NCBI RefSeq assembly: GCF_000454545.1
Contig: NZ_CM002139.1
Span: 694,717-758,716, forward strand
Reading direction: 5' to 3'
Source of the DNA: Xanthomonas cassavae CFBP 4642
Lineage (GTDB): Bacteria > Pseudomonadota > Gammaproteobacteria > Xanthomonadales > Xanthomonadaceae
Length of the DNA stretch: 64,000 bases
The position numbers were made by a program, and so were the translations under genes. Of the stretch, positions 1 to 64,000 are shown one piece after another; the first letter of the stretch is position 1; every line of letters begins with the position of its first letter. The notes below the pieces were generated by a model. It was given only the letters and a program-made list of their open reading frames with translations, did not search any database and had not been told where the DNA came from.

Positions 1-1
1 G

Positions 2-322
2 CCGAACAGTGTTGCTCCCCTTGCGTTTTACTTCTTCGGCGACCTGCTCGGCGACTACACCAACCTGGAGCTGATCGGCACCATCAGCACGATGGAAACC
101 TTCCAGAAGATTTACCGGCCAGAAATCTATAACGCCAATTCCGCAGCAGGGGCGATCTACCAGCCGAGCCTGAAGCATCAGGATTATTCGTCCACCCAGA
201 TCGTCTACGACCGGGAAGAGCGTAGCCAGCTCGCGGTGACGCAGGGCAAATTCACCGAAGAACACTTCATCCGGCCCTACGGGCATGTTCTCGCGCAATG
301 GGCGTCCAGCCACGCTTCCTAA
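2..322 (+). CDS. mesX: MesX (DUF1852 family), C-terminal part
   Basis: The reading frame is open from base 2, so the gene begins before the window and only about 106 residues are seen. The visible part continues through an internal Met at position 92 and ends in QWASSHAS. It lies 27 bases before the methionine synthase gene on the same strand. DUF1852 proteins paired with a MetE-like core protein have been described as MesX, a partner that the folate-independent methionine synthase MesD needs. I call the family from that pairing and the general look of the sequence. The N-terminal half would be needed to confirm it. Confidence 0.65.
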   Translation, partial: PNSVAPLAFYFFGDLLGDYTNLELIGTISTMETFQKIYRPEIYNANSAAGAIYQPSLKHQDYSSTQIVYDREERSQLAVTQGKFTEEHFIRPYGHVLAQWASSHAS

Positions 323-349
323 TCAACCAGACGTAAGACATCACTCATC

Positions 350-1378
350 ATGACAAAGCTGCTCCCCACCTCAACCGCCGGCAGCCTGCCCAAGCCGTCC
401 TGGCTCGCGCAGCCGGAAACACTCTGGTCGCCCTGGAAACTGCAGGACCAGGCACTGGTCGAAGGCAAGCAGGACGCATTGCGCCTGTCGCTGCAGGAAC
501 AGCAGCACGCCGGCATCGATATCGTCAGCGACGGCGAACAGACCCGCCAGCATTTCGTTACCACGTTCATCGAACACCTCAGCGGTGTCGATTTCGAAAA
601 GCGCGAGACGGTCAGGATCCGCGACCGCTACGATGCCAGCGTGCCGACCGTCGTTGGTGCGGTGAGCCGCCCCACATCCGTATTCGTGGACGATGCCAGA
701 TTCCTGCGTCAGCAGACCGACCAGCCCATCAAGTGGGCGCTGCCCGGTCCCATGACCATGATCGATACGCTCTTTGACGCGCACTACAAGAGCCGCGAAA
801 AGCTGGCCTGGGAATTTGCCAAGATCCTCAATCAGGAAGCCAGGGAACTCGAAGCCGCCGGCGTGGACATCATCCAGTTCGACGAGCCGGCCTTCAATGT
901 CTTCTTCGACGAGGTCAACGACTGGGGTGTTGCGACCCTGGAACGCGCAGTCGAAGGACTCAAATGCGAGACCGCCGTCCATATCTGCTATGGCTACGGC
1001 ATCAAGGCCAATACCGATTGGAAGCAGACCCTGGGCTCGGAGTGGCGCCAGTACGAAGAGTCGTTCCCCAAGCTGCAGACATCCTCACTGGACATCGTCT
1101 CGCTGGAGTGCCACAACTCGCACGTGCCGATCGATCTGATCGAGCTGGTGCGCGGCAAGAAGGTGATGGTCGGCGCCATCGACGTGGCCAGCACAACGAT
1201 CGAAACAGCCCAGGACGTGGCCGACACGCTGCGCAAGGCGCTGCGGTTTGTCGACGCCGACAAGCTCTACCCGTCCACCAACTGCGGCATGGCGCCGCTT
1301 GCGCGACACGTCGCGCGCGGCAAGCTCCACGCGCTCAGTGCAGGCGCGCAGATCGTGCGTAGAGAGCTATCAACTTAG
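350..1378 (+). CDS. mesD: Methionine synthase MesD (core-MetE-like, folate-independent)
   Basis: A 342-residue protein with only the C-terminal catalytic barrel of cobalamin-independent methionine synthase. It would methylate homocysteine to methionine in the cytoplasm. Visible signatures are the substrate segment FDEPAFN near residue 182, HICYGYG near 206 (His and Cys zinc ligands) and TNCGMAPL near 310 (third zinc ligand Cys). At about 340 residues it is less than half of MetE (about 750) and lacks the folate-binding N-terminal half. The ATG at 350 is the first in frame after the upstream stop. Pairing with DUF1852 points to the MesD/MesX type rather than an archaeal core-MetE. It is followed by a strong terminator at 1395. 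Confidence 0.8.
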   Translation: MTKLLPTSTAGSLPKPSWLAQPETLWSPWKLQDQALVEGKQDALRLSLQEQQHAGIDIVSDGEQTRQHFVTTFIEHLSGVDFEKRETVRIRDRYDASVPTVVGAVSRPTSVFVDDARFLRQQTDQPIKWALPGPMTMIDTLFDAHYKSREKLAWEFAKILNQEARELEAAGVDIIQFDEPAFNVFFDEVNDWGVATLERAVEGLKCETAVHICYGYGIKANTDWKQTLGSEWRQYEESFPKLQTSSLDIVSLECHNSHVPIDLIELVRGKKVMVGAIDVASTTIETAQDVADTLRKALRFVDADKLYPSTNCGMAPLARHVARGKLHALSAGAQIVRRELST

Positions 1379-1394
1379 AGACCAGCAGCGCCAT

Positions 1395-1424
1395 AAAAAA
1401 AGCCCCCGCATGCGGGGGCTTTTT
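1395..1424. terminator. Bidirectional rho-independent terminator
   Basis: A perfect inverted repeat, AGCCCCCGCA/TGCGGGGGCT, sits at 1401-1420. It has an A-run on the left and a T-run on the right, so it can terminate both the mesD transcript and the convergent porin transcript. Confidence 0.9.
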
Positions 1425-1447
1425 CGTGGTCCATCAAGTTGCAGAGA

Positions 1448-2899
1448 TCAGTAATTGACCTGCAACTGCACTCGCAGCAGATCGCCTTCCACCACCGGAT
1501 ACGGCGCGGTGGTGACGTCGGTACGCTTCATCTTCGAATAGGCAAACACCAGTTCCAGCGCGTCCATCGGCTGCCATTCGACACCGGCTTCCACTTCGTC
1601 CAGGCGCATGCGCGGCGCATTGGTATCGAACTTGGAGCCGCCACGGTAGCTCTGCCATTTCAGGTACGGCAGCAGCGTGCCGTAATTGAAGTCGTGCGTG
1701 AACATCGCCTGCACGTAGCCGCCGCTCAGCGAACGGGTGCGGATGCGACGCTGTGCGACATCCAGCTCCGGCCCGCGGCCCACCGTCCACTCCGCCTGCA
1801 GGCCGAACGGCTGCGGGTAATAGATGACGTGCGCGGCCACGCGCTGGTCGGTATAGCCGTCAGGGTCGGTGATGGCCGGGGTGAAGCTGCGGCCATCGAT
1901 GTTCACTGCCGCCGCGGTTGGTACGAAGCGCCCGCTGTAGGCATCGGCCCCCACTTCCAGGTACTGGCCATTGGCGAACTTGAACGGGTAGGTGGCGTGC
2001 ACCACTGCATGCATGCCGTCGTTACGCTCGGCGCGGTTGGCGCCCTGGCCGTTGTACACGCCCGCGCCGATCACGCCATAGTCGCCCGAGCCCTTCAGGC
2101 CGGACTTGACCAGGTCCTGGAAGCGGCCCTTGGCCACGGTGGGGCTGTAGTAGAACACCGCGCCGATATCGCGTTCGTCGCGCAGGCCGGAGTTGAGCGC
2201 ATCGGCACGATCCAGCGTCAGGCGGTTCTGGCTGGACTGCAGGTTTTCCCAGCCGTACGGCATTTTCGATTGGCCCACGCGCACGCGGTACTCGCGCTTC
2301 TTGTCGAAGAAGATATCGGCGTAGGCATCGCGCAGCTGCGCGAAGTTGGAGGTGGTCGAGCCGGTGGGCGTGCTGGCAAAGTCGGGCTGGAAATACAGCG
2401 ACACATGCTCGTTGAGGTCGCCACTCAGCACCAGGCGTGCACGCCGGATGCCCAGGCTCTGGTCGTTGCCGATGAAGCGATCGCCTGGCGCGCGCAGGTC
2501 CTGCGCATCGCCGCCGATGCCCTGGTTGTAGCGGATCTGGGTGTAGCCGCGCAGGCTGAGCTTGTCGTACCACTTCTTGCCGGCCTCGGCCGACTTGGCC
2601 GGTGCCGGCGCAGGTGCTGCAGCGGGAGGGGCCTGGGCGATGGCGGTATCGGCCGGCGGCGCAGCACCCGGCGCCGGTGGCAGCGGTTGAGTAGGTGCGG
2701 CGGGCATTGCCGACGCCGGCAGCTTGCCGTTTTCGTCCACCTGCACGAATTTGCCCAGCTTGTCGCGGCCCGGCGCGGGCTCGGCAAAGATCTGCTTGGT
2801 CTTGCGGTCGACGTACAGCTCCAGCTCGGCGGCCAGCGTGCTGCCGCTTGCGCTCGCGCTCAGGGCGCACAGGACGGTGGCGAGATTGCGTTTTTTCAT
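1448..2899 (-). CDS. Phosphate-type porin (OprO/OprP family)
   Basis: A 483-residue outer-membrane beta-barrel of the polyphosphate/phosphate-selective porin family. The ATG at 2899 starts a typical signal peptide (MKKRNLATVLCALSASASGS, cleavage near LAA-EL). A longer frame to 3019 is open but would bury the signal peptide. The mature N-terminus has an acidic/basic segment, then a proline-alanine-rich linker (about residues 65-110). The barrel begins near KKWYDKLSLRGYTQIRY, and the last residues (LQVNY) end in an aromatic residue as outer-membrane proteins do. The family moves phosphate or pyrophosphate into the periplasm. A candidate PhoB promoter lies 145 bp upstream, which supports phosphate regulation. 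Confidence 0.85.
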   Translation of the reverse strand: MKKRNLATVLCALSASASGSTLAAELELYVDRKTKQIFAEPAPGRDKLGKFVQVDENGKLPASAMPAAPTQPLPPAPGAAPPADTAIAQAPPAAAPAPAPAKSAEAGKKWYDKLSLRGYTQIRYNQGIGGDAQDLRAPGDRFIGNDQSLGIRRARLVLSGDLNEHVSLYFQPDFASTPTGSTTSNFAQLRDAYADIFFDKKREYRVRVGQSKMPYGWENLQSSQNRLTLDRADALNSGLRDERDIGAVFYYSPTVAKGRFQDLVKSGLKGSGDYGVIGAGVYNGQGANRAERNDGMHAVVHATYPFKFANGQYLEVGADAYSGRFVPTAAAVNIDGRSFTPAITDPDGYTDQRVAAHVIYYPQPFGLQAEWTVGRGPELDVAQRRIRTRSLSGGYVQAMFTHDFNYGTLLPYLKWQSYRGGSKFDTNAPRMRLDEVEAGVEWQPMDALELVFAYSKMKRTDVTTAPYPVVEGDLLRVQLQVNY

Positions 2900-3030
2900 G
2901 GATCCGGCTCGTACAAGGGAAATCGGAGTCGGTGGAGCGGTCGGGCCGGTGCGCCAGCGGGCTGCACACGGCAATGGACCCTCCACCAAGATGCCCGGTC
3001 GTCCCTGACGGCGCGGCAATGGCAGCAGTT

Positions 3031-3061
3031 ATATTTAGATTTGATGTCAGTTTGGTGACAC
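3031..3061 (-). promoter_or_regulatory. Candidate PhoB-dependent promoter (Pho box plus -10)
   Basis: On the minus strand GTGTCACCAAACTGACAT (3061-3044) contains two 7-base direct repeats, GTGTCAC and CTGACAT, separated by 4 bases. This is the geometry of the Pho box (CTGTCAT-N4-CTGTCAT). A TATAAC -10-like hexamer starts 10 bases downstream (3033-3028). The porin start codon follows about 130 bases later. Matches to the consensus are 5/7 and 6/7. Confidence 0.6.
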
Positions 3062-3716
3062 TGGTGGCGCGTCCCTTGCGCTGTTTGTGTCAGCGGTGTG
3101 TCCGCGCGGTGTCAGTTGTGCGACCAGCGCAAGACGCGCCCCGCGCAAGCCGGAGCAACGGCGCGAGGGAGCATTGCGGCCGTAGGGCGGGGAGGTCGCG
3201 GTCTGTGCGCGATCACGCTGGCGCATTGCTCGCGCCGCATCGCTCAGCGACAGGTGCAGCGGTGGCCGCAGGCTCCCGGACACTCGCGCGCCTTCCCTGC
3301 GCGTCGACCGACCAGTTGCGTAGGGCCACTGAGCACTACATGGCGGTCAGTGACCTGGGCCACGTCGAGCAACGGGCCGCCGGTGTCGTCATCAGGCGGA
3401 GTGAGGGCCCCGCCGGTAGGGCGGTCAAGAGCAGCTAACAAACCTACTGCGCTCACCGCCAGACCGGCGCTCGGAGCGACATGTACCACTCTTACACTCC
3501 GATTCCTGCACGCCGCCTGTTCCCACCTGACGACCGCTCGCTCTGTTTTGGTAGCAACGCTTGAGCCGGCGACCATGCGGGCCAGCGTCCGCGCATCCCG
3601 CCGGAAGCAGGTCGGTGCCTGCCTCCGGTCATTGGTCACGGGCGATCGTAGCGGAGCGCTCACCCAAGGGGCGACGGCCAAGGCTGGCGGCCGCCGAGGC
3701 GATGCCTGCGGAGGGC
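3062..3716. other. Gene-free stretch
   Basis: Several frames are open on both strands, but all give arginine/alanine/proline-rich sequence with no recognisable domain or ribosome binding site. I see no RNA gene or repeat. The stretch separates the porin promoter from the 3' end of the QorB-like gene. Confidence 0.5.
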
Positions 3717-4595
<879 letters not shown>

Positions 4596-4627
4596 GGTGC
4601 GCTCCAATAGGTTTAGAGAAGAGGTTT

Positions 4628-4644
4628 GGTCTAGTATTTAGACC
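4628..4644. promoter_or_regulatory. Candidate HxlR operator
   Basis: The inverted repeat GGTCTA-N5-TAGACC lies in the shared promoter region, 33 bases from the reductase start and 100 bases from the HxlR start. It is the only clear dyad there, so it is the likely regulator binding site. Confidence 0.5.
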
Positions 4645-4744
4645 TCTTGGTCCGCGAGCTTATTGTCAGGACCGCTCGGTGCTTCGCAAGGAGGCAGTTT
4701 TTCTCCCCCTGGTTACTGTGAGATACCCCGTGAATGCGATTGCC

Positions 4745-5158
4745 ATGTTCCCGCCGCCGCCTTCCCTCGAAGGTCCCTTCGACGCCACCAAGTGCCCCGT
4801 GCGTGATGTGCTGGACCAGATTGGCGATAAGTGGACTCTGCTGATCCTGTTGACGCTGATCCCTGGCCCGTCCCGCTTCAGCGCCATCCAGCGCGCCGTG
4901 CCGGACATCTCCAAGCGGATGCTGACCCAGACCCTGCGCAACCTCGAGCGCAACGGCATGATCACCCGCAAGGTCTACGCCACCAAGCCGCCCAGCGTGG
5001 AGTACGCGCTCTCCAAGCTCGGTGTCGCGCTGCTGGGCCCGGTGTCGCAACTGCTGAACTGGGCAGGCGAACACCACGCCAGCATCCGTGCCGCCCGCGA
5101 GCGATTCGATCACGCCCAGACCGCGGGGCTGACCGAAGCCAACGGCGCGATCGCCTGA
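4745..5158 (+). CDS. HxlR-family transcriptional regulator
   Basis: A 137-residue winged-helix protein. HxlR signatures are [19 protein letters not shown] (about residues 15-33) and [20 protein letters not shown]. The Cys just before PVRDVL is the conserved redox or electrophile-sensing residue of the YodB/QorR branch. The ATG at 4745 precedes the natural N-terminus MFPPPPS; the frame is open further upstream but that part crosses the operator and is unlikely to be translated. It is divergent from a QorB-like reductase, which it probably represses until a quinone or similar electrophile modifies the cysteine. Confidence 0.8.
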
Positions 5159-5562
5159 GTCGGCTGCATCGCCGCACGGGCTGCTGCGGCATGCAGGTGC
5201 GCGCTGGCGGCCGAGCCGAGTGCGGCGTCAGGCGGACGCGCAGGGTGGGTGTGCGCGTGATTGCGTCTGGCGCGTGGCGTAGGCACGGTCATGCATTGAT
5301 GGCAGTGCGCCGGCCAGACGCGCCTACCCGCCATCGGTGCTCGCGCCCCGCGCTGAGCCGGCGATGCGGTGACGAATTTCGCTGCGTTGTTGGCGCCAGG
5401 GATCGCCTGCCACGCACAGGCGGTGCAATCCTGGTCTCAAGCCACTGCATTGCAGGTGTTCACTCGGCGCGGCATCCGGTGTTTGAGTCTTGGTGCCTGG
5501 CGACGCGTTGCCGATCGAATGGGTGCCGGGCACAAGATCGTGCCCGGCATCGCTCGACTGCC
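5159..5562. other. Gene-free stretch
   Basis: Short frames only, none with a recognisable domain. No hairpin followed by a T-run was seen after the HxlR gene. Confidence 0.45.
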
Positions 5563-5847
5563 CTATCGCCGCCCGGAGCGGCGCCAGGACACCCGGATCC
5601 AGCCGATACCAGCAGCGCCAAGGCTGCTGACCGTCCCGACCCGTATCCAGTGGGCGCCATGCATCGGAGCGAGCGCTGCGCCCAATGCAAACCCGATCAA
5701 CCCGAGTGCGGCCACCTTGCGGCGGTCTGCCAACTCCCAGGCCTTCTTCGCGTGTTTCACGCGCAGCGCTTCCTGACCAGCAGGATCCCCGTGCAACACC
5801 GCCTGCGCAATCGCATCTGCCTGAAAGGGTGTCATCGCTGGCTGCAT
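5563..5847 (-). CDS. Small membrane protein, unknown function
   Basis: A 94-residue hypothetical protein. The first 45 residues are soluble and helical (AIAQAVLHGDPAGQEALRVK). Two hydrophobic segments follow, VAALGLIGFALGAALAP and VGTVSSLGAAGIGWIRV, and a basic tail (SWRRSGRR) suggests a cytoplasmic C-terminus. Three in-frame ATGs at 5853, 5847 and 5835 are possible starts. I do not recognise the family. The amphipathic-to-membrane pattern is coherent enough to support a real gene, and it stands alone upstream of the TetR gene. Confidence 0.5.
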   Translation of the reverse strand: MQPAMTPFQADAIAQAVLHGDPAGQEALRVKHAKKAWELADRRKVAALGLIGFALGAALAPMHGAHWIRVGTVSSLGAAGIGWIRVSWRRSGRR

Positions 5848-6010
5848 ACTCATGAGAAGTGGTGCGAGGTGCGTTGTCGACCTTGCCACTGACGTTGCCT
5901 GCTCACAGGACCGCAGCGACGTATATACGGTCCGGCCGACGCGCGGCGAGTGCAGCTGGCAGCATTGCTGGTGGCAGGTTCGATATGCGTGCCTGTGTAG
6001 GGCAGGCAGA

Positions 6011-6652
6011 TTAAACTGGCAATGTCCGCAAGGCAGGCGAACCTGCAGGACGATCCAGAAACGCGTCGAACAAGGTCACCAATTCCTCCGCAAAGTGTGG
6101 GTCGTCCAGCAGGGCAGGGCGCTCGGCAGTGACCATATGAATGATTGCATGCGCAGACATGCTCACCATGCAAATCGCCAGGTCCGGATCCGGCACATTG
6201 CGCATCAAAGGCCTCATGGCCTGCATGAAATGATCGCGCAGCGGCTGGTTGTCATGCTCCGCGAATCGAACAGTGCGTGGCAACTCATCGTGGATCGCTC
6301 GATGCAAGGCCGGCGCGACGCGGTGCTCGTCGATCAACAGCCTGACCAGGGTTGCGAGCACCTCGCGTAGCGCTGGCTGCTCGGGCAGGTTCATCAGGAT
6401 CGCGCTTAGGTCCGCATGGGTGTCGTCGGCATGCCGGCGCTGCAGCTCGGCAATGATCGCCTCCTTGTTCGGGAAGAACTGATACAGCGATGCAATGTTG
6501 ACGCCAGCGCGCTCAGCGATCGCATTGGTGGTCAACCCGTCCCAGCCAACCGTGGTCAAAATGTAAGTCGCGGCCTGAACGATCGCGTCCACCGTGGCCC
6601 TAGAGCGCGCCTGGGCGGGAATCGTCCTGGGTTTCAGGGCGGTCTTCTTCAT
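6011..6652 (-). CDS. TetR-family transcriptional regulator
   Basis: A 213-residue repressor-type protein. The N-terminal TetR helix-turn-helix spans about residues 18-64, with AATYILTTVGWDGLTTNAIA, ERAGVNIASLYQFFPNKEAI as the recognition segment. The C-terminal ligand domain is variable. It is transcribed divergently from a nitroreductase gene with only 61 bases between start codons, so it most likely controls that gene and itself. The ligand cannot be inferred. Confidence 0.85.
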   Translation of the reverse strand: MKKTALKPRTIPAQARSRATVDAIVQAATYILTTVGWDGLTTNAIAERAGVNIASLYQFFPNKEAIIAELQRRHADDTHADLSAILMNLPEQPALREVLATLVRLLIDEHRVAPALHRAIHDELPRTVRFAEHDNQPLRDHFMQAMRPLMRNVPDPDLAICMVSMSAHAIIHMVTAERPALLDDPHFAEELVTLFDAFLDRPAGSPALRTLPV

Positions 6653-6713
6653 GGCGGGCAGCGCACCGGAATGTGAGTTTTCGAAAGCCAGGCATCAACT
6701 TACGATTTACTCC

Positions 6714-7439
6714 ATGAACACACAGCTGCCGCGTCATTGGGACGCCTTCCAGGCCGCGAATCGCTTTCGCAGGGCGATCCGCAAGTTTCAACCAGAACCC
6801 ATCCCGGAGCAAGATATCCGGGCCATACTCGAAGAAGCCTCGCTCGCACCATCCAGCGGCAATCTTCAGCCCTATCAGCTGCACTGGATCCGCACACCGA
6901 CCATGAAGAAAGCGCTGGCAGCGGCCTGCAATGGGCAGAAATCCGCAGCCTCCGCCGCCGACTTCGTGGTGGTGGTGGCCAGTCCTGCGCTGGGCAGGCG
7001 CACGATTGCCGCACAGCACACCTATGTCGAAAGCGCATCCGAACTACCCGCCGAATCCAAAGCCTACTATCGCAAGCAATTGGGCATGTTCCAGAAGATC
7101 CTCGGCCTGGGCTCGTCGATCCTGTGGTCCCCGCTGCTGCTCCTGGTCACGGCACTACGTCCCAGCCTGTCGTTGCTGCCCATCGGTCACACAGGTAGCC
7201 GCCACTGGGCAGCGCGCAATGCCATCTTCGCTGCGCAGACACTGATGCTCGCCGCTGCTGCGAAAGGCATCGACTCCTGCCCGATGGAGGGGTTCTCGGC
7301 CAGCCAGGTCGCCAGGCTGCTGCGACTCCCCAGAGGCGCAGTCATCCCGCTGGTCATTGCGCTGGGCTACCGTGCGGACGATGCAAGAATCGAACACCGC
7401 TGGCGACTTGCCGCAAGCGACTCGGTGATTCTGCATTAA
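6714..7439 (+). CDS. Nitroreductase-family FMN oxidoreductase
   Basis: A 241-residue flavoprotein of the NfsB/nitroreductase fold. Typical FMN-binding segments are RRAIRKF near residue 19 (Arg for the FMN phosphate), LAPSSGNLQPYQLHWI near 44, and DSCPMEGFSASQVARLL near 184. The ATG at 6714 gives MNTQLPRHWDAF; an upstream extension overlaps the divergent TetR gene and is rejected. It likely reduces nitroaromatics, quinones or related electrophiles with NAD(P)H. Control by the adjacent TetR protein is inferred from the divergent layout. Confidence 0.8.
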   Translation: MNTQLPRHWDAFQAANRFRRAIRKFQPEPIPEQDIRAILEEASLAPSSGNLQPYQLHWIRTPTMKKALAAACNGQKSAASAADFVVVVASPALGRRTIAAQHTYVESASELPAESKAYYRKQLGMFQKILGLGSSILWSPLLLLVTALRPSLSLLPIGHTGSRHWAARNAIFAAQTLMLAAAAKGIDSCPMEGFSASQVARLLRLPRGAVIPLVIALGYRADDARIEHRWRLAASDSVILH

Positions 7440-7881
7440 CTACCAGTGATCGCTCCATACCGGAGCTGTCCCCGACGCGGGTTGCAACTCTTGCAGAAAG
7501 ACATCATCTGCCTAAGCGGCAGTGTGGCGGGAATCCTGTATCGCCAAGGCGAATGTTCTCCGGATCGCCATGGCATGGCCGGGGCATCGATGCTGCCATC
7601 TTTGCGTCCTTGGAGGAGCTGAAAAAACCGACTGCGCAGCAACCAGACGGGAGTGGCCAGCGCTTGGAATCGGCTTGGACCACTCAGGCGCTCCGGTTCT
7701 GCGCGCGCTTCCACATCCGCCTGACGATTGCTCGCTACGCACTACTAGCCCATTGAGTTCTCCACCCCGAGCGACGACGGCGACTGCCCGGAGCCGATGC
7801 AATGGTTGAAGTAAGCGCCGGTGCGCCTTGCTCCGCTCCACCTGGCCTTCAAGCAGTTCGGACCTTGAAACGGACGAATTG
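7440..7881. other. Distal part of a decayed integron array, no assignable gene
   Basis: By position this is the distal end of the cassette array that reads leftward from 8504. Minus-strand frames are open (for example 7436-7714 and 7512-7841) but none resembles a known family. A weak attC-like pattern (GACAATTCG and TTTCAAG on the minus strand near 7860-7886, paired with CTTACTTCAA near 7806-7815) could be the far boundary of the Imm35 cassette, but its core sites do not match well. Confidence 0.35.
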
Positions 7882-8184
7882 TCAGCCGTGCGGGCTACCT
7901 GTCCGGTCGTATGCCTTTATATAGTGCTTGGTGGGTAGCGATGTGCCAGTGGCGAGGATCTTGCCGCTCTGCCGATCAACGATGTATGGGGAATTTCCCG
8001 CAATGGCGTACTGAAAATCGCCGGTCTCGTGTCACTTGCGAGAGGCGTAAAAGAAAATCCAGCCCCAGGGCCGCTCGATGGTCTGGCCTTCCAGCACGAC
8101 CAGTGCGTCTGCGTCCGAAACGCCGCCTTCGCTATCTGCGATTTGAGCAGTGACGAGTGCATGCGCTTGCTCCTTAGTGATCAG
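7882..8184 (-). pseudogene. Imm35/YrhB-like immunity protein cassette, nonsense-mutated
   Basis: On the minus strand a 100-codon frame runs from CTG at 8184 (LITKEQAHALVTAQ) to a TGA at 7882, with a single in-frame TGA at 8034-8032. Before it the frame reads LEGQTIERPWGWIFFYASRK; after it HETGDFQYAIAGNSPYIVDR, then QSGKILATGTSLPTKHYIKA. Together these match the whole Imm35/YrhB domain pattern (GW.FFY, ETGD, aGN.P..VD...G.i..tGT). The start appears to be CTG where relatives have ATG. The gene begins 11 bases after a GTTAGCC recombination core, as integron cassette genes do. The loss is thus one nonsense change, possibly plus a start-codon change. Confidence 0.7.
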
Positions 8185-8195
8185 TGACCACTGAC

Positions 8196-8222
8196 GGCTA
8201 ACGCTTGAATGAGTTGTTGGGC
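8196..8222 (-). repeat. Collapsed attC recombination site
   Basis: On the minus strand the site reads GCCCAAC-N13-GTTAGCC. GCCCAAC fits the RYYYAAC core, GTTAGCC is one base off GTTRRRY, and the bases between (AACTCATTCAAGC) match the left arm of a typical attC. The whole variable stem is missing, as if a deletion occurred between the two TCAAGC arms. The site sits between two cassette-like units. Confidence 0.55.
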
Positions 8223-8485
8223 AGTGAGTGGCCGCGGAGGTTGGATGGTGCAACCATGTTCCCCAGCACTGCCGCCTGAGCCGAGTGTGTCGCAGGTTGT
8301 GGGATGGAGCTTGCCCCGCGATGCCCCGGTGCGGGGGTGCCACCGAAGCAAAATGCAATTAGCGCAGCGCAGTAACAACGTTGGCGTACGAAGCCCCGAA
8401 CTTGCCGCCCCCCGCAGCGGTGATGACTCCCACCCGGAGCCGACCGCTTGCATGCCAGCGAAACGACCGAAGCCGGACGCACCAA
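8198..8485 (-). CDS. Possible first cassette ORF, unknown product
   Basis: A 95-codon frame from TTG at 8485 to a stop inside the collapsed attC, ending LPNNSFKR. That tail is the usual result of translating into an attC. It starts 19 bases after the attI-like core. The composition (many Cys, Arg, Gly) does not look like a folded known domain, and a second overlapping frame exists at 8181-8453. It may be a non-functional cassette. Confidence 0.25.
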   Translation of the reverse strand: MVRPASVVSLACKRSAPGGSHHRCGGRQVRGFVRQRCYCAALIAFCFGGTPAPGHRGASSIPQPATHSAQAAVLGNMVAPSNLRGHSLPNNSFKR

Positions 8486-8503
8486 CTGACTTGCTCCACC
8501 ACC

Positions 8504-8510
8504 GCCTAAC
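8504..8510 (-). other. attI-like core site
   Basis: GTTAGGC on the minus strand (GTTRRRY core) lies 22 bases before the integrase remnant, at the junction between integrase and first cassette. Its orientation predicts cassettes reading leftward, as seen. A similar GCCTAAAC follows at 8523-8530. Confidence 0.5.
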
Positions 8511-8531
8511 TTCTATTGGACCGCCTAAACA

Positions 8532-8804
8532 TTGCGGGTTCGGCAGTACGGCCTACGCACCGAGCAGTCCTATCTGAACTGGATACGACGCTTCATCCTG
8601 GCCAGCGGCAAGCGCCATCCGGCGCAGATGGGGCAGGCGGAGGTCGAGGCGTTCCTCACTCGTCTGGCGATCGATGGGCGGGTGTCTGCGGGGACGCAGA
8701 ACCAAGCGTTGGCCGCGTTGCTGTTCCTCTACCGAGGGGTTCTGCGTATCGAGCTGCCGTGGATGGAAAATCTGGTGCGTGCTGCTGTGCGGCGCGAGTG
8801 CTGA
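8532..8804 (+). pseudogene. intI: Integron integrase IntI, truncated at both ends
   Basis: About 90 residues of an integron-type tyrosine recombinase N-terminal domain: YGLRTEQSYLNWIRRFILAS, GKRHPAQMGQAEVEAFLTRL, TQNQALAALLFLYRGVL, ELPWMENLVRA. An in-frame TAA lies just before the TTG at 8532, so the usual first 15-20 residues are missing. The frame stops after RREC, so the whole catalytic domain (R-H-R-Y) is lost. It lies between an attI-like core and the 3' end of ilvD, the known Xanthomonas integron locus. No active integrase remains. Confidence 0.85.
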
Positions 8805-8870
8805 ACCAGTACCGGCACGCTTCACGCAGCCGGCGACAGCTACCGACGCTGGTGCAGTCGCAGCAACGCC

Positions 8871-10709
8871 TCAGCCATCCAGCAACGCCTTATCCCGCAC
8901 CGCCCCCTTGTCCGCACTGGTCGCCAGCAACGCATACGCCTTCAGCGCGGTGGTGACCTTGCGTGGGCGCAGCTCGACCGGCTTCCAGCCCGTCGCATCC
9001 TGGGCGGTGCGGCGTGCGGCCAGTTCTTCATCGGTGATCAGCAGATCGATCGAGCGCTTGGGAATATCGATCAGGATCTTGTCGCCGTCGCGTACCAGGC
9101 CAATCGCGCCGCCTGCCGCCGCTTCCGGCGACGCATGGCCGATCGACAGTCCCGAGGTGCCGCCGGAAAAACGGCCGTCGGTGAGCAGGGCGCAATGCTT
9201 GCCCAGGCCCTTGGATTTCAGGTAGCTGGTGGGGTACAGCATCTCCTGCATGCCGGGGCCGCCCTTGGGGCCTTCGTAGCGGATCACGACGATGTCGCCG
9301 GCGACCACCTGGTCGGCAAGGATGCCCTTGACCGCTGCGTCCTGGCTCTCGTAAACGCGCGCATTGCCTTCGAACACGTGGATGGATTCGTCCACGCCAG
9401 CAGTTTTCACCACGCAGCCGTCGCGGGCGATATTGCCGTACAGCACGGCCAGGCCGCCTTCCTGCGAGAACGCATGCGCCACGTCGCGGATACAGCCGTC
9501 GCTGCGGTCGGCATCCAGGGTGTCCCAGCGCGTGGCCTGGCTGAAGGCGATCTGCGTGGGAATGCCGGCCGGGCCGGCCTTGTAGAATGTGAGCACCTTT
9601 TCATCGTCGGTCCGGGTGATGTCCCATTGCGCGATGGCATCGGCAAGGGTGCGCGCATGCACGGTGGCAGCGTTGGTGTGCAGCAAGCCGCCGCGTGCCA
9701 GCTCGCCAAGAATGGCCATGATGCCGCCGGCGCGATGCACGTCTTCGATATGGTACTTCGGCGTATTCGGCGCCACCTTGCACAGCTGCGGCACGCGCTT
9801 GGACAGGCGGTCGATATCGCGCATGCCGAACGGCACCTCGCCTTCCTGCGCGGCGGCCAGCAGATGCAGGATGGTGTTGGTCGAGCCACCCATGGCGATA
9901 TCCAGCGTCATCGCATTTTCGAAGGCGTCGAAGGTGGCGATGCCGCGCGGCAATGCGGTGGGATCTTCGCCGCCATACCAGCGGTGGCACAGTTCCACTG
10001 CGACGCGTCCGGCACGCAGGAACAGTTGTTCGCGGTCGGCGTGCGTTGCCACCACGGTGCCATTGCCCGGCAGCGACAGCCCCAGCGCTTCGGTCAGGCA
10101 GTTCATCGAGTTGGCGGTGAACATGCCCGAGCACGAGCCGCAGGTGGGGCAGGCGCTGCGTTCGAATTCGGCGACCCTTTCGTCGGAGGCGCTGTTGTCG
10201 GCGGCGATCACCATCGCATCGATCAGGTCGAGCTTGTGCTCGGCCAGCTTGGTCTTGCCGGCTTCCATCGGGCCGCCGGAGACGAACACGGTGGGGATGT
10301 TGAGGCGCAGTGCAGCCATCAACATGCCGGGGGTGATCTTGTCGCAATTGGAAATGCACACCAGCGCGTCGGCGCAATGCGCGTTGACCATGTATTCGAC
10401 CGAGTCGGCGATGATTTCGCGGCTGGGCAGCGAATACAGCATGCCGTCGTGGCCCATCGCGATGCCGTCGTCCACGGCGATGGTGTCGAACTCCTTGGCC
10501 ACCCCACCGACGCGCTCGATCTCGCGCGCGACCAACTGCCCAAGATCCTTCAGGTGCACATGCCCGGGCACGAACTGGGTGAACGAATTGGCGATGGCGA
10601 TGATGGGCTTGTGGAAGTCGCCATCCTTCATGCCGGTGGCGCGCCAGAGCGCGCGCGCGCCAGCCATGTTGCGGCCGTGGGTGGAAGTCTTGGAGCGGTA
10701 TTCGGGCAT
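8871..10709 (-). CDS. ilvD: Dihydroxy-acid dehydratase
   Basis: A 612-residue enzyme of valine, isoleucine and pantothenate synthesis that dehydrates 2,3-dihydroxy-3-methyl acids to 2-oxo acids. Iron-sulfur ligand motifs are [14 protein letters not shown] near residue 120 and [20 protein letters not shown] near 190. The length matches E. coli IlvD (616). The ATG at 10709 ([13 protein letters not shown]) is the conserved N-terminus; the frame stays open upstream to 10922 but that part is not family-like. It stands alone, with the integron remnant abutting its 3' end. Confidence 0.95.
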
Positions 10710-10972
10710 GGCGGATTCAACGACGAGGGCGAGCGGTGGCTGGCAATTAGACCGCGCCAGGACTGTTGCTGCTGCAACCGTCAAGGCGCGCTCCGATGAT
10801 CCCGCACGGTAGCATGCAGTTGTCGCGCGCACGCGCGGCCGAAAGTGGCGAACGTACGGGCGATACCGTCGAGCGACCGGCCAACAATCCTGCGCCGAAC
10901 GGTTCATCCCTGTGCGTGACATCGGTGATGCGTTGCCATTGCCCGTGAGCGTGGGCGGTTTAGACTCAGCGC

Positions 10973-11239
10973 ATGAGCGCTCTTGTGTCCTGCCGCGCGG
11001 GCTGTGCCGCCTGTTGCATTGCCCCTTCCATCAGTTCGCCGATTCCGGGCATGCCGCAGGGCAAGCCGGCCGGGGTGCGCTGTGTGCAACTGGATGCGCA
11101 GTTGGGCTGCCGCCTGTTCGGGCAGCCGAGCCGCCCGGCGGTCTGCGCGAGCCTGCGTCCGTCAGTGGAAATGTGCGGCAGCTCGCGCACGCAGGCGTTG
11201 GCGATGCTGGCCGCCCTGGAGCGTGCGACGCAGCCCTGA
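10973..11239 (+). CDS. YkgJ-family cysteine cluster protein
   Basis: An 88-residue protein with the N-terminal metal-binding pattern CRAGCAACC and later cysteines in VRCVQLD, GCRLFG, AVCASL and MCGSS. This fits the YkgJ family (putative zinc or iron-sulfur clusters, unknown biochemical role). The start at 10973 is the first ATG. It is a single gene between ilvD and a convergent DUF2167 gene. Confidence 0.8.
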
Positions 11240-11301
11240 AGGTCAGGAAGGTGCCGCTGCCGATGTGGATCGGCAGCGACATCGGCAGCGTCGACGCGCG
11301 C

Positions 11302-12198
11302 TCAACCGTTGGCGTCGGCCTTGCGCCCGGCAAATACGCGCTTGATGCCGGCGCCCAGCGCCAGCACGCCCAACAGCACCAGCTTCCAGCCCTTGGCCAG
11401 CAGCAGGCCCAGCTTGGCGAACAGCCCGGCCTTGGCCGCCAGGCCACCGCCGATCAGGCCGGCCAGGCCGTAGCTGGCGATCTTGTCGGTGGACGGGTTG
11501 TGGTCGGCATAGCGTGCGCCCTGGTCGAACTCGGTCATCGGCAGCAGCTGCTGCATGCCCTGACGCACCTGATCGAGCTGGCCCATGCCGGCGACGGCAT
11601 TGAGGCTCAGATAGCCGCTGCGTCCCAACACGCGGATGTCGTAATTGAGCGTGTGCTGCTGGGCGCCATCGAAGCGCAGTTCCTTTGCCCAGTAGAGCTT
11701 CTTGCTGCCGGCGTCGTAGCGCGGCGGCACGGCCCAGCCGAGCAGGTCGACCGTGCCGTACCCCTGTTCGCGCCGTGCGGCGTTGTCCTCGGCGGTGCCT
11801 TTCTGCATCTGTTCCAGCAGTTCGCTGTAATCGATCTTGGCGGCGTCCTCGTCGGACACATAGCCCTCATCGCTGTAGGTCACCACCACCGCCCAGCTGT
11901 CCGGTGCATCCAGCGCAGGCGTCCGCGGCACGATCATGCCCAGCACGCTGTCGTCGGGCGGGTTGCCCCACAGCTGCTCGAGCACGCGGCGCGTATCGGC
12001 CTTGTCTAGATAACGGAAGGCCGGGTCCAGATCGAAGTGCGCCTTGGCCTGCGGCACGGCGATATGGCCGTCGTGATAGTGGAGTGCAGAGAGCACTTGC
12101 GCCTCGTCCGCGGCCTCGGCCGGTACGGCGAGCAGCAGCGGGCTTGCAACCAGCAGGCAGGCGGCCAGCAGGCCGCGCAGGACAACGGAACTGTGCAT
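11302..12198 (-). CDS. DUF2167 membrane protein
   Basis: A 298-residue exported membrane protein. The signal peptide is MHSSVVLRGLLAACLLVASP with cleavage near AEA-AD. The lumenal body carries the DUF2167 pattern (SWAVVVTYSDEGYVSDEDAA, LLGWAVPPRYD, KKLYWAKEL). The C-terminal 60 residues hold two hydrophobic segments (YGLAGLIGGGLAAKAGLF and LVLLGVLALGAGI) and a basic tail. The start at 12198 is set by the signal peptide; an open upstream extension overlaps the next gene and is rejected. Function unknown. Confidence 0.8.
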   Translation of the reverse strand: MHSSVVLRGLLAACLLVASPLLLAVPAEAADEAQVLSALHYHDGHIAVPQAKAHFDLDPAFRYLDKADTRRVLEQLWGNPPDDSVLGMIVPRTPALDAPDSWAVVVTYSDEGYVSDEDAAKIDYSELLEQMQKGTAEDNAARREQGYGTVDLLGWAVPPRYDAGSKKLYWAKELRFDGAQQHTLNYDIRVLGRSGYLSLNAVAGMGQLDQVRQGMQQLLPMTEFDQGARYADHNPSTDKIASYGLAGLIGGGLAAKAGLFAKLGLLLAKGWKLVLLGVLALGAGIKRVFAGRKADANG

Positions 12199-12278
12199 CA
12201 GGTCGAATCCATTCGATGGCAGCGTCCCCACGCCGCAGGGCGCAGATTCTGCCATGCGTTCACACGGCAGACAACGGG

Positions 12279-12824
12279 TCAGCGCACGCTGGCGATACCC
12301 AGGTACTGATCCTTGAGCCGCACATAATGCTGGGCCGAGTAATGCAGGCTTTCGATTTCCTTGTCGCTGAGCGTGCGCGCCAGGCGGGCGGGGTTGCCCA
12401 GCCACAACTCTGCCTCGCCGACCACCTTGCCCGGTCCGACCACTGCACCGGCACCAACAAATCCGTAGCGTTTGATGGTGGCGCCATCGAGCACGCAGGC
12501 GCCCATGCCGATCAGGCAGAGGTCTTCGATGGTGCAGGCATGCAGGATGGTGCCGTGGCCCACGGTGACGTCGGCGCCGATCACGGTCGGGTAGCCGGCC
12601 TTGTTGAACGGGCTGTGGTGGCTGACGTGGATGATGGTGCCGTCCTGCACGTTGGCACGCGCGCCGATCTGCACATGATTGACGTCGCCGCGGATCACCG
12701 TGCCCGGCCACACCGACACATCGTCGCCGAGGCTTACCTTGCCGATGATGGTGCAGGCCGGGTCGATATAGACGCGCTCGCCCAGTTGCGGGGTGTGGTC
12801 CAGAAACGGGCGAATCGGGGTCAC
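12279..12824 (-). CDS. Gamma-class carbonic anhydrase family protein (YrdA-like)
   Basis: A 181-residue left-handed beta-helix protein built from hexapeptide repeats (IGKVSLGDDVSVWPGTVIRG, VGHGTILHAC). The three zinc-ligand histidines fall in HVSHHSPFN and VGHGTILHAC. E. coli YrdA has 184 residues. I choose the GTG at 12824 (VTPIRPFL), because a GGAG ribosome binding site lies 7 bases before it and upstream residues are not family-like. Family members bind zinc; true carbonic anhydrase activity is shown only for some. Confidence 0.85.
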   Translation of the reverse strand: MTPIRPFLDHTPQLGERVYIDPACTIIGKVSLGDDVSVWPGTVIRGDVNHVQIGARANVQDGTIIHVSHHSPFNKAGYPTVIGADVTVGHGTILHACTIEDLCLIGMGACVLDGATIKRYGFVGAGAVVGPGKVVGEAELWLGNPARLARTLSDKEIESLHYSAQHYVRLKDQYLGIASVR

Positions 12825-13507
12825 GGCATTCTCCGGCAAGTCGGCGCGCCGCCAGATGCGGACACGGTGTGGATGATACCCGGGCCGTGATGGTGACTGC
12901 GGAAGGGCCCAGGTCTTACCGCGGAAGTGCATCTGCAGGCGCGGCGATGTGCTGCCGGCAGCGGACTGTACGCCGGCGGACCACGAGGCAGTGGGCGCTT
13001 GCCGCTGGTGTGCAAGGCTGCGATCGCAGACCACAGACCACAGACCTCGGTGACTGCACTGTCGAGTAGTAGCAACCGCACGCACGTATCGCCGTGTTAT
13101 TGGCTGGCAGCCGCAGTGCGTTGCGATCAGGCGACGCTATCGGTATCGCGACCAACCGTTCTGGTATGTCTTTGCGACAGCGCCAGGACTGGCGGTCGTT
13201 GCTCATCGCAGCGATGGACGTCGCCTACCACGGCGTGAAGTCGATCGCGCGTCCGAACGCGTGGTCGCCCAAGCGAAGCCCAATCTCGTCACGTCCGATA
13301 AGCGCACAGCACTGCGGTGATCCGGCTTGAACAGTGCCTGCGATCGGCCTAGCGTGCGTGCAGTTGCGGTGCGATGGCGAGTTCCGGGCGACGCGAACAT
13401 CGCTTTCTCCCGCTCGCCGTCATTGCAGTGCCGCGCAAGTTGCTGTCGATGCACGACCACCCGCACCCCGCTCTGCAAGAACATTCCCTTCTCCACAGGA
13501 CACCCCG
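12825..13507. other. Gene-free stretch before the MFS gene
   Basis: No convincing gene. A short tandem CAGACCA repeat occurs at 13026-13045. The 3' part must contain the promoter of the transporter gene, but I cannot pick a clear -35/-10 pair. Confidence 0.4.
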
Positions 13508-14812
13508 ATGCTCCAAAGCGCTTCAACACCTGCGTCCTTCGTGCTGGAGCGCATGACGCCTTTTCAGTGGCGGGCAGTGGCGATCTGCGTGCTGCTGACA
13601 ATGCTCGACGGTTTCGACGTGATGGCGATGGCGTTCACCGCGCCGCATGTGTCGGCGGATTGGCAGTTGTCGGGAAAGTCGTTGGGGATGTTGTTCAGTG
13701 CCGGGCTGGTGGGCATGGCAGTGGGGTCGTTGGTACTGGCGCCGTTGGCTGACCGCATCGGCCGCCGTGCGCTGACGCTGATTTGCCTGGCCATTCTCAC
13801 CGTGGGTATGGGCGCCTCGGCGCTGGCCGGCAACGCCTGGCAACTGGGGGCGCTGCGGGCGTTCACCGGTATCGGGATCGGCGGCATAATGGCGTGCGTG
13901 GCGGTGACGGCTGCCGAGTATTCGACCGCCCGCTGGCGCAGTACGGCCACGGTGCTGCAGGCAACCGGCTACCCGGTGGGCGCAACCGTGGGCGGGGCGA
14001 TCGCGGCGCTGCTGTTGCAGCACTGGTCGTGGCCCTCGGTATTTCTGCTTGGCGCACTGGGCTCGTTGGCGTGCATGCCGCTGGTGCTTGCCTTTCTGCC
14101 GGAGTCGCTGGAGTTCCTGATAGCCCGCCGGCCGCCGAATGCACATGCGCGCTTCAACGCAGTGCTGGCGCGAATGGGGATGCCGGCCTCGCCGCAATTG
14201 CCGCCGCCGCCGGTACAGACGGCCGGGCAGGGCTATGCCGCGCTGTTCGTCGGCGCGGTGCGGCGGCAGTCGCTGCTGATCGCGCTGGCGTTCTTTCTGC
14301 TGATGTTCTCGTTCTACTTCGTACTCAGCTGGACGCCCAAGCTGCTGGTGACCGCAGGGCTGTCGGCCGCTCAGGGCGTGACCGGCGGGGTGCTGTTGAA
14401 TCTGGGCGGTATCGCGGGCGGTACGCTGTTCAGTTGGCTGGCGCTGCGCGCGCGGCTGTCGCGGCTCACGGCCGGTGCGTTGATCCTGGTGGCGGTGGCG
14501 ATGCTTGCGTTCGGGCTGAGCAGCGCGGTGCTGAGCTGGGCCTTCGTGACCGCCCTGTTGACCGGTGCGGCAATGACCGCCGCCATGGGAGGGCTGTATG
14601 CGATAGCGTCGGTGGTATTCCCGGCAGCCGTACGCTCTACCGGCATGGGCTGGGCGATCGGCGTGGGCCGCTTCGGCGCGATCCTGTCGCCCCTGTGTGC
14701 GGGGGTGGTGCTGGACGCCGGGTGGACGCCGGCCATGTTGTACCTGGCCTGCGACGTGCCGCTGCTGTTCGCTGCCGCCGCCGTGGTGGCGATGCGCTTG
14801 CCGGATCGCTGA
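13508..14812 (+). CDS. MFS transporter, aromatic acid:H+ symporter (AAHS) type
   Basis: A 434-residue 12-helix transporter. The DGFD motif of the AAHS branch is in helix 1 (LTMLDGFDVMAMAF). The loop 2-3 motif reads PLADRIGRRA, and helix 4 has RAFTGIGIGG. A central loop of about 35 residues lies near residues 200-230. PcaK and BenK of this family import 4-hydroxybenzoate, protocatechuate or benzoate, which fits the catabolic genes 7-25 kb downstream, though nothing adjacent proves the substrate. The ATG at 13508 is preceded by ACAGGACACC. Confidence 0.8.
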   Translation: MLQSASTPASFVLERMTPFQWRAVAICVLLTMLDGFDVMAMAFTAPHVSADWQLSGKSLGMLFSAGLVGMAVGSLVLAPLADRIGRRALTLICLAILTVGMGASALAGNAWQLGALRAFTGIGIGGIMACVAVTAAEYSTARWRSTATVLQATGYPVGATVGGAIAALLLQHWSWPSVFLLGALGSLACMPLVLAFLPESLEFLIARRPPNAHARFNAVLARMGMPASPQLPPPPVQTAGQGYAALFVGAVRRQSLLIALAFFLLMFSFYFVLSWTPKLLVTAGLSAAQGVTGGVLLNLGGIAGGTLFSWLALRARLSRLTAGALILVAVAMLAFGLSSAVLSWAFVTALLTGAAMTAAMGGLYAIASVVFPAAVRSTGMGWAIGVGRFGAILSPLCAGVVLDAGWTPAMLYLACDVPLLFAAAAVVAMRLPDR

Positions 14813-14913
14813 ACCGCTCAGCCGGCCGTGCTCGACCGTGTGAATCGGCCTGTCCAGCACGGATCGGCGGACCAAAGAAATCGTGCCGCCTGCCGATACC
14901 TCCGAGGACCGCC

Positions 14914-16197
14914 ATGCCCATGGCGGACTCTTCCGCAGACATCGTGCACACCAGCGCCGGCATGCTCAGAACCATCGACTCCGACCAACTTCGCCCCGGC
15001 ATGTATGTCTACAAGCTGCTGGGCGCATGGGTGCACCATCCGTTCTGGAAAACCTCGTTCCTGGTCGATTCGCAGGACGTGGACAAGATCCATGGAAGCC
15101 GGATCGAGCAATTGGTGATCGACACCGCGCGCGGGCTGGATGTGGATGCGAGCATGCCGGAGACCGAGGCGGCCGATGTCACGCCTCCGGCACCGGAACC
15201 GCCAGCGCCAGCGCCAGCGTCCACCATGCGCACGGTGCGCACCAACAGCGTCGCCGCGCAGATCGGCATCGAGGCCGAGGTGGTGCGGGCACGGCGCATT
15301 TTCGAAGACGGGCGCGACACCGTGGAGGAGATGTTTCGCGACGTACGGCTCGGCCGTACCGTCGATACCGAGGCGGCCATGCCGCTGGTGGAAGCCATCA
15401 ACGATTCGGTGCTGCGTCACCCGCAGGCCCTGATCAGCGTGGCGCGGCTCAAGACCGCCGACGACTACACCTATCTGCACTCGATGGCCGTGGCCGGGCT
15501 GATGAGCGGGCTTGCCCGCCAGCTCGGCCTGCCCGATGCGCAGGTGGTGGAAGCGGCGATGGGCGGGCTGCTGCACGACATGGGCAAGGCGGTGACGCCG
15601 CTGGACATCCTCAACAAGCCGAGCCGGCTCACCAACGAAGAAATGGAGGTCATGCGCCAGCATCCGCTGGATGGCCATCGCCTGCTGGTGGCCGGCGGCG
15701 TGCAGAACGCGGTGGTGCTGGAAATCGCCCTGCATCATCACGAAAAGATGGATGGCAGCGGTTATCCGAACCGCTTGGTCGGCGAAGAGATCTCGCTGAT
15801 GTCGCGGATGGGCGCGGTCTGCGATGTCTACGACGCCATCAGTTCCGACCGCCCCTACAAGCGCGGCTGGGATCCTGCCGAATCGCTCAAGCAGATGGCC
15901 TCGTGGAAAGGCCACTTCGACCCGGTGATCTTCCAGGCGTTCGTGCGCCGACTGGGGATCTATCCGGTCGGTTCGCTGGTGCGGCTGGAATCGCAGAAGC
16001 TGGCCGTGGTGATCGAACAGACCCCGGACGCGTTGCTCAAACCGAAGGTGCGGGCGTTCTACTCGGCCAGGCTGCGCAGCCATGTGCTGGTGCAGGACAT
16101 CGACCTGTCGCGCCCCGACTGCCAGGACCGGATCGAAAAGATGGAAACTCCGAGCGACTGGGGCTTTCGCGATCTCGAGAAACTCTGGCTGCCCTGA
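14914..16197 (+). CDS. HD-GYP domain protein (cyclic di-GMP phosphodiesterase type) with DUF3391
   Basis: A 427-residue cytoplasmic protein. Residues 15-120 form the DUF3391 N-terminal region (LRPGMYVYKLLGAWVHHPFW), followed by a proline-alanine linker. The HD-GYP domain spans about 150-360: HSMAVAGLMSGLA, GGLLHDMGKAVTP (HD near residue 222), HHHEKMDGSGYPNRL (GYP near 283) and VYDAISSDRPYK. All metal and catalytic residues appear present, so cyclic di-GMP hydrolysis is likely. The ATG at 14914 follows a GAGGACC ribosome binding site. Confidence 0.9.
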   Translation: MPMADSSADIVHTSAGMLRTIDSDQLRPGMYVYKLLGAWVHHPFWKTSFLVDSQDVDKIHGSRIEQLVIDTARGLDVDASMPETEAADVTPPAPEPPAPAPASTMRTVRTNSVAAQIGIEAEVVRARRIFEDGRDTVEEMFRDVRLGRTVDTEAAMPLVEAINDSVLRHPQALISVARLKTADDYTYLHSMAVAGLMSGLARQLGLPDAQVVEAAMGGLLHDMGKAVTPLDILNKPSRLTNEEMEVMRQHPLDGHRLLVAGGVQNAVVLEIALHHHEKMDGSGYPNRLVGEEISLMSRMGAVCDVYDAISSDRPYKRGWDPAESLKQMASWKGHFDPVIFQAFVRRLGIYPVGSLVRLESQKLAVVIEQTPDALLKPKVRAFYSARLRSHVLVQDIDLSRPDCQDRIEKMETPSDWGFRDLEKLWLP

Positions 16198-16423
16198 TCT
16201 GGCCGTGCCCCGCCGCGGGTAGTCCTGCATGCCCGTCCGGTGTGTGGCGCGTGCCCGGCTGCGCGTCCTTGCTGATCGGCATGCCGCCGACGGTTGATCC
16301 CGGCCACGCCCCGCGGCCGATCACACCGAACCGCCTGGCCCCATGCGGCCTGCTGATCGCCGTCTGGACCCAGATCCAGCACCACCTAGCGGACGCGACC
16401 ATGCTGCGCTGCAGCTTGGCAAT

Positions 16424-16444
16424 ATAGTTATGTTAAATAACTAT
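16424..16444. promoter_or_regulatory. Candidate MarR operator
   Basis: A perfect 8-base inverted repeat, ATAGTTAT-N5-ATAACTAT, lies in an AT-rich island within otherwise GC-rich DNA, 248 bases upstream of the marR start. Its size and symmetry fit a MarR-family site. Confidence 0.5.
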
Positions 16445-16691
16445 TCCGGAACGCAATCACTTGCCGACCGGAACCATGTCTACTCCGCGACTGGATCAGC
16501 GCGGTCCCTCGCATGCTGCAGCGCTGCTATACCGCTGCCGGGCACGCGACTCCGGCACGTAACGGCGGCCTGCACGTCCACATCGATGGGCCTGGCCGCG
16601 TCTACAATGCGGTGCACGTCGGGGATCGGCGTTGCGGATGGAGCGCACGGCGCGTACCAGTCCGCCCGCTGCCTTCGTCGCGAGAACCGTC

Positions 16692-17168
16692 ATGCCCGCT
16701 ACCGCCCCTGTTGCACCGTTGCCCGATCCCGTCACCGAGGTGGACCAGGCGCGCCTGCTGCGGCTGCTGGGGTATCGCATCACCCGCACCGAGCTGCTGG
16801 TGCGGCGGATGTTCCAGGAGTGCGTGGCGGCCTTCGATCTGAAGCCGGTCGATTTCTCCTTGCTGATGCTGGTGGATGGCAACCCGGGGATCAATCAACG
16901 CCAGATCGGCGACGTGCTGCACGTGTCGCCGCCGAACCTGGCCATCGTGGTTGCACGGCTGGTCAAGCGCCGGCTGTTGCGGCAGGTGCGCGGGCGGCAG
17001 GACCGGCGCATGCAGCATCTGTCGCTGACGCCGGCCGGCATCACCCTGCCGACCGAAGCCGAAGCCGAGGTGTTGCGCATGGAGCGGCAGCTCAGTGCAG
17101 TGCTCGGCACCAGCGAGGCGCCGCTGCTGCGCGCGCTCGATCGCCTGGATCGTCTGGACACGCTGTAG
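16692..17168 (+). CDS. MarR-family regulator of the aryl-alcohol operon
   Basis: A 158-residue winged-helix regulator. The DNA-binding part covers about residues 55-110: PGINQRQIGDVLHVSPPNLA, IVVARLVKRRLLRQ, and the wing RGRQDRRMQHLSLTPAG. The ATG at 16692 is chosen, with an upstream ATG at 16638 possible. It heads a gene set with an outer-membrane protein remnant, an SDR and an aldehyde dehydrogenase. The order recalls the monolignol operon reported for X. citri as molRKAB (from memory, not verified). MarR proteins of such operons usually respond to aromatic acids or their CoA esters. This gene itself looks intact. Confidence 0.75.
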   Translation: MPATAPVAPLPDPVTEVDQARLLRLLGYRITRTELLVRRMFQECVAAFDLKPVDFSLLMLVDGNPGINQRQIGDVLHVSPPNLAIVVARLVKRRLLRQVRGRQDRRMQHLSLTPAGITLPTEAEAEVLRMERQLSAVLGTSEAPLLRALDRLDRLDTL

Positions 17169-17305
17169 GCCGCGCCTGCCGGCTACGTAGCCGGCGCCGT
17201 TTGTCCACTTCATATTGCAACTGCACGTGCTGTGCGTAGCGCGGGGATTGCCCCTGCCTGACGCCTGCCCTGTGGCAGGCCCGCTGTTCCCTCCCAACGC
17301 TGGAG

Positions 17306-17940
17306 ATGTCCGCAGTGAGTCGATCCTCGGAGATGCGCTGGGCAGGTGGTGCAAGAGCGTCGTGGCAGGTCCGCGCAACGTTTGGGGCGGCGGCAATGCT
17401 TGCCACCGGCGCAGCGCTCGCACAGGGCGTGCCGCAGAGTGCGGCGCTCACCAGTGGGCTCAATACCGGCGGGACGAGCTTTCTGGATGTTTCACCCGCA
17501 CCACGCCCGGCTGGGCCGTGGCGACCTATCTGCGCCAGACTTCGCTGGATGCGATCAAGGACGCGCGTGGCAACGATGTCCCGGTGTTCGATGACCCGCG
17601 TATCGATTCCACCCTGCTGCCGACCCAGGTTGCCTACGTCACGCCGTACACGCTGTTCGCTGGGGCGCTGGGCATCAATACGCTCGTGCCGTTGATCAAT
17701 CTGGACGCGACCTTCGGGCGCAACAGCATCGCCACCCTGCGCGACAACGGCGCGGGCGTCGGCGATCTGACCTTCGGGCCGTATCTGCAGATGCTGCCGG
17801 TGATGCGTGACGGGCGGCCGGTGTTTTCGCAGCGTTTCGAAGTCGACGCCGTTGCACCGATCGGCGAGTTCGACCGCGAATCGCGATCTCAACCAGGGCG
17901 CCGGCGATTGGTCGCTGGTGCCGAACTATGCGTTTACTTC
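17306..17940 (+). pseudogene. Outer-membrane protein of the phenol/meta-pathway type, frameshifted and truncated
   Basis: The signal peptide region starts at 17306 (MSAVSRSSEMRWAGGA ... ATGAALA). A first frameshift (about one base lost near 17489, in CTGGATG-TTTCACC) moves the frame to FTRTTPGWAVATYLRQTSLD, LLPTQVAYVTPYTLFAG, LTFGPYLQMLPVM. A second (one extra G near 17878) moves it back to RDLNQGAGDWSLVPNYAFT. The homology then stops and the next gene's ribosome binding site follows, so roughly the last third of the barrel is deleted. The family (Phenol_MetA_deg-like) is associated with aromatic uptake. The gene cannot make a functional barrel. Confidence 0.7.
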
Positions 17941-17951
17941 GGAGGGTGGCA

Positions 17952-18755
17952 ATGAATTTGCAGAACAAGACGATCGTGGTGACCGGTGTGGCGTCGGGCA
18001 TCGGCGCAGAGGTCGCACGGCTGGCGCGGTTTCATGGCGCCACGGTGATCGGGGTGGATCGCACGCCGGTCCAGATGACCCTGCACGGCTTTCATCAGGC
18101 CGACCTGGGCGACCCCGAGTCCATCCACGCGCTGGTCAGCGCCTTGCCGGAGCGTATCGATGCGCTGGCCAACGTGGCCGGCGTGCCCGGCACCGTGCCG
18201 CTGGATGTGGTGGCACGCGTCAATTACCTGGGCCTGCGCCATCTGAGCCAGGCGCTGCTGCCGCACATCGTCCCGGGCGGTGGCATCATCAATGTCGCCT
18301 CGATCCTTGGCGCAGAGTGGCCGCAGCGGCTGGAGCTGCACAAGCAGCTGGCCGCCGCCGGCAGTTTCGAGGCCGGCGCTGCCTGGCTGGCCGCGTATCC
18401 GGTGGCCCACGACACCTGCTACCAGTACTTCAAGGAAGCCTTGATCGTGTGGACGTTGCTGCAATCGCGCCCCTGGTTTGCCGAACGCGGCATCCGCGTC
18501 AACAACGTCTCTCCTGGACCAGTGTTCACCCCGATCCTGGGCGACTTCGCCGCGATGCTGGGCGAGGAACGCGTCAAGGAAGATGCCAAGCGCATGACCC
18601 GCCCGGCGTACGCCGACGAGGTGGCCGAGGCCATCGTGTTCCTGGCATCGGATGCCGCGCGCTGGATCAAATGGCATCACCCTGCCGGTCGGTGGCGGGC
18701 TGGCATCCACCACGCTGTAGTTCCTCCCACCCGTCACTCCCCCCAATGTTTGTAG
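17952..18755 (+). pseudogene. Coniferyl-alcohol dehydrogenase-type SDR, C-terminal frameshift
   Basis: Starts at 17952 after GGAGGGTGGCA. Cofactor motif VVTGVASGIGAEVAR near residue 8, NVAGVPG near 75, and a serine/tyrosine/lysine region (NVASILGAEW, YQYFKEALIVW). This matches the CalA-like SDR branch that oxidises coniferyl alcohol to the aldehyde. Near the end the frame reads ASDAARWIKWHHPAG and runs to 18755. Removing one A from the AAA at 18669-18671 restores the expected tail WINGITLPVGGGLASTTL ending at 18720. The catalytic part is intact; loss of the C-terminal NAD-fold tail may or may not inactivate it. Confidence 0.75.
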
Positions 18756-18769
18756 CAGGAGACTGGACC

Positions 18770-20250
18770 ATGAATGCTCTTCCCAGCGCAGCGGTCGCTG
18801 CGACCGATACGCCCGCGTGGCACGGCTGCATTTTCAATGGCGAGTGGGTGCACGGCCACGGCGGCAGCCTGCCGATCCATGAGCCGGCGACCGGTGGCTT
18901 GCTGCACGAGGTCAGCAAGGCCGATCTGGACGATGTGGCAGCTGCCGTAGCGCAGGCCAAGCAGGCGCAGCGCGCCTGGGCCGCCACGCCGCCGCGCGAG
19001 CGCGCCGCGATCTTCCATCGCGCCGCCCAGGTCATGCAGACACGCAGTGCCGACGCTGCGCTGCTGATCGCACGCGAAACCGGTGGCATCCTGCCAAGGC
19101 CCAGCACGAAGTGGATGAAGCGGTGGTGTTCTACCAACAGGCCGCCGGGTTGCCGCTGCAGGCGGTGGGCCAGGTGCTGCCAACCGCCGCCGGCCAACTC
19201 AGCCTTGCCCGGCATCTGCCGCTGGGCGTGGTAGCGGTGATCTCGCCGTTCAATTTCCCGCTGATCCTGTCGCTGCGCTCGGTGGCGCCGGCGCTGGCCA
19301 TGGGCAACGCCGTGATCCTCAAACCCGACCCGCGCACGCCGTACACCGGTGGAGTGATCATCGCGCAGGTGCTGGAAGAAGCCGGCCTGCCCAAGGGCTT
19401 GCTGCATGTGCTGCACGGCGATGCACAGATCGGCCAGGCGCTGGTGGAAGCACCGGATATCCCGATGATCGCCTTTACCGGCTCCACTGCGGCTGGTCGC
19501 CGTATTGGCGAAATTGCCGGGCGACACCTGAAAAAGGTGGCCTTGGAACTGGGCGGAAACAATGCGGTGATCGTACTCGACGATGCGGACCTGGACCGCG
19601 CCGCCTCGGCGATTGCCTTCGGTGCATACCTGCACCAGGGACAGATCTGCATGGCCACCGGACGGGTGTTGGTCCAACGCAGTGTGGCCGATGCGTTGAC
19701 CCAGCGGTTGGCGGAAAAAGCACGGCATCTGCCGGTGGGCGACCCGGTCAGCGGCGCCGTGGCACTGGGCCCCATCATCGACCAGCGCCAGCTGCAACGG
19801 GTGATCGACATCGTCACCGACAGTGTGGCCGCCGGCGCGGTCGTGGAAGCCGGCGCAACCAACGAGGGGCTGTTCTATGCGGCCACCGTGCTGTCGAACG
19901 TGCGCCCGGGCATGCGCGCGTTCGACGAAGAAGCGTTCGGGCCGGTGATCAACATCAGCGTGTTCGATACCGATGAAGAAGCCGCCGAGATGGCCAATCA
20001 TGGCGAGTACGGTCTGGTTGCCGGCATCCTGTCCGCGTCGGTGTCGCGGGCGATGGCGCTCGGCGAGCGCCTGCACACCGGCCTGCTGCACATCAACGAC
20101 CAGACCGTGGCCGATGAAGTGATCAACCCGTTCGGCGGCACGGGCGCATCCGGCAATGGCACCAGCGTTGGTGGTCCAGCCGACTGGGAGCAGTACACGC
20201 ACTGGCAGTGGCTGACGATCAAGAACGAGGTACCGCAGTACCCGTTCTGA
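18770..20250 (+). pseudogene. Aryl-aldehyde dehydrogenase (vanillin/benzaldehyde type), frameshifted
   Basis: ATG at 18770 after AGGAGA. The first 108 codons read as an ALDH N-terminus (FNGEWVHGHGGSLPIHEPAT, LLIARETGGIL). Near 19092 one base is missing (CTGCCAAGG where CTGGCCAAGG is expected). The rest continues in the other frame from VDEAVVFYQQAAGLP to the end, with ISPFNFPLILSLRSV, ALELGGNNAVIVLDDADLD and GQICMATGRVLVQ (catalytic Cys in QICM). Total about 490 codons, normal for the family, which oxidises vanillin, coniferaldehyde or similar aldehydes to acids. As written it is inactive, since the frameshift removes the cofactor and catalytic domains. Confidence 0.8.
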
Positions 20251-20369
20251 GCGCCTGTACGCGTCTGCGTGGCTGGCCGGCTCGGCGCAGTGCTGCGTCG
20301 GCCTGGCGGCATCGCCGGGCAGACGCTTCCGTGCTCGCCGCTTTCAGATGTAGCGGCACCACCACGGCC

Positions 20370-21266
20370 TCACTGGTCAGTGCGAAAGCGCGTAGGCGAG
20401 CACCCCGCATGCCGCGCGAAGTAGCGGCTGAAATAGGCGGCATCGGAAAATCCAAGCGTGGCGGCGATCTTCTGCACGCGCAGGCTGGTGTAGCGCAGGC
20501 TGCGGCGGGCCTCGAGCATGATCCGGCGTTGCAGCAGGTCCAGCGCCGACGCATTGACCAAGCGTCGGCACAGTGCGTTGAGATGGCCCGGGGTCAGGCC
20601 CAATTGGTCGGCATAGCGGGAGATCGGCCAGTGCGCACGATAGTGCTGGTCGATCAATGCCTGGTAGGCGCGCAGGTGGCGCAGGGCAGGGTCTGCCTGC
20701 GGGCTGGCGTCCGCTGCATCGTGCAGGCCTTGCAAGGCCGTGCGAGCGGTCCAGATCACCAATTGCGTTGCAGCAGCCTGCAGTGCGGCAGCGTGTCCCA
20801 CACGCCGATGCACGTGATCAGTGGCAATGCTGTCGAACAGCAGGTCGAGCAGTGTCCGCGAGGCGTTGGCCTGCAGCACCGCCGGTCGTGCCAGACCTGG
20901 CTGCAGCACGGGTGCCGCGTCCAGCGCGCTGCGCACCAGCGGCATGCACAAGGTGATGATGTGGCCGCGTACCCGCGGGTCGAATGCGAACCCATGCACG
21001 CACAGCGGTGGCAGCCACACCAGGGTGGCGCCACGCAGGCGCTGGGTGCGTCCATCCAGTTGCAGTGTCGCCGGCCCGCGCTGCACGTACAGCAGTTGCG
21101 CCAGGTCTTCATGCCGATGCGGGTCGATGTGCCAGTCGTGCAGCCGGCTGCGCGCGGCAATCGATTCCCAATGCAGCAGCTCCGGTGCATCGGCGTGCTG
21201 CTCGCCGTACAGGCCGAACGCGGGACCGGCAGTGGTTGCAGTGAGTTGGCGTGCGCGTGTGGGCAT
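20370..21266 (-). CDS. pobR: AraC-type activator of pobA (PobR-like)
   Basis: A 298-residue regulator. The N-terminal cupin ligand domain includes IDPHRHEDLAQLLYVQRGPA and WLPPLCVHGF. The C-terminal two-helix AraC domain spans about residues 200-295: YADQLGLTPGHLNALCRRLV and LGFSDAAYFSRYFARHAGCS. It is divergent from pobA, where AraC-type PobR proteins activate transcription when 4-hydroxybenzoate is bound. The ATG at 21266 (MPTRARQL) is chosen over an upstream TTG. A matching inverted repeat lies in the intergenic region. Confidence 0.85.
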   Translation of the reverse strand: MPTRARQLTATTAGPAFGLYGEQHADAPELLHWESIAARSRLHDWHIDPHRHEDLAQLLYVQRGPATLQLDGRTQRLRGATLVWLPPLCVHGFAFDPRVRGHIITLCMPLVRSALDAAPVLQPGLARPAVLQANASRTLLDLLFDSIATDHVHRRVGHAAALQAAATQLVIWTARTALQGLHDAADASPQADPALRHLRAYQALIDQHYRAHWPISRYADQLGLTPGHLNALCRRLVNASALDLLQRRIMLEARRSLRYTSLRVQKIAATLGFSDAAYFSRYFARHAGCSPTRFRTDQ

Positions 21267-21300
21267 CGTCGAAAAGTCCAAGCACTGCGCGCAATCATCC

Positions 21301-22550
<1,250 letters not shown>

Positions 22551-22762
22551 CGACGCGCTGCGTAGGGTAATCATTTGATCACCTGGAATTTTCGAAGTGC
22601 CCAAGTACACTTTCGGGTGGCTAGCGCACCCGCGGACGTGCTGGGTAGGGTTGTCCCGACGCGTGGCAGTGTGCGCAAGCAAGGACGCGTCATTCCCCCA
22701 ATCGCGGTGCCGTACGCCGATCCCCTGCGAGTGCACGGACCGCTTCATCTCTGGAGTGACTC

Positions 22763-23272
22763 ATGAAGAAATTAGTCTCCCGCGCCCTGGTCTTGATCAT
22801 GCTGCTCGCGCCGGTGGCGGCGTTTGCGCAGACCGCGGTGACCGCCAACTCCAACCACGAGAAGTTGCTGATCGGCTCCAACTGGTATGAGACCGCCAAC
22901 AAGCGCCTGGTCTACGACTTCTGGCGCATCGTGTTCGAGGCAGGCCAGGTGCAATACGCGCCGATGTACATGGACAAGAACTACATCCAGCACAACCCGA
23001 ATGTGGCCAATGGGCGCGATGCCTTCATTGCTTTCCTGACGGCCTTCGTGCCGCCGACCAAGGTGCAGCCGCGGGTGCAACTGCCGTTGGTGGCGATCAC
23101 CGCCGATCATGACCTGGTCACGCTGGTGTCGGTGCGCACGCTGCCGGACCCGCGTAACCCCGGCAAGACCTACACCACCACCTGGTTCGACATGTTCCGC
23201 ATCGAGAATGGCCTGATCAAGGAACACTGGGATCCGGACACCATCGCCGGCCGGGCAAGCACTGGCGGCTAG
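22763..23272 (+). CDS. Exported SnoaL-like (NTF2 fold) protein
   Basis: A 169-residue protein with a signal peptide MKKLVSRALVLIMLLAPVAAFA cleaved before QTAVTANS. The mature part has the SnoaL/polyketide cyclase-like pattern: VYDFWRIVFEAGQVQYAPMY, YIQHNPNVANGRDAFIAFL, WFDMFRIENGLIKEHWD. Such proteins form a cone-shaped barrel with a ligand pocket; the substrate here is unknown. It is a single gene between pobA and the convergent glpK. Confidence 0.8.
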   Translation: MKKLVSRALVLIMLLAPVAAFAQTAVTANSNHEKLLIGSNWYETANKRLVYDFWRIVFEAGQVQYAPMYMDKNYIQHNPNVANGRDAFIAFLTAFVPPTKVQPRVQLPLVAITADHDLVTLVSVRTLPDPRNPGKTYTTTWFDMFRIENGLIKEHWDPDTIAGRASTGG

Positions 23273-23288
23273 TAAGTGCCTGAAACGG

Positions 23289-23316
23289 CGCTGGCCTGCG
23301 TCACCGCAGGCCAGCG
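23289..23316. terminator. Strong hairpin between convergent genes
   Basis: A perfect 12-bp stem CGCTGGCCTGCG/CGCAGGCCAGCG with a TCAC loop lies between the ends of the SnoaL-like gene and glpK. There is no T-run, so its termination role is inferred from position. Confidence 0.55.
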
Positions 23317-23398
23317 TCATGCGCGTGATGGCGGCGCAGCTGCCGCGCCAGATCGCGCAAGATGAGACGTTCATTGCACGCCTTGCGGCCAGAGCGGG

Positions 23399-25030
<1,632 letters not shown>

Positions 25031-25852
25031 TCAGCGCGGATCCAGCGGCGGCGTGTCGCCCTGCAGGTGCCGCACACGTGCCGGCAGGAACGGCAGGATC
25101 AGCCACTGGTACGCCAATGCGCCGATCGGCCCGCCGATCAACGGCCCGACGATCGGCACCCACCAGTAGTTGTCCTTGGCCGGCAGGGCGGCTTCGCCCC
25201 AGCCTGCGAAGTAGGCGAACAGACGGGGCCCGAAATCGCGTGCCGGATTCATCGCCCAGGCTTCCAGATACCCCATCGAGGCACCCAGCGTGGCGACCAG
25301 CAGGCCGATCATCAACGCGCCGGAATTGGCTCCCGGTGCGGCTTCGTTGAAGCGCTCGGTGATGGCGAAGATGCCGAAAATCAGGAACGCGGTCATGATG
25401 ATCTGGTCGACCAGGGCGTGCATCGGTGTGACCGCCAGACCCGGCGCGGTGAAGAACACCCCGGCGGCACCGCCGGCTTCGCGGGTGAGCTGCTGCACCT
25501 GGTTGAAGTGATCGATCACCGGCCCGTAGAGCTGATAGACGATGGCCGCGCCCAGGAATGCACCGATCACCTGCGCGATCCAGTACGGCACCACCTTCTT
25601 CCAGGAAAAGTCACGGAACAGCGCCAGCGCCAGGGTCACCGCCGGATTGGCGTGGGTGCCGGAGACCGCGCCGGTGACGTAGATGGCCAGCGTGACCGCC
25701 AGGCCCCAGGCGATGCACACCCCCCAATACGCATTCTGGTACGGGCTGGGGTCGTACAGCACGTACATCGCTGCGACCGAATCGCCCAGCGCGATGATGA
25801 TGAACATCGCCAACGCTTCGGAAATCAACTCACCAACGAGTTGACGGGTCAT
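25031..25852 (-). CDS. glpF: Glycerol uptake facilitator (aquaglyceroporin)
   Basis: A 273-residue inner-membrane channel of the MIP family. The two NPA boxes are at residues 69-71 (HANPAVTL) and 202-204 (MNPARDFGPR). The Asp after the second NPA-Arg marks the glycerol-conducting subgroup. It supplies glycerol to GlpK, encoded directly downstream. ATG at 25852 gives MTRQLVGELISEALAMF. Confidence 0.93.
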   Translation of the reverse strand: MTRQLVGELISEALAMFIIIALGDSVAAMYVLYDPSPYQNAYWGVCIAWGLAVTLAIYVTGAVSGTHANPAVTLALALFRDFSWKKVVPYWIAQVIGAFLGAAIVYQLYGPVIDHFNQVQQLTREAGGAAGVFFTAPGLAVTPMHALVDQIIMTAFLIFGIFAITERFNEAAPGANSGALMIGLLVATLGASMGYLEAWAMNPARDFGPRLFAYFAGWGEAALPAKDNYWWVPIVGPLIGGPIGALAYQWLILPFLPARVRHLQGDTPPLDPR

Positions 25853-26031
25853 GCGGGCAGGCCCGCGTTGCAGTCACGGGTGCGCGCAAGCTGGCGCGAT
25901 GCACGCATTGGCGCGCAGGGAAATTGGTTCGTGCTCATCGGGTGTGCCCTCCACAGGGATCGTCATGATGCCGGCAGTACGCCAGGATACGTTGCCGGAC
26001 GACCCGTCCTCGCCGGCAACGCGGTGTGTTT

Positions 26032-27546
26032 TCACGCCGCGGCGGTGGCGATGGCCGGCACCGGCTGCGCCTGCAGATACGCCTCCAGGCGCTGACGCCC
26101 GTCTGCATCCATGCGCAGGCCGAGTTTGCTGCGACGCCACAGGATATCGTCGGCGCTCTGCGCCCATTCGTACTGCCGCAGGTACTCCACCTCGGCCTGG
26201 TACAGGTCCGCACCGAAGTGCTTGCCCAGTCCGGCCATGTCTGTTGCATCGCCCAGTAGTTGCTCGGCGCAGGTGCCGTAGTTGCGCACCAGGCGCTGCG
26301 CGGTGGCAGCAGGCAACCATGGACGCGTAGTGCGCACCCGCTCGAGCAGGCTGGCGATGTCGCGCTGCTCGCCGCCGGGCAGCGCATCGCCGCGCGCGGT
26401 CCACGCCGGCTTGCGGGTCCCCAGGGCCTGCGTGATCCGGTCGACCGCTTCCTCGGCCAGCTTGCGATAGGTGGTCAGCTTGCCACCGAACACGTTGAGC
26501 AACGGCGCGCCGTCGTTGACCACTTCCAGCTGATAGTCGCGCGTGACCTCGGCGGCATTGTCTTGCGCATCGTCCAGCAATGGACGCACGCCGCTGTAGT
26601 TCCACACCACGTCCTGCGGGCCGATCTGCTGCTGGAAATACAGGTTTGCCGCGTCGCACAGGTACTGCACTTCGGCCGCATCGATCCTGGGCGCGGCGGG
26701 GTCGGCCTCGTAGTCGACATCGGTGGTGCCGATCAAGGTGAAGTCATGCTCGTAGGGAATGGCGAATACGATGCGCCGGTCCGGTTGCTGGAAGATGTAG
26801 GCGTGGTCGTGATCGAACAGCTTGGGCACCACGATGTGGCTGCCCTTGACCAGGCGCAATGCGTGCTGGTGCGGTACCGCGGCGACCTTGTCCAGGAACG
26901 CCACTGCCCACGGGCCAGCCGCGTTGGCCAGCGCGCGCGCCTGCACGGTGCGGCGGCGGCCCTGGCGGTCTTCGAGTTCGGCATACCAGAATCCGGCATC
27001 GCGCCAAGCGCCGACGCAGCGGGTACGGGTGTGGATCTGCGCGCCGCGTCTGGCTGCATCCATCGCGTTGAGCACCACCAGGCGGGCGTCCTGTACCCAG
27101 GCATCGGAGTACACGAACCCGGTGCGCAACGATTCCTGCAGTGGCGCGCCCACTGGATGCGTGCGCAGCGACAGCCGCCGCGAGCGCGGCAGGCTGCGCT
27201 TGCTGCCGCCCAGGTGGTCGTACAGGAACAGGCCGGCGCGGATCATCCAGGCCGGGCGCAGATGCGGCTGGTGCGGCAACAGGAAGCGCAGCGGCCAGAT
27301 GATGTGCGGTGCCAGCCGCAGCAGCACTTCGCGCTCGGCCAGGGCCTTGCCGACCAGGGCGAATTCATACTGTTCCAGATACCGCAGGCCGCCGTGGATG
27401 AGCTTGGTGCTGGCACTGCTGGTATGCGACGCCAGGTCGTCCTGTTCGCACAGGCACACCGACAGGCCGCGCCCGGCCGCATCGCGGGCGATGCCGACCC
27501 CGTTGATGCCGCCGCCTACCACCAGAAGATCGTACGTCTCGCCCAT
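26032..27546 (-). CDS. glpD: Aerobic glycerol-3-phosphate dehydrogenase
   Basis: A 504-residue FAD enzyme that oxidises glycerol 3-phosphate to dihydroxyacetone phosphate at the inner membrane and feeds electrons to quinone. The FAD motif LLVVGGGINGVGIARDAAGR is at residues 7-26. Family segments are SSASTKLIHGGLRYLEQYEF and NVFGGKLTTYRKLAEEAV. The ATG at 27546 is the conserved start; an upstream in-frame extension runs over the GlpR operator. A 22-base GlpR site lies 43 bases upstream. Confidence 0.95.
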   Translation of the reverse strand: MGETYDLLVVGGGINGVGIARDAAGRGLSVCLCEQDDLASHTSSASTKLIHGGLRYLEQYEFALVGKALAEREVLLRLAPHIIWPLRFLLPHQPHLRPAWMIRAGLFLYDHLGGSKRSLPRSRRLSLRTHPVGAPLQESLRTGFVYSDAWVQDARLVVLNAMDAARRGAQIHTRTRCVGAWRDAGFWYAELEDRQGRRRTVQARALANAAGPWAVAFLDKVAAVPHQHALRLVKGSHIVVPKLFDHDHAYIFQQPDRRIVFAIPYEHDFTLIGTTDVDYEADPAAPRIDAAEVQYLCDAANLYFQQQIGPQDVVWNYSGVRPLLDDAQDNAAEVTRDYQLEVVNDGAPLLNVFGGKLTTYRKLAEEAVDRITQALGTRKPAWTARGDALPGGEQRDIASLLERVRTTRPWLPAATAQRLVRNYGTCAEQLLGDATDMAGLGKHFGADLYQAEVEYLRQYEWAQSADDILWRRSKLGLRMDADGRQRLEAYLQAQPVPAIATAAA

Positions 27547-27588
27547 CAGTGTCTCCGTCCAGATCCGCACTAGCGAACCTAAGTTGTC

Positions 27589-27610
27589 ATGTTCGAACAT
27601 ATTCGAACAT
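27589..27610 (-). promoter_or_regulatory. GlpR operator upstream of glpD
   Basis: A 22-base dyad made of TGTTCGAACA followed by TATTCGAACA closely matches the GlpR consensus WATGTTCGWTAWCGAACATW. A half-site ACGAACATAG occurs at 27756-27765. Repression of glpD, and probably glpF and glpK, in the absence of glycerol 3-phosphate is expected. Confidence 0.8.
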
Positions 27611-27835
27611 AGCGCCTTGCGGGGGCGTGAAGACGGGACTTAACCTAAAGATGACGGCCGGAGCGCGGTCCTAGGGCTATTTGAAACACGGGAGCAATTG
27701 ACTTGGTCTATTGATATGCATGGAGTAATAATTTTTCTATGCCAAAACGCACAAAAACGAACATAGCGTCGCGCTTCAACCGCTGGGTAACCTGCGCGGA
27801 TCGGCGACGCCTCGCCTGTGGCGATGCCTGTCTCG

Positions 27836-28645
27836 CTAGGCGGCGCCGTTCGTACCCGCCACATGCACCCGCGTGCCGGCTTCTTCCAGCACCCCGGCCA
27901 ACTCCTGCGGCGGGGCGCGGTCGGTGAACCAGTCGTGCACCTGTGCGAGTGCGCCCAGCCGCACCATGGCGTTGCGTCCGAACTTGCTGTGGTCGGCGGC
28001 CAGCAGTACCTGGCGCGAGTGCTCGATGATGGCCTGGGCCACGCGCACTTCTTGGTAATCGAAATCCAGCAAGGCGCCGTCCAGATCGATGCCGGAAATG
28101 CCGATCACCCCGAAATCCACCTTGAACTGGCGGATCAGTTCCACCGTGGCTTCGCCGGTCACGCCCTGGTCGCGGCCACGCACCACGCCACCGGCCACGA
28201 TCACCTCGAAGCTGGGGTTGGCGCTGAGCATCACCGCCACGTTGAGGTTATTGGTGATCACGCGCAGGCCGCGATGCTGCAGCAGGGCGCGCGCCACTTC
28301 TTCGTTGGTGGTGCCGAGGTTGACGAACAGCGAGGCATCGTCGGGAATGAAGCGCGCCACCTGCGCGGCGATGTGCTGCTTCTCGTTGGCCTGCAGTGCC
28401 TTGCGCGCGGTATAGGCCAGGTTTTCCACGCTCGAGGGCATGCTGACGCCGCCGTGATACCGGCGCAGCACACCGGCATCGCAGAGCAGGGTCAGGTCGC
28501 GCCGGATGGTCTGCGGGGTGACCTCAAAGCGCGTTGCCAGGCCTTCTACCTCGGCAAAGCCCTGCTGTCGCACCAGTGCCACCAATTGTTCCTGGCGCGG
28601 GTTCAAGGCCGGCGCCGGGACAGTCCTGTAGTGAGTCGACTCCAT
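27836..28645 (-). CDS. glpR: DeoR-family glycerol-3-phosphate regulon repressor
   Basis: A 269-residue DeoR-family repressor. The N-terminal helix-turn-helix is RQEQLVALVRQQGFAEVEGL, ATRFEVTPQTIRRDLTLL. The C-terminal sugar-phosphate sensor domain includes LFVNLGTTNEEVARAL, LNVAVMLSANPSFEVIVAGG and LAADHSKFGRNAMVRLG. Two in-frame ATGs (28663 and 28645) are possible; neither has a clear ribosome binding site. It sits upstream of glpD on the same strand, with a GlpR operator between them. Confidence 0.88.
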   Translation of the reverse strand: MESTHYRTVPAPALNPRQEQLVALVRQQGFAEVEGLATRFEVTPQTIRRDLTLLCDAGVLRRYHGGVSMPSSVENLAYTARKALQANEKQHIAAQVARFIPDDASLFVNLGTTNEEVARALLQHRGLRVITNNLNVAVMLSANPSFEVIVAGGVVRGRDQGVTGEATVELIRQFKVDFGVIGISGIDLDGALLDFDYQEVRVAQAIIEHSRQVLLAADHSKFGRNAMVRLGALAQVHDWFTDRAPPQELAGVLEEAGTRVHVAGTNGAA

Positions 28646-28807
28646 GCGCAGATGATCGCGCATGCGCGTGAGGATGCAAACACGGCGATCAGCCAAGCAC
28701 CGACCGAGCGGGCCGATCGGCGCGCCAAGGCGTGCTGGCAGCGCATGCGGTCCCGACCAGCGTGCGCGCCAGTCCATTGCCCGGTGTATGCGCCGTCCAC
28801 CGCTGTG

Positions 28808-29791
28808 TCAGCCCAGTTCGCCGCGATAGCCGGTATCGATGCTGATGCTGCCGCCCACCGCGCGTGACACGCAGGCGCACAGCTTGCGGTTCTCGCGGCG
28901 CTGTTCGTCGCTGAAGAACACGTCGCGGTGATCGATGTCGGCTACGGTATCCAGCACCTCCACCGCACATAGGCCGCATTCGCCGCGGCGACATTCGGCA
29001 ATCAGCTCGACGCCGGCATCGGCCAGTGCATCGAGCATGGATTCGTTTTCCGCCACCGGCACCTCCAGGCCAAGCCCGGGCAGCTTGACCACGAACGCCT
29101 GCGCCGGCACCCGGCCGCTGTTGCCGAAGGTTTCGAAATGCAGCCGCGCGCGCGGCCGCCCGGCCGCATGCCAGGACTGGCGGACCGCTTCCAGCATGCC
29201 CAGCGGCCCACAGACATACACCTCGGCGTTGGGCGAGAGCCGGTCCAGCGCGGCGGCCAGGTCGACCGGGCCGGCGCTGTCGTCGCAATGCAGGTGCAGG
29301 CGCTCGCCGAGCATGTCTTCCAGCTCATCCACGTAGGCCATCGCGCTGCGCGTGCGGCCCACGTAGAGCAGGCGGAAGGCGGGGTGACGCTGCGCCAGCC
29401 GTTGCGCCATGCCCAGGATGGGCGTGATGCCGATCCCACCGGCGATCAGCAGGATCTCCTCGCCGCTTTCGTCCAGCGCGAAGTTGTTGCTGGGCGGCGA
29501 CATCTCCACCACGTCGCCGGGCTGCAGCGACCACATATGCAGCGAGCCGCCACGGCTGTCGGGCATCTGCCGCACCGCGATGCGGTAATGCCCGTCCTTG
29601 CGTGGCTCGCCCACCAGCGAGTACGAGCGCACATCGTCGCGGCCATGCAGCCGTACGCGGAAATCCAGATGGCTGCCCACCTCGAAGCTGCGCGTGGCCG
29701 GGCCCGGATCGAGCACGATTTCGCGCACGCCTTGGCAGGCGTCGGCGATGCTGACGACATGGGCGCGATGCCAGTGGGTGTCTTTACGCAT
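28808..29791 (-). CDS. vanB: Vanillate O-demethylase reductase subunit
   Basis: A 327-residue ferredoxin-reductase protein that carries electrons from NAD(P)H to VanA. The flavin domain has VRSYSLVGEPRKDGHYRIAV near residue 54, the nucleotide domain LLIAGGIGITPILGMAQRLA near 114 and VYVCGPLGMLEAV near 192. The C-terminal plant-type 2Fe-2S cluster is AECRRGECGLCAVEV plus KLCACVSRA near 305. The start at 29791 is 346 bases inside the 3' end of the vanR frame, an odd overlap noted there. vanR and vanA lie upstream on the same strand. Confidence 0.9.
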   Translation of the reverse strand: MRKDTHWHRAHVVSIADACQGVREIVLDPGPATRSFEVGSHLDFRVRLHGRDDVRSYSLVGEPRKDGHYRIAVRQMPDSRGGSLHMWSLQPGDVVEMSPPSNNFALDESGEEILLIAGGIGITPILGMAQRLAQRHPAFRLLYVGRTRSAMAYVDELEDMLGERLHLHCDDSAGPVDLAAALDRLSPNAEVYVCGPLGMLEAVRQSWHAAGRPRARLHFETFGNSGRVPAQAFVVKLPGLGLEVPVAENESMLDALADAGVELIAECRRGECGLCAVEVLDTVADIDHRDVFFSDEQRRENRKLCACVSRAVGGSISIDTGYRGELG

Positions 29792-30627
29792 GAGGGGGCT
29801 CCAGGCAGAAGGGCATGCCGGTCGGTGCCGGCGTTGGACGCATGGGCGCGGCCGGTCAGGGCGCCGCCGCGCACCTGGCTGACCGCTGCAGGGGTGTGCA
29901 ACAGGTGGCGAAGATTGCGATGGGCCAGGCGTGCGTGTTCGCGCATCAGCGCTTCGGCGCGGTTGCCCTGGCGCTGTTCGACGGCGGCGATCACTTCGCG
30001 ATGCTGTTCCTGCGCCAGGGTCAGGATGACCCGCGCATCGGCAGCGCTGGTCTGCGCCATGACCAGGCCATTAGGCGAGGCGAACGGCAGCTGCACCACG
30101 CGCGTCAGTGCACGCTCAAGCACATCGCTGCCGGCCATCGCCATCAGCAGGGAATGGAAGCGCGCGTTGGCCTGCACATAGGCGGAAAAGTCGATGCCCT
30201 GGCGTGGCGCGCTGATGATGGTGTCGATCTCGGTCAGCAGCGCGCGTGCCTGGGTCAGCTGCGCGGCGGATACGCCGCGCTCGGCAGCGATGCGTGCGGC
30301 CAGGTCTTCGAGCGTGCCGCGCAGAGCGATGCGTGCGGCCAGGCCTTCGAGCGTGCCGCGCAGTTCGATCGCATCGTGCACATCGCGCTCGCTGAAGGCC
30401 TGCACCGCATACCCACCGCCCGGCAAGGCGCTGGCCAGGCCTTCTTCGCACAGCCGCTGCAACGCCGCGCGCACCGGCGTGCGCGACATGCCCAGGCGCT
30501 GCACCACGGCCAGCTCGGACAGCCCCGTTCCGGCGGGCAGGGTGCCGTCGAGGATCAGTTCGCGCAGTGTGAGCAGCGCGCGGGTGGTCTGCCCGGCGCT
30601 GCTGTGGAACGGAGTGGTCGGGGGCAT
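29446..30627 (-). CDS. vanR: GntR/FCD regulator VanR with abnormal C-terminal runoff
   Basis: The N-terminal winged helix (RELILDGTLPAGTGLSELAV, VQRLGMSRTPVRAALQRL) and FCD domain (ARFHSLLMAMAGSDVLERAL, MREHARLAHRNLRHLL) identify a VanR-type repressor of vanAB. ATG at 30627 follows AGGAGATCAGC. Two oddities. First, 39 bases in the FCD domain are duplicated in tandem, giving LRGTLEGLAARIA and LRGTLEDLAARIA in a row. Second, instead of ending after about 255 residues, the frame runs 346 bases into vanB out of phase, giving 393 residues with an unrelated tail. A small indel near the 3' end is likely. Function of this allele is uncertain. Confidence 0.7.
   Translation of the reverse strand: MPPTTPFHSSAGQTTRALLTLRELILDGTLPAGTGLSELAVVQRLGMSRTPVRAALQRLCEEGLASALPGGGYAVQAFSERDVHDAIELRGTLEGLAARIALRGTLEDLAARIAAERGVSAAQLTQARALLTEIDTIISAPRQGIDFSAYVQANARFHSLLMAMAGSDVLERALTRVVQLPFASPNGLVMAQTSAADARVILTLAQEQHREVIAAVEQRQGNRAEALMREHARLAHRNLRHLLHTPAAVSQVRGGALTGRAHASNAGTDRHALLPGAPSCVKTPTGIAPMSSASPTPAKACAKSCSIRARPRAASRWAAIWISAYGCMAATMCARTRWWASHARTGITASRCGRCPTAVAARCICGRCSPATWWRCRRPATTSRWTKAARRSC
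30287..30363. repeat. 39-bp tandem duplication inside vanR
   Basis: Two near-identical 39-base units (30287-30325 and 30326-30363) begin GCGATGCGTGCGGCCAGG and differ at a T/C in position 19 plus the last base. The duplication is in frame and adds 13 residues to one helix of the FCD ligand domain. Confidence 0.85.
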
Positions 30628-30649
30628 GCTGATCTCCTGCGCAATGCGC

Positions 30650-31726
30650 TCATCCCACCATGCGCAGCGACAGGTCCTGTGCGCGCAGCTCGTGCGCGAT
30701 CATGCGGTCGATCACCCGCCGCGCCCACATGCCGCCGGCATCGACGTTGAGGTTGTAGAAGGTGTGGTCCGGATGCGCATCGATGGCGCGCTGCTGCGCC
30801 TCCAGCACCGCCTCGTCCTCGCCGAACACGCCGGTGACGCCGGCACGCGTGAGCGTGGTCAGGGACTGGTCGTGCAGCGCGTAGTTGCGCATGAACGCCC
30901 AGAAGTAATGGCAGGTGGTATCGGTCTCCGGGGTGATGGTGTTGAGTACGTAGCCGTTGACGCCCTGGCTGCGGTCGCCCTCCGGCGCGCCGGTGCCGGC
31001 GATGGCCACGCCGACATCGATGGCGATGGTGCCGGGCGCTTCGAAGCGGATGATCTGCCAGCGATCGACCTTACCGCGGTAATCGAGATGGCGCGCGATC
31101 TGGCTGGCCCAGAACGGCGGCGCGTCGATATCGCGCATCCAGCGCGACACCACCACCGAGCGGTCGCCGTGCACCACGTCGAAGGGCGCTTCGGCGATTT
31201 CGTCCTGGCCGATACTGGAGCCGTGCACGAAGGTTTCGTGGGTCAGGTCCATCAGGTTGTCCAGCACCAGCCGGTAGTCGCACTTGGCGTAGATGGTGCG
31301 GCCATCGCCGGCCCAGGCCGGGTCGTGCGCCCAGTGCAGATCCGGGATCAGTGCGGTGTCGGCCTTGGCCGGGTCGCCCGGCCAGATCCACACGTAGCGG
31401 TGCTTCTCGGCCACCGGAAAACTGCGCACGCAGGCCGAGGGATTGATGGTTTCCTGCGAGGGCATATGCACGCAACGGCCCTGGGTGTTGTAGACCAGGC
31501 CGTGATATCCGCACACCACGTCGTCGCCGCGCAGCTTACCCATCGACAGCGGCACCAGGCGGTGCCAGCAGGCGTCTTCCAGCGCCACCACCGCGCCGGC
31601 AGTGCTGCGGTAGAGCACCACGTCCAGGTTGCAGACCTTGCGCGGGCTCAGGGCGTGCTTGATTTCGTGGTCCCAGGCGACGGCATACCACGCGTTGAGG
31701 GGAAACAGCGGCTTGGACTGGGACAT
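30650..31726 (-). CDS. vanA: Vanillate O-demethylase oxygenase subunit
   Basis: A 358-residue Rieske non-heme iron oxygenase that demethylates vanillate to protocatechuate and formaldehyde. The Rieske cluster ligands are C53-x-H55 (DACWHRLVPL) and C72-x2-H75 (VCGYHGLVYN). The mononuclear iron site lies in NLMDLTHETFVHGSS near residue 155-165 (Asp and two His). ATG at 31726. Upstream is a TTGTATACAA palindrome, a likely VanR site. The gene order vanA-vanR-vanB on one strand is slightly unusual because the regulator sits between the two subunits. Confidence 0.92.
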   Translation of the reverse strand: MSQSKPLFPLNAWYAVAWDHEIKHALSPRKVCNLDVVLYRSTAGAVVALEDACWHRLVPLSMGKLRGDDVVCGYHGLVYNTQGRCVHMPSQETINPSACVRSFPVAEKHRYVWIWPGDPAKADTALIPDLHWAHDPAWAGDGRTIYAKCDYRLVLDNLMDLTHETFVHGSSIGQDEIAEAPFDVVHGDRSVVVSRWMRDIDAPPFWASQIARHLDYRGKVDRWQIIRFEAPGTIAIDVGVAIAGTGAPEGDRSQGVNGYVLNTITPETDTTCHYFWAFMRNYALHDQSLTTLTRAGVTGVFGEDEAVLEAQQRAIDAHPDHTFYNLNVDAGGMWARRVIDRMIAHELRAQDLSLRMVG

Positions 31727-31745
31727 GACCGTGACTCATGGGGTT

Positions 31746-31755
31746 TTGTATACAA
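31746..31755. promoter_or_regulatory. Candidate VanR operator before vanA
   Basis: A perfect palindrome TTGTATACAA lies 20 bases upstream of the vanA start. FCD-type GntR regulators bind short palindromes of this kind. The same TGTATACA core recurs at 31842. Confidence 0.5.
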
Positions 31756-31841
31756 CCTGGGGTACGCATCGGCGCCGATGCGCCGGCTGGCAACCAGTTG
31801 ACGCGCATGCCAGCGCTGGCGTCTGCTTGCAAGCGAAGTTA

Positions 31842-31849
31842 TGTATACA
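31842..31849. promoter_or_regulatory. Second TGTATACA palindrome in the vanA-pcaI region
   Basis: An exact copy of the TGTATACA core, 95 bases from the first, in the same intergenic region. It may be a second VanR half of a looped operator or link pca expression to the van regulator. Confidence 0.4.
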
Positions 31850-31894
31850 CCGGAGACAATGTCGTGGCACCACCACATGCGCGAATTTGTGCGT

Positions 31895-31926
31895 TTATCG
31901 GATGTAAACGCCGATAATCGGATTGA
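31895..31926. promoter_or_regulatory. Candidate IclR-type PcaR/PcaU operator
   Basis: Three related repeats, TTATCGGATG (31895), CCGATAA (31911, inverted) and TAATCGGATT (31916), together contain CGATAATCG. This is the core of the known PcaR site GTTCGATAATCGCAC and resembles the triple-repeat operator of Acinetobacter PcaU/PobR. It lies about 60 bases before pcaI. Confidence 0.6.
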
Positions 31927-31984
31927 CCGCGCCATCTGGCCGGCTCTACCGTGGTGGCTAGTTTCGCAACCCAGGCATGCTGCC

Positions 31985-32848
31985 ATGGCCGAAGTCGTTT
32001 CCCTGAGAGAGGCGGTGTCCCACCTGGTCGTCGACGGCGACAGCGTGGCGATGGAGGGCTTCACCCACCTGATTCCGCATGCGGCCGGACACGAGGTGAT
32101 TCGCCAGCACAAGCGCAACCTGCGCCTGGTGCGCATGACCCCGGACCTGATCTACGACCAGCTGATCGGCGCCGGCTGCGCGACGGCACTGCGGTTCTCG
32201 TGGGGTGGCAATCCGGGGGTGGGGTCGCTGCACCGCCTGCGCGATGCGGTCGAACATGCCTGGCCGCAGCCGTTGCAGCTGCGCGAGCACAGCCACGCCG
32301 ACATGGCCAACGCCTATGTCGCCGGCGCCTCGGGGCTGCCGTTTGCGGTGTTGCGCGGCTATGTCGGCTCGGACCTGCCGCGCGTCAACGACAGCATCAA
32401 GTTCCTGCAATGCCCGTACACCGGGGAGACGCTGGCCGCCACGCCGGCCGTCAACCCCGATGTCACCGTGATCCACGCGCAACAGGCCGACCGTCGCGGC
32501 AATGTGCTGCTGTGGGGCATCCTGGGCGTGCAGAAGGAAGCCGCGCTGGCCGCGCGCAAGGTGATCGTGACGGTGGAAGAGATCGTTGACACGCTCGACG
32601 CACCGCCCAATGCCTGCATCCTGCCGCGCTGGGTGGTCGATGCGGTCTGCCACGTGCCTGGCGGCGCCGCACCGTCGTACGCGCACGGCTACTACGCGCG
32701 CGACAACCGCTTCTATCTGCGCTGGGATGCGATTGCACGCGAGCGTGCGCGGTTCCAGCAGTGGATCCAGACGCATGTCCTCGATACGCAGGATTTCGCC
32801 GACTTCCGGCGCGTGTACGCGCACGCGCAGCAGCAGGTGGCCGCATGA
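31985..32848 (+). CDS. pcaI: 3-oxoadipate CoA-transferase subunit A
   Basis: A 287-residue alpha subunit that with PcaJ transfers CoA from succinyl-CoA to 3-oxoadipate. Family segments are VVDGDSVAMEGFTHLIPHAA near residue 14 and TALRFSWGGNPGVGSLHRLR near 68. The ATG at 31985 (MAEVVSLREAV) is chosen; an open extension to 31841 runs through the operator region. First gene of pcaIJFHGBDC, overlapping pcaJ by ATGA. Confidence 0.88.
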   Translation: MAEVVSLREAVSHLVVDGDSVAMEGFTHLIPHAAGHEVIRQHKRNLRLVRMTPDLIYDQLIGAGCATALRFSWGGNPGVGSLHRLRDAVEHAWPQPLQLREHSHADMANAYVAGASGLPFAVLRGYVGSDLPRVNDSIKFLQCPYTGETLAATPAVNPDVTVIHAQQADRRGNVLLWGILGVQKEAALAARKVIVTVEEIVDTLDAPPNACILPRWVVDAVCHVPGGAAPSYAHGYYARDNRFYLRWDAIARERARFQQWIQTHVLDTQDFADFRRVYAHAQQQVAA

Positions 32849-33633
32849 GCGAGGTCAGCACCAACGAGATGATGACCGTGGCCGCGGCGCGGCGCCTGCC
32901 TGACGGGGCGGTATGTTTCGTCGGTATCGGCCTGCCGTCCACCGCCGCCAATCTGGCCCGGCTGACGCATGCGCCCGATGTCACCCTGATTTACGAATCC
33001 GGCCCGATCGGCGCCCGACCGGACGTACTGCCGCTGTCGATCGGCGACGGCGAACTGGCCGAGACCGCCGACACCGTGGTCTCCACGCCGGAAATCTTTC
33101 GCTACTGGCTGCAGGGCGGCCGCGTGGATGTGGGGTTTCTGGGCGCGGCGCAGATCGATCGCCATGCCAATCTCAACACCACCGTGATCGGCGACTACGC
33201 GGCGCCGAAGACGCGCCTGCCCGGGGCCGGCGGCGCGCCGGAAATCGCGGCCAGCGCCAAGCAGGTCTTCATCATCATGCGCCAGTCCAAACGCAGCTTC
33301 GTGCCGGTGCTGGATTTCATCACCACCGTCGGGCATCTGGAGGGCGGCGATGCGCGCGCGCGCGCCGGCCTGCCCGGCGCCGGTCCCACGGTGGTGGTCA
33401 CCGACCTGTGCGTGATGGAGCCCGATCCGGTGACCCGCGAACTCACGGTGACCGCGCTGCACCCGGGCATCACCCGCGAGCAGGTGAGTGCGGCCACCGG
33501 TTGGCCGATCCGCTTTGCCGACACGCTTGCCCAGACCCCTGTGCCCACCGCGACCGAGCTGCAGGCACTGCGCGCGCTGCAGGCACGCACCGATGCCGCG
33601 CACGGCACCCAGTCCGCCGGGGCAGAGGCATGA
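32845..33633 (+). CDS. pcaJ: 3-oxoadipate CoA-transferase subunit B
   Basis: A 262-residue beta subunit. The catalytic glutamate lies in TLIYESGPIGARPDVLPLSI (ESG motif near residue 51). FLGAAQIDRHANLNTTVIGD is the GAAQ.D..GN.N family segment. Both ends overlap neighbours by four bases (ATGA with pcaI and with pcaF), indicating tight translational coupling. Confidence 0.9.
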   Translation: MSEVSTNEMMTVAAARRLPDGAVCFVGIGLPSTAANLARLTHAPDVTLIYESGPIGARPDVLPLSIGDGELAETADTVVSTPEIFRYWLQGGRVDVGFLGAAQIDRHANLNTTVIGDYAAPKTRLPGAGGAPEIAASAKQVFIIMRQSKRSFVPVLDFITTVGHLEGGDARARAGLPGAGPTVVVTDLCVMEPDPVTRELTVTALHPGITREQVSAATGWPIRFADTLAQTPVPTATELQALRALQARTDAAHGTQSAGAEA

Positions 33634-34838
33634 GCGAGGTCTATCTGATCGATGGCATCCGCACGCCGATCGGCCGGTACGGTGGCGCGCTGTCCAGCGT
33701 GCGCGCCGACGACCTGGGCGCGGTGCCGCTGGCCGCATTGCTGGCACGGCATCCCTCGCTGGACCCGGGCGCCATCGACGATGTCTACCTGGGCTGCGCC
33801 AACCAGGCCGGCGAAGACAACCGCAATGTCGCGCGCATGAGCCTGCTGCTGGCCGGCTTGCCCAGCTCGGTGCCGGGCAGCACGCTCAATCGGCTGTGCG
33901 GGTCCGGGCTGGATGCGGTCGGCACCGTGGCGCGCGGCATCCGCGCCGGAGAACTGGGGCTGGCAATCGCCGGTGGTGTGGAATCGATGTCGCGTGCGCC
34001 GTGGGTCGTGGGCAAGGCCGAGAGCGCCTTCGCCCGCACCCAGCAACTGGAAGACACCACCATGGGCTGGCGCTTCATCAATCCGCGCCTGCAGGCCGCC
34101 TACGGCACCGAGTTGATGGGCGAAACCGCCGAAAACGTCGCGCAGCGCCAAGCTGTCTCGCGCGAAGATCAGGATGCGTTCGCCCTGCGCAGCCAGCAAC
34201 GCGTGGCAGCGGCGCAGGCGGCCGGCTTCTTCGATGGCGAACTCACCTCGGTGCCGGTGGCCGCGTGCAAGGGTAGCGACGCCGGTACCGTGGAATACGA
34301 CGAGGCGCCGCGGCCGACTACCACCGCCGAGATGCTGGACAAGCTCAAGCCGGTCTTCCGCCAGCCCGGCACCGTCACTGCCGGCAATGCGTCCGGCGTC
34401 AACGACGGCGCTGCCGCGTTGCTGCTGGCCTCGGCGCAGGCGGTCCAGGCGCATGGCCTGACGCCGCGTGCGCGGGTGCTCGGTTTTGCTGCAGCAGGTG
34501 TCGAACCGGCCTACATGGGCATCGGCCCGGTGCCTGCCACGCAGCGCCTGCTGGCCCGGTTGAACCTGCGCATCGAGCAGTTCGACGCGATCGAACTCAA
34601 CGAAGCGTTCGCCGCCCAGGCACTGGCCTGCATGCGCCAGCTCGGGCTGGCCGATGACGCTGCGCACGTCAACGCCAATGGTGGTGCGATCGCGCTGGGT
34701 CATCCGCTGGGCATGAGCGGCGCGCGGCTGGCGCTGACCTTGTTGCGCCAGCTCGAAGCCGGCAACGGCAGGTTCGGGCTGGCTAGCATGTGTATTGGCG
34801 TCGGGCAGGGCGTGGCGCTGGCGATCGAACGCCTGTGA
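33630..34838 (+). CDS. pcaF: 3-oxoadipyl-CoA thiolase
   Basis: A 402-residue thiolase that splits 3-oxoadipyl-CoA into succinyl-CoA and acetyl-CoA, the last step of the pathway. The acylated cysteine is C90 (LNRLCGSGLDAV). The C-terminal catalytic parts are NANGGAIALGHPLGMSGARL (His) and ASMCIGVGQGVA (Cys). Normal length for the family. Overlaps pcaJ by four bases. Confidence 0.93.
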   Translation: MSEVYLIDGIRTPIGRYGGALSSVRADDLGAVPLAALLARHPSLDPGAIDDVYLGCANQAGEDNRNVARMSLLLAGLPSSVPGSTLNRLCGSGLDAVGTVARGIRAGELGLAIAGGVESMSRAPWVVGKAESAFARTQQLEDTTMGWRFINPRLQAAYGTELMGETAENVAQRQAVSREDQDAFALRSQQRVAAAQAAGFFDGELTSVPVAACKGSDAGTVEYDEAPRPTTTAEMLDKLKPVFRQPGTVTAGNASGVNDGAAALLLASAQAVQAHGLTPRARVLGFAAAGVEPAYMGIGPVPATQRLLARLNLRIEQFDAIELNEAFAAQALACMRQLGLADDAAHVNANGGAIALGHPLGMSGARLALTLLRQLEAGNGRFGLASMCIGVGQGVALAIERL

Positions 34839-34920
34839 GCCTGGTCATTGCAACCGATCGGGCACCACCTGCACACCCATTGGCTTGAACGTGCCGCAGT
34901 GCGGCCAGGGAGATCTCACC

Positions 34921-35652
34921 ATGCGCGATACCTCCGTCGATACGCCAGCTGTTGATCCGTTGCTCGGCTACCGCCGCAGCCAACCCGGTACGCAGCCGCC
35001 GTATCTGCATCTGCCTTACGCGTCCACGGCCCTGCGCGGACCGCGACGCGCGCCGATCCAGATCCCGGTGACCTTGTCGGAAGTGACTGGCCCACGCCTG
35101 GACCGGCTGACCCTCGGCGCACATGCAGCCGATCTCACCGCAGGCTTCAGCGGCGAGCCGCTGGGCGAGCGCATCATCGTGTCCGGCCGCGTGCTGGACG
35201 AAAACGGCAAGCCGGTGCGCAACAGCCTGGTGGAAGTCTGGCAATGCAATGCCGCCGGCCGTTACCAGCACGAAGGCGATCGCCATGAAGCGCCGCTGGA
35301 CCCCAACTTCCGCGGCACCGGTCAGGTCCTCACCGACGATCACGGGCGCTACGCGTTCAAGACTGTCAAGCCTGGCGCGTACCCGTGGCGCAACCACTAC
35401 AACGCCTGGCGGCCGGCGCACATCCATTTCTCATTGCATGGCGATGGTATCGGCCAGCGCCTGATCACGCAGATGTATTTCCCCGGCGACCCGCTGCTGG
35501 CGCACGACCCCATCTACAACTGCGTCGACGACGCGCTGGCACGCGAGCGCATGGTGTCCAGCCTCGATTGGGAAAACGCGGTCAGCGAATACGCGCTGGC
35601 CTACCGCTTCGACATCGTGCTGCGCGGTCGCAAGCAAACGGTCTGGGAGTGA
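34921..35652 (+). CDS. pcaH: Protocatechuate 3,4-dioxygenase beta subunit
   Basis: A 243-residue beta subunit of the intradiol dioxygenase that opens protocatechuate to 3-carboxy-cis,cis-muconate. The iron ligands (two Tyr, two His) lie in NAAGRYQHEGD and YPWRNHYNAWRPAHIHFSL. ATG at 34921, after AGGGAGATCTCACC. Followed four bases later by pcaG. Confidence 0.93.
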   Translation: MRDTSVDTPAVDPLLGYRRSQPGTQPPYLHLPYASTALRGPRRAPIQIPVTLSEVTGPRLDRLTLGAHAADLTAGFSGEPLGERIIVSGRVLDENGKPVRNSLVEVWQCNAAGRYQHEGDRHEAPLDPNFRGTGQVLTDDHGRYAFKTVKPGAYPWRNHYNAWRPAHIHFSLHGDGIGQRLITQMYFPGDPLLAHDPIYNCVDDALARERMVSSLDWENAVSEYALAYRFDIVLRGRKQTVWE

Positions 35653-35656
35653 GTCG

Positions 35657-36220
35657 ATGAGCCTGAATGCCACCCCGTCGCAAACCGTTGGGCCGTATTA
35701 CCGGCTCGGCCTGGAACCGCTGTATCGCGATCGCCTGGCGCCGCCGCAGGCTGCCGGCACGCCGGTGCAGATCAGCGGCTGTGTCTATGACGGCGCCGGT
35801 GCGCCGGTGTCCGACGCCGTGCTGGAGCTGTGGCAGGCCGATGCGGCCGGCATCTACGCGCATGTCGCCGACGCGCGCCACCAGGCGCACGACGCTACCT
35901 TCGATGGCTGGGGCCGGGTGCCCACCGATGCGCAGGGGCGGTTCTCCTTCGCCACGGTCAAGCCGGGCGCCGTGGCCGGCCCGGATGGCCGGCCCCAGGC
36001 CGCGCATCTGACCGTGCTGGTGCTGATGCGCGGGCTGCTGCGCGCCGCATCGGCGCGGCTGTACTTTGCCGACGACCCGCACCTGGGCAGCGACACCATC
36101 CTGGCGCTGGTACCGGCCGAACGCCGCGGGACTCTGCTGGCCCAGCCCCGCGGCGACGGCGCCTACGCCTGGGACGTGCACATGCAGGGCGATGCGGAAA
36201 CGGTGTTCTTCCAGTATTGA
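35657..36220 (+). CDS. pcaG: Protocatechuate 3,4-dioxygenase alpha subunit
   Basis: A 187-residue subunit lacking the iron ligands but lining the active site with PcaH. The N-terminus LNATPSQTVGPYYRLGL and the segment VLELWQADAAGIYAHVAD are typical. Starts four bases after pcaH with TGGGAGTGAGTCG upstream. Confidence 0.92.
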   Translation: MSLNATPSQTVGPYYRLGLEPLYRDRLAPPQAAGTPVQISGCVYDGAGAPVSDAVLELWQADAAGIYAHVADARHQAHDATFDGWGRVPTDAQGRFSFATVKPGAVAGPDGRPQAAHLTVLVLMRGLLRAASARLYFADDPHLGSDTILALVPAERRGTLLAQPRGDGAYAWDVHMQGDAETVFFQY

Positions 36221-36492
36221 TCCACCGGTGGCATGTCTGCACGCACCGTGCAGATGAGGCGGTGTGCCGCGCGCTTGCGGAAACATGCGGCGATGGCACG
36301 CCGCCGCAGCACAACGCCGACAGGCTGGGTAGGCGCATGCAGGCGCGGGTGCGGCGTGCCGGGCGCACCCAATGGACACCCGGCCATCGGCATTGCGTCG
36401 CCAGGCAGGCGCGTTGGACGCATTGCCCGATCGTCTAGTTGGCACCCCCGTACTTCGGTGCCATGCTGCCGGCACGCCAAGAGATGCAATGC
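36221..36492. other. pcaG-pcaB intergenic, no gene
   Basis: 272 bases with no gene or clear terminator. The longer gap than elsewhere in the operon could hold a secondary promoter, but no convincing -35/-10 pair stands out. Confidence 0.35.
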
Positions 36493-37845
36493 ATGAGTGC
36501 GACGTCCTCGCTGTTGGGATCCTTGTTTGGCGACGCCGCGTGCGACGCACTGTTCGATGATGCGGCGCGCGTACAGGCCATGCTGCACTTCGAAGCGGCG
36601 CTTGCCGGTGCGCAGGCGCAGTGCGGCGTGATTCCCGCCGACGCGGCGCATGCCATCGCTGCTGCCTGCGATGTGCAGCGCTACGATCTGGCCGTGTTGG
36701 CGCAGGCCACCGCATTGGCCGGCAACCCCGCCATTCCGCTGGTCAAGGCGCTGACCGCGCGGGTGGGCGCACACGATGCCGCCGCCGCGCGCTGGGTGCA
36801 TTGGGGCGCCACCAGCCAGGACGTGATCGATACCGGTACGGTGCTGCAGCTGCGCGCGGCGCTGGAGCTGTTGTTGCCGCGCCTGCAGCAGCTGTGCGGC
36901 GAGCTGGCCGAACTGGCCGCCCGCGAGCGCGCTACCGGGCTGCCTGGGCGCACCTTGCTGCAACAGGCCGTGCCGGTGACCTTCGGGCTCAAGGCGGCCG
37001 GCTGGCTGGATGCGCTGCAGCGTGCTCATCGACGCCTGCATGCGCTGCGCGCCGACGCGCTGGTGCTGCAGTTCGGCGGCGCGGCCGGCACGCTGGCCTC
37101 GCTGCAGGCACGCGGGCTCGATGTGGCCCAGGCGCTGGCCACCACGCTGGCGCTGCCGTTGCCGGCGGTGCCCTGGCACACCGCGCGCGATCGTATCGTC
37201 GAGGTTGGCTGCGCGTTCGGTCTGCTGGCCGGCACGCTGGGCAAGATCGGTGGCGACGTGGTGCTGCTGATGCAATCGGAGGTCGGCGAGGCGTTCGAAC
37301 CCTCGGCCGCCGGCAAGGGGGGCTCGTCGGCGATGCCGCACAAGCGCAACCCGGTCTCCAGCGTGGCGGCGGTCGCGGCGGCCACGCGCGTACCGGGTCT
37401 GGTCGCCACGTTGTTCAGCGCGATGCTGCAGCCGCACGAGCGCGCCGCCGGCCAGTGGCATGCCGAATGGGACACGCTGCCGCAGATCGTGCGGCTCACC
37501 GCCGGCAGCCTGGCGCAGATGCAGGCCTGCCTGGCCGGGTTGGACCTGGACCGCACGCGCATGCGCACGCACCTGGACAGCCACGGCGGCGTGCTCTACG
37601 CCGAAGCGGCGGTATTCGCGCTGGCCGCGCAGCTCGGCAAGCCGCAGGCGCACGCACTGGTCGAACAGGCGGTGGTGCTGGCCCAGGCCCAGCAGCGGCA
37701 TCTGCGCGAGGTACTGGGCGATGATCCGCAGGTGAGTGCGGTGCTCACGCACGCGCAACTGCAGGCGGTGTTCGATAGCGACAGCTGGCGTGGCCTGTCC
37801 TCGGTCTGGATCGACCGCGTGCTGGCCGGCTCCCCTTCCCGTTGA
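36493..37845 (+). CDS. pcaB: 3-carboxy-cis,cis-muconate cycloisomerase
   Basis: A 450-residue member of the fumarase/adenylosuccinate lyase superfamily that lactonises 3-carboxymuconate. The superfamily signature KGGSSAMPHKRNPVSS is near residue 275, and HWGATSQDVIDTGTVLQL near 102 carries the conserved His. The ATG at 36493 (MSATSSLLGSLF) has AAGAGA eight bases upstream; an ATG three codons earlier is possible. Confidence 0.92.
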   Translation: MSATSSLLGSLFGDAACDALFDDAARVQAMLHFEAALAGAQAQCGVIPADAAHAIAAACDVQRYDLAVLAQATALAGNPAIPLVKALTARVGAHDAAAARWVHWGATSQDVIDTGTVLQLRAALELLLPRLQQLCGELAELAARERATGLPGRTLLQQAVPVTFGLKAAGWLDALQRAHRRLHALRADALVLQFGGAAGTLASLQARGLDVAQALATTLALPLPAVPWHTARDRIVEVGCAFGLLAGTLGKIGGDVVLLMQSEVGEAFEPSAAGKGGSSAMPHKRNPVSSVAAVAAATRVPGLVATLFSAMLQPHERAAGQWHAEWDTLPQIVRLTAGSLAQMQACLAGLDLDRTRMRTHLDSHGGVLYAEAAVFALAAQLGKPQAHALVEQAVVLAQAQQRHLREVLGDDPQVSAVLTHAQLQAVFDSDSWRGLSSVWIDRVLAGSPSR

Positions 37846-37855
37846 CGGTGCTTCG

Positions 37856-38638
37856 ATGGCCTATCTCCAACTGCCCACCCATCGCCTGCACTATCGCCTG
37901 GACGGCACCGAAGGCCGGCCCTGGCTGACCTTCTGCAATTCGCTCGGCACCGACCTGCACATGTGGGACGTGCAGATCGCCGCGTTCGCCCCGCACTTCC
38001 GCATCCTGCGTTACGACCGCCGTGGCCACGGCTATTCGGAAACGCCGCCGGGTCCCTACAGCGTCGCCGACCTGGGCCAGGATGTGCTGGCACTGTGGGA
38101 TGGCCTGCAGATCGAGCGCAGCGACTTCTGCGGGCTGTCGATCGGTGGGCTGACCGGGCAGTGGCTGGGCCTGCACGCGCCACAGCGGCTGCGGCGGCTG
38201 GTGGTGTGCGCCACCGCGCAGAAGATCGGCAGCACCGATACTTGGGAAACGCGCATTGACAAGGTACGCAGCGAGGGCCTGCCGGTGCTGATCGACGCCA
38301 CCTTGCAGCGCTGGTTCACGCCGGCATTCGCCATCAGCCACGCGCAGCGGCTGGACATGATTGCCGCCGCGTTCGTCTCCACCTCGCCCGCCGGCTACAT
38401 CGCCTGTTGTCAGGCAGTGGCCGAGGCGGATTTCCGTGGTGCGCTGGATGGGCTGGCCCTGCCGCTATTGGCGCTGGCCGGCGACGACGACCCGGTGTGC
38501 CCGCCGCCGAATCTGCGCGAGATCGCCTACGCCGCACCCGATGGCCATTACGCGCAGGTGCCCGGCCGGCATCTGTGCAACCTGGAGTCGCCGGCCGCGT
38601 TCAATGACGCGGTGCTGGGCTTTCTGCAGGCCGATTGA
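37856..38638 (+). CDS. pcaD: 3-oxoadipate enol-lactone hydrolase
   Basis: A 260-residue alpha/beta hydrolase that opens 3-oxoadipate enol-lactone. The nucleophile is in DFCGLSIGGLTGQWLG near residue 88, an acid in LAGDDDPVCPP near 206, and the histidine in VPGRHLCNLESP near 238. ATG at 37856, 11 bases after the pcaB stop. Confidence 0.92.
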   Translation: MAYLQLPTHRLHYRLDGTEGRPWLTFCNSLGTDLHMWDVQIAAFAPHFRILRYDRRGHGYSETPPGPYSVADLGQDVLALWDGLQIERSDFCGLSIGGLTGQWLGLHAPQRLRRLVVCATAQKIGSTDTWETRIDKVRSEGLPVLIDATLQRWFTPAFAISHAQRLDMIAAAFVSTSPAGYIACCQAVAEADFRGALDGLALPLLALAGDDDPVCPPPNLREIAYAAPDGHYAQVPGRHLCNLESPAAFNDAVLGFLQAD

Positions 38639-38662
38639 TTCAACCCTACCGAAGGACACCCC

Positions 38663-39049
38663 ATGCACGAAGACGAGCGTTACCAGGCAGGCATGCGCGA
38701 ACGCCGGCGCGTCCTGGGCGATGCGCATGTCGATCGCGCGCTGGCCGCCCGGACCGAGCTGACTGCCGAGTTTCAGGACCTGATCACCCGCTATGCCTGG
38801 GGCACGATCTGGACCCGCGATGGCTTGCCTGCGCACACCCGCTCGTTGATCACCCTGTCGATGATGATCGCGCTCGGCCACGACGAAGAGTTCAAGCTGC
38901 ACGTGCGTGCAGCGCGCAACAATGGCGTGACCGCCGAGCAGATCAAGGAACTGCTGCTGCAGGCCGCGATCTACTGCGGCGTGCCCGCGGCCAACCATGC
39001 CTTTGCGCTGGCCAGGCCGATCCTGGAAGAACAGGCCGCCGCGGGCTGA
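38663..39049 (+). CDS. pcaC: 4-carboxymuconolactone decarboxylase
   Basis: A 128-residue enzyme that decarboxylates 4-carboxymuconolactone to 3-oxoadipate enol-lactone. The AhpD-like fold shows RRRVLGDAHVDRAL at the start, RYAWGTIWTRDGLPAHTRSL near 44 and LLLQAAIYCGVPAANHAFAL near 97. ATG at 38663 with CCGAAGGACACCCC upstream. Last intact gene of the pca operon. Confidence 0.93.
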   Translation: MHEDERYQAGMRERRRVLGDAHVDRALAARTELTAEFQDLITRYAWGTIWTRDGLPAHTRSLITLSMMIALGHDEEFKLHVRAARNNGVTAEQIKELLLQAAIYCGVPAANHAFALARPILEEQAAAG

Positions 39050-39113
39050 TGCGCGGCAGTCGCCACGCGCCTGCCATGCTCTGCATTCCATCGCGCCCAC
39101 CACGAGGCACCGC

Positions 39114-39378
39114 ATGATGCGACGACTTGCCTGTCTGCTGCTGCTCCTGCTCCCACTGGCCGCCAGCCAGTGCACAGCCGCAGCCCGGGCCAGGCACTGC
39201 GCTGGCGCAGGTGCGCGCCGACGATGGCCAGCACCTGGCGGTGTGGTCGCGCATCCCGGCGCAGTCGCGCGGTGTGGCCGTGCTGGTGCACGGCCGCACC
39301 TGTCATGTGGCGCAGGTGGAAGACGCCCATGCCGCCTGGGTGGATGCAGTGGTGAGCTTTCTGCGCCGGCCGCGCTAG
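39114..39378 (+). pseudogene. Exported alpha/beta hydrolase remnant
   Basis: A signal peptide (MMRRLACLLLLLLPLAASQC) starts at 39114. A frameshift near 39175 leads to QPQPGPGTALAQVRADDGQH, LAVWSRIPAQSRGVAVLVHG, RT, an alpha/beta hydrolase N-terminus up to the HGR(T) oxyanion loop. After that the frame reads VEDAHAAWVDAVVSFLRRPR and stops, which resembles a hydrolase C-terminal helix. About 200 internal residues including the nucleophile are missing. So this is a frameshifted gene with a large internal deletion. Confidence 0.6.
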
Positions 39379-39468
39379 GCGCCCGGCCTTCGGATGGCGG
39401 CCGCAAGCCAGAGGCGCGTTGCATCGGTGACGCACGGTCGCTCTGGGTACGTCCATGGTGCGCGGGGG

Positions 39469-40329
39469 CTAACTCAACAAGGCGCCCAGGCGTTGCGCGG
39501 CTTGCTTCAGCGGGTCCAGCAGCTGCGTCTGCATGGCCTGCAGGCTCACGCGGCCGGCCTGGGCGCCGATGTTGAGCGCGGCGATGACCTCGCCGCGCAG
39601 GTTGCGCACCGGTACCGCGATCGAGCGCAGGCCGATCTCCAGTTCCTGGTCGGTCAGGCACATGCCTTCGCGCCGGGTGCGCGCCAGCACCTCCAGCAGC
39701 GCCGATGCCTGGGTCACCGTGCGGTCGGTGCGCGGGCGCAGCGTGGTGCGCTCCAGGTACGCCTGCAAGGTGTCGGCGGGCAGGGCCGCCAGCAATACCC
39801 GCCCCATCGAGGTGCAATAGGCCGGCAGCCGGGTGCCCGGCCGGAGCCCGATCGACATGATCCGCACCGTCTCGGCGCGCGCCACGTACAGCAGGTCGTC
39901 ACCGTCCAGCACGCCCAGCGAGCAGGATTCGTGCAGCTGATCACGCAAGCCGTCCAGCACCGGCTGCGCCGCCGCGGTCATCGACGACGAGGCCGCATAG
40001 GCGCCGCCGATGCCCAGCACCCGCGGCAACAGCACGTAGCCGCGTCCCTGCTCGCCCACGTAGCCCAGCTTGGCCAACGTGTGCAGCACGCGCCGCACCG
40101 CCGCGCGCGAAATGCCGGTTTCCAGGCTGATCTGCGACATCGTCACCTCGCGGGCGTGCTGGGCGAACACACTCAACACCACCAGCCCGCGCCCCAGCGA
40201 GGTCATGAAGTCCGGATCTCCTTGCGCGGCGGCAATCTGCTGCATCAATTCGTGCGGCAGGCCGCGCTCGCCACCGGCCGCGGCGACGGCAGCAGGACGT
40301 TTGCGACGGCGGGTGGTGGGCTCGGGCAT
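39469..40329 (-). CDS. pcaR: IclR-family regulator of the pca operon (PcaR/PcaU-like)
   Basis: A 286-residue regulator. After a basic, low-complexity N-terminus, the winged helix lies at about residues 38-100 (TSLGRGLVVLSVFAQHAREV, TMSQISLETGISRAAVRRVL). The C-terminal IclR effector domain has LGVLDGDDLLYVARAETVRI, LPAYCTSMGRVLLAALP and EEIGLRS-type residues in ELEIGLRSIAVPVRNLRGEV. It sits beyond pcaC in opposite orientation. IclR proteins PcaR and PcaU sense 3-oxoadipate or protocatechuate and activate pca genes; a matching operator lies before pcaI. The ATG at 40329 is chosen over an upstream non-ATG start. Confidence 0.85.
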   Translation of the reverse strand: MPEPTTRRRKRPAAVAAAGGERGLPHELMQQIAAAQGDPDFMTSLGRGLVVLSVFAQHAREVTMSQISLETGISRAAVRRVLHTLAKLGYVGEQGRGYVLLPRVLGIGGAYAASSSMTAAAQPVLDGLRDQLHESCSLGVLDGDDLLYVARAETVRIMSIGLRPGTRLPAYCTSMGRVLLAALPADTLQAYLERTTLRPRTDRTVTQASALLEVLARTRREGMCLTDQELEIGLRSIAVPVRNLRGEVIAALNIGAQAGRVSLQAMQTQLLDPLKQAAQRLGALLS

Positions 40330-40477
40330 CGGATTGCGTGCTGGACGGGTCCGGCCATGGTAAGCGCTTGCGCCAGTGCACGCCGCCGGTCGCCCTGTGT
40401 GCGCCGGCATGTAAACGCTTCACCGTAGGTTGCCGCATAATCGCTGCTGACTTGTTTCGGATCGGTCCCCTTCGTCC

Positions 40478-41335
40478 ATGAAAACCCCCACGGGCCTGCA
40501 GCCGCTGATCGACGACGGTGTCATCGACGAAGTGTTGCGGCCACTGAAGAGCGGCAAGGAAGCGTCCGTCTACGTGGTCAGCGCCGGCGAGGACATCCTG
40601 TGCGCCAAGGTCTACAAGGACATGGCGCAGCGCAGCTTCCAGGCACGCGTGCAGTACCAGGAGGGGCGCAAGGTCCGCGGCAGTCGCCAGGCGCGGGCGA
40701 TGGGCAAGGCCACCAAGTTCGGCCGCCGCGAGGCCGAAACTGCCTGGAAGAACACCGAAGCCGACGCGCTCTACCAGCTGGTGGATGCCGGCGTGCACGT
40801 ACCCAGGCCGCGCGGCTATTTCCACGGCGTGTTGTTGATGGATCTGGTCACCGACGAAGCCGGGCACAGCGCACCGCGCCTGGGCGAAGTGGAACTGGAA
40901 CCGGATCAGGCGCGCGCCTTCCATACCAGTCTGATCGGCGACGTGGTCAAGATGCTGTCGCTGGGCCTGGTGCATGGCGATCTGTCCGAATACAACGTGC
41001 TGGTGTCGCCGGACGGCCCGGTGGTGATCGACTTCCCGCAGGTGGTCAGCGCCACAGGCAACAATGCCGCGCGCGAGATGTTGTTGCGCGACGTGCACAA
41101 CCTGCGCGACTGCCTGGGCCGCTTCGCCCCGGAGCTGCTTCAGACCCATTACGGCGAAGAGATGTGGGCATTGTTCGAGAAGGGCGAGCTGCGTCCGGAC
41201 AGCGCGCTTACCGGCCGCTTCAAGTTCGACACGCGGCGTGCGGATGTGCGCGCCATCCGTGCCTCGATCGAGGACGCGCGACAGGAAAACCTCATCCGCC
41301 AGCAGGGCCGCGAAGCCGCTGCCGAAGACGACTGA
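40478..41335 (+). CDS. RIO-type serine protein kinase
   Basis: A 285-residue RIO1-like kinase. ATP-binding loop LKSGKEASVYVV near residue 24 and the phosphate-anchor Lys in LCAKVYKDMAQRSF. The catalytic loop is GLVHGDLSEYNVLVSPDGPV near 165, and the metal-binding Asp is in VVIDFPQVVSA. A basic stretch (GRKVRGSRQARAMGKATKFG) follows the N-lobe. Bacterial RIO kinases are known but targets are poorly defined. ATG at 40478. It is a stand-alone gene between pcaR and a small hypothetical gene. Confidence 0.87.
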   Translation: MKTPTGLQPLIDDGVIDEVLRPLKSGKEASVYVVSAGEDILCAKVYKDMAQRSFQARVQYQEGRKVRGSRQARAMGKATKFGRREAETAWKNTEADALYQLVDAGVHVPRPRGYFHGVLLMDLVTDEAGHSAPRLGEVELEPDQARAFHTSLIGDVVKMLSLGLVHGDLSEYNVLVSPDGPVVIDFPQVVSATGNNAAREMLLRDVHNLRDCLGRFAPELLQTHYGEEMWALFEKGELRPDSALTGRFKFDTRRADVRAIRASIEDARQENLIRQQGREAAAEDD

Positions 41336-41385
41336 GCCGGGTGGCCAGGTGGCCGGGCTTGTATCACCGCCACCCCGAGAATCCC

Positions 41386-41688
41386 ATGCACGACTATCCG
41401 CTTGTCATCTCCTCGCTCAGCCGCTCGATCACGCAGAACGAGCACCCCGTTCGCCTGGAGATCTATCGTGGTCCCGATACCGATTGGACGCTGGAGGTTG
41501 TTGATGAATTCAACAACTCCACGGTGTGGGAGGACCTGTTCGCAACCGATCAAGCCGCCTTCGATGAGGCGCTGCGCACCATTCGGGGTGAAGGCATCCA
41601 ACCCCTTGTCGGTCAGCCTGGTCACGCCCGGTCATGGGGCGGCCGCCTGAGATTCATTCACGTCGAACCGCTTCGCCGGTCAGCCTGA
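41386..41688 (+). CDS. Conserved hypothetical protein, 100 residues
   Basis: Acidic/polar 100-residue protein starting MHDYPLVISSLSRSI and containing EIYRGPDTDWTLEVVDEFNN and LRTIRGEGIQPLVGQPG. No signal peptide or membrane segment. The balanced composition, an ATG with GAGA 5 bases upstream and the position 50 bases after the RIO kinase gene support a real gene. The pattern suggests a small beta-strand-rich protein; function unknown. Confidence 0.6.
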   Translation: MHDYPLVISSLSRSITQNEHPVRLEIYRGPDTDWTLEVVDEFNNSTVWEDLFATDQAAFDEALRTIRGEGIQPLVGQPGHARSWGGRLRFIHVEPLRRSA

Positions 41689-42059
41689 TTCACGCGGCGA
41701 ACCGCGGTTGCCGCGCCGGCTTGTGGCACATGGACGTGGCGATCTGCCGGCGTTACGCGTGCATTGGAGCGCGGCAGGCTGATTTCGTGGCTGAGAGCGT
41801 ACTGCCGATTCTGTCACCGACGGTATGTCTGCGCGTTCAGTGCGTGCACGTCGGGATCGCTCAAAATTTGTCTCACACCTCACACCTTGCCTAGGGCGCA
41901 GGGCGCGTTCGCGTGCAGGCTTGCGATGCGATGCAGCAATCCACGGTCATCCGGACAGGCCAGGTCGGGGTACGCGGTCACCCAGCCGGTGATGTCGGCG
42001 GCTGCTCCTGCGGGCCCGTGCAGCTGTTTACTGAAAATAATGGTTATTTCTACTAACAA
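41689..42059. other. Gene-free stretch
   Basis: No recognisable gene. The AT-rich end (42034-42052) has an imperfect dyad GAAAATAA-TGG-TTATTTC that could be a remnant operator of the esterase fragment that follows. Confidence 0.4.
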
Positions 42060-42276
42060 TCTGGCAAGCGCTGATCGTGCTGATCGAGTTGGCTATCCTG
42101 CACGACGAAGGGCTGCGCTACGCCGAACGTCTGCGCGCGGCCGGCGTGGATGTCAGCGTGCAGACCTCCCCCGGCATGATCCACGGCTTCACCCAGATGG
42201 GCCGTGCCATCCAGGCGGCGGAAACCACCGCGAGCTGTGCGTGCAGGTGCTGCGGCAACGGTTGCTGCCGCTGTAA
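42060..42276 (+). pseudogene. 3' fragment of an acetyl-esterase/lipase-type hydrolase
   Basis: About 70 codons read HDEGLRYAERLRAAGVDVSV, QTSPGMIHGFTQMGRAIQAA, which is the catalytic-His end of HSL-family esterases (D-E-G-x-x-Y-A, PGMIHGF). Just after AAETT one base appears lost near 42227; the other frame then gives RELCVQVLRQRLLPL and a stop at 42276. No upstream part of the gene remains. Confidence 0.65.
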
Positions 42277-42426
42277 TTCGGCACACTGCCTGCCGTATCG
42301 GACGCATGCGCGTACGTGCCGCGCATGCGTGTGGCCAGGGCCGGGTGCGCCTCGCGGCCAGAGTGCGGCGCAGCCGAGGCAGCCATCTCGCAGGTCGCTG
42401 CACGCAGTTGCATCAGCGCTCACGCG

Positions 42427-43137
42427 TCAGAAATTGAAACGGAAGGTTGTCATCAGCACGTGGTTCTCACGGTCCACCGCACGCGTGTTGACGAACTGAT
42501 TCAAGTATCCAACGTCCATATTGGCGATGGCATTGAATTTCCAGTTGATGCCGACGAACACGCGATTCTGATCGAGACCGCGTCGCGCGCCCCATTGGGT
42601 CTGGTCCAGATTGACGAACACTTCGTTGAACGCCACCCACGACAGCTGCGGACTCAAGCCGCTCGGGCGCACCGCGCGGATCATCTGCCGTAGGCGGTAA
42701 CCTTCATCGCTGAAGTCTTCGCGGTGACGCTGCTCCAGGCGGGTGCGGCTGGTGATGGTGATGTCGGCGATGGGATCGAACTGGTATTGGAACTGTCCCC
42801 ACCAGCGATTTTCGCGGTTGGACGGCTGGCCGGCCGGATGGCTGATGATGGTGTCGTACCCCATCCAGACGCTGGCCTTGGGGTTGAGCCGGTAGAACAC
42901 CGCCGGGCGCAGGATCAATTGATCGAACTGCTCACCTTCTTCGCGCCAGCGTGGATGCACATCCATGCTCCAGTACAGGTTTTCAACCGGCAATTTGCCC
43001 TGCGCGTAGACACTCAACCAATAGCGGCCATCCTCTTCGGTCGCGGCGCGTGCGGTGGAGATGGACCCCAGTGCCAAGAATAAAACGGGGCAGGCGATGC
43101 GACGCGTTGTGCCCAATAACGTGCTCAGTGCGTTCAT
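42427..43137 (-). CDS. DUF2490 outer-membrane protein
   Basis: A 236-residue exported protein. Signal peptide ends near ARA-ATEEDGRYW. The body shows alternating beta-strands (YWLSVYAQGKLPVENLYWSM, VWMGYDTIISHPAG, RTRLEQRHREDFSD) and ends in phenylalanine (TTFRFNF), as expected for a DUF2490 outer-membrane barrel. Function unknown. ATG at 43137 is preceded by a run of A's with no clear ribosome binding site. Confidence 0.8.
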   Translation of the reverse strand: MNALSTLLGTTRRIACPVLFLALGSISTARAATEEDGRYWLSVYAQGKLPVENLYWSMDVHPRWREEGEQFDQLILRPAVFYRLNPKASVWMGYDTIISHPAGQPSNRENRWWGQFQYQFDPIADITITSRTRLEQRHREDFSDEGYRLRQMIRAVRPSGLSPQLSWVAFNEVFVNLDQTQWGARRGLDQNRVFVGINWKFNAIANMDVGYLNQFVNTRAVDRENHVLMTTFRFNF

Positions 43138-43292
43138 TTATTTTTTTTGTGTCGTCGTTGGCAAATCATAGCAACAGGATTTGCGCTTGCTTGGACCGAT
43201 TGGTCGACGCATCGTGCTGGTTGTTGCCGATCTCTTCGTTAATCGCGACAGGCCATCGCTTCAGTGCGCTAGGTGGCACAGTGCGCAGTATG

Positions 43293-45523
<2,231 letters not shown>

Positions 45524-45639
45524 GGACGTGGACTGGGAACGGAAAGAGGAAAACGGCCGGGGAAGTATCGGCTGAAGGGCCGATGCGGTCACTAAAACGC
45601 TGGAAACGTGATTTTCATCACATTAAAGAACATTGGGGC

Positions 45640-45793
45640 TCAAGTTGGCATGTTTCGTGCGGATATCCCTACTGCACCCGACGTGGCAGTGCGACATGGG
45701 CGCAAAGGCTGGAATTGGAACAGGGGCCAGCCGCGCGTGCGTCGGGGTAGCGTAAGGGTCGGTAGTCGGGGGACTGCCGACCCTTAATTTTTT
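45640..45793 (+). ncRNA. Possible small RNA ending in a terminator
   Basis: No open frame explains this stretch, yet it ends in a strong plus-strand terminator. It contains a second local hairpin (ACTGC ... GCAGT around 45671-45694). Part of an upstream leader, rather than a free sRNA, is equally possible. I see no clean promoter, only a TTAAAG-like -10 near 45623. Confidence 0.35.
45753..45793 (+). terminator. Rho-independent terminator
   Basis: Stem AAGGGTCGGTAGTC/GACTGCCGACCCTT (one G-T pair) with a G-rich loop, followed by AATTTTTTT. It points rightward, where no plus-strand gene ends, which is why a small RNA is suspected. Confidence 0.75.
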
Positions 45794-45871
45794 TGGCTCA
45801 CTGACGTCCGGGTCGCAAGCCTTTCACTGTCTGTCGGCGCTGCGTCGCCCAGGCGGGCCACGCCAGAAAAC

Positions 45872-45899
45872 ATAAAGCCCCGGCATGCCGGGGCTTTAT
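45872..45899. terminator. Symmetric hairpin, likely bidirectional terminator
   Basis: Perfect inverted repeat ATAAAGCCCCGGCA/TGCCGGGGCTTTAT. It lies 200 bases beyond the 3' end of the lipoprotein gene and probably ends that transcript. Confidence 0.7.
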
Positions 45900-46103
45900 G
45901 CATTGCAGGCGCCGATATCCGACAGGGCCGGAACAGGGGGGATCCAGATTTCCCTGTCGGACATCGACATAAGTCGGTCAGTGGGGCTGGCTGGGTCAGG
46001 AGATGACGCAGCGGGTCACACAGAGCACCTAGCTTGCGACCAAGTGCCGGCTGAACGCAAGCCCCCAATGTCGCCAAGTGTGGGGCGTGTCGCAGTCAGC
46101 TTG
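45900..46103. other. Gene-free stretch
   Basis: Between the symmetric hairpin and the lipoprotein stop. No gene or RNA recognised. Confidence 0.4.
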
Positions 46104-46559
46104 TCACGGAATTTGCTGACGAGGGTTGCGCGGCGCGGTCTGCCGCTGGATTTCGCGAATCACCCGCGGCGGGGCGCCGATCCTGGCCGGCGGCCTGGCC
46201 GGTGCAGCGCCGTTGGCGGGCGGCCGGCTCGGCTGCTGCGGACGTGGTCCACCTGGTCGGGGACCGTTATTGAACGACCCGTTGGGACGAGGCGGCCGAT
46301 ACTGCGGGCGACGGTCGTACTGCCGGTAGTAATAGCCACCGCCGCCACGGTAGACCGGATAGACCGGGTAGTTATACAGCCCGATCGCACCGGCGCCATA
46401 AGGTGCGCCGTAATAGAACGGCGAGTAGCCGGGCGGATAGCGATACTGCACGGCGGGGGCGCCCCGGTAATAGCCGCCTGACCCGGCGCCGGTGTAGTCG
46501 TACGTTGCGCAGCCACCCAGGGCAAGTAGCCCGGCGGCAAAGATCAGACGGAATGTCAT
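46104..46559 (-). CDS. Lipoprotein, Tyr/Gly/Pro-rich
   Basis: A 151-residue lipoprotein. The lipobox is LALGGCA (Cys at residue 18). The mature part has a tyrosine/glycine-rich segment (YRGAPAVQYRYPPGYSPFYY) and then a proline/arginine-rich tail (RPPRPNGSFNNGPRPGGPRP). Such low-complexity lipoproteins occur in cell envelopes; function unknown. ATG at 46559, preceded by AGGAGGGCACC. Confidence 0.75.
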   Translation of the reverse strand: MTFRLIFAAGLLALGGCATYDYTGAGSGGYYRGAPAVQYRYPPGYSPFYYGAPYGAGAIGLYNYPVYPVYRGGGGYYYRQYDRRPQYRPPRPNGSFNNGPRPGGPRPQQPSRPPANGAAPARPPARIGAPPRVIREIQRQTAPRNPRQQIP

Positions 46560-46716
46560 GGATGGTGCCCTCCTGCAACCATGATCTCACTTTCGAACCG
46601 CTGCATTGAATCGGTCCTTAACTGCGCGGCAATGGACTGCTTCTCCATCGATCCAGCATGCGCAGGTGGACTGCCTGCTGGCCGTGAAGAGCGGGACGAT
46701 ACGTTAATCTTGGGAC

Positions 46717-47676
46717 ATGATCGAAACGGCCCCTGTTGCCCATGCTGATGTCCTGCAAGCCGCCGCGCGCATCGCGCCGCATTGCGCGCCGACACCGTTG
46801 CTGATCTCCCACACCCTGGATGCGCTCTGCGGTGCGCAGCTGTTCTTCAAGGCCGAACACCTGCAGCGCAGTGGCGCCTTCAAGTTCCGTGGCGCCTGCA
46901 ATGCCGTGTGGTCGCTGCCGGAGCACCTGGCTGCGCGTGGCGTGGTCACCCATTCTTCCGGCAACCATGGCGCCGCGCTGGCGTTGGCGGCGCGCACCCG
47001 GGGCATCGGCTGCCATGTGGTGGTGCCCGAGGGCGCGGTGGCCGCCAAGCTGGCCAATATCTCCCGTCACGGCGCCACCTTGTGGCGGTGTGCGCCGACC
47101 ATCGCCGCGCGCGAGCAGATGTGCGCGCAGGTGCAGCAGACCAGCGGCGCAACGCTGGTCCACCCCTACACCGATCCGGCGGTGATCGCCGGGCAGGGCA
47201 CCGCCACGCTGGAGCTGCTGCATCAAAGCGGTGGGCTGGACGTGCTGGTGGCGCCGGTCGGTGGCGGTGGGCTTGCGGCCGGGGCGGCGCTGGCGCTGCA
47301 GTCCACTCCGGGCTGCGCACTGGTGCTGGCCGAGCCGGCCGGGGCGGCCGACACCGCGCGTTCGCTGGCGGCCGGGCAGCACCTGGTCGATTTCGTTCCC
47401 GACACGATCTGCGACGGCTTGCGCGGCACCTTGGGTGCAGCGAATTTCGCGCTGCTGCAGGCCGCGGGCGCACAGGTGATCACGCTGGACGATGCGGCGG
47501 TGCTGCAGGCGATGCGGCTGCTCTGGCAGGTGCTCAAGCAGCTGGTGGAGCCGTCTTCGGCGATCGCGCTGGCGGCGGTGATGGCCGACCCTGCGCGCTT
47601 TGCCGGACGCAGGGTTGGGCTGATCCTGTCCGGCGGCAATGTCGATCTGGATGCCTTGCCATGGGTCGCCGCGTGA
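46717..47676 (+). CDS. PLP-dependent threonine/serine dehydratase-like enzyme
   Basis: A 319-residue fold-type II PLP enzyme. The PLP lysine is in LQRSGAFKFRGACNA (SGAFKFRG, near residue 54). HSSGNHGAALALAARTRGIG binds the substrate carboxylate, VAPVGGGGLAAGAAL is the phosphate-binding glycine loop, and LSGGNVDL is at the end. The length and lack of an ACT domain fit catabolic threonine dehydratase, serine racemase or 3-hydroxyaspartate dehydratase. Which one cannot be told from sequence alone. Confidence 0.82.
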   Translation: MIETAPVAHADVLQAAARIAPHCAPTPLLISHTLDALCGAQLFFKAEHLQRSGAFKFRGACNAVWSLPEHLAARGVVTHSSGNHGAALALAARTRGIGCHVVVPEGAVAAKLANISRHGATLWRCAPTIAAREQMCAQVQQTSGATLVHPYTDPAVIAGQGTATLELLHQSGGLDVLVAPVGGGGLAAGAALALQSTPGCALVLAEPAGAADTARSLAAGQHLVDFVPDTICDGLRGTLGAANFALLQAAGAQVITLDDAAVLQAMRLLWQVLKQLVEPSSAIALAAVMADPARFAGRRVGLILSGGNVDLDALPWVAA

Positions 47677-48278
47677 GCAGGCGGTCGCGTGGGCTCGGCC
47701 TGTGGGGCTGGGGTTGGCGACTGGGCATGCTGGCGCTGATCTGGCTGGTGGCGGTGGCCGGCTGGATCGTCTGGGTCGGCGACCGTGATCAGGCCGCGCC
47801 GGCCGACGTGATCATCGTGCTGGGCGCGGCCGCCTACGATGCACGTCCTTCGCCGGTGTTCGAAGAACGCATCCGGCACGCGCTGGATCTGTATGCGCAA
47901 GGCTACGCGCCGCACCTGCTGTTCACCGGCGGCTTCGGCAATGGCGCCCGCTTTTCCGAATCGCAGGTGGCGCGGCGCTATGCACTGCGCCATGGCGTGC
48001 CGCCTGAGGCGATCATGATCGAGACCCGGTCGCGGACCACCCGCCAGAATCTGGAACAGGCGCGCGCGCTGATGGAGCGCCACGGCCTGTACCGGGCCAT
48101 CATCGTCAGCGACCCGCTGCACATGGCGCGCGCGCTGCGGCTGAGCCAGGAGCTGGGTGTGGATGCATTGTCCTCGTCCACGCCCAGTACGCGCTTTCGC
48201 AGCTTCCACACCAGCTGGCGCTTTCTGCTGCAGGAGGTCTATTACTTCCACCGCGATCTGGTGGTGCAAGGCCCCTGA
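47661..48278 (+). CDS. YdcF-like (DUF218) membrane protein
   Basis: A 205-residue protein with an N-terminal membrane segment (LGMLALIWLVAVAGWIVWVG). The DUF218 core is DVIIVLGAAAYDARPSPVFE, LLFTGGFGNGARFSESQVAR, IETRSRTTRQNLEQARAL and IIVSDPLHMARALRLSQE. ATG at 47661 overlaps the dehydratase stop by 16 bases; a GTG at 47673 would overlap by GTGA only. Coupling suggests an operon. DUF218 proteins occur in envelope metabolism, substrate unknown. Confidence 0.82.
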   Translation: MGRRVSRRSRGLGLWGWGWRLGMLALIWLVAVAGWIVWVGDRDQAAPADVIIVLGAAAYDARPSPVFEERIRHALDLYAQGYAPHLLFTGGFGNGARFSESQVARRYALRHGVPPEAIMIETRSRTTRQNLEQARALMERHGLYRAIIVSDPLHMARALRLSQELGVDALSSSTPSTRFRSFHTSWRFLLQEVYYFHRDLVVQGP

Positions 48279-48479
48279 GCGGCGCGGCGCGCTGCGCTCA
48301 CGGTAACCCTATCGGCGATGGCGTTCGACCGCCGCACCAGCGTTGTCTTTGATGATGTGGTTTAGCGTCGCAGCAGATCTCGGTGCAAGACAGCGCTGGC
48401 GGTGGTTGTTCCCGGTCCGGTGCCTCCGACGGCGCACCGAACCGCGATGCAGTCGCTGGCGGCGTCTTCGCACGCATGC

Positions 48480-48503
48480 AAAAGCCGCTCTATGATGCGG
48501 CTT
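48480..48503. terminator. Short hairpin after the YdcF-like gene
   Basis: AAAAGCCGC-N8-GCGGCTTTC is a 5-bp GC stem extended by A-T pairs with a T-rich 3' side. It could end the preceding operon but lies 200 bases after its stop. Confidence 0.4.
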
Positions 48504-48523
48504 TCCCAGCGGCAGGTTCGAGC

Positions 48524-48943
48524 ATGAGCGAGAGCACCCGGCAACGCGCCATCGGCCTGGTTCAGGCCTATTACGAGGCCTTCAATCGCGGCGATTGGGA
48601 CGGCATGCTGGCGTTCCTGGCCGACGATGTGGCCCACGACCTCAATCAGGGGCCGCGCGAGATCGGCCGCGCGGAGTTCGCGGCCTTTTTGCAGCGCATG
48701 AACGACAGCTACCGCGAGCAGTTGCACGACATCGTGGTGACCGCCAACCAAGACGGCACGCGTGTCGGCGCCGAATACGTGGTGCACGGGGTCTATCACA
48801 CCACCGACGAAGGCCTGCCGGACGCGAACGGACAGACCTACGTGTTGCCCGGTGGCGCATTCTTCGACATACACGCCGGCAAGATCACCCGCGTCACCAA
48901 CTACTACAACCTGCAGGAATGGATCGCGCAGGTCTCGCGCTGA
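48524..48943 (+). CDS. SnoaL-like/ketosteroid isomerase-related protein
   Basis: A 139-residue cytoplasmic NTF2-fold protein: LVQAYYEAFNRGDWDGMLAF, LADDVAHDLNQGPREIGRAE, GGAFFDIHAGKITRVTNYYN. The pattern Y-x-A-F-N-R-G-D-x-x-G-M-L is the standard SnoaL start. No signal peptide. The ATG at 48524 is chosen, since an upstream extension contains the hairpin at 48480. Substrate unknown. Confidence 0.8.
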   Translation: MSESTRQRAIGLVQAYYEAFNRGDWDGMLAFLADDVAHDLNQGPREIGRAEFAAFLQRMNDSYREQLHDIVVTANQDGTRVGAEYVVHGVYHTTDEGLPDANGQTYVLPGGAFFDIHAGKITRVTNYYNLQEWIAQVSR

Positions 48944-48960
48944 GCACCCACTCGCGCTGC

Positions 48961-49028
48961 GTGGGAGCGCGCCTGGGCGCGATGAGGCGTTATCGGTAAA
49001 GCCTCATCGCGCCCGGGTGCGCTCCTAC
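48961..49028. repeat. REP-like palindromic element
   Basis: Two 28-base arms, GTGGGAGCGCGCCTGGGCGC... and its complement ending GGTGCGCTCCTAC, flank a 12-base loop. The arms pair almost perfectly. GTAGGAGCGC-type palindromes are dispersed through Xanthomonas and Stenotrophomonas genomes. It lies between convergent genes and may also stop transcription. Confidence 0.75.
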
Positions 49029-49043
49029 ACGGTTGGTCCGGCA

Positions 49044-49949
49044 TTACAGCAACACGATCCCGACCACCACCAGGATGAAGATGCTCCACTTGAGCATCTG
49101 GTACAGCGGGTTGTTGCGTTCCTTTAGCGCCTTGGCCTTCAGGCGCGCGGCGTAGAAGTAGCGAAACACGCGGTTGATGCCGCCGGTCTTGTCGCCTTCC
49201 TGGTTGGGCGAGGCGCCAGCCGACAGCAGGCTGCGTCCGACGAAGCGGTTCACCGCCCCGGCCCAGCGCCAGCGCATCGGGCGCTCGATATCGCAGAACA
49301 GGATGATGCGGTCCTGGCCGGTATCGTTGCGCGCGTAGTGAATATAGGTCTCGTCGAACATGGTCCATTCGCCGTCGCGCCAGCTATGCCGCTGGCCGTC
49401 CACGTCGATGAAGCAGCGGTCGTCGTTGGGCGTGGCCAGGCCCAGGTGCAGGCGCATGGAACCGGCAAACGGGTCGCGGTGCGGGCGCAGTTCGCTGCCC
49501 GGCGGCAGCTCGGCAAACATGGCCGCCTTCACCGTGGGAATGGATTTCAACAGCGCGGTGGTCTGTGGGCACAGTTCGGCCGCCGACGGGTGCGCGGTGC
49601 CGTACCACTTCAGATAGAAGCGCTTCCAGCCGCGACGGAAGAACGAGTTGAAGCCGATATCGGTGTAGCCGTCGGCAGCGCGGATCTTCTGCATCTGCTG
49701 CAGCGCCACCGCCTCGTCGCGGATCACCGGCCAGTTCGCGCGCAGCGGCGCCAGTTCCGGAAATTCCCGGCCCGGGTCGATGAATGGCGTGGTCGGCACC
49801 CGCGAGCACAGGTACATCAGCGTGTTGATCGGCGCCATGAAGGTGGAATGGTCCAGCAGCTGCCGGCTGAGCCGGTGCCGCACGCGACCGCGATAATGGA
49901 TGTACAGCGCCGATGCGATGAACAGCGCGATGAGAAGCCACTTCAGCAT
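49044..49949 (-). CDS. lpxO: LpxO-like lipid A 2-hydroxylase (aspartyl/asparaginyl beta-hydroxylase family)
   Basis: A 301-residue inner-membrane protein with an N-terminal membrane helix (LLIALFIASALYI) and a C-terminal one (SIFILVVVGIVLL). The central Fe(II)/2-oxoglutarate domain includes MFAELPPGSELRPHRDPFAG, SMRLHLGLATPNDDRCFIDV and DETYIHYARNDTGQDRIIL, with His and Asp iron ligands in HRD and a later His. LpxO hydroxylates the secondary acyl chain of lipid A. ATG at 49949. Confidence 0.85.
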   Translation of the reverse strand: MLKWLLIALFIASALYIHYRGRVRHRLSRQLLDHSTFMAPINTLMYLCSRVPTTPFIDPGREFPELAPLRANWPVIRDEAVALQQMQKIRAADGYTDIGFNSFFRRGWKRFYLKWYGTAHPSAAELCPQTTALLKSIPTVKAAMFAELPPGSELRPHRDPFAGSMRLHLGLATPNDDRCFIDVDGQRHSWRDGEWTMFDETYIHYARNDTGQDRIILFCDIERPMRWRWAGAVNRFVGRSLLSAGASPNQEGDKTGGINRVFRYFYAARLKAKALKERNNPLYQMLKWSIFILVVVGIVLL

Positions 49950-50189
49950 GGGGGAGGCCGATTGGAAGGGGGCGGGGGGCCGCATACGTTGAAGTGGCCG
50001 CCAAGACCTGCGCACTGTCGCGACGTGTCGGCGGCCACCCTCGAACATGGTGAGCCGCAAGGGGGAGGTGCGGCGTTAACTTCAGAATTCTAGCAAGTGT
50101 GGCCGCCGAGCCTGACAGGCAAGCATTGGCACGCACGCAATACTCTGTGTCTCACCGGCGGCGGGGCGAGCGGCGATCTGGACCACCGC

Positions 50190-51074
50190 TCACTCGCTGC
50201 GACGGCGGATTGGGATGGAAGCGACCGGGACGCTGGCGATGTCCTGGCCGCGCTCGCGGATGGGGGCGCCCGCGGCCGGGGCCCAGGCCTGCGCATAGAT
50301 CACTTCCCAGGAACTGGGCAGGGTGCCGTCCGGCCGGCGCAGCGGTTCGTAGGCGGCGCTGGCGGCGGCGAAGCGGCCGCGTCCGGTGAGGGTGGCGCGG
50401 CGGTTGCTGAGCGCGTTGGTCGCGCCCATCGCACGCAGCTCGCGCATCAACGCCGGCAGGTCGTTGTAGGTGAGGGTGAACAGGTCGCGGTCCAGCACCG
50501 GGTCGCGAAAGCCGGACATCATCAAGGCATCGCCAAATTGGGCGATCGGCGGGAACCGGCTGACGTGCGGGGCGGTGTCGGCCTGGGCGAAAGCCTCGCG
50601 CAACTCGATCAGGGTGTCCGGGCCGAAGGTGGAGCACAGCAGCAGCCCGCCCGGGCGCAGCGCACGACGGAACCCGGCGAATACCGCCGGCAGGTCTTCC
50701 ACCCACTGCAGGCACAGATTGCTGAAGATCACATCCACGCTGCCATCGGCCACCGGCAGCGCGCAGGCGTCGGCGCAGACCTGTGCGAACGGCTTCCACC
50801 AGCCGGCCGCCTTGCGCGCCTGGCGCAGCATCGGCATGGCCTGGTCGAGCGCGATCACCTGGGCCTTCGGCCAGCGCTTCTTGATGCTGCTGCTGGCATG
50901 GCCAGGGCCGGCACCGACATCCAGCACCACCTTGGGCACCTGGTCGCCCAGGTGATCCAGCGATTCGAGCAGGCGGGTCTCCACTTCGCGCTGCAGCGCG
51001 GCGGCGGCGGCATAACTGCTGGCGGCGCGTGCGAAGGCGCGGCGGACGTGGCGGGGGTCGAAAGTGCTGTTCAT
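50190..51074 (-). CDS. bioC: Malonyl-ACP O-methyltransferase BioC
   Basis: A 294-residue SAM methyltransferase that starts biotin pimelate synthesis by methylating malonyl-ACP. SAM motif KVVLDVGAGPGHASSSIKKR near residue 48, post-I acidic VIALDQAMPMLRQAR, and VDVIFSNLCLQWVEDLPAVF near 115. The N-terminus RRAFARAASSYAAAAALQRE is BioC-like. ATG at 51074. The SDR, BioH, BioF and BioB genes lie upstream on the same strand. Confidence 0.9.
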   Translation of the reverse strand: MNSTFDPRHVRRAFARAASSYAAAAALQREVETRLLESLDHLGDQVPKVVLDVGAGPGHASSSIKKRWPKAQVIALDQAMPMLRQARKAAGWWKPFAQVCADACALPVADGSVDVIFSNLCLQWVEDLPAVFAGFRRALRPGGLLLCSTFGPDTLIELREAFAQADTAPHVSRFPPIAQFGDALMMSGFRDPVLDRDLFTLTYNDLPALMRELRAMGATNALSNRRATLTGRGRFAAASAAYEPLRRPDGTLPSSWEVIYAQAWAPAAGAPIRERGQDIASVPVASIPIRRRSE

Positions 51075-51571
51075 TGCGGCGCTATTGTCGCCTGTGGCCG
51101 GTGTGGAGGGAATCGATGCGGGGGTTTGGTTTTGCGTTTGCCTGGAGATCTGACTGTGGCCATTGGTCATCGGTCGTTGGAGCAGGCATAGCCTGGAGAC
51201 TGGCCACATACTGCGACGCGCCGGATTGCGTGGAGTGCGTTCGATCGATCACTGCATCGCGCGCGATATGGCGTACCGCGCGCAGATGCGCTGGGTTGCA
51301 TCGATGCCTCTGCGCGTCTGCGCCGCGCTCGTGCCTGCCAAGGCGATCTTGTGACCACTTTCGTGCCCAGCCGATCGGAGGATGGGCGGCAGTTGCAGTG
51401 CGCACGCTGGCACGGGTCGCGGCGCATGTCGCCCCACGCCACATCGTCCTGACAGGCATGGCCTACAGCTGGTGGTCCGCCATGTCGTGCAGCGCTGACC
51501 TGTGTGGGAAGGTTGTGTGACGCGGTGTCAGCCGACCTTCTGCCTTGCGCCGGCCACTGGCGAGGCGCGCG
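51075..51571. other. Gene-free stretch between the SDR gene and bioC
   Basis: 497 bases with only shadow frames. It probably contains the bioC promoter, but no clear hexamers or BirA-type site were recognised. Confidence 0.4.
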
Positions 51572-52354
51572 CTAGAACGTGCCCGGATAACTGCCGCCAT
51601 CGATCAGCAGGTTCTGCCCGGTGATGTAGCCGGCCTGCGCGCTGCACAGGAACGCGCAGGCGGCGCCGAATTCATCCGGCTCGCCGAAGCGCCGGGCTGG
51701 AATGCCGGCGCGCTTGCGTTCGGCGATCTCGTCGGCCGTCGTGCCCTGTTGTTGCGCGATGGCGGCGAAATTGCCATGCAGCCGGTCGGTGAGGAACTGC
51801 CCGGGCAGCAGGTTGTTGAGGGTGACGTTGTCGGCCACCGTGCTGCGCGCCACGCCCGCCACGAAACCGGTGAGGCCGGCGCGTGCGCCGTTGGACAGGC
51901 CAAGGATGTCGATGGGCGCCTTCACCGCACTGGAGGTGATGTTGACGATGCGGCCGAAACGGCGCGCGCGCATGGCATCGACGGTGGCGCGGATCAGCTC
52001 GATCGGCGCCAGCATGTTGGCATCCAGCGCGCGCAGCCAGTCCTCGCGCTCCCACTGGCGGAAATCCCCCGGCGGCGGGCCACCGGCGTTGTTGATCAGG
52101 ATGTCCACTTGCGGGCAGGCGGCGAGCGCGGCGCTGCGGCCTTGCGCGGTGGCGATGTCGGCGGCCACGCTGCGTACCTCGCCGGTGCCGGAGAGCGCGC
52201 GCAACGCTGCGGCCGCCTGTTCCAGCGCCGCGCGGCCACGCGCGACGATCACCACGTTGACGCCTTCGCTGGCCAGCGCGCGTGCGCAGCCCAGCCCCAA
52301 GCCCTTGCTGGCAGCGCAGACCAGTGCCCAGCGCCCGGCGATTCCCAAATCCAT
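51572..52354 (-). CDS. Short-chain dehydrogenase/reductase
   Basis: A 260-residue SDR. Cofactor loop CAASKGLGLGCARALASEGV near residue 13, VDILINNAGG near 82, and the catalytic region IVNITSSAVKAPIDILGLSN, GARAGLTGFV. The usual catalytic YxxxK is here S-N-G-A-R, i.e. the Tyr and Lys are missing in the expected place, which places it with atypical SDRs. Start at 52354, with GAGG nine bases upstream. It lies between bioH and bioC; a role in biotin synthesis is unproven. Confidence 0.8.
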   Translation of the reverse strand: MDLGIAGRWALVCAASKGLGLGCARALASEGVNVVIVARGRAALEQAAAALRALSGTGEVRSVAADIATAQGRSAALAACPQVDILINNAGGPPPGDFRQWEREDWLRALDANMLAPIELIRATVDAMRARRFGRIVNITSSAVKAPIDILGLSNGARAGLTGFVAGVARSTVADNVTLNNLLPGQFLTDRLHGNFAAIAQQQGTTADEIAERKRAGIPARRFGEPDEFGAACAFLCSAQAGYITGQNLLIDGGSYPGTF

Positions 52355-52398
52355 GCAATGCATCCTCGATCAGCGAAACCGCATGATCGGCGATCTGC

Positions 52399-53160
52399 TC
52401 AGGGCACGGACGCAACGAAGCGTTGCAGCGCCTCGGCGACCTGGTCGGCATGGCCCAGGAACGGTGCGTGACCGCCGCCGGCGATGGTCAGCGTCTGTGC
52501 TTGCGGCGCGCGTGCGGCGGCGGCCTGCATGCCGGCCGCCGGCACCAGCCGGTCGCGCTGGCCGCCGATCCACAGGCTGGGGCGCGTCAGCTGCGGCAGC
52601 GTACGGCGCAGGTCGGTGCGCTCCAGCAGCTGCAGACCTTGTTGCAAGGCCTCGGCAGCAGGCTCGCCGCGCGCGGTGAGCGTCTCGCGCAGGCTGCGCA
52701 ACTCGGCGCGCGCATGCGCCGAGCCCAGCGTATCCAGTGCCAGGAACCGTTCCAGCGTGCCGCGATAATCGCGCGCCAGATCCTGGCCGAACTGCACGAA
52801 CACCTCGCGGTCGACCGCCTCCGGCCAGTCGCTGCCGCGCACGAAGCGGGGCGTGGCGGCGATCATCGCCAGCGCGCGTACCTGCGGCAGGGTGGCGGCC
52901 GCCTGCAGCGCGAACAGGCCACCCAGTGACCAGCCCAGCCACACCGCCGGTGGCGTGGCGGCGGCGATCCCGGCCACCACGTCGGGCAGCGCCAGCGGCG
53001 TGGGGTCCTGGCGGCTGAAGCCATGCCCGGGCAGGTCCACCAGGTGCAATTGGACGTGCGCCGACAGCCGCTCCACCAGCGGTGCGAACACCCCGCCGTG
53101 CAGCGCCCACCCGTGCAGGAGAACCAGTGCCGGCCCTTGGCCGATGACATCGATATGCAT
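52399..53160 (-). CDS. bioH: Pimeloyl-ACP methyl ester carboxylesterase BioH
   Basis: A 253-residue alpha/beta hydrolase. PALVLLHGWALHGGVFAPLV near residue 10, the nucleophile in VWLGWSLGGLFALQAA near 76, the acid in LWIGGQRDRLVPAAGM and the His in IAGGGHAPFLGH. BioH removes the methyl group installed by BioC once the pimeloyl chain is complete. ATG at 53160 (MHIDVIGQGP). Overlong upstream extension rejected. Confidence 0.88.
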   Translation of the reverse strand: MHIDVIGQGPALVLLHGWALHGGVFAPLVERLSAHVQLHLVDLPGHGFSRQDPTPLALPDVVAGIAAATPPAVWLGWSLGGLFALQAAATLPQVRALAMIAATPRFVRGSDWPEAVDREVFVQFGQDLARDYRGTLERFLALDTLGSAHARAELRSLRETLTARGEPAAEALQQGLQLLERTDLRRTLPQLTRPSLWIGGQRDRLVPAAGMQAAAARAPQAQTLTIAGGGHAPFLGHADQVAEALQRFVASVP

Positions 53161-53217
53161 GCGCGCATTGTCGCCGATCGGCGGGCACCGCATGGTGCCC
53201 GGTGTGGTGTGCTCAGG

Positions 53218-53610
53218 TCAGTGTCTGTCGATCGCGCGTAGCGCCTCGATCTTGGGTGCAAGGACTGCCCACTGCGCGCGTGCGTAGCCACGCCGGCACC
53301 AGCGGTCGGGCCATCGCCAGCGCCGCGCGCGCCGCGCGGTGATCGTTGCAGCCAGCCAGTCGGAATCGAACGCATCCCACACGCCCGCCACGCTGCGCAG
53401 ATTGCCGATCACCGCCGGATGCACCTCATGCAACAGCATCGTGCGCAACTGCGGTAGCGTGAACGGCGAAGCGGCCAATGCCTGCGCGATGACGGTGTGT
53501 TCGTCCTCGCCGGCGCTGTCCAGGTACAGCAAGGACAGCGCTTCCCAAGCGCGGCGTTGTGCCGGCGTGGCGGTGATTGGATTGGGCGCGCGTGCGGTCA
53601 CATCGGTCAA
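53218..53610 (-). CDS. DUF7079-like hypothetical protein
   Basis: A 130-residue soluble protein: RAWEALSLLYLDSAGEDEHT, ALAASPFTLPQLRTMLLHEV, HPAVIGNLRSVAGVWDAFD. This matches the DUF7079-type pattern (S-P-F-x-L-x-x-L-x-x-x-L-x-x-E-V-x-P). The tail is basic (RRARRWRWPDRWCRRG). Function unknown. It sits between bioF and bioH on the same strand. Confidence 0.7.
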   Translation of the reverse strand: MTDVTARAPNPITATPAQRRAWEALSLLYLDSAGEDEHTVIAQALAASPFTLPQLRTMLLHEVHPAVIGNLRSVAGVWDAFDSDWLAATITARRARRWRWPDRWCRRGYARAQWAVLAPKIEALRAIDRH

Positions 53611-53959
53611 CGCGCCGCTGCCGGATGCAGTGATGCGTCATGCATGCGCGTGACGCTACCCGCGTGGAAACAGCGATACGGCTCGCCCATTGGTTTGGTA
53701 GAAATACAGCGGTTTTGCGCATGCCGCCTGGGATGGCGATGCGAACCATGCAGCGCGCTGCTCATGCAGGCATGCACGGCGCACCGGAGCCGGCACCCGG
53801 GCGTACGGCCAGCGGCTGTTGTCGTCCATCCGCAGGCATGCTCCATCGGCCATTCGGGCAGCGCCTCCCGCAAGCCGCAGGCAGGGTCCGGCACATGGCG
53901 GCCGACGGCGTGGAGGTCACCTGCACCGACCGAGCGCGGCGGCGCGGTGTCGCCCACCG
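53611..53959. other. Gene-free stretch
   Basis: Only a short, low-quality minus-strand frame (53656-53853) without a recognisable domain. No terminator seen after bioF. Confidence 0.4.
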
Positions 53960-55165
53960 TCAGGCCGAAGCGCGCAGCGGCTGCCGGCTGACCACATCGC
54001 GCGCCTGCACGATGGCCTCGACCAGTGCCTGCACCTGCTGCGGGGTATGCAGCGCCGACAAGGTGACGCGCAGACGCGCCTTGCCCTCCGGCACGGTGGG
54101 CGGGCGGATCGCACCGACCATGAAGCCGGCCTGCTCGAGCGCGGCCGACATCGCCATCACCGTGGCCTCTTCGCCGCACAGCAGGGGCTGGATCGGCGTA
54201 TCGGAGGCCATCAGCTCGAAACCATGCCGGCGCGCACCGTCGCGGAAGGCGCCGATCAGTTCCACCAGGCGCACGCGCCGCCAGTCGTCGCGGCGTGCCA
54301 GGCGCACCGCGGCCAGCGTGGCAGCCACCTGCGCCGGCGGCAGGGCGGTGGTGTAGATGTAGGGACGCGCGGTTTCGGCCAGATGGCGCACCAGCGCTTC
54401 CTCGCCGACCACCACCGCGCCGTAACCCCCCAGCGCCTTGCCCAGGGTGACCAGCTGCAATGGCACCTCTGCCACGCCCAGCCCGGCATCGGCCACGCAA
54501 CCGCGTCCTTGGGGACCGAGCACGCCCACGCCGTGCGCATCGTCGACATAGAACAGCGCCTGCTGCATGCGCGCCACCAGGCTCAACGCACGCAACGGCG
54601 CCACATCGCCATCCATGCTGAAAACGCCATCGCTGGCCAGCATCGCCGCGCCCTCGGGCGCGCCCTTGAGCTGGCGCATCGCGCCTTCCACGTCCAGATG
54701 CGGATAACGCCGCAGCCGGCAACCGGCCAGGCGCGTGGCATCGAGCAGGCTGGCGTGGTTGAGCCGGTCCTGTACGCACACATCGTCTTCTTCGCTGAGC
54801 AGGGCCTGCTGCACGGCCAGATTGGCAATGAAGCCGCTGCCGAACAGCAAGGCCGACGGATAGCCCAGCCAGTCGGCGATCTCGCGTTCCAGCGTTTCGT
54901 GCGCGGTGTGGTGCCCGCAGATCAGGTGCGAGGCGGTGGCGCCGGCGCCGTCGCGCGCGGCGGCATCCTGCAGCGCGGCCACCACTTCGAACTGCTGCGA
55001 CAGGCCCAGATAGTCGTTGGAGCAGAAACCGGTCAGCCAGCGACCATCGATTTCCAGCCGCACCCCGTCGCGACGGCCAACCAGCCGCCGCACCCGCACC
55101 CGCTCCTGGGCCACGCGCAACGTGCGCAGCGACGAAATCCGTTCGTGCAGATCGGGGCGAGTCAT
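53960..55165 (-). CDS. bioF: 8-amino-7-oxononanoate synthase
   Basis: A 401-residue PLP enzyme that joins pimeloyl-ACP and alanine. Motifs: [20 protein letters not shown] near residue 47, [20 protein letters not shown] near 79, [16 protein letters not shown] near 210 and the PLP lysine in [19 protein letters not shown] near 243. ATG at 55165. Standard length for BioF. Confidence 0.93.
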
Positions 55166-55680
55166 GGAGAATTCGATCACGGAAAGGGCCGCTAGCGTAG
55201 CGTGCCGCGCCTGCCTCGCCCAGCGGGTACCGACGGCCGGTGCCGGCGATGCCGGGTTTGCCCGCATGCCAGCCGCTGGATGCCGATGGGGTGCCGTGCC
55301 GCCTGATGCCGGCGATGTCACCCATCGGATGTTTCAACAGTTTGACCGATGCCCAGGCAACTTGGCGCATCGGCAGCGGGCATGCGTGGCGGGGATGGCC
55401 TTCAACGACAGTGGATCAGACCTGCGGCTGCGATTCGGCATCAACGAATCAGGGCCGCCTGCACCGACAGATGCCGGCGGACTTGCGTGACGGGGCCGCA
55501 GCGAGACCGATCACAAGATCTCCTGGCACGATGGGGCCACCGCATCCTGCCGACCGTCGCCAGCTGGCAGCAGAATGTCCGGCAGGTGGTCAGAGCGCTG
55601 CTCCGCGGCGGCGGAGCTCCGGCCAGCCACCGCAAGGACGTCGTTGCATCACGATCCTATGCAGCGAGGAAAATCCGTCG
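55166..55680. other. Gene-free stretch between bioB and bioF
   Basis: 515 bases without a supportable gene. It should carry the bioF promoter. No BirA operator or terminator was recognised. Confidence 0.4.
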
Positions 55681-56715
55681 TTATGCCGCGTGTTCGCACG
55701 CCGCCTCGCAGGTGATGTCCGCATGCACGGTGCCGGGGTGGTCGTGGTCGGCGGCATCGACAGTGATCTGCATCGGGCGCAGGCCCAGGCGCTGGAACAG
55801 GGCCTGGTCGCGTTCGGTGTCCGGGTTGCCGGTGGTGAGCAGTTTTTCGCCGTAGAAGATCGAGTTCGCACCGGCCAGGAAACACAGCGCCTGCAGCTCG
55901 TCGCTCATCGCTTCGCGGCCTGCGGACAGGCGCACCATCGATTTGGGCATGGTGATGCGGGCGACGGCGATCATGCGCACGAACTCGAACGGATCCAGCT
56001 GCTGGGTACCGTGCAGCGGCGTCCCGGGCACCTGCACCAGCTGGTTGATCGGCACCGAGTCCGGATGCGCAGGCAAGGTGGCCAGCGCCAGCAGCAGGCC
56101 AATGCGGTGCTCGCGGGTTTCGCCCATGCCGACGATGCCGCCGCAACAGGTCTTCAGGCCCACATCGCGCACATGCTCCAGGGTGTTCAGGCGGTCCTGG
56201 TACTGGCGGGTGTGGATGATGGAGTCGTAGTAATCCGGCGCGGTGTCCAGATTGTGGTTGTAGTAGTCCAGCCCGGCGTCCTTGAGCGCACGCGCCTGGC
56301 CGGCGTCGAGCATGCCCAGCGTGGCGCAGGTTTCCAGCCCCAGCGCCTTGACCTCGCGGATCATCGCCGCCACCTTGGGGATGTCGCGCTCCTTGGGCGA
56401 GCGCCACGCCGCGCCCATGCAGAAGCGCGAGGCGCCGGCCGCCTTGGCCTGGCGCGCCTTGGCGACGACGGCCTCGGTCTCCATCAGCTTTTGCGCGCTC
56501 ACCCCGGTGTCGTAGCGCTGCGCCTGCGGGCAGTACGCGCAATCTTCCGGGCATCCGCCGGTCTTGACCGACAGCAGCGTGGAGACCTGTACCTGGGAGG
56601 GATCGAAATGTGCGCGGTGCACGGTGGCCGCGTGATGCAGCAACTCGGGGAACGGCAGCTCGAACAGCGCCTGCACGTCTTTGCGATCCCAGTCATGGCG
56701 TACGACAACAGACAT
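55681..56715 (-). CDS. bioB: Biotin synthase
   Basis: A 344-residue radical-SAM enzyme inserting sulfur into dethiobiotin. The 4Fe-4S ligands are C55-x3-C59-x2-C62 ([13 protein letters not shown]). Further family parts are [40 protein letters not shown] and [23 protein letters not shown] at 56715 ([14 protein letters not shown]). Divergent from comF, 49 bases away. Confidence 0.95.
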
Positions 56716-56764
56716 CGGAGTTTCCTGACAGTCAGCGGCTTGGAAGCCAGGCAGTCTGGTGAGC

Positions 56765-57490
56765 ATGGAAGAGGCTGTCAACTTCACTGAAGTGGGTTCG
56801 GTTTACAGATGGCCGCAGCGGATACTGCGGCTGCTGCTGCCGAGCCTGTGCCTGGTCTGCGCGGAAGCGGGCATGGCCGACTGCGATCTGTGCCCCTGCT
56901 GCCGCGCCGCCTTGCCGGAGCACGGCCACGCCTGCCTGTGCTGCGCCACGCCGTTGTTCGCCTTCGATGGCGCAGCGTTATGCGGGCGATGCCTGCAGCA
57001 GCTGCCACCGCTGCAGCGGGTGCATGCCTGCTTTACCTATCGCTGGCCGGTGGATGGCTTGCTGCGCCGTTTCAAGTTCCACCAGGACCTGGCGGCCGGC
57101 CGCTTGCTGAGCGAACTAATGGCCAGGCGCTGCGCCCAGTTGCCGCGGCCCCAGGCGCTGGTGCCGGTGAGCCTGCATCGACAACGTCTGCGCCAGCGCG
57201 GCTACGACCAGGCGCTTGAGCTGGCCAGGCCGCTCGGCCGGGCGCTGCAGCTGCCATGCCTGCCATTGCTGCGGCGTGTGCGTGCCACTGCGCCGCAATC
57301 GGAGCTGGATGCTGCCGAGCGCCAGCGCAACCTGCGCGACGCCTTTGTCGCGCGTGGCCCGTTACCTGCCCATGTCGCGCTGGTGGACGATGTGATGACT
57401 ACCGGCGCCACGTTGCACGCCGCCGCGCAGGCCTTGCGCCGGGCCGGCGTGCAACGGGTGGATGCCTGGGTCTGCGCACGGGTGCCGTGA
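56765..57490 (+). CDS. comF: ComF-family phosphoribosyltransferase-like protein
   Basis: A 241-residue protein. The N-terminal zinc-binding cysteines occur as CLVC, CDLCPCC, CLCC and CGRC. The C-terminal PRTase domain has [20 protein letters not shown] and the PRPP loop [20 protein letters not shown] near residue 205. ComF proteins support DNA uptake in competent bacteria. ATG at 56765; a GTG two codons upstream (56759) is possible. Confidence 0.88.
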
Positions 57491-57506
57491 GGAGTGTGAA
57501 CGCGGT

Positions 57507-57548
57507 CCCGTACCCTCACCCCAATCCCTCTCCCGCAGGAGAGGGGCG
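57507..57548. repeat. Dispersed hairpin repeat
   Basis: TACCCTCACCCCAATCCCTC followed by TCCCGCAGGAGAGGGG: a C-rich run that folds on itself (CCCTCTCC/GGAGAGGG). Sequences of this type recur between genes in xanthomonads. It lies between convergent comF and ubiA. Confidence 0.5.
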
Positions 57549-57622
57549 TGTTGCCTGCGGGGCGGTTCTCTGCGGCGCAGGCTCCGCTTTGGATAGATCA
57601 ACGTTTTCCCACATCACCGCGG

Positions 57623-58522
57623 CTAACGTGCCGCCACCGCGATGCCGACGAAGATCGCCAGGCCGACCCAGTTGTTATGCAGGAAGGCGCGGAAGCAGGG
57701 GCCGCGTTCGCGGTGGCGGGCGATGCGGAATTCGTAGGCCACCAGCAGCAGCGCCACGGCCAGACCTGCCCAGTAGAAGGCGCCGAGGCCGGCACGCAGG
57801 CCTACTGCGGCCAGGGTGGCGAACATCAGCGCATACAGCGTGCCCTGGGCAAACAGGTCGTAGCGGCCGAACAGGATGGCGGTGGATTTGCTGCCCATGC
57901 GGATGTCGTCCTCGCGGTCGACCATGGCGTACCAGGTGTCGTAGGCAGTCGCCCACAGGATGTTGGCCGCATACAGCAGCCAGCCGAGCAACGGCACGCT
58001 GCCCTGCACGGCGGCAAAGGCCATCGGGATGCCCCAGCCGAACGCCATGCCCAGATAGACCTGGGGCAAATGGGTGTGGCGCTTGAGATAGGGGTAGCTG
58101 GCGGCCAGGAAGACGCCGGGCACGCTCAGCGCCACGGTCAGCCAGTTGAGGCTGAGTACCAGCGCGAACGCCACCAGCATCAGCACCACGAACACCCACA
58201 GCGCCTCGCGGCCGGAGACCGCGCCGGTGGCCAGCGGACGCGACTTGGTGCGTTCTACATGCGGGTCCAGCCAGCGGTCGGCGTAGTCGTTGATCACGCA
58301 GCCGGCCGAGCGGGTCAGCCAAACCCCGGCGGTGAACACGAACAGCGTCCACAGCGGCGGCATGCCGTCGGCGGCCAGCCACAGCGCCCACCATGTGGGC
58401 CAGAGCAGCAACAGGCTGCCGATCGGACGGTCGCCACGCACCAGCTTCCAGTACTGCCCCAGCCGCTCGGACAACGTCAGCGCGGGCGCGGTAGGGACCT
58501 GTTCAACACCATGCTTGCTCAT
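57623..58522 (-). CDS. ubiA: 4-hydroxybenzoate octaprenyltransferase
   Basis: A 299-residue polytopic prenyltransferase of ubiquinone synthesis that attaches the polyprenyl chain to 4-hydroxybenzoate. First Asp-rich motif [20 protein letters not shown] near residue 78, second [20 protein letters not shown] near 200, with about eight hydrophobic helices. ATG at 58522 (MSKHGVEQV). It competes with PobA for the same substrate. Confidence 0.93.
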
Positions 58523-58795
58523 GCCGCAAAGGGTAGCAGCGCGCTCCGGATGCAGCCATGCACCGGCTGGTGCAGATGCGTCTGCCAGCTGAAACATTGC
58601 CTTGCCGGCAGAGGCGGCAGCTCGGAGCGCCGCTCGCCACTCCGGTACGGGGGGCAGGCTCCGGGAGCAGCGCATCTGGAACGCCACGCTGAGGTGCGTC
58701 ATCGGCGCTGTCGGCAATCGGCCACCAGCAATCAGCCACGCCAGCTGGGGCAGGCATCACGCGGTGGCACGGGTTCTGGCATAATGCACGGCCAG

Positions 58796-58872
58796 GCGCC
58801 CGTAGCTCAGCCGGATAGAGTAGTGGCTTCCGAAGCCATTGGTCGGGGGTTCGAATCCCTCCGGGCGCACCA
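58796..58872 (+). tRNA. tRNA-Arg (anticodon CCG)
   Basis: A complete cloverleaf: acceptor stem GCGCCCG/CGGGCGC, anticodon stem GTGGC/GCCAT with loop TTCCGAA (anticodon at 58830-58832), T-arm GGGGGTTCGAATCCCTC, and encoded CCA. It decodes CGG. Its 3' end is the likely attachment site of the island that follows. Confidence 0.95.
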
Positions 58873-58904
58873 GATGAACCCTCCGGGGACATCCAAGAAA
58901 GTCC

Positions 58905-58932
58905 AAAACCCCCGAGAAATCGGGGGTTTTTT
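58905..58932 (+). terminator. Rho-independent terminator of the tRNA
   Basis: AAAACCCCCGA-GAAA-TCGGGGGTTTTTT directly after the tRNA gene. Confidence 0.88.
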
Positions 58933-59035
58933 GTTGCCTGCAGGTCTTCCTACGTCCACCCTGATCCATTGAAATCCAGGCTGATCGGGGGCATAGATGG
59001 GGGCACCAGCCCCCAGTGCGAAAGCGGATGCCCCC

Positions 59036-60253
59036 ATGCCCCTGAGTGACGCTGCAGTGCGTAACGCAAAGCCCGCTGCCAAGCCCATGAGACTGTTCGA
59101 CGGCGGCGGCTTGTACGTCGAGATCTCGCCGAAAGGCGCCAAGCTATGGCGATGGAAGTATCGCTTTGGCGGTAAGGAGAAGCGCTTGGCACTGGGGGTC
59201 TACCCGGAGGTCAGCTTGGCAGAGGCGCGAGCGCAGCATCTGGAAGCACGCAAAGTCCTCCGGTCCGGCATCGACCCAGGTGAGAAGAGGAGGGTCGACA
59301 GGCTGGTGCGCGTTGATCGGTCCCAGCTCAGCTTTGCAGCTGTAGCCGCAGAGCTCCTGAACCTGCATGGCAAGAAGAATTCCGTCCTGACGATGAAGCG
59401 CAATGGCAGGATCGTCGAAAAGGACCTCAACCCCTATCTGGGCGATAGGCCTATCGCTGAGATATCTGCGCCGGAACTTCTCGCTGTCCTGCGCAAGATA
59501 GAAACGCGTGGCGCCATTGAGACAGCTCATCGTGCTCGGGGTATTGCCAGCATGGTGTTTCGATATGCCATCACCGTAGGCAAGGCTGAGCGTGACCCGG
59601 CTGCCGATCTTTTTGGGGCGCTAGAGACCCCAAAGGTGCAGAATTTCGCCAGCCTGACAGAGCCTGCTGCGGTTGCGCCCTTGCTGAGGGCCTTATGGGG
59701 GTACGAAGGAAGCGCCGTTGTGCGCGCTGCCCTAAAGCTTGCGCCCTTGGTCTTCGCGCGGCCAGGCGAGCTGCGGACAGCCAAGTGGGCAGACATCGAT
59801 CTTGAAGCTGGCGAATGGCGTTACGTCGCCACTAAAACCGGCACCCCCCACATTGTGCCGCTTGCCTCCCAAGCAGTTGATGTCCTTCATGAGCTTCAGC
59901 CCGTCACCAGAAGCAGTGAGTTCCTATTCCCTAGTCTTCATGGAAAGGGAAGGCCGATGAGCGATAGCACCATCAATGCTGCCTTGAGGCGGATGGGGTT
60001 TGATTCCAAGACCATGACCGGTCACGGGTTTCGTGCGATGGCTCGCACGATCCTGGATGAGGTGCTTGGCTTCCGCCCCGACTACATTGAACACCAGCTT
60101 GCGCATGCTGTGCGTGACCCGAATGGCAGGGCCTACAACCGCACAGCTCATCTCACCGAGCGCCGAAAGATGATGCAAGCGTGGGCCGACTATCTAGACG
60201 GTCTACGGAGCTCCGGGGAGAAGGTCGTGCCTATTCGCAAGAAGATGGCGTGA
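59036..60253 (+). CDS. P4-type tyrosine integrase (DUF4102)
   Basis: A 405-residue tRNA-targeting integrase. N-terminal DUF4102 domain: MPLSDAAVRNAKPAAKPMRL and RLALGVYPEVSLAEARAQHL. Catalytic residues: Arg in VFARPGELRTAKW, HxxR in TGHGFRAMART, and the Tyr in the DPNGRAYNRTAH segment. The ATG at 59036 is the domain's natural start. It follows tRNA-Arg directly, so it most likely inserted the island there. Confidence 0.9.
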   Translation: MPLSDAAVRNAKPAAKPMRLFDGGGLYVEISPKGAKLWRWKYRFGGKEKRLALGVYPEVSLAEARAQHLEARKVLRSGIDPGEKRRVDRLVRVDRSQLSFAAVAAELLNLHGKKNSVLTMKRNGRIVEKDLNPYLGDRPIAEISAPELLAVLRKIETRGAIETAHRARGIASMVFRYAITVGKAERDPAADLFGALETPKVQNFASLTEPAAVAPLLRALWGYEGSAVVRAALKLAPLVFARPGELRTAKWADIDLEAGEWRYVATKTGTPHIVPLASQAVDVLHELQPVTRSSEFLFPSLHGKGRPMSDSTINAALRRMGFDSKTMTGHGFRAMARTILDEVLGFRPDYIEHQLAHAVRDPNGRAYNRTAHLTERRKMMQAWADYLDGLRSSGEKVVPIRKKMA

Positions 60254-60344
60254 GTTGACGTTGGATTCTGGCCTCGTGCTGGCGTTCTTTTCGCGGCACC
60301 GAGTGCTTTTCCAGATACTTCAATTGAAGCGAGAAAGGGAACTG

Positions 60345-60705
60345 ATGTCGCGGTATAGTGAGATTCCGGTGATCGATTTGTTCGCCGGGCCAGGAGGCTT
60401 GTGCGAAGGATTTTCATCCATCCTTGACGAAAATGGCGTGCGACGTTTCTCCGTCAAGGTATCCGTGGAGAAGGACCCGATCGCCCATCGGACGCTGCTG
60501 CTGCGGGCAATCTTCCGCAAGTTCCCCAAGGGCAAGGTCCCCGACTGCTACTACGACTACGTTCGCGGCAAGATCACCCGCGAGGCGTTCCTTGAACACC
60601 CCGATATCACGGATGCTGCCGAACACGCTGCCAGGGAGGCGCGCTGCGCGGAACTCGGCGTTACGCCGGCCAAGGAGGTGGACGGCTGGATCCGAGAGGG
60701 CGGTC
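60345..60705 (+). pseudogene. DNA cytosine methyltransferase, 5' part cut by IS30
   Basis: Starts at 60345 after GAGAAAGGGA. The N-terminus has the SAM motif of C5-methyltransferases, IPVIDLFAGPGGLCEGFSSI, followed by SVKVSVEKDPIAHRTLLLRA. About 120 residues remain up to the IS30 boundary at 60706; the catalytic PC motif and target-recognition parts are absent. It was probably part of a restriction-modification or defence module on the island. Confidence 0.75.
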
Positions 60706-61722
60706 TCAACTTGCAAGTGCAACACGTGAGTTGAATTGAGCGATCTCTTCTTCCAGCGCCTGGTTCGGCGTCTTCCAGCCAAGCGTCTGCCGTGGCCGGG
60801 CGTTCATCAGGTCGGCGACGTTGTTGAGATACTCCTGGCTCGCCTTGGACAAGTCCGCGCCTTTTGGCATGAACTGGCGCAGCAGGCCGTTGGTGTTCTC
60901 ATTGCTGCCGCGCTGCCAGGGCGCATGTGGATCGGCGAACCAAAGATCGATGTTGAGCCGCTTCATCAGCTCTGGATAACACGTCATCTCGGTTCCGCGG
61001 TCATAGGTGAGGCTTCCCAGTAGGAAACGCGGCAGCTTCTTCATCTGTCGCGTGAAGCCCTCCAGCGCATCCTGTGCAGTACAGCCATCCATCTTGCACA
61101 GCACCACAAAGCGCGTCTTTCGCTCCACCAGCGTGCCTACGCACGAGCGGTTGAAAGCCCCTTTGATCAGGTCGCCTTCCCAGTGCCCAGGAATCAAGCG
61201 CTGCGCCACCTCTTCAGGCCGATGGACGATACGCAGCTCCTCCGGCACCCACGTGCGCTTGGCAGCGGTTGTACGGCGCAAGCCTCGCGTCGGCTTGTGC
61301 TGACGAAGCGCCTCCACAAGCTCTTTCTTCAAACCACCACGCGGATGCGCGTAGATAGCGGCGTAGATTGTTTCGTGACTCACGCGTTGACTTGGATCAT
61401 CCGGATGCATGGCCTTGAGCTTGGCAGCAATTTGCTGGGGCGACCAACGATACAGAACCAAGTCGTCACGCACCTGCTGAAAGAGCGCACTGCCTTCAAC
61501 AAGCCGGCGCCTTCGAACGCACGCTCTGCGGCGCAGCCGATAGTTGCTGGCTGCGCTGGTTGCCGCATAGACAGGTTCGCCCTGTCGCCTTATCTCGCGC
61601 GACAGGGTGGACGCACTGCGATTGAGTCGCCTTGCAATGGAGTTGATGCTCATTCCGTTACCGAGTTCAATTTGAAGCAAAGCGCGTTCTTCGGAACCCA
61701 GGTGCCTGTACTGTGTGCCCAT
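60706..61722 (-). CDS. IS30-family transposase
   Basis: A 338-residue transposase. N-terminal HTH (MSINSIARRLNRSASTLSRE) and the DDE residues in PGHWEGDLIKG, SLTYDRGTEMTCYP and HAPWQRGSNENTNGLLRQFM. The frame is intact and ends at the very tip of the element: the stop codon is formed by the first three bases of the left inverted repeat. Confidence 0.93.
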   Translation of the reverse strand: MGTQYRHLGSEERALLQIELGNGMSINSIARRLNRSASTLSREIRRQGEPVYAATSAASNYRLRRRACVRRRRLVEGSALFQQVRDDLVLYRWSPQQIAAKLKAMHPDDPSQRVSHETIYAAIYAHPRGGLKKELVEALRQHKPTRGLRRTTAAKRTWVPEELRIVHRPEEVAQRLIPGHWEGDLIKGAFNRSCVGTLVERKTRFVVLCKMDGCTAQDALEGFTRQMKKLPRFLLGSLTYDRGTEMTCYPELMKRLNIDLWFADPHAPWQRGSNENTNGLLRQFMPKGADLSKASQEYLNNVADLMNARPRQTLGWKTPNQALEEEIAQFNSRVALAS

Positions 61723-61766
61723 GCCGCTACCCTACGTCAAGGCGGGGTGTTGCACTTGGAAGTTGA
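60706..61766 (-). mobile_element. IS30-family insertion sequence
   Basis: 1061 bases with 20-base terminal inverted repeats (TCAACTTGCAAGTGCAACAC on the left; the right end differs at one base). The trinucleotide GTC flanks both ends (60703-60705 and 61767-61769), a possible target duplication. It joins two unrelated gene fragments. Confidence 0.9.
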
Positions 61767-62109
61767 GTCTAAGGTCTTGGGAGAAGAGTATGTGAATCGA
61801 GCACTGCAATGGTCGGAAGATTTGGATGCGACTGAGTTTCAGCGTCTCCTTACTGAGTTTTGCTGGGCGGAAGTCTGGTCCAGGGATGTTTTGCCGGACC
61901 GGGAAAAGAGTCTTATTTGCTTAGGCATGCTGATTTCTGGTGGACGGCAGTTCGAACTTACCCAGCACTTCAGGGCAGCGATGAAAAATGGACTCACTAA
62001 GAAGGAGATAATGGAAGTCATCATATTCAGCATGCCTTATGCAGGCGTACCTCTTGCGCTTGAGGCGTTGAAGAGCTGGAGCGCGATGCAAAAAGGAAGC
62101 GATGAATGA
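61767..62109 (+). pseudogene. Carboxymuconolactone decarboxylase-family gene, 5' end lost to IS30
   Basis: The readable part begins KVLGEEYVNRALQWSEDLDA and continues TEFCWAEVWSRDVLPDREKS, LICLGMLISGGRQFELTQHF, IIFSMPYAGVPLALEALKSW. It is a PcaC-like AhpD fold with the pcaC Cys replaced by Ala (YAGVP against YCGVP). About ten N-terminal residues and the start are missing at the IS30 junction. It overlaps the ACP gene by ATGA, so the two were co-transcribed. Confidence 0.7.
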
Positions 62110-62372
62110 AATTTGAATTTGATGCGGTCGATCGAGCAATTCGTGATCTTATTGCAGAAATGACGGAGCTTGAGCGCCCCTTGAAATCTGAAGACCGCTT
62201 GATCGACGATCTCGCGCTTTCATCGATTGATATGGTCGAGATATCTACTGCGCTTCGCAAGAAATTTGGCATTGATATCCCAGTTCAAAAACTTGCGTCA
62301 TGCTTTTCTTTCAATGACCTATTGAACCTCTGCCTAAGCAGCTCGCTTACACTTCAGCAGGCAGCCCACTGA
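62106..62372 (+). CDS. Acyl carrier protein
   Basis: An 88-residue ACP. The phosphopantetheine serine lies in DDLALSSIDMVEIST near residue 40 (usual D-S-L replaced by S-S-I). Helices fit the ACP fold. Starts inside the stop of the CMD gene (ATGA) with AAGGAAG upstream. Low GC and AT-rich codons unlike the flanking chromosome. It is distinct from housekeeping AcpP and probably serves the glycosyltransferase that follows. Confidence 0.82.
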   Translation: MKFEFDAVDRAIRDLIAEMTELERPLKSEDRLIDDLALSSIDMVEISTALRKKFGIDIPVQKLASCFSFNDLLNLCLSSSLTLQQAAH

Positions 62373-62417
62373 AATTATAACAAAATCAAAATAGGCCTAC
62401 CTTTTCAGGAACAACAG

Positions 62418-63928
62418 ATGGTCGAATGGTGGAGTTGTGACGCCAGGCATAGAAGGCGTATATATATACAACTGGTTTTTTCTGCATTCTTTTTGATTTT
62501 CACTTCTTTTTTTCTATTGACCTGCTTAACCACAACTACCTGGCAGGCTGCTATAGCGATTTCCGCCTGCCTTTTTCCTATTTCGTTGAATACCGCCACC
62601 ATTCTATCGCAGCATTTACTTAGGCGCTTCGCTGGTAGCGAAGCGCCAATAGAAAGATCTACTTCAGACAACCATGCCCGCCCCAAATGTACCGTTGCAA
62701 TACCTTGCATCGTTTATGGCCGCGATGAAATTGATGAAGCGATAGCGACGGTTCGACAGAATTTTGTTAGAAATCATGGATTGGCGACTTTTTTTGTATC
62801 GCTTTCGATTTTTTTGACTGCCAGAATGGGCCTTTTCACAGCCTAGATGATGAGCTCTTACTTTATGCAAAAAAGGAATTGTCGCGGCTTGAGCAGGACG
62901 TTCCAGCGGCACGCGGCAAGCTAGTGGCTTTTTTTCGTCACCGATTATGGAGTAGTAGCGAGAACTCTTGGATTGGCTGGGAGCGAAAGCGTGGCAAAAT
63001 CATCGAGTTGTGCAGGCTGATTGCGCGAGGAGAAACCGGGTCTCTTTTCGTTATCTATGGCAAGAGTGCTTACATTAGGAACAGCACCTACCTAATGATC
63101 CTAGATAGTGATTCTTGGCTTGAGTACGGCGGTCTTGATCAGCTGATCGACGCTATGGAGGATCAATCGGCAACGCCCCATATTAAGGGAAAAATTCTTG
63201 AAGCCGGTTACGTAATAGGCTGCCCCCGCGGTCTATGTAGGCCAGGAGAGAACGGCACGACGTTCTCTAAAATTCTTTTTTATAATCGACTAGAACCACA
63301 AGTTCGATCGATCGAGCCAAGCTTCTTCCAAAATATCCTTGGTCATCACATATTCGTGGGAAAGGGTCTGTACAACGTATCAGCTTTTTTGGAGCTCGTA
63401 GACAGACGCCTGCCTTCAGGACGCGTGCTAAGCCATGACCACTTGGAGGGCATGCTCGCGATACCTGCCTACATATCTGATGTCTACTTCTATCAGTCAT
63501 ATCCTCAGCAGTACTCAAGCTGGCGCGCACGCCAACATAGGTGGATCCGTGGTGACGTGCAGACGATTCCCTGGATCATCCTTCCCAGTGTTAGCGGAGA
63601 GCGCCAGTCGCGAATTTCTCTTAATTTTTTAGACCGCTTAAAGTTAGCAACTAATATTGCCAATCATCTTACGCAAGTTGGGCAATTTTTGATTCTCGTT
63701 ATCATTGCGATCGGAGGAGTAAAGTTTTCTATCGCTTTCACTTTAGCAACACTCGCTCTCGGCGCTCCTGCACTGTGGATCGGCATCGGATTCAGAGTCT
63801 TTGAGAAGTTACTGTATCACCGCTCACTCAAACGGCAAGAACAGATTACTATTCGATCTATATTTTCAAGTACATCAGGGGATTTTAAAATATTTTTACT
63901 TAATCTTGCCGACGTCCCCCCATCCTGA
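62418..63928 (+). pseudogene. GT84-type membrane glycosyltransferase (cyclic glucan synthase-like), frameshifted
   Basis: ATG at 62418. Two N-terminal membrane segments (IQLVFSAFFLIFTSFFLLTC, AIAISACLFPISLNTATIL), then CTVAIPCIVYGRDEIDEAIA. Near 62806-62816 one base is missing; the other frame gives DFFDCQNGPFHSLDDELLLY, WIGWERKRGKIIELCRLIAR, LMILDSDSWL (DxD), GKGLYNVSAFLELV, VLSHDHLEGMLAIPAYISDV and RQHRWIRGDVQ. These are the signature blocks of the GT84 domain of NdvB-type cyclic beta-1,2-glucan synthases. Two or three membrane helices follow. It ends abruptly beside a probable IS3 end, so the C-terminus is also lost. Confidence 0.7.
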
Positions 63929-63941
63929 GTAGCAGTCGGGT

Positions 63942-64000
63942 TTAGAGTCCGGGGTTGATGATATCGCTGTTGGCCAGGTGCTGGGCATAGGCCGTCGGCG
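63942..64000 (-). CDS. Possible IS3-family transposase, C-terminal end
   Basis: On the minus strand a frame enters from beyond the window and ends TAYAQHLANSDIINPGL with TAA at 63944-63942. Together with a C-rich putative terminal repeat near 63912-63925 this suggests the end of an IS3-type element. Only 19 codons are visible, so the call is tentative. Confidence 0.4.
   Translation of the reverse strand, partial: PTAYAQHLANSDIINPGL

Follow-up and report, generated by a model that had tools for sequence, protein, structure and literature searches.

An orphan, broken gene block on a tRNA-Arg island encodes a GT84-like glycosyltransferase apparently without the primer tyrosine of cyclic glucan synthases

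The membrane glucosyltransferase OpgH (MdoH) works with OpgG and the housekeeping acyl carrier protein (ACP). ACP is reportedly needed for glucan synthesis in E. coli (Therisod, 1986, as cited in PMC10514313). In the cyclic glucan synthase (Cgs, or NdvB) of Agrobacterium, Tyr694 in the IF1h loop is the self-glucosylated primer site that makes the enzyme self-priming; this assignment, and the residue roles used below, come from PMC10901819. PMC11195616 describes an actinomycete metabolite island that holds a carboxymuconolactone decarboxylase-like (CMD) gene together with an ACP gene.

Here we analyze a window of 64,000 nucleotides (C6:694717-758716) from a 5.27 Mb genome, near the right end of which a CMD gene, an ACP gene and a GT84-like glycosyltransferase (GT) gene lie contiguously on one strand, with similarly low GC content (Table 1). 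Read outward from the tRNA-Arg gene, the order is integrase, N-terminal part of a methyltransferase, IS30-type element, CMD, ACP, GT and the end of an insertion sequence (IS). A sequence-only reading of this DNA had described the three genes as the wreck of an AT-rich set on a tRNA island, and each part of that description holds. The reading frames are real, as judged from Pfam, NCBIfam and phmmer matches; the CMD gene has lost its start at IS30, and the GT gene carries a frameshift and breaks off at an IS on its 3′ side. GC content is 49% in CMD, 45% in ACP and 44% and 47% in the two pieces of the GT, against 67% in the neighboring core (40000-58000); the IS30 element, the integrase and the methyltransferase parts have 59-61%. 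The tRNA gene is followed by the integrase gene, a search for an attR copy of the tRNA end gave matches of 10-12 bases only, and an Rfam scan of 57000-64000 returned the tRNA only. The same reading had proposed coupled starts, which is correct for CMD and ACP, whose genes overlap by 4 bases (ATGA), and incorrect for ACP and GT, which are separated by a 45-base gap containing a separate AGGA. No IS remnants lie between the three genes.

Table 1. Coordinates of the features at and around the gene block (positions of the window; the second IS30 copy lies outside it).
Feature	Position	Strand	Evidence
tRNA-Arg (CCG), island anchor	58796..58872	+	ARAGORN, Rfam
Tyrosine integrase of the island	58997..60253	+	Pfam PF22022, PF13356, PF00589
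C5 DNA methyltransferase, N-terminal part, interrupted by IS30	60342..60698	+	PADLOC DrmMII, E 5e-12
IS30-type element, copy 1	60699..61773	-	Pfam HTH_38 and rve, DNA comparison
CMD (PcaC-like) gene without 5′ end	61774..62109	+	PF02627, PcaC model
Specialized acyl carrier protein, 88 aa	62106..62372	+	PF00550, NCBIfam
GT84-like glycosyltransferase, piece 1 (two membrane helices and start of GT domain)	62418..62846	+	Local alignment, hydropathy
GT84-like glycosyltransferase, piece 2 (catalytic domain and later helices, 3′ end missing)	62879..63908	+	phmmer, residue tests
IS1403/IS1404-type (IS3 family) end, cuts off the GT gene	63909..64000	.	Genome repeats, plasmid matches
IS30-type element, copy 2, outside the window	64588-65662	inverted relative to copy 1	Identical DNA

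The surroundings of the block have been rearranged. The two IS30 copies are identical over 1076 bases (one counted as flank) and lie in opposite orientation. Each is bordered by two unlike 3-base flanks, GAG and GTC, whose partners are found at the other copy. Such an exchange of target duplications is what an inversion of the DNA between the copies would leave. The interrupted methyltransferase supports the inversion: its next part lies on the opposite strand beyond the window, at about 64188-64587, and the stretches 60322-60699 and 64192-64571, on opposite strands, match at 77 and 80% two neighboring segments, separated by 12 bases, of a single 521-aa gene from another genome (G005). The N-terminal part is 82% identical to the G005 gene. 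That relative (L088, G005:C12:514000-532000) is located near Vsr, MzaB and MzaC genes, in an Mza-like defense locus. To the right of the second IS30 copy, outside the window and coded on the other strand, is the C-terminal remnant of the Lamassu gene LmuB (65664-66326; PADLOC E 5.9e-29, covering positions 396-588 of a profile with 610), the N-terminal part of which is missing. It follows from the inversion that the 5′ side of CMD once abutted the DNA to the right of IS30 copy 2, that is, the LmuB remnant. The CMD-ACP-GT set is a broken insert among broken defense genes.

The element that cuts off the GT gene is a multicopy one. Its end occurs at least 28 times in the same genome, this locus among them (40 of 57 candidates scored), and it matches 19 plasmid records, all from Xanthomonas; among the 12 of these that were listed, the matching DNA is IS1403, IS1404 or IS3 where annotated. 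Directly after it comes a scaffold gap of 100 N (64001-64100), followed by the end of a different repeated element with at least 38 matches (40 of 55 candidates scored). Since the gap is flanked by the ends of two different multicopy elements (63909-64190), there is some doubt about the scaffold join, in favor of which the IS30 copies and the split methyltransferase speak.

The ACP contains a phosphopantetheine-binding domain (PF00550, E 9.3e-9, 35.9 bits against a cut-off of 20.8), and the attachment serine of the carrier motif is kept, by eye, in the alignment. It falls under the cut-off of all 18 NCBIfam models that it matches; the best fatty-acid ACP model gives 34.4 bits against a cut-off of 83, and TIGR00517 gives 27.1 against 70.45. 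The protein scores below the cut-offs of the fatty-acid ACP models and is not the housekeeping ACP; to this extent the earlier suggestion of a dedicated carrier is supported. A sample of 184 further genomes of the class yielded no relatives of it at E≤1e-8, and a search of plasmids gave five weak matches.

The CMD protein is assigned to its family by Pfam (PF02627, E 6.8e-20) and, with the gene truncated at its 5′ end, scores 101.1 bits against the cut-off of 155.7 for the PcaC equivalog model of NCBIfam. The open reading frame as listed begins within IS30 DNA, with the gene's own DNA starting where that element ends, so there is no start codon of its own at this locus. The genome has its own PcaC-like open reading frame (38663-39049, 128 aa), to which the CMD protein is 44% identical over 98 residues, and a further CMD match at C6:3372675. 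Both of these other CMD proteins have a cysteine at the position of the PcaC cysteine, where the protein of the block has alanine. The sequence-only reading was right that this cysteine is missing, but the absence is not unusual. Two matched CMD structures likewise carry alanine there, and we reject the missing cysteine as a special trait.

Piece 2 of the GT matches chains 8rf9 and 8rf0 of Agrobacterium Cgs/NdvB at E 4.6e-33 (phmmer). The gene is read in two frames in the assembly, with the frameshift between the two pieces; the open frame of piece 2 reaches back to 62771. Piece 1 aligns locally to two stand-alone GT84 proteins of another genome in the genus (G024, described below), with an alignment that was matched by 0 of 300 shuffles, and it aligns to a Cgs-like protein (L034) from about residue 301 of the latter. 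The GT begins at its first membrane helix, without an N-terminal domain, and keeps the DxD, SHDHLEG and QHRW blocks. The earlier description of a GT84 domain with two N-terminal helices is supported by phmmer, alignment and hydropathy together. Against the MdoH equivalog model, piece 2 alone scores 18.8 bits (E 5e-4), below the cut-off of 328. From about 63909 the last codons of the frame are insertion-sequence DNA, and the true C-terminus is therefore missing, which makes the stand-alone GT of the earlier reading a putative one; no cyclase or GH94 domain is evident in the fragment, which ends at that IS. In a tree of 61 GT domains the GT sits on a very long branch (6.12), and its place is unsure. 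That the segment might be a piece of a normal NdvB had been named beforehand as a possible refutation; we reject a plain NdvB fragment, since the N-terminal domain is absent and the primer tyrosine is replaced.

The primer site was read from an alignment of 62 rows, comprising the GT of the block, the two GTs of G024, the 8rf0 segment and 58 full-length Cgs-like GT domains. These 58 are the best matches with loci from the GT searches rather than a family survey, and 56 of them are distinct (one gene is in twice, and two others are identical). R586, D624, D626, D739, R773 and W774 are kept in all 62 rows, and the same holds for R776 in 57 of 58 full-length rows (the last being unreadable) and in the other four. 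Tyr694 and Tyr702 are present in 58/58 full-length rows; in the GT of the block they are replaced by Gln and Phe. Both G024 proteins have Ser and Asp at these positions, in columns made less sure by a 5-residue insertion, and neither has any tyrosine in 684-703. The predicted enzyme has all the residues tested that bind and transfer UDP-sugar, while its primer tyrosine is replaced, and a GT without the self-priming Tyr694 would be a new point on the GT84 domain.

We compared this loss with losses elsewhere in the domain. Among 47 columns that are invariant in the full-length set, the GT of the block keeps 32 and the G024 proteins keep 38 (L013) and 39 (L014). All three of the invariant columns within the published loop 684-701 are lost in each of the three proteins; by counting, the chance of this is 0.028 for the GT of the block, 0.005 for L013 and 0.0035 for L014. 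With the region stretched to 703, which was our own choice, 4/4 are lost and the chances become 0.008, 0.0007 and 0.0004, respectively. Being near relatives, L013 and L014 count as one case. The GT of the block has lost 15 of the 47 columns, 11 of them outside the stretched region; because it is broken, lies on a very long branch and has lost these 11 other columns, the change at the tyrosine may be decay. A tyrosine is also present in it at position 687, seven columns ahead of the primer position, and the enzyme may have primed itself on a different tyrosine.

The stand-alone GT84s of G024 are intact proteins of 707 aa (L013:6734-8857 and L014:7269-9392), 29-31% identical to the GT of the block (E 1.9e-32) and about 100 residues longer at the N-terminus. 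One adjoins genes for a carbamoyltransferase, a luciferase-like monooxygenase and an amidohydrolase, and the other adjoins genes for an epimerase, a methyltransferase and a Stf0 sulfotransferase. With these specialized-metabolism-like genes, both surroundings are candidate sugar-bearing metabolite clusters. No neighbor matches the ACP or CMD of the block at E≤0.01 among open reading frames of at least 50 aa in the 16 kb around each.

The CMD-ACP-GT84 order was sought in sampled genomes, one per species, and in plasmid, phage and viral sequences. At the DNA level, 12 of 34 other genomes of the genus match the block, only at its two IS ends (at most eight candidates scored per genome), and plasmids gave no match. 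At the protein level the GT has relatives in 18 of these 34 genomes; 17 have Cgs-like open frames of 2544-2900 aa, and the remaining one is G024. Beyond the genus, matches other than the genome's own were found in 5 of 397 genomes of the order (open frames 2886-2949 aa) and 2 of 369 of the class (2915-2921 aa), both at E 1e-42, and in 33 of 398 of the phylum at E 1e-34 (2362-3023 aa); at these limits, stand-alone forms that match no better than the G024 proteins would be unlisted. A search with a G024 GT84 as the query, at a limit of 1e-110, matched 63 of 348 genomes; the open frames are 2455-3102 aa long in every one of them, and G024 itself is absent from this set. One scan of genome contigs gave one relative, a 2835-aa Brevefilum protein, and 129 plasmid records match the GT, of which three were checked (all 2748-2875 aa). 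Outside G024, identities of the matches in genus, order, class, phylum and contigs are 31-38%.

No second example of the CMD-ACP-GT84 order was found in genomes, plasmids or viral contigs within the E limits used, and a partial literature search for such a cluster brought no gain. The order is an orphan in the collections searched, at these thresholds. The sequence-only reading had raised the prospect of a conserved system and had named the lack of any other genome with this order as a refutation; none was found among the sampled genomes at the E limits used, and a conserved system is not supported. The GT had no match in phages, and neither it nor the ACP had a match in two scans of viral contigs, which leaves a phage origin unsupported.

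The locus is an orphan fragment, to all appearances dead, that holds a GT84 of a new kind, and its three genes look like what is left of a single acquired operon. A chance patchwork, in which insertion sequences joined three gene fragments of different origin, would suit the setting, where an LmuB remnant, a split methyltransferase and the ends of three kinds of repeated element lie close together. We consider it quite improbable, given that no IS separates the three genes, that CMD and ACP overlap, and that the 44-49% GC of the three sets them apart from the core and also from the IS30, integrase and methyltransferase DNA. The GT could instead be the leading portion of a cyclic glucan synthase of aberrant type that lost its cyclase and phosphorylase domains at the IS-associated break, with CMD and ACP as unrelated neighbors. 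The severed 3′ end agrees with this, as do the open frames of 2362-3102 aa in all listed GT84 matches apart from G024; yet the GT starts at its first helix, 45 bases past the ACP gene, with no N-terminal domain before it, and it has no tyrosine at a primer site where all 58 full-length rows have one, and this origin seems unlikely.

An OpgH-like glucan system, in which the GT made a linear glucan and the dedicated ACP served as a protein cofactor instead of an acyl donor, would account for the replaced primer tyrosine and would parallel the ACP requirement in E. coli (Therisod, 1986, cited in PMC10514313); the GT also has a weak local match to the MdoH/OpgH model. It is nonetheless far nearer to Cgs (E 4.6e-33) than to that model (E 5e-4), and there is no opgG-like gene in the fragment. 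A CMD protein is not known to have a role in an OpgH-type system, and we judge this explanation unlikely.

The reading that we favor, if tentatively, takes the block for the dead remnant of an operon that arrived by horizontal transfer and whose product was probably a sugar-lipid or a similar ACP-linked glycoconjugate. CMD has lost its start, and the GT its 3′ end, at IS elements; the GT gene carries a frameshift, and the block was inverted between the IS30 copies. As the GT is without the known primer tyrosine, its acceptor was probably something else, and the enzyme would have passed sugar to a separate acceptor, not to itself. The adjoining ACP and CMD genes point to an acyl or lactone moiety, which would make the product glycolipid-like: the ACP may have carried or presented the acyl part, or bound the enzyme, given that E. 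coli glucan synthesis needs ACP, and an acyl or lactone intermediate may have been the substrate of the CMD protein. For a GT84 without Tyr694, a putative ACP-borne acceptor is plausible, with the roles of ACP and CMD drawn solely from the gene neighborhood. The ACP link carries limited weight, since the genes of the block are broken and no second copy of them is known.

On sequence grounds, GT84s without the primer tyrosine probably use another acceptor, and the combination of retained catalytic residues with a missing primer suggests reuse of the domain with other acceptors. Such reuse can be tested with the intact G024 genes, which are the best place to study this type of GT84. That there is a compact, previously unnamed GT84 class, devoid of the self-priming tyrosine (and, in the block, of the N-terminal domain), with ACP as carrier or acceptor and glycolipid-like metabolites as products, we regard as very unlikely.

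Compared with known systems, the CMD protein belongs with PcaC in the CMD family and is 44% identical to the genome's own PcaC, from which it differs in scoring under the equivalog cut-off and in having alanine instead of cysteine. OpgH/MdoH is likewise a membrane glucosyltransferase, and its pathway reportedly requires ACP in E. coli (Therisod, 1986, cited in PMC10514313), but its sequence is only distantly related to that of the GT (E 5e-4). Cgs shares with the GT the GT84 catalytic domain, the tested catalytic residues and helices before and after the domain, whereas the GT is without the N-terminal domain, has Tyr694 replaced and is adjoined by ACP and CMD. The G024 proteins, although only 29-31% identical to the GT, about 100 residues longer at the N-terminus and without a nearby ACP or CMD match, have lost the same primer-loop columns; they themselves are not part of a 2800-aa protein.
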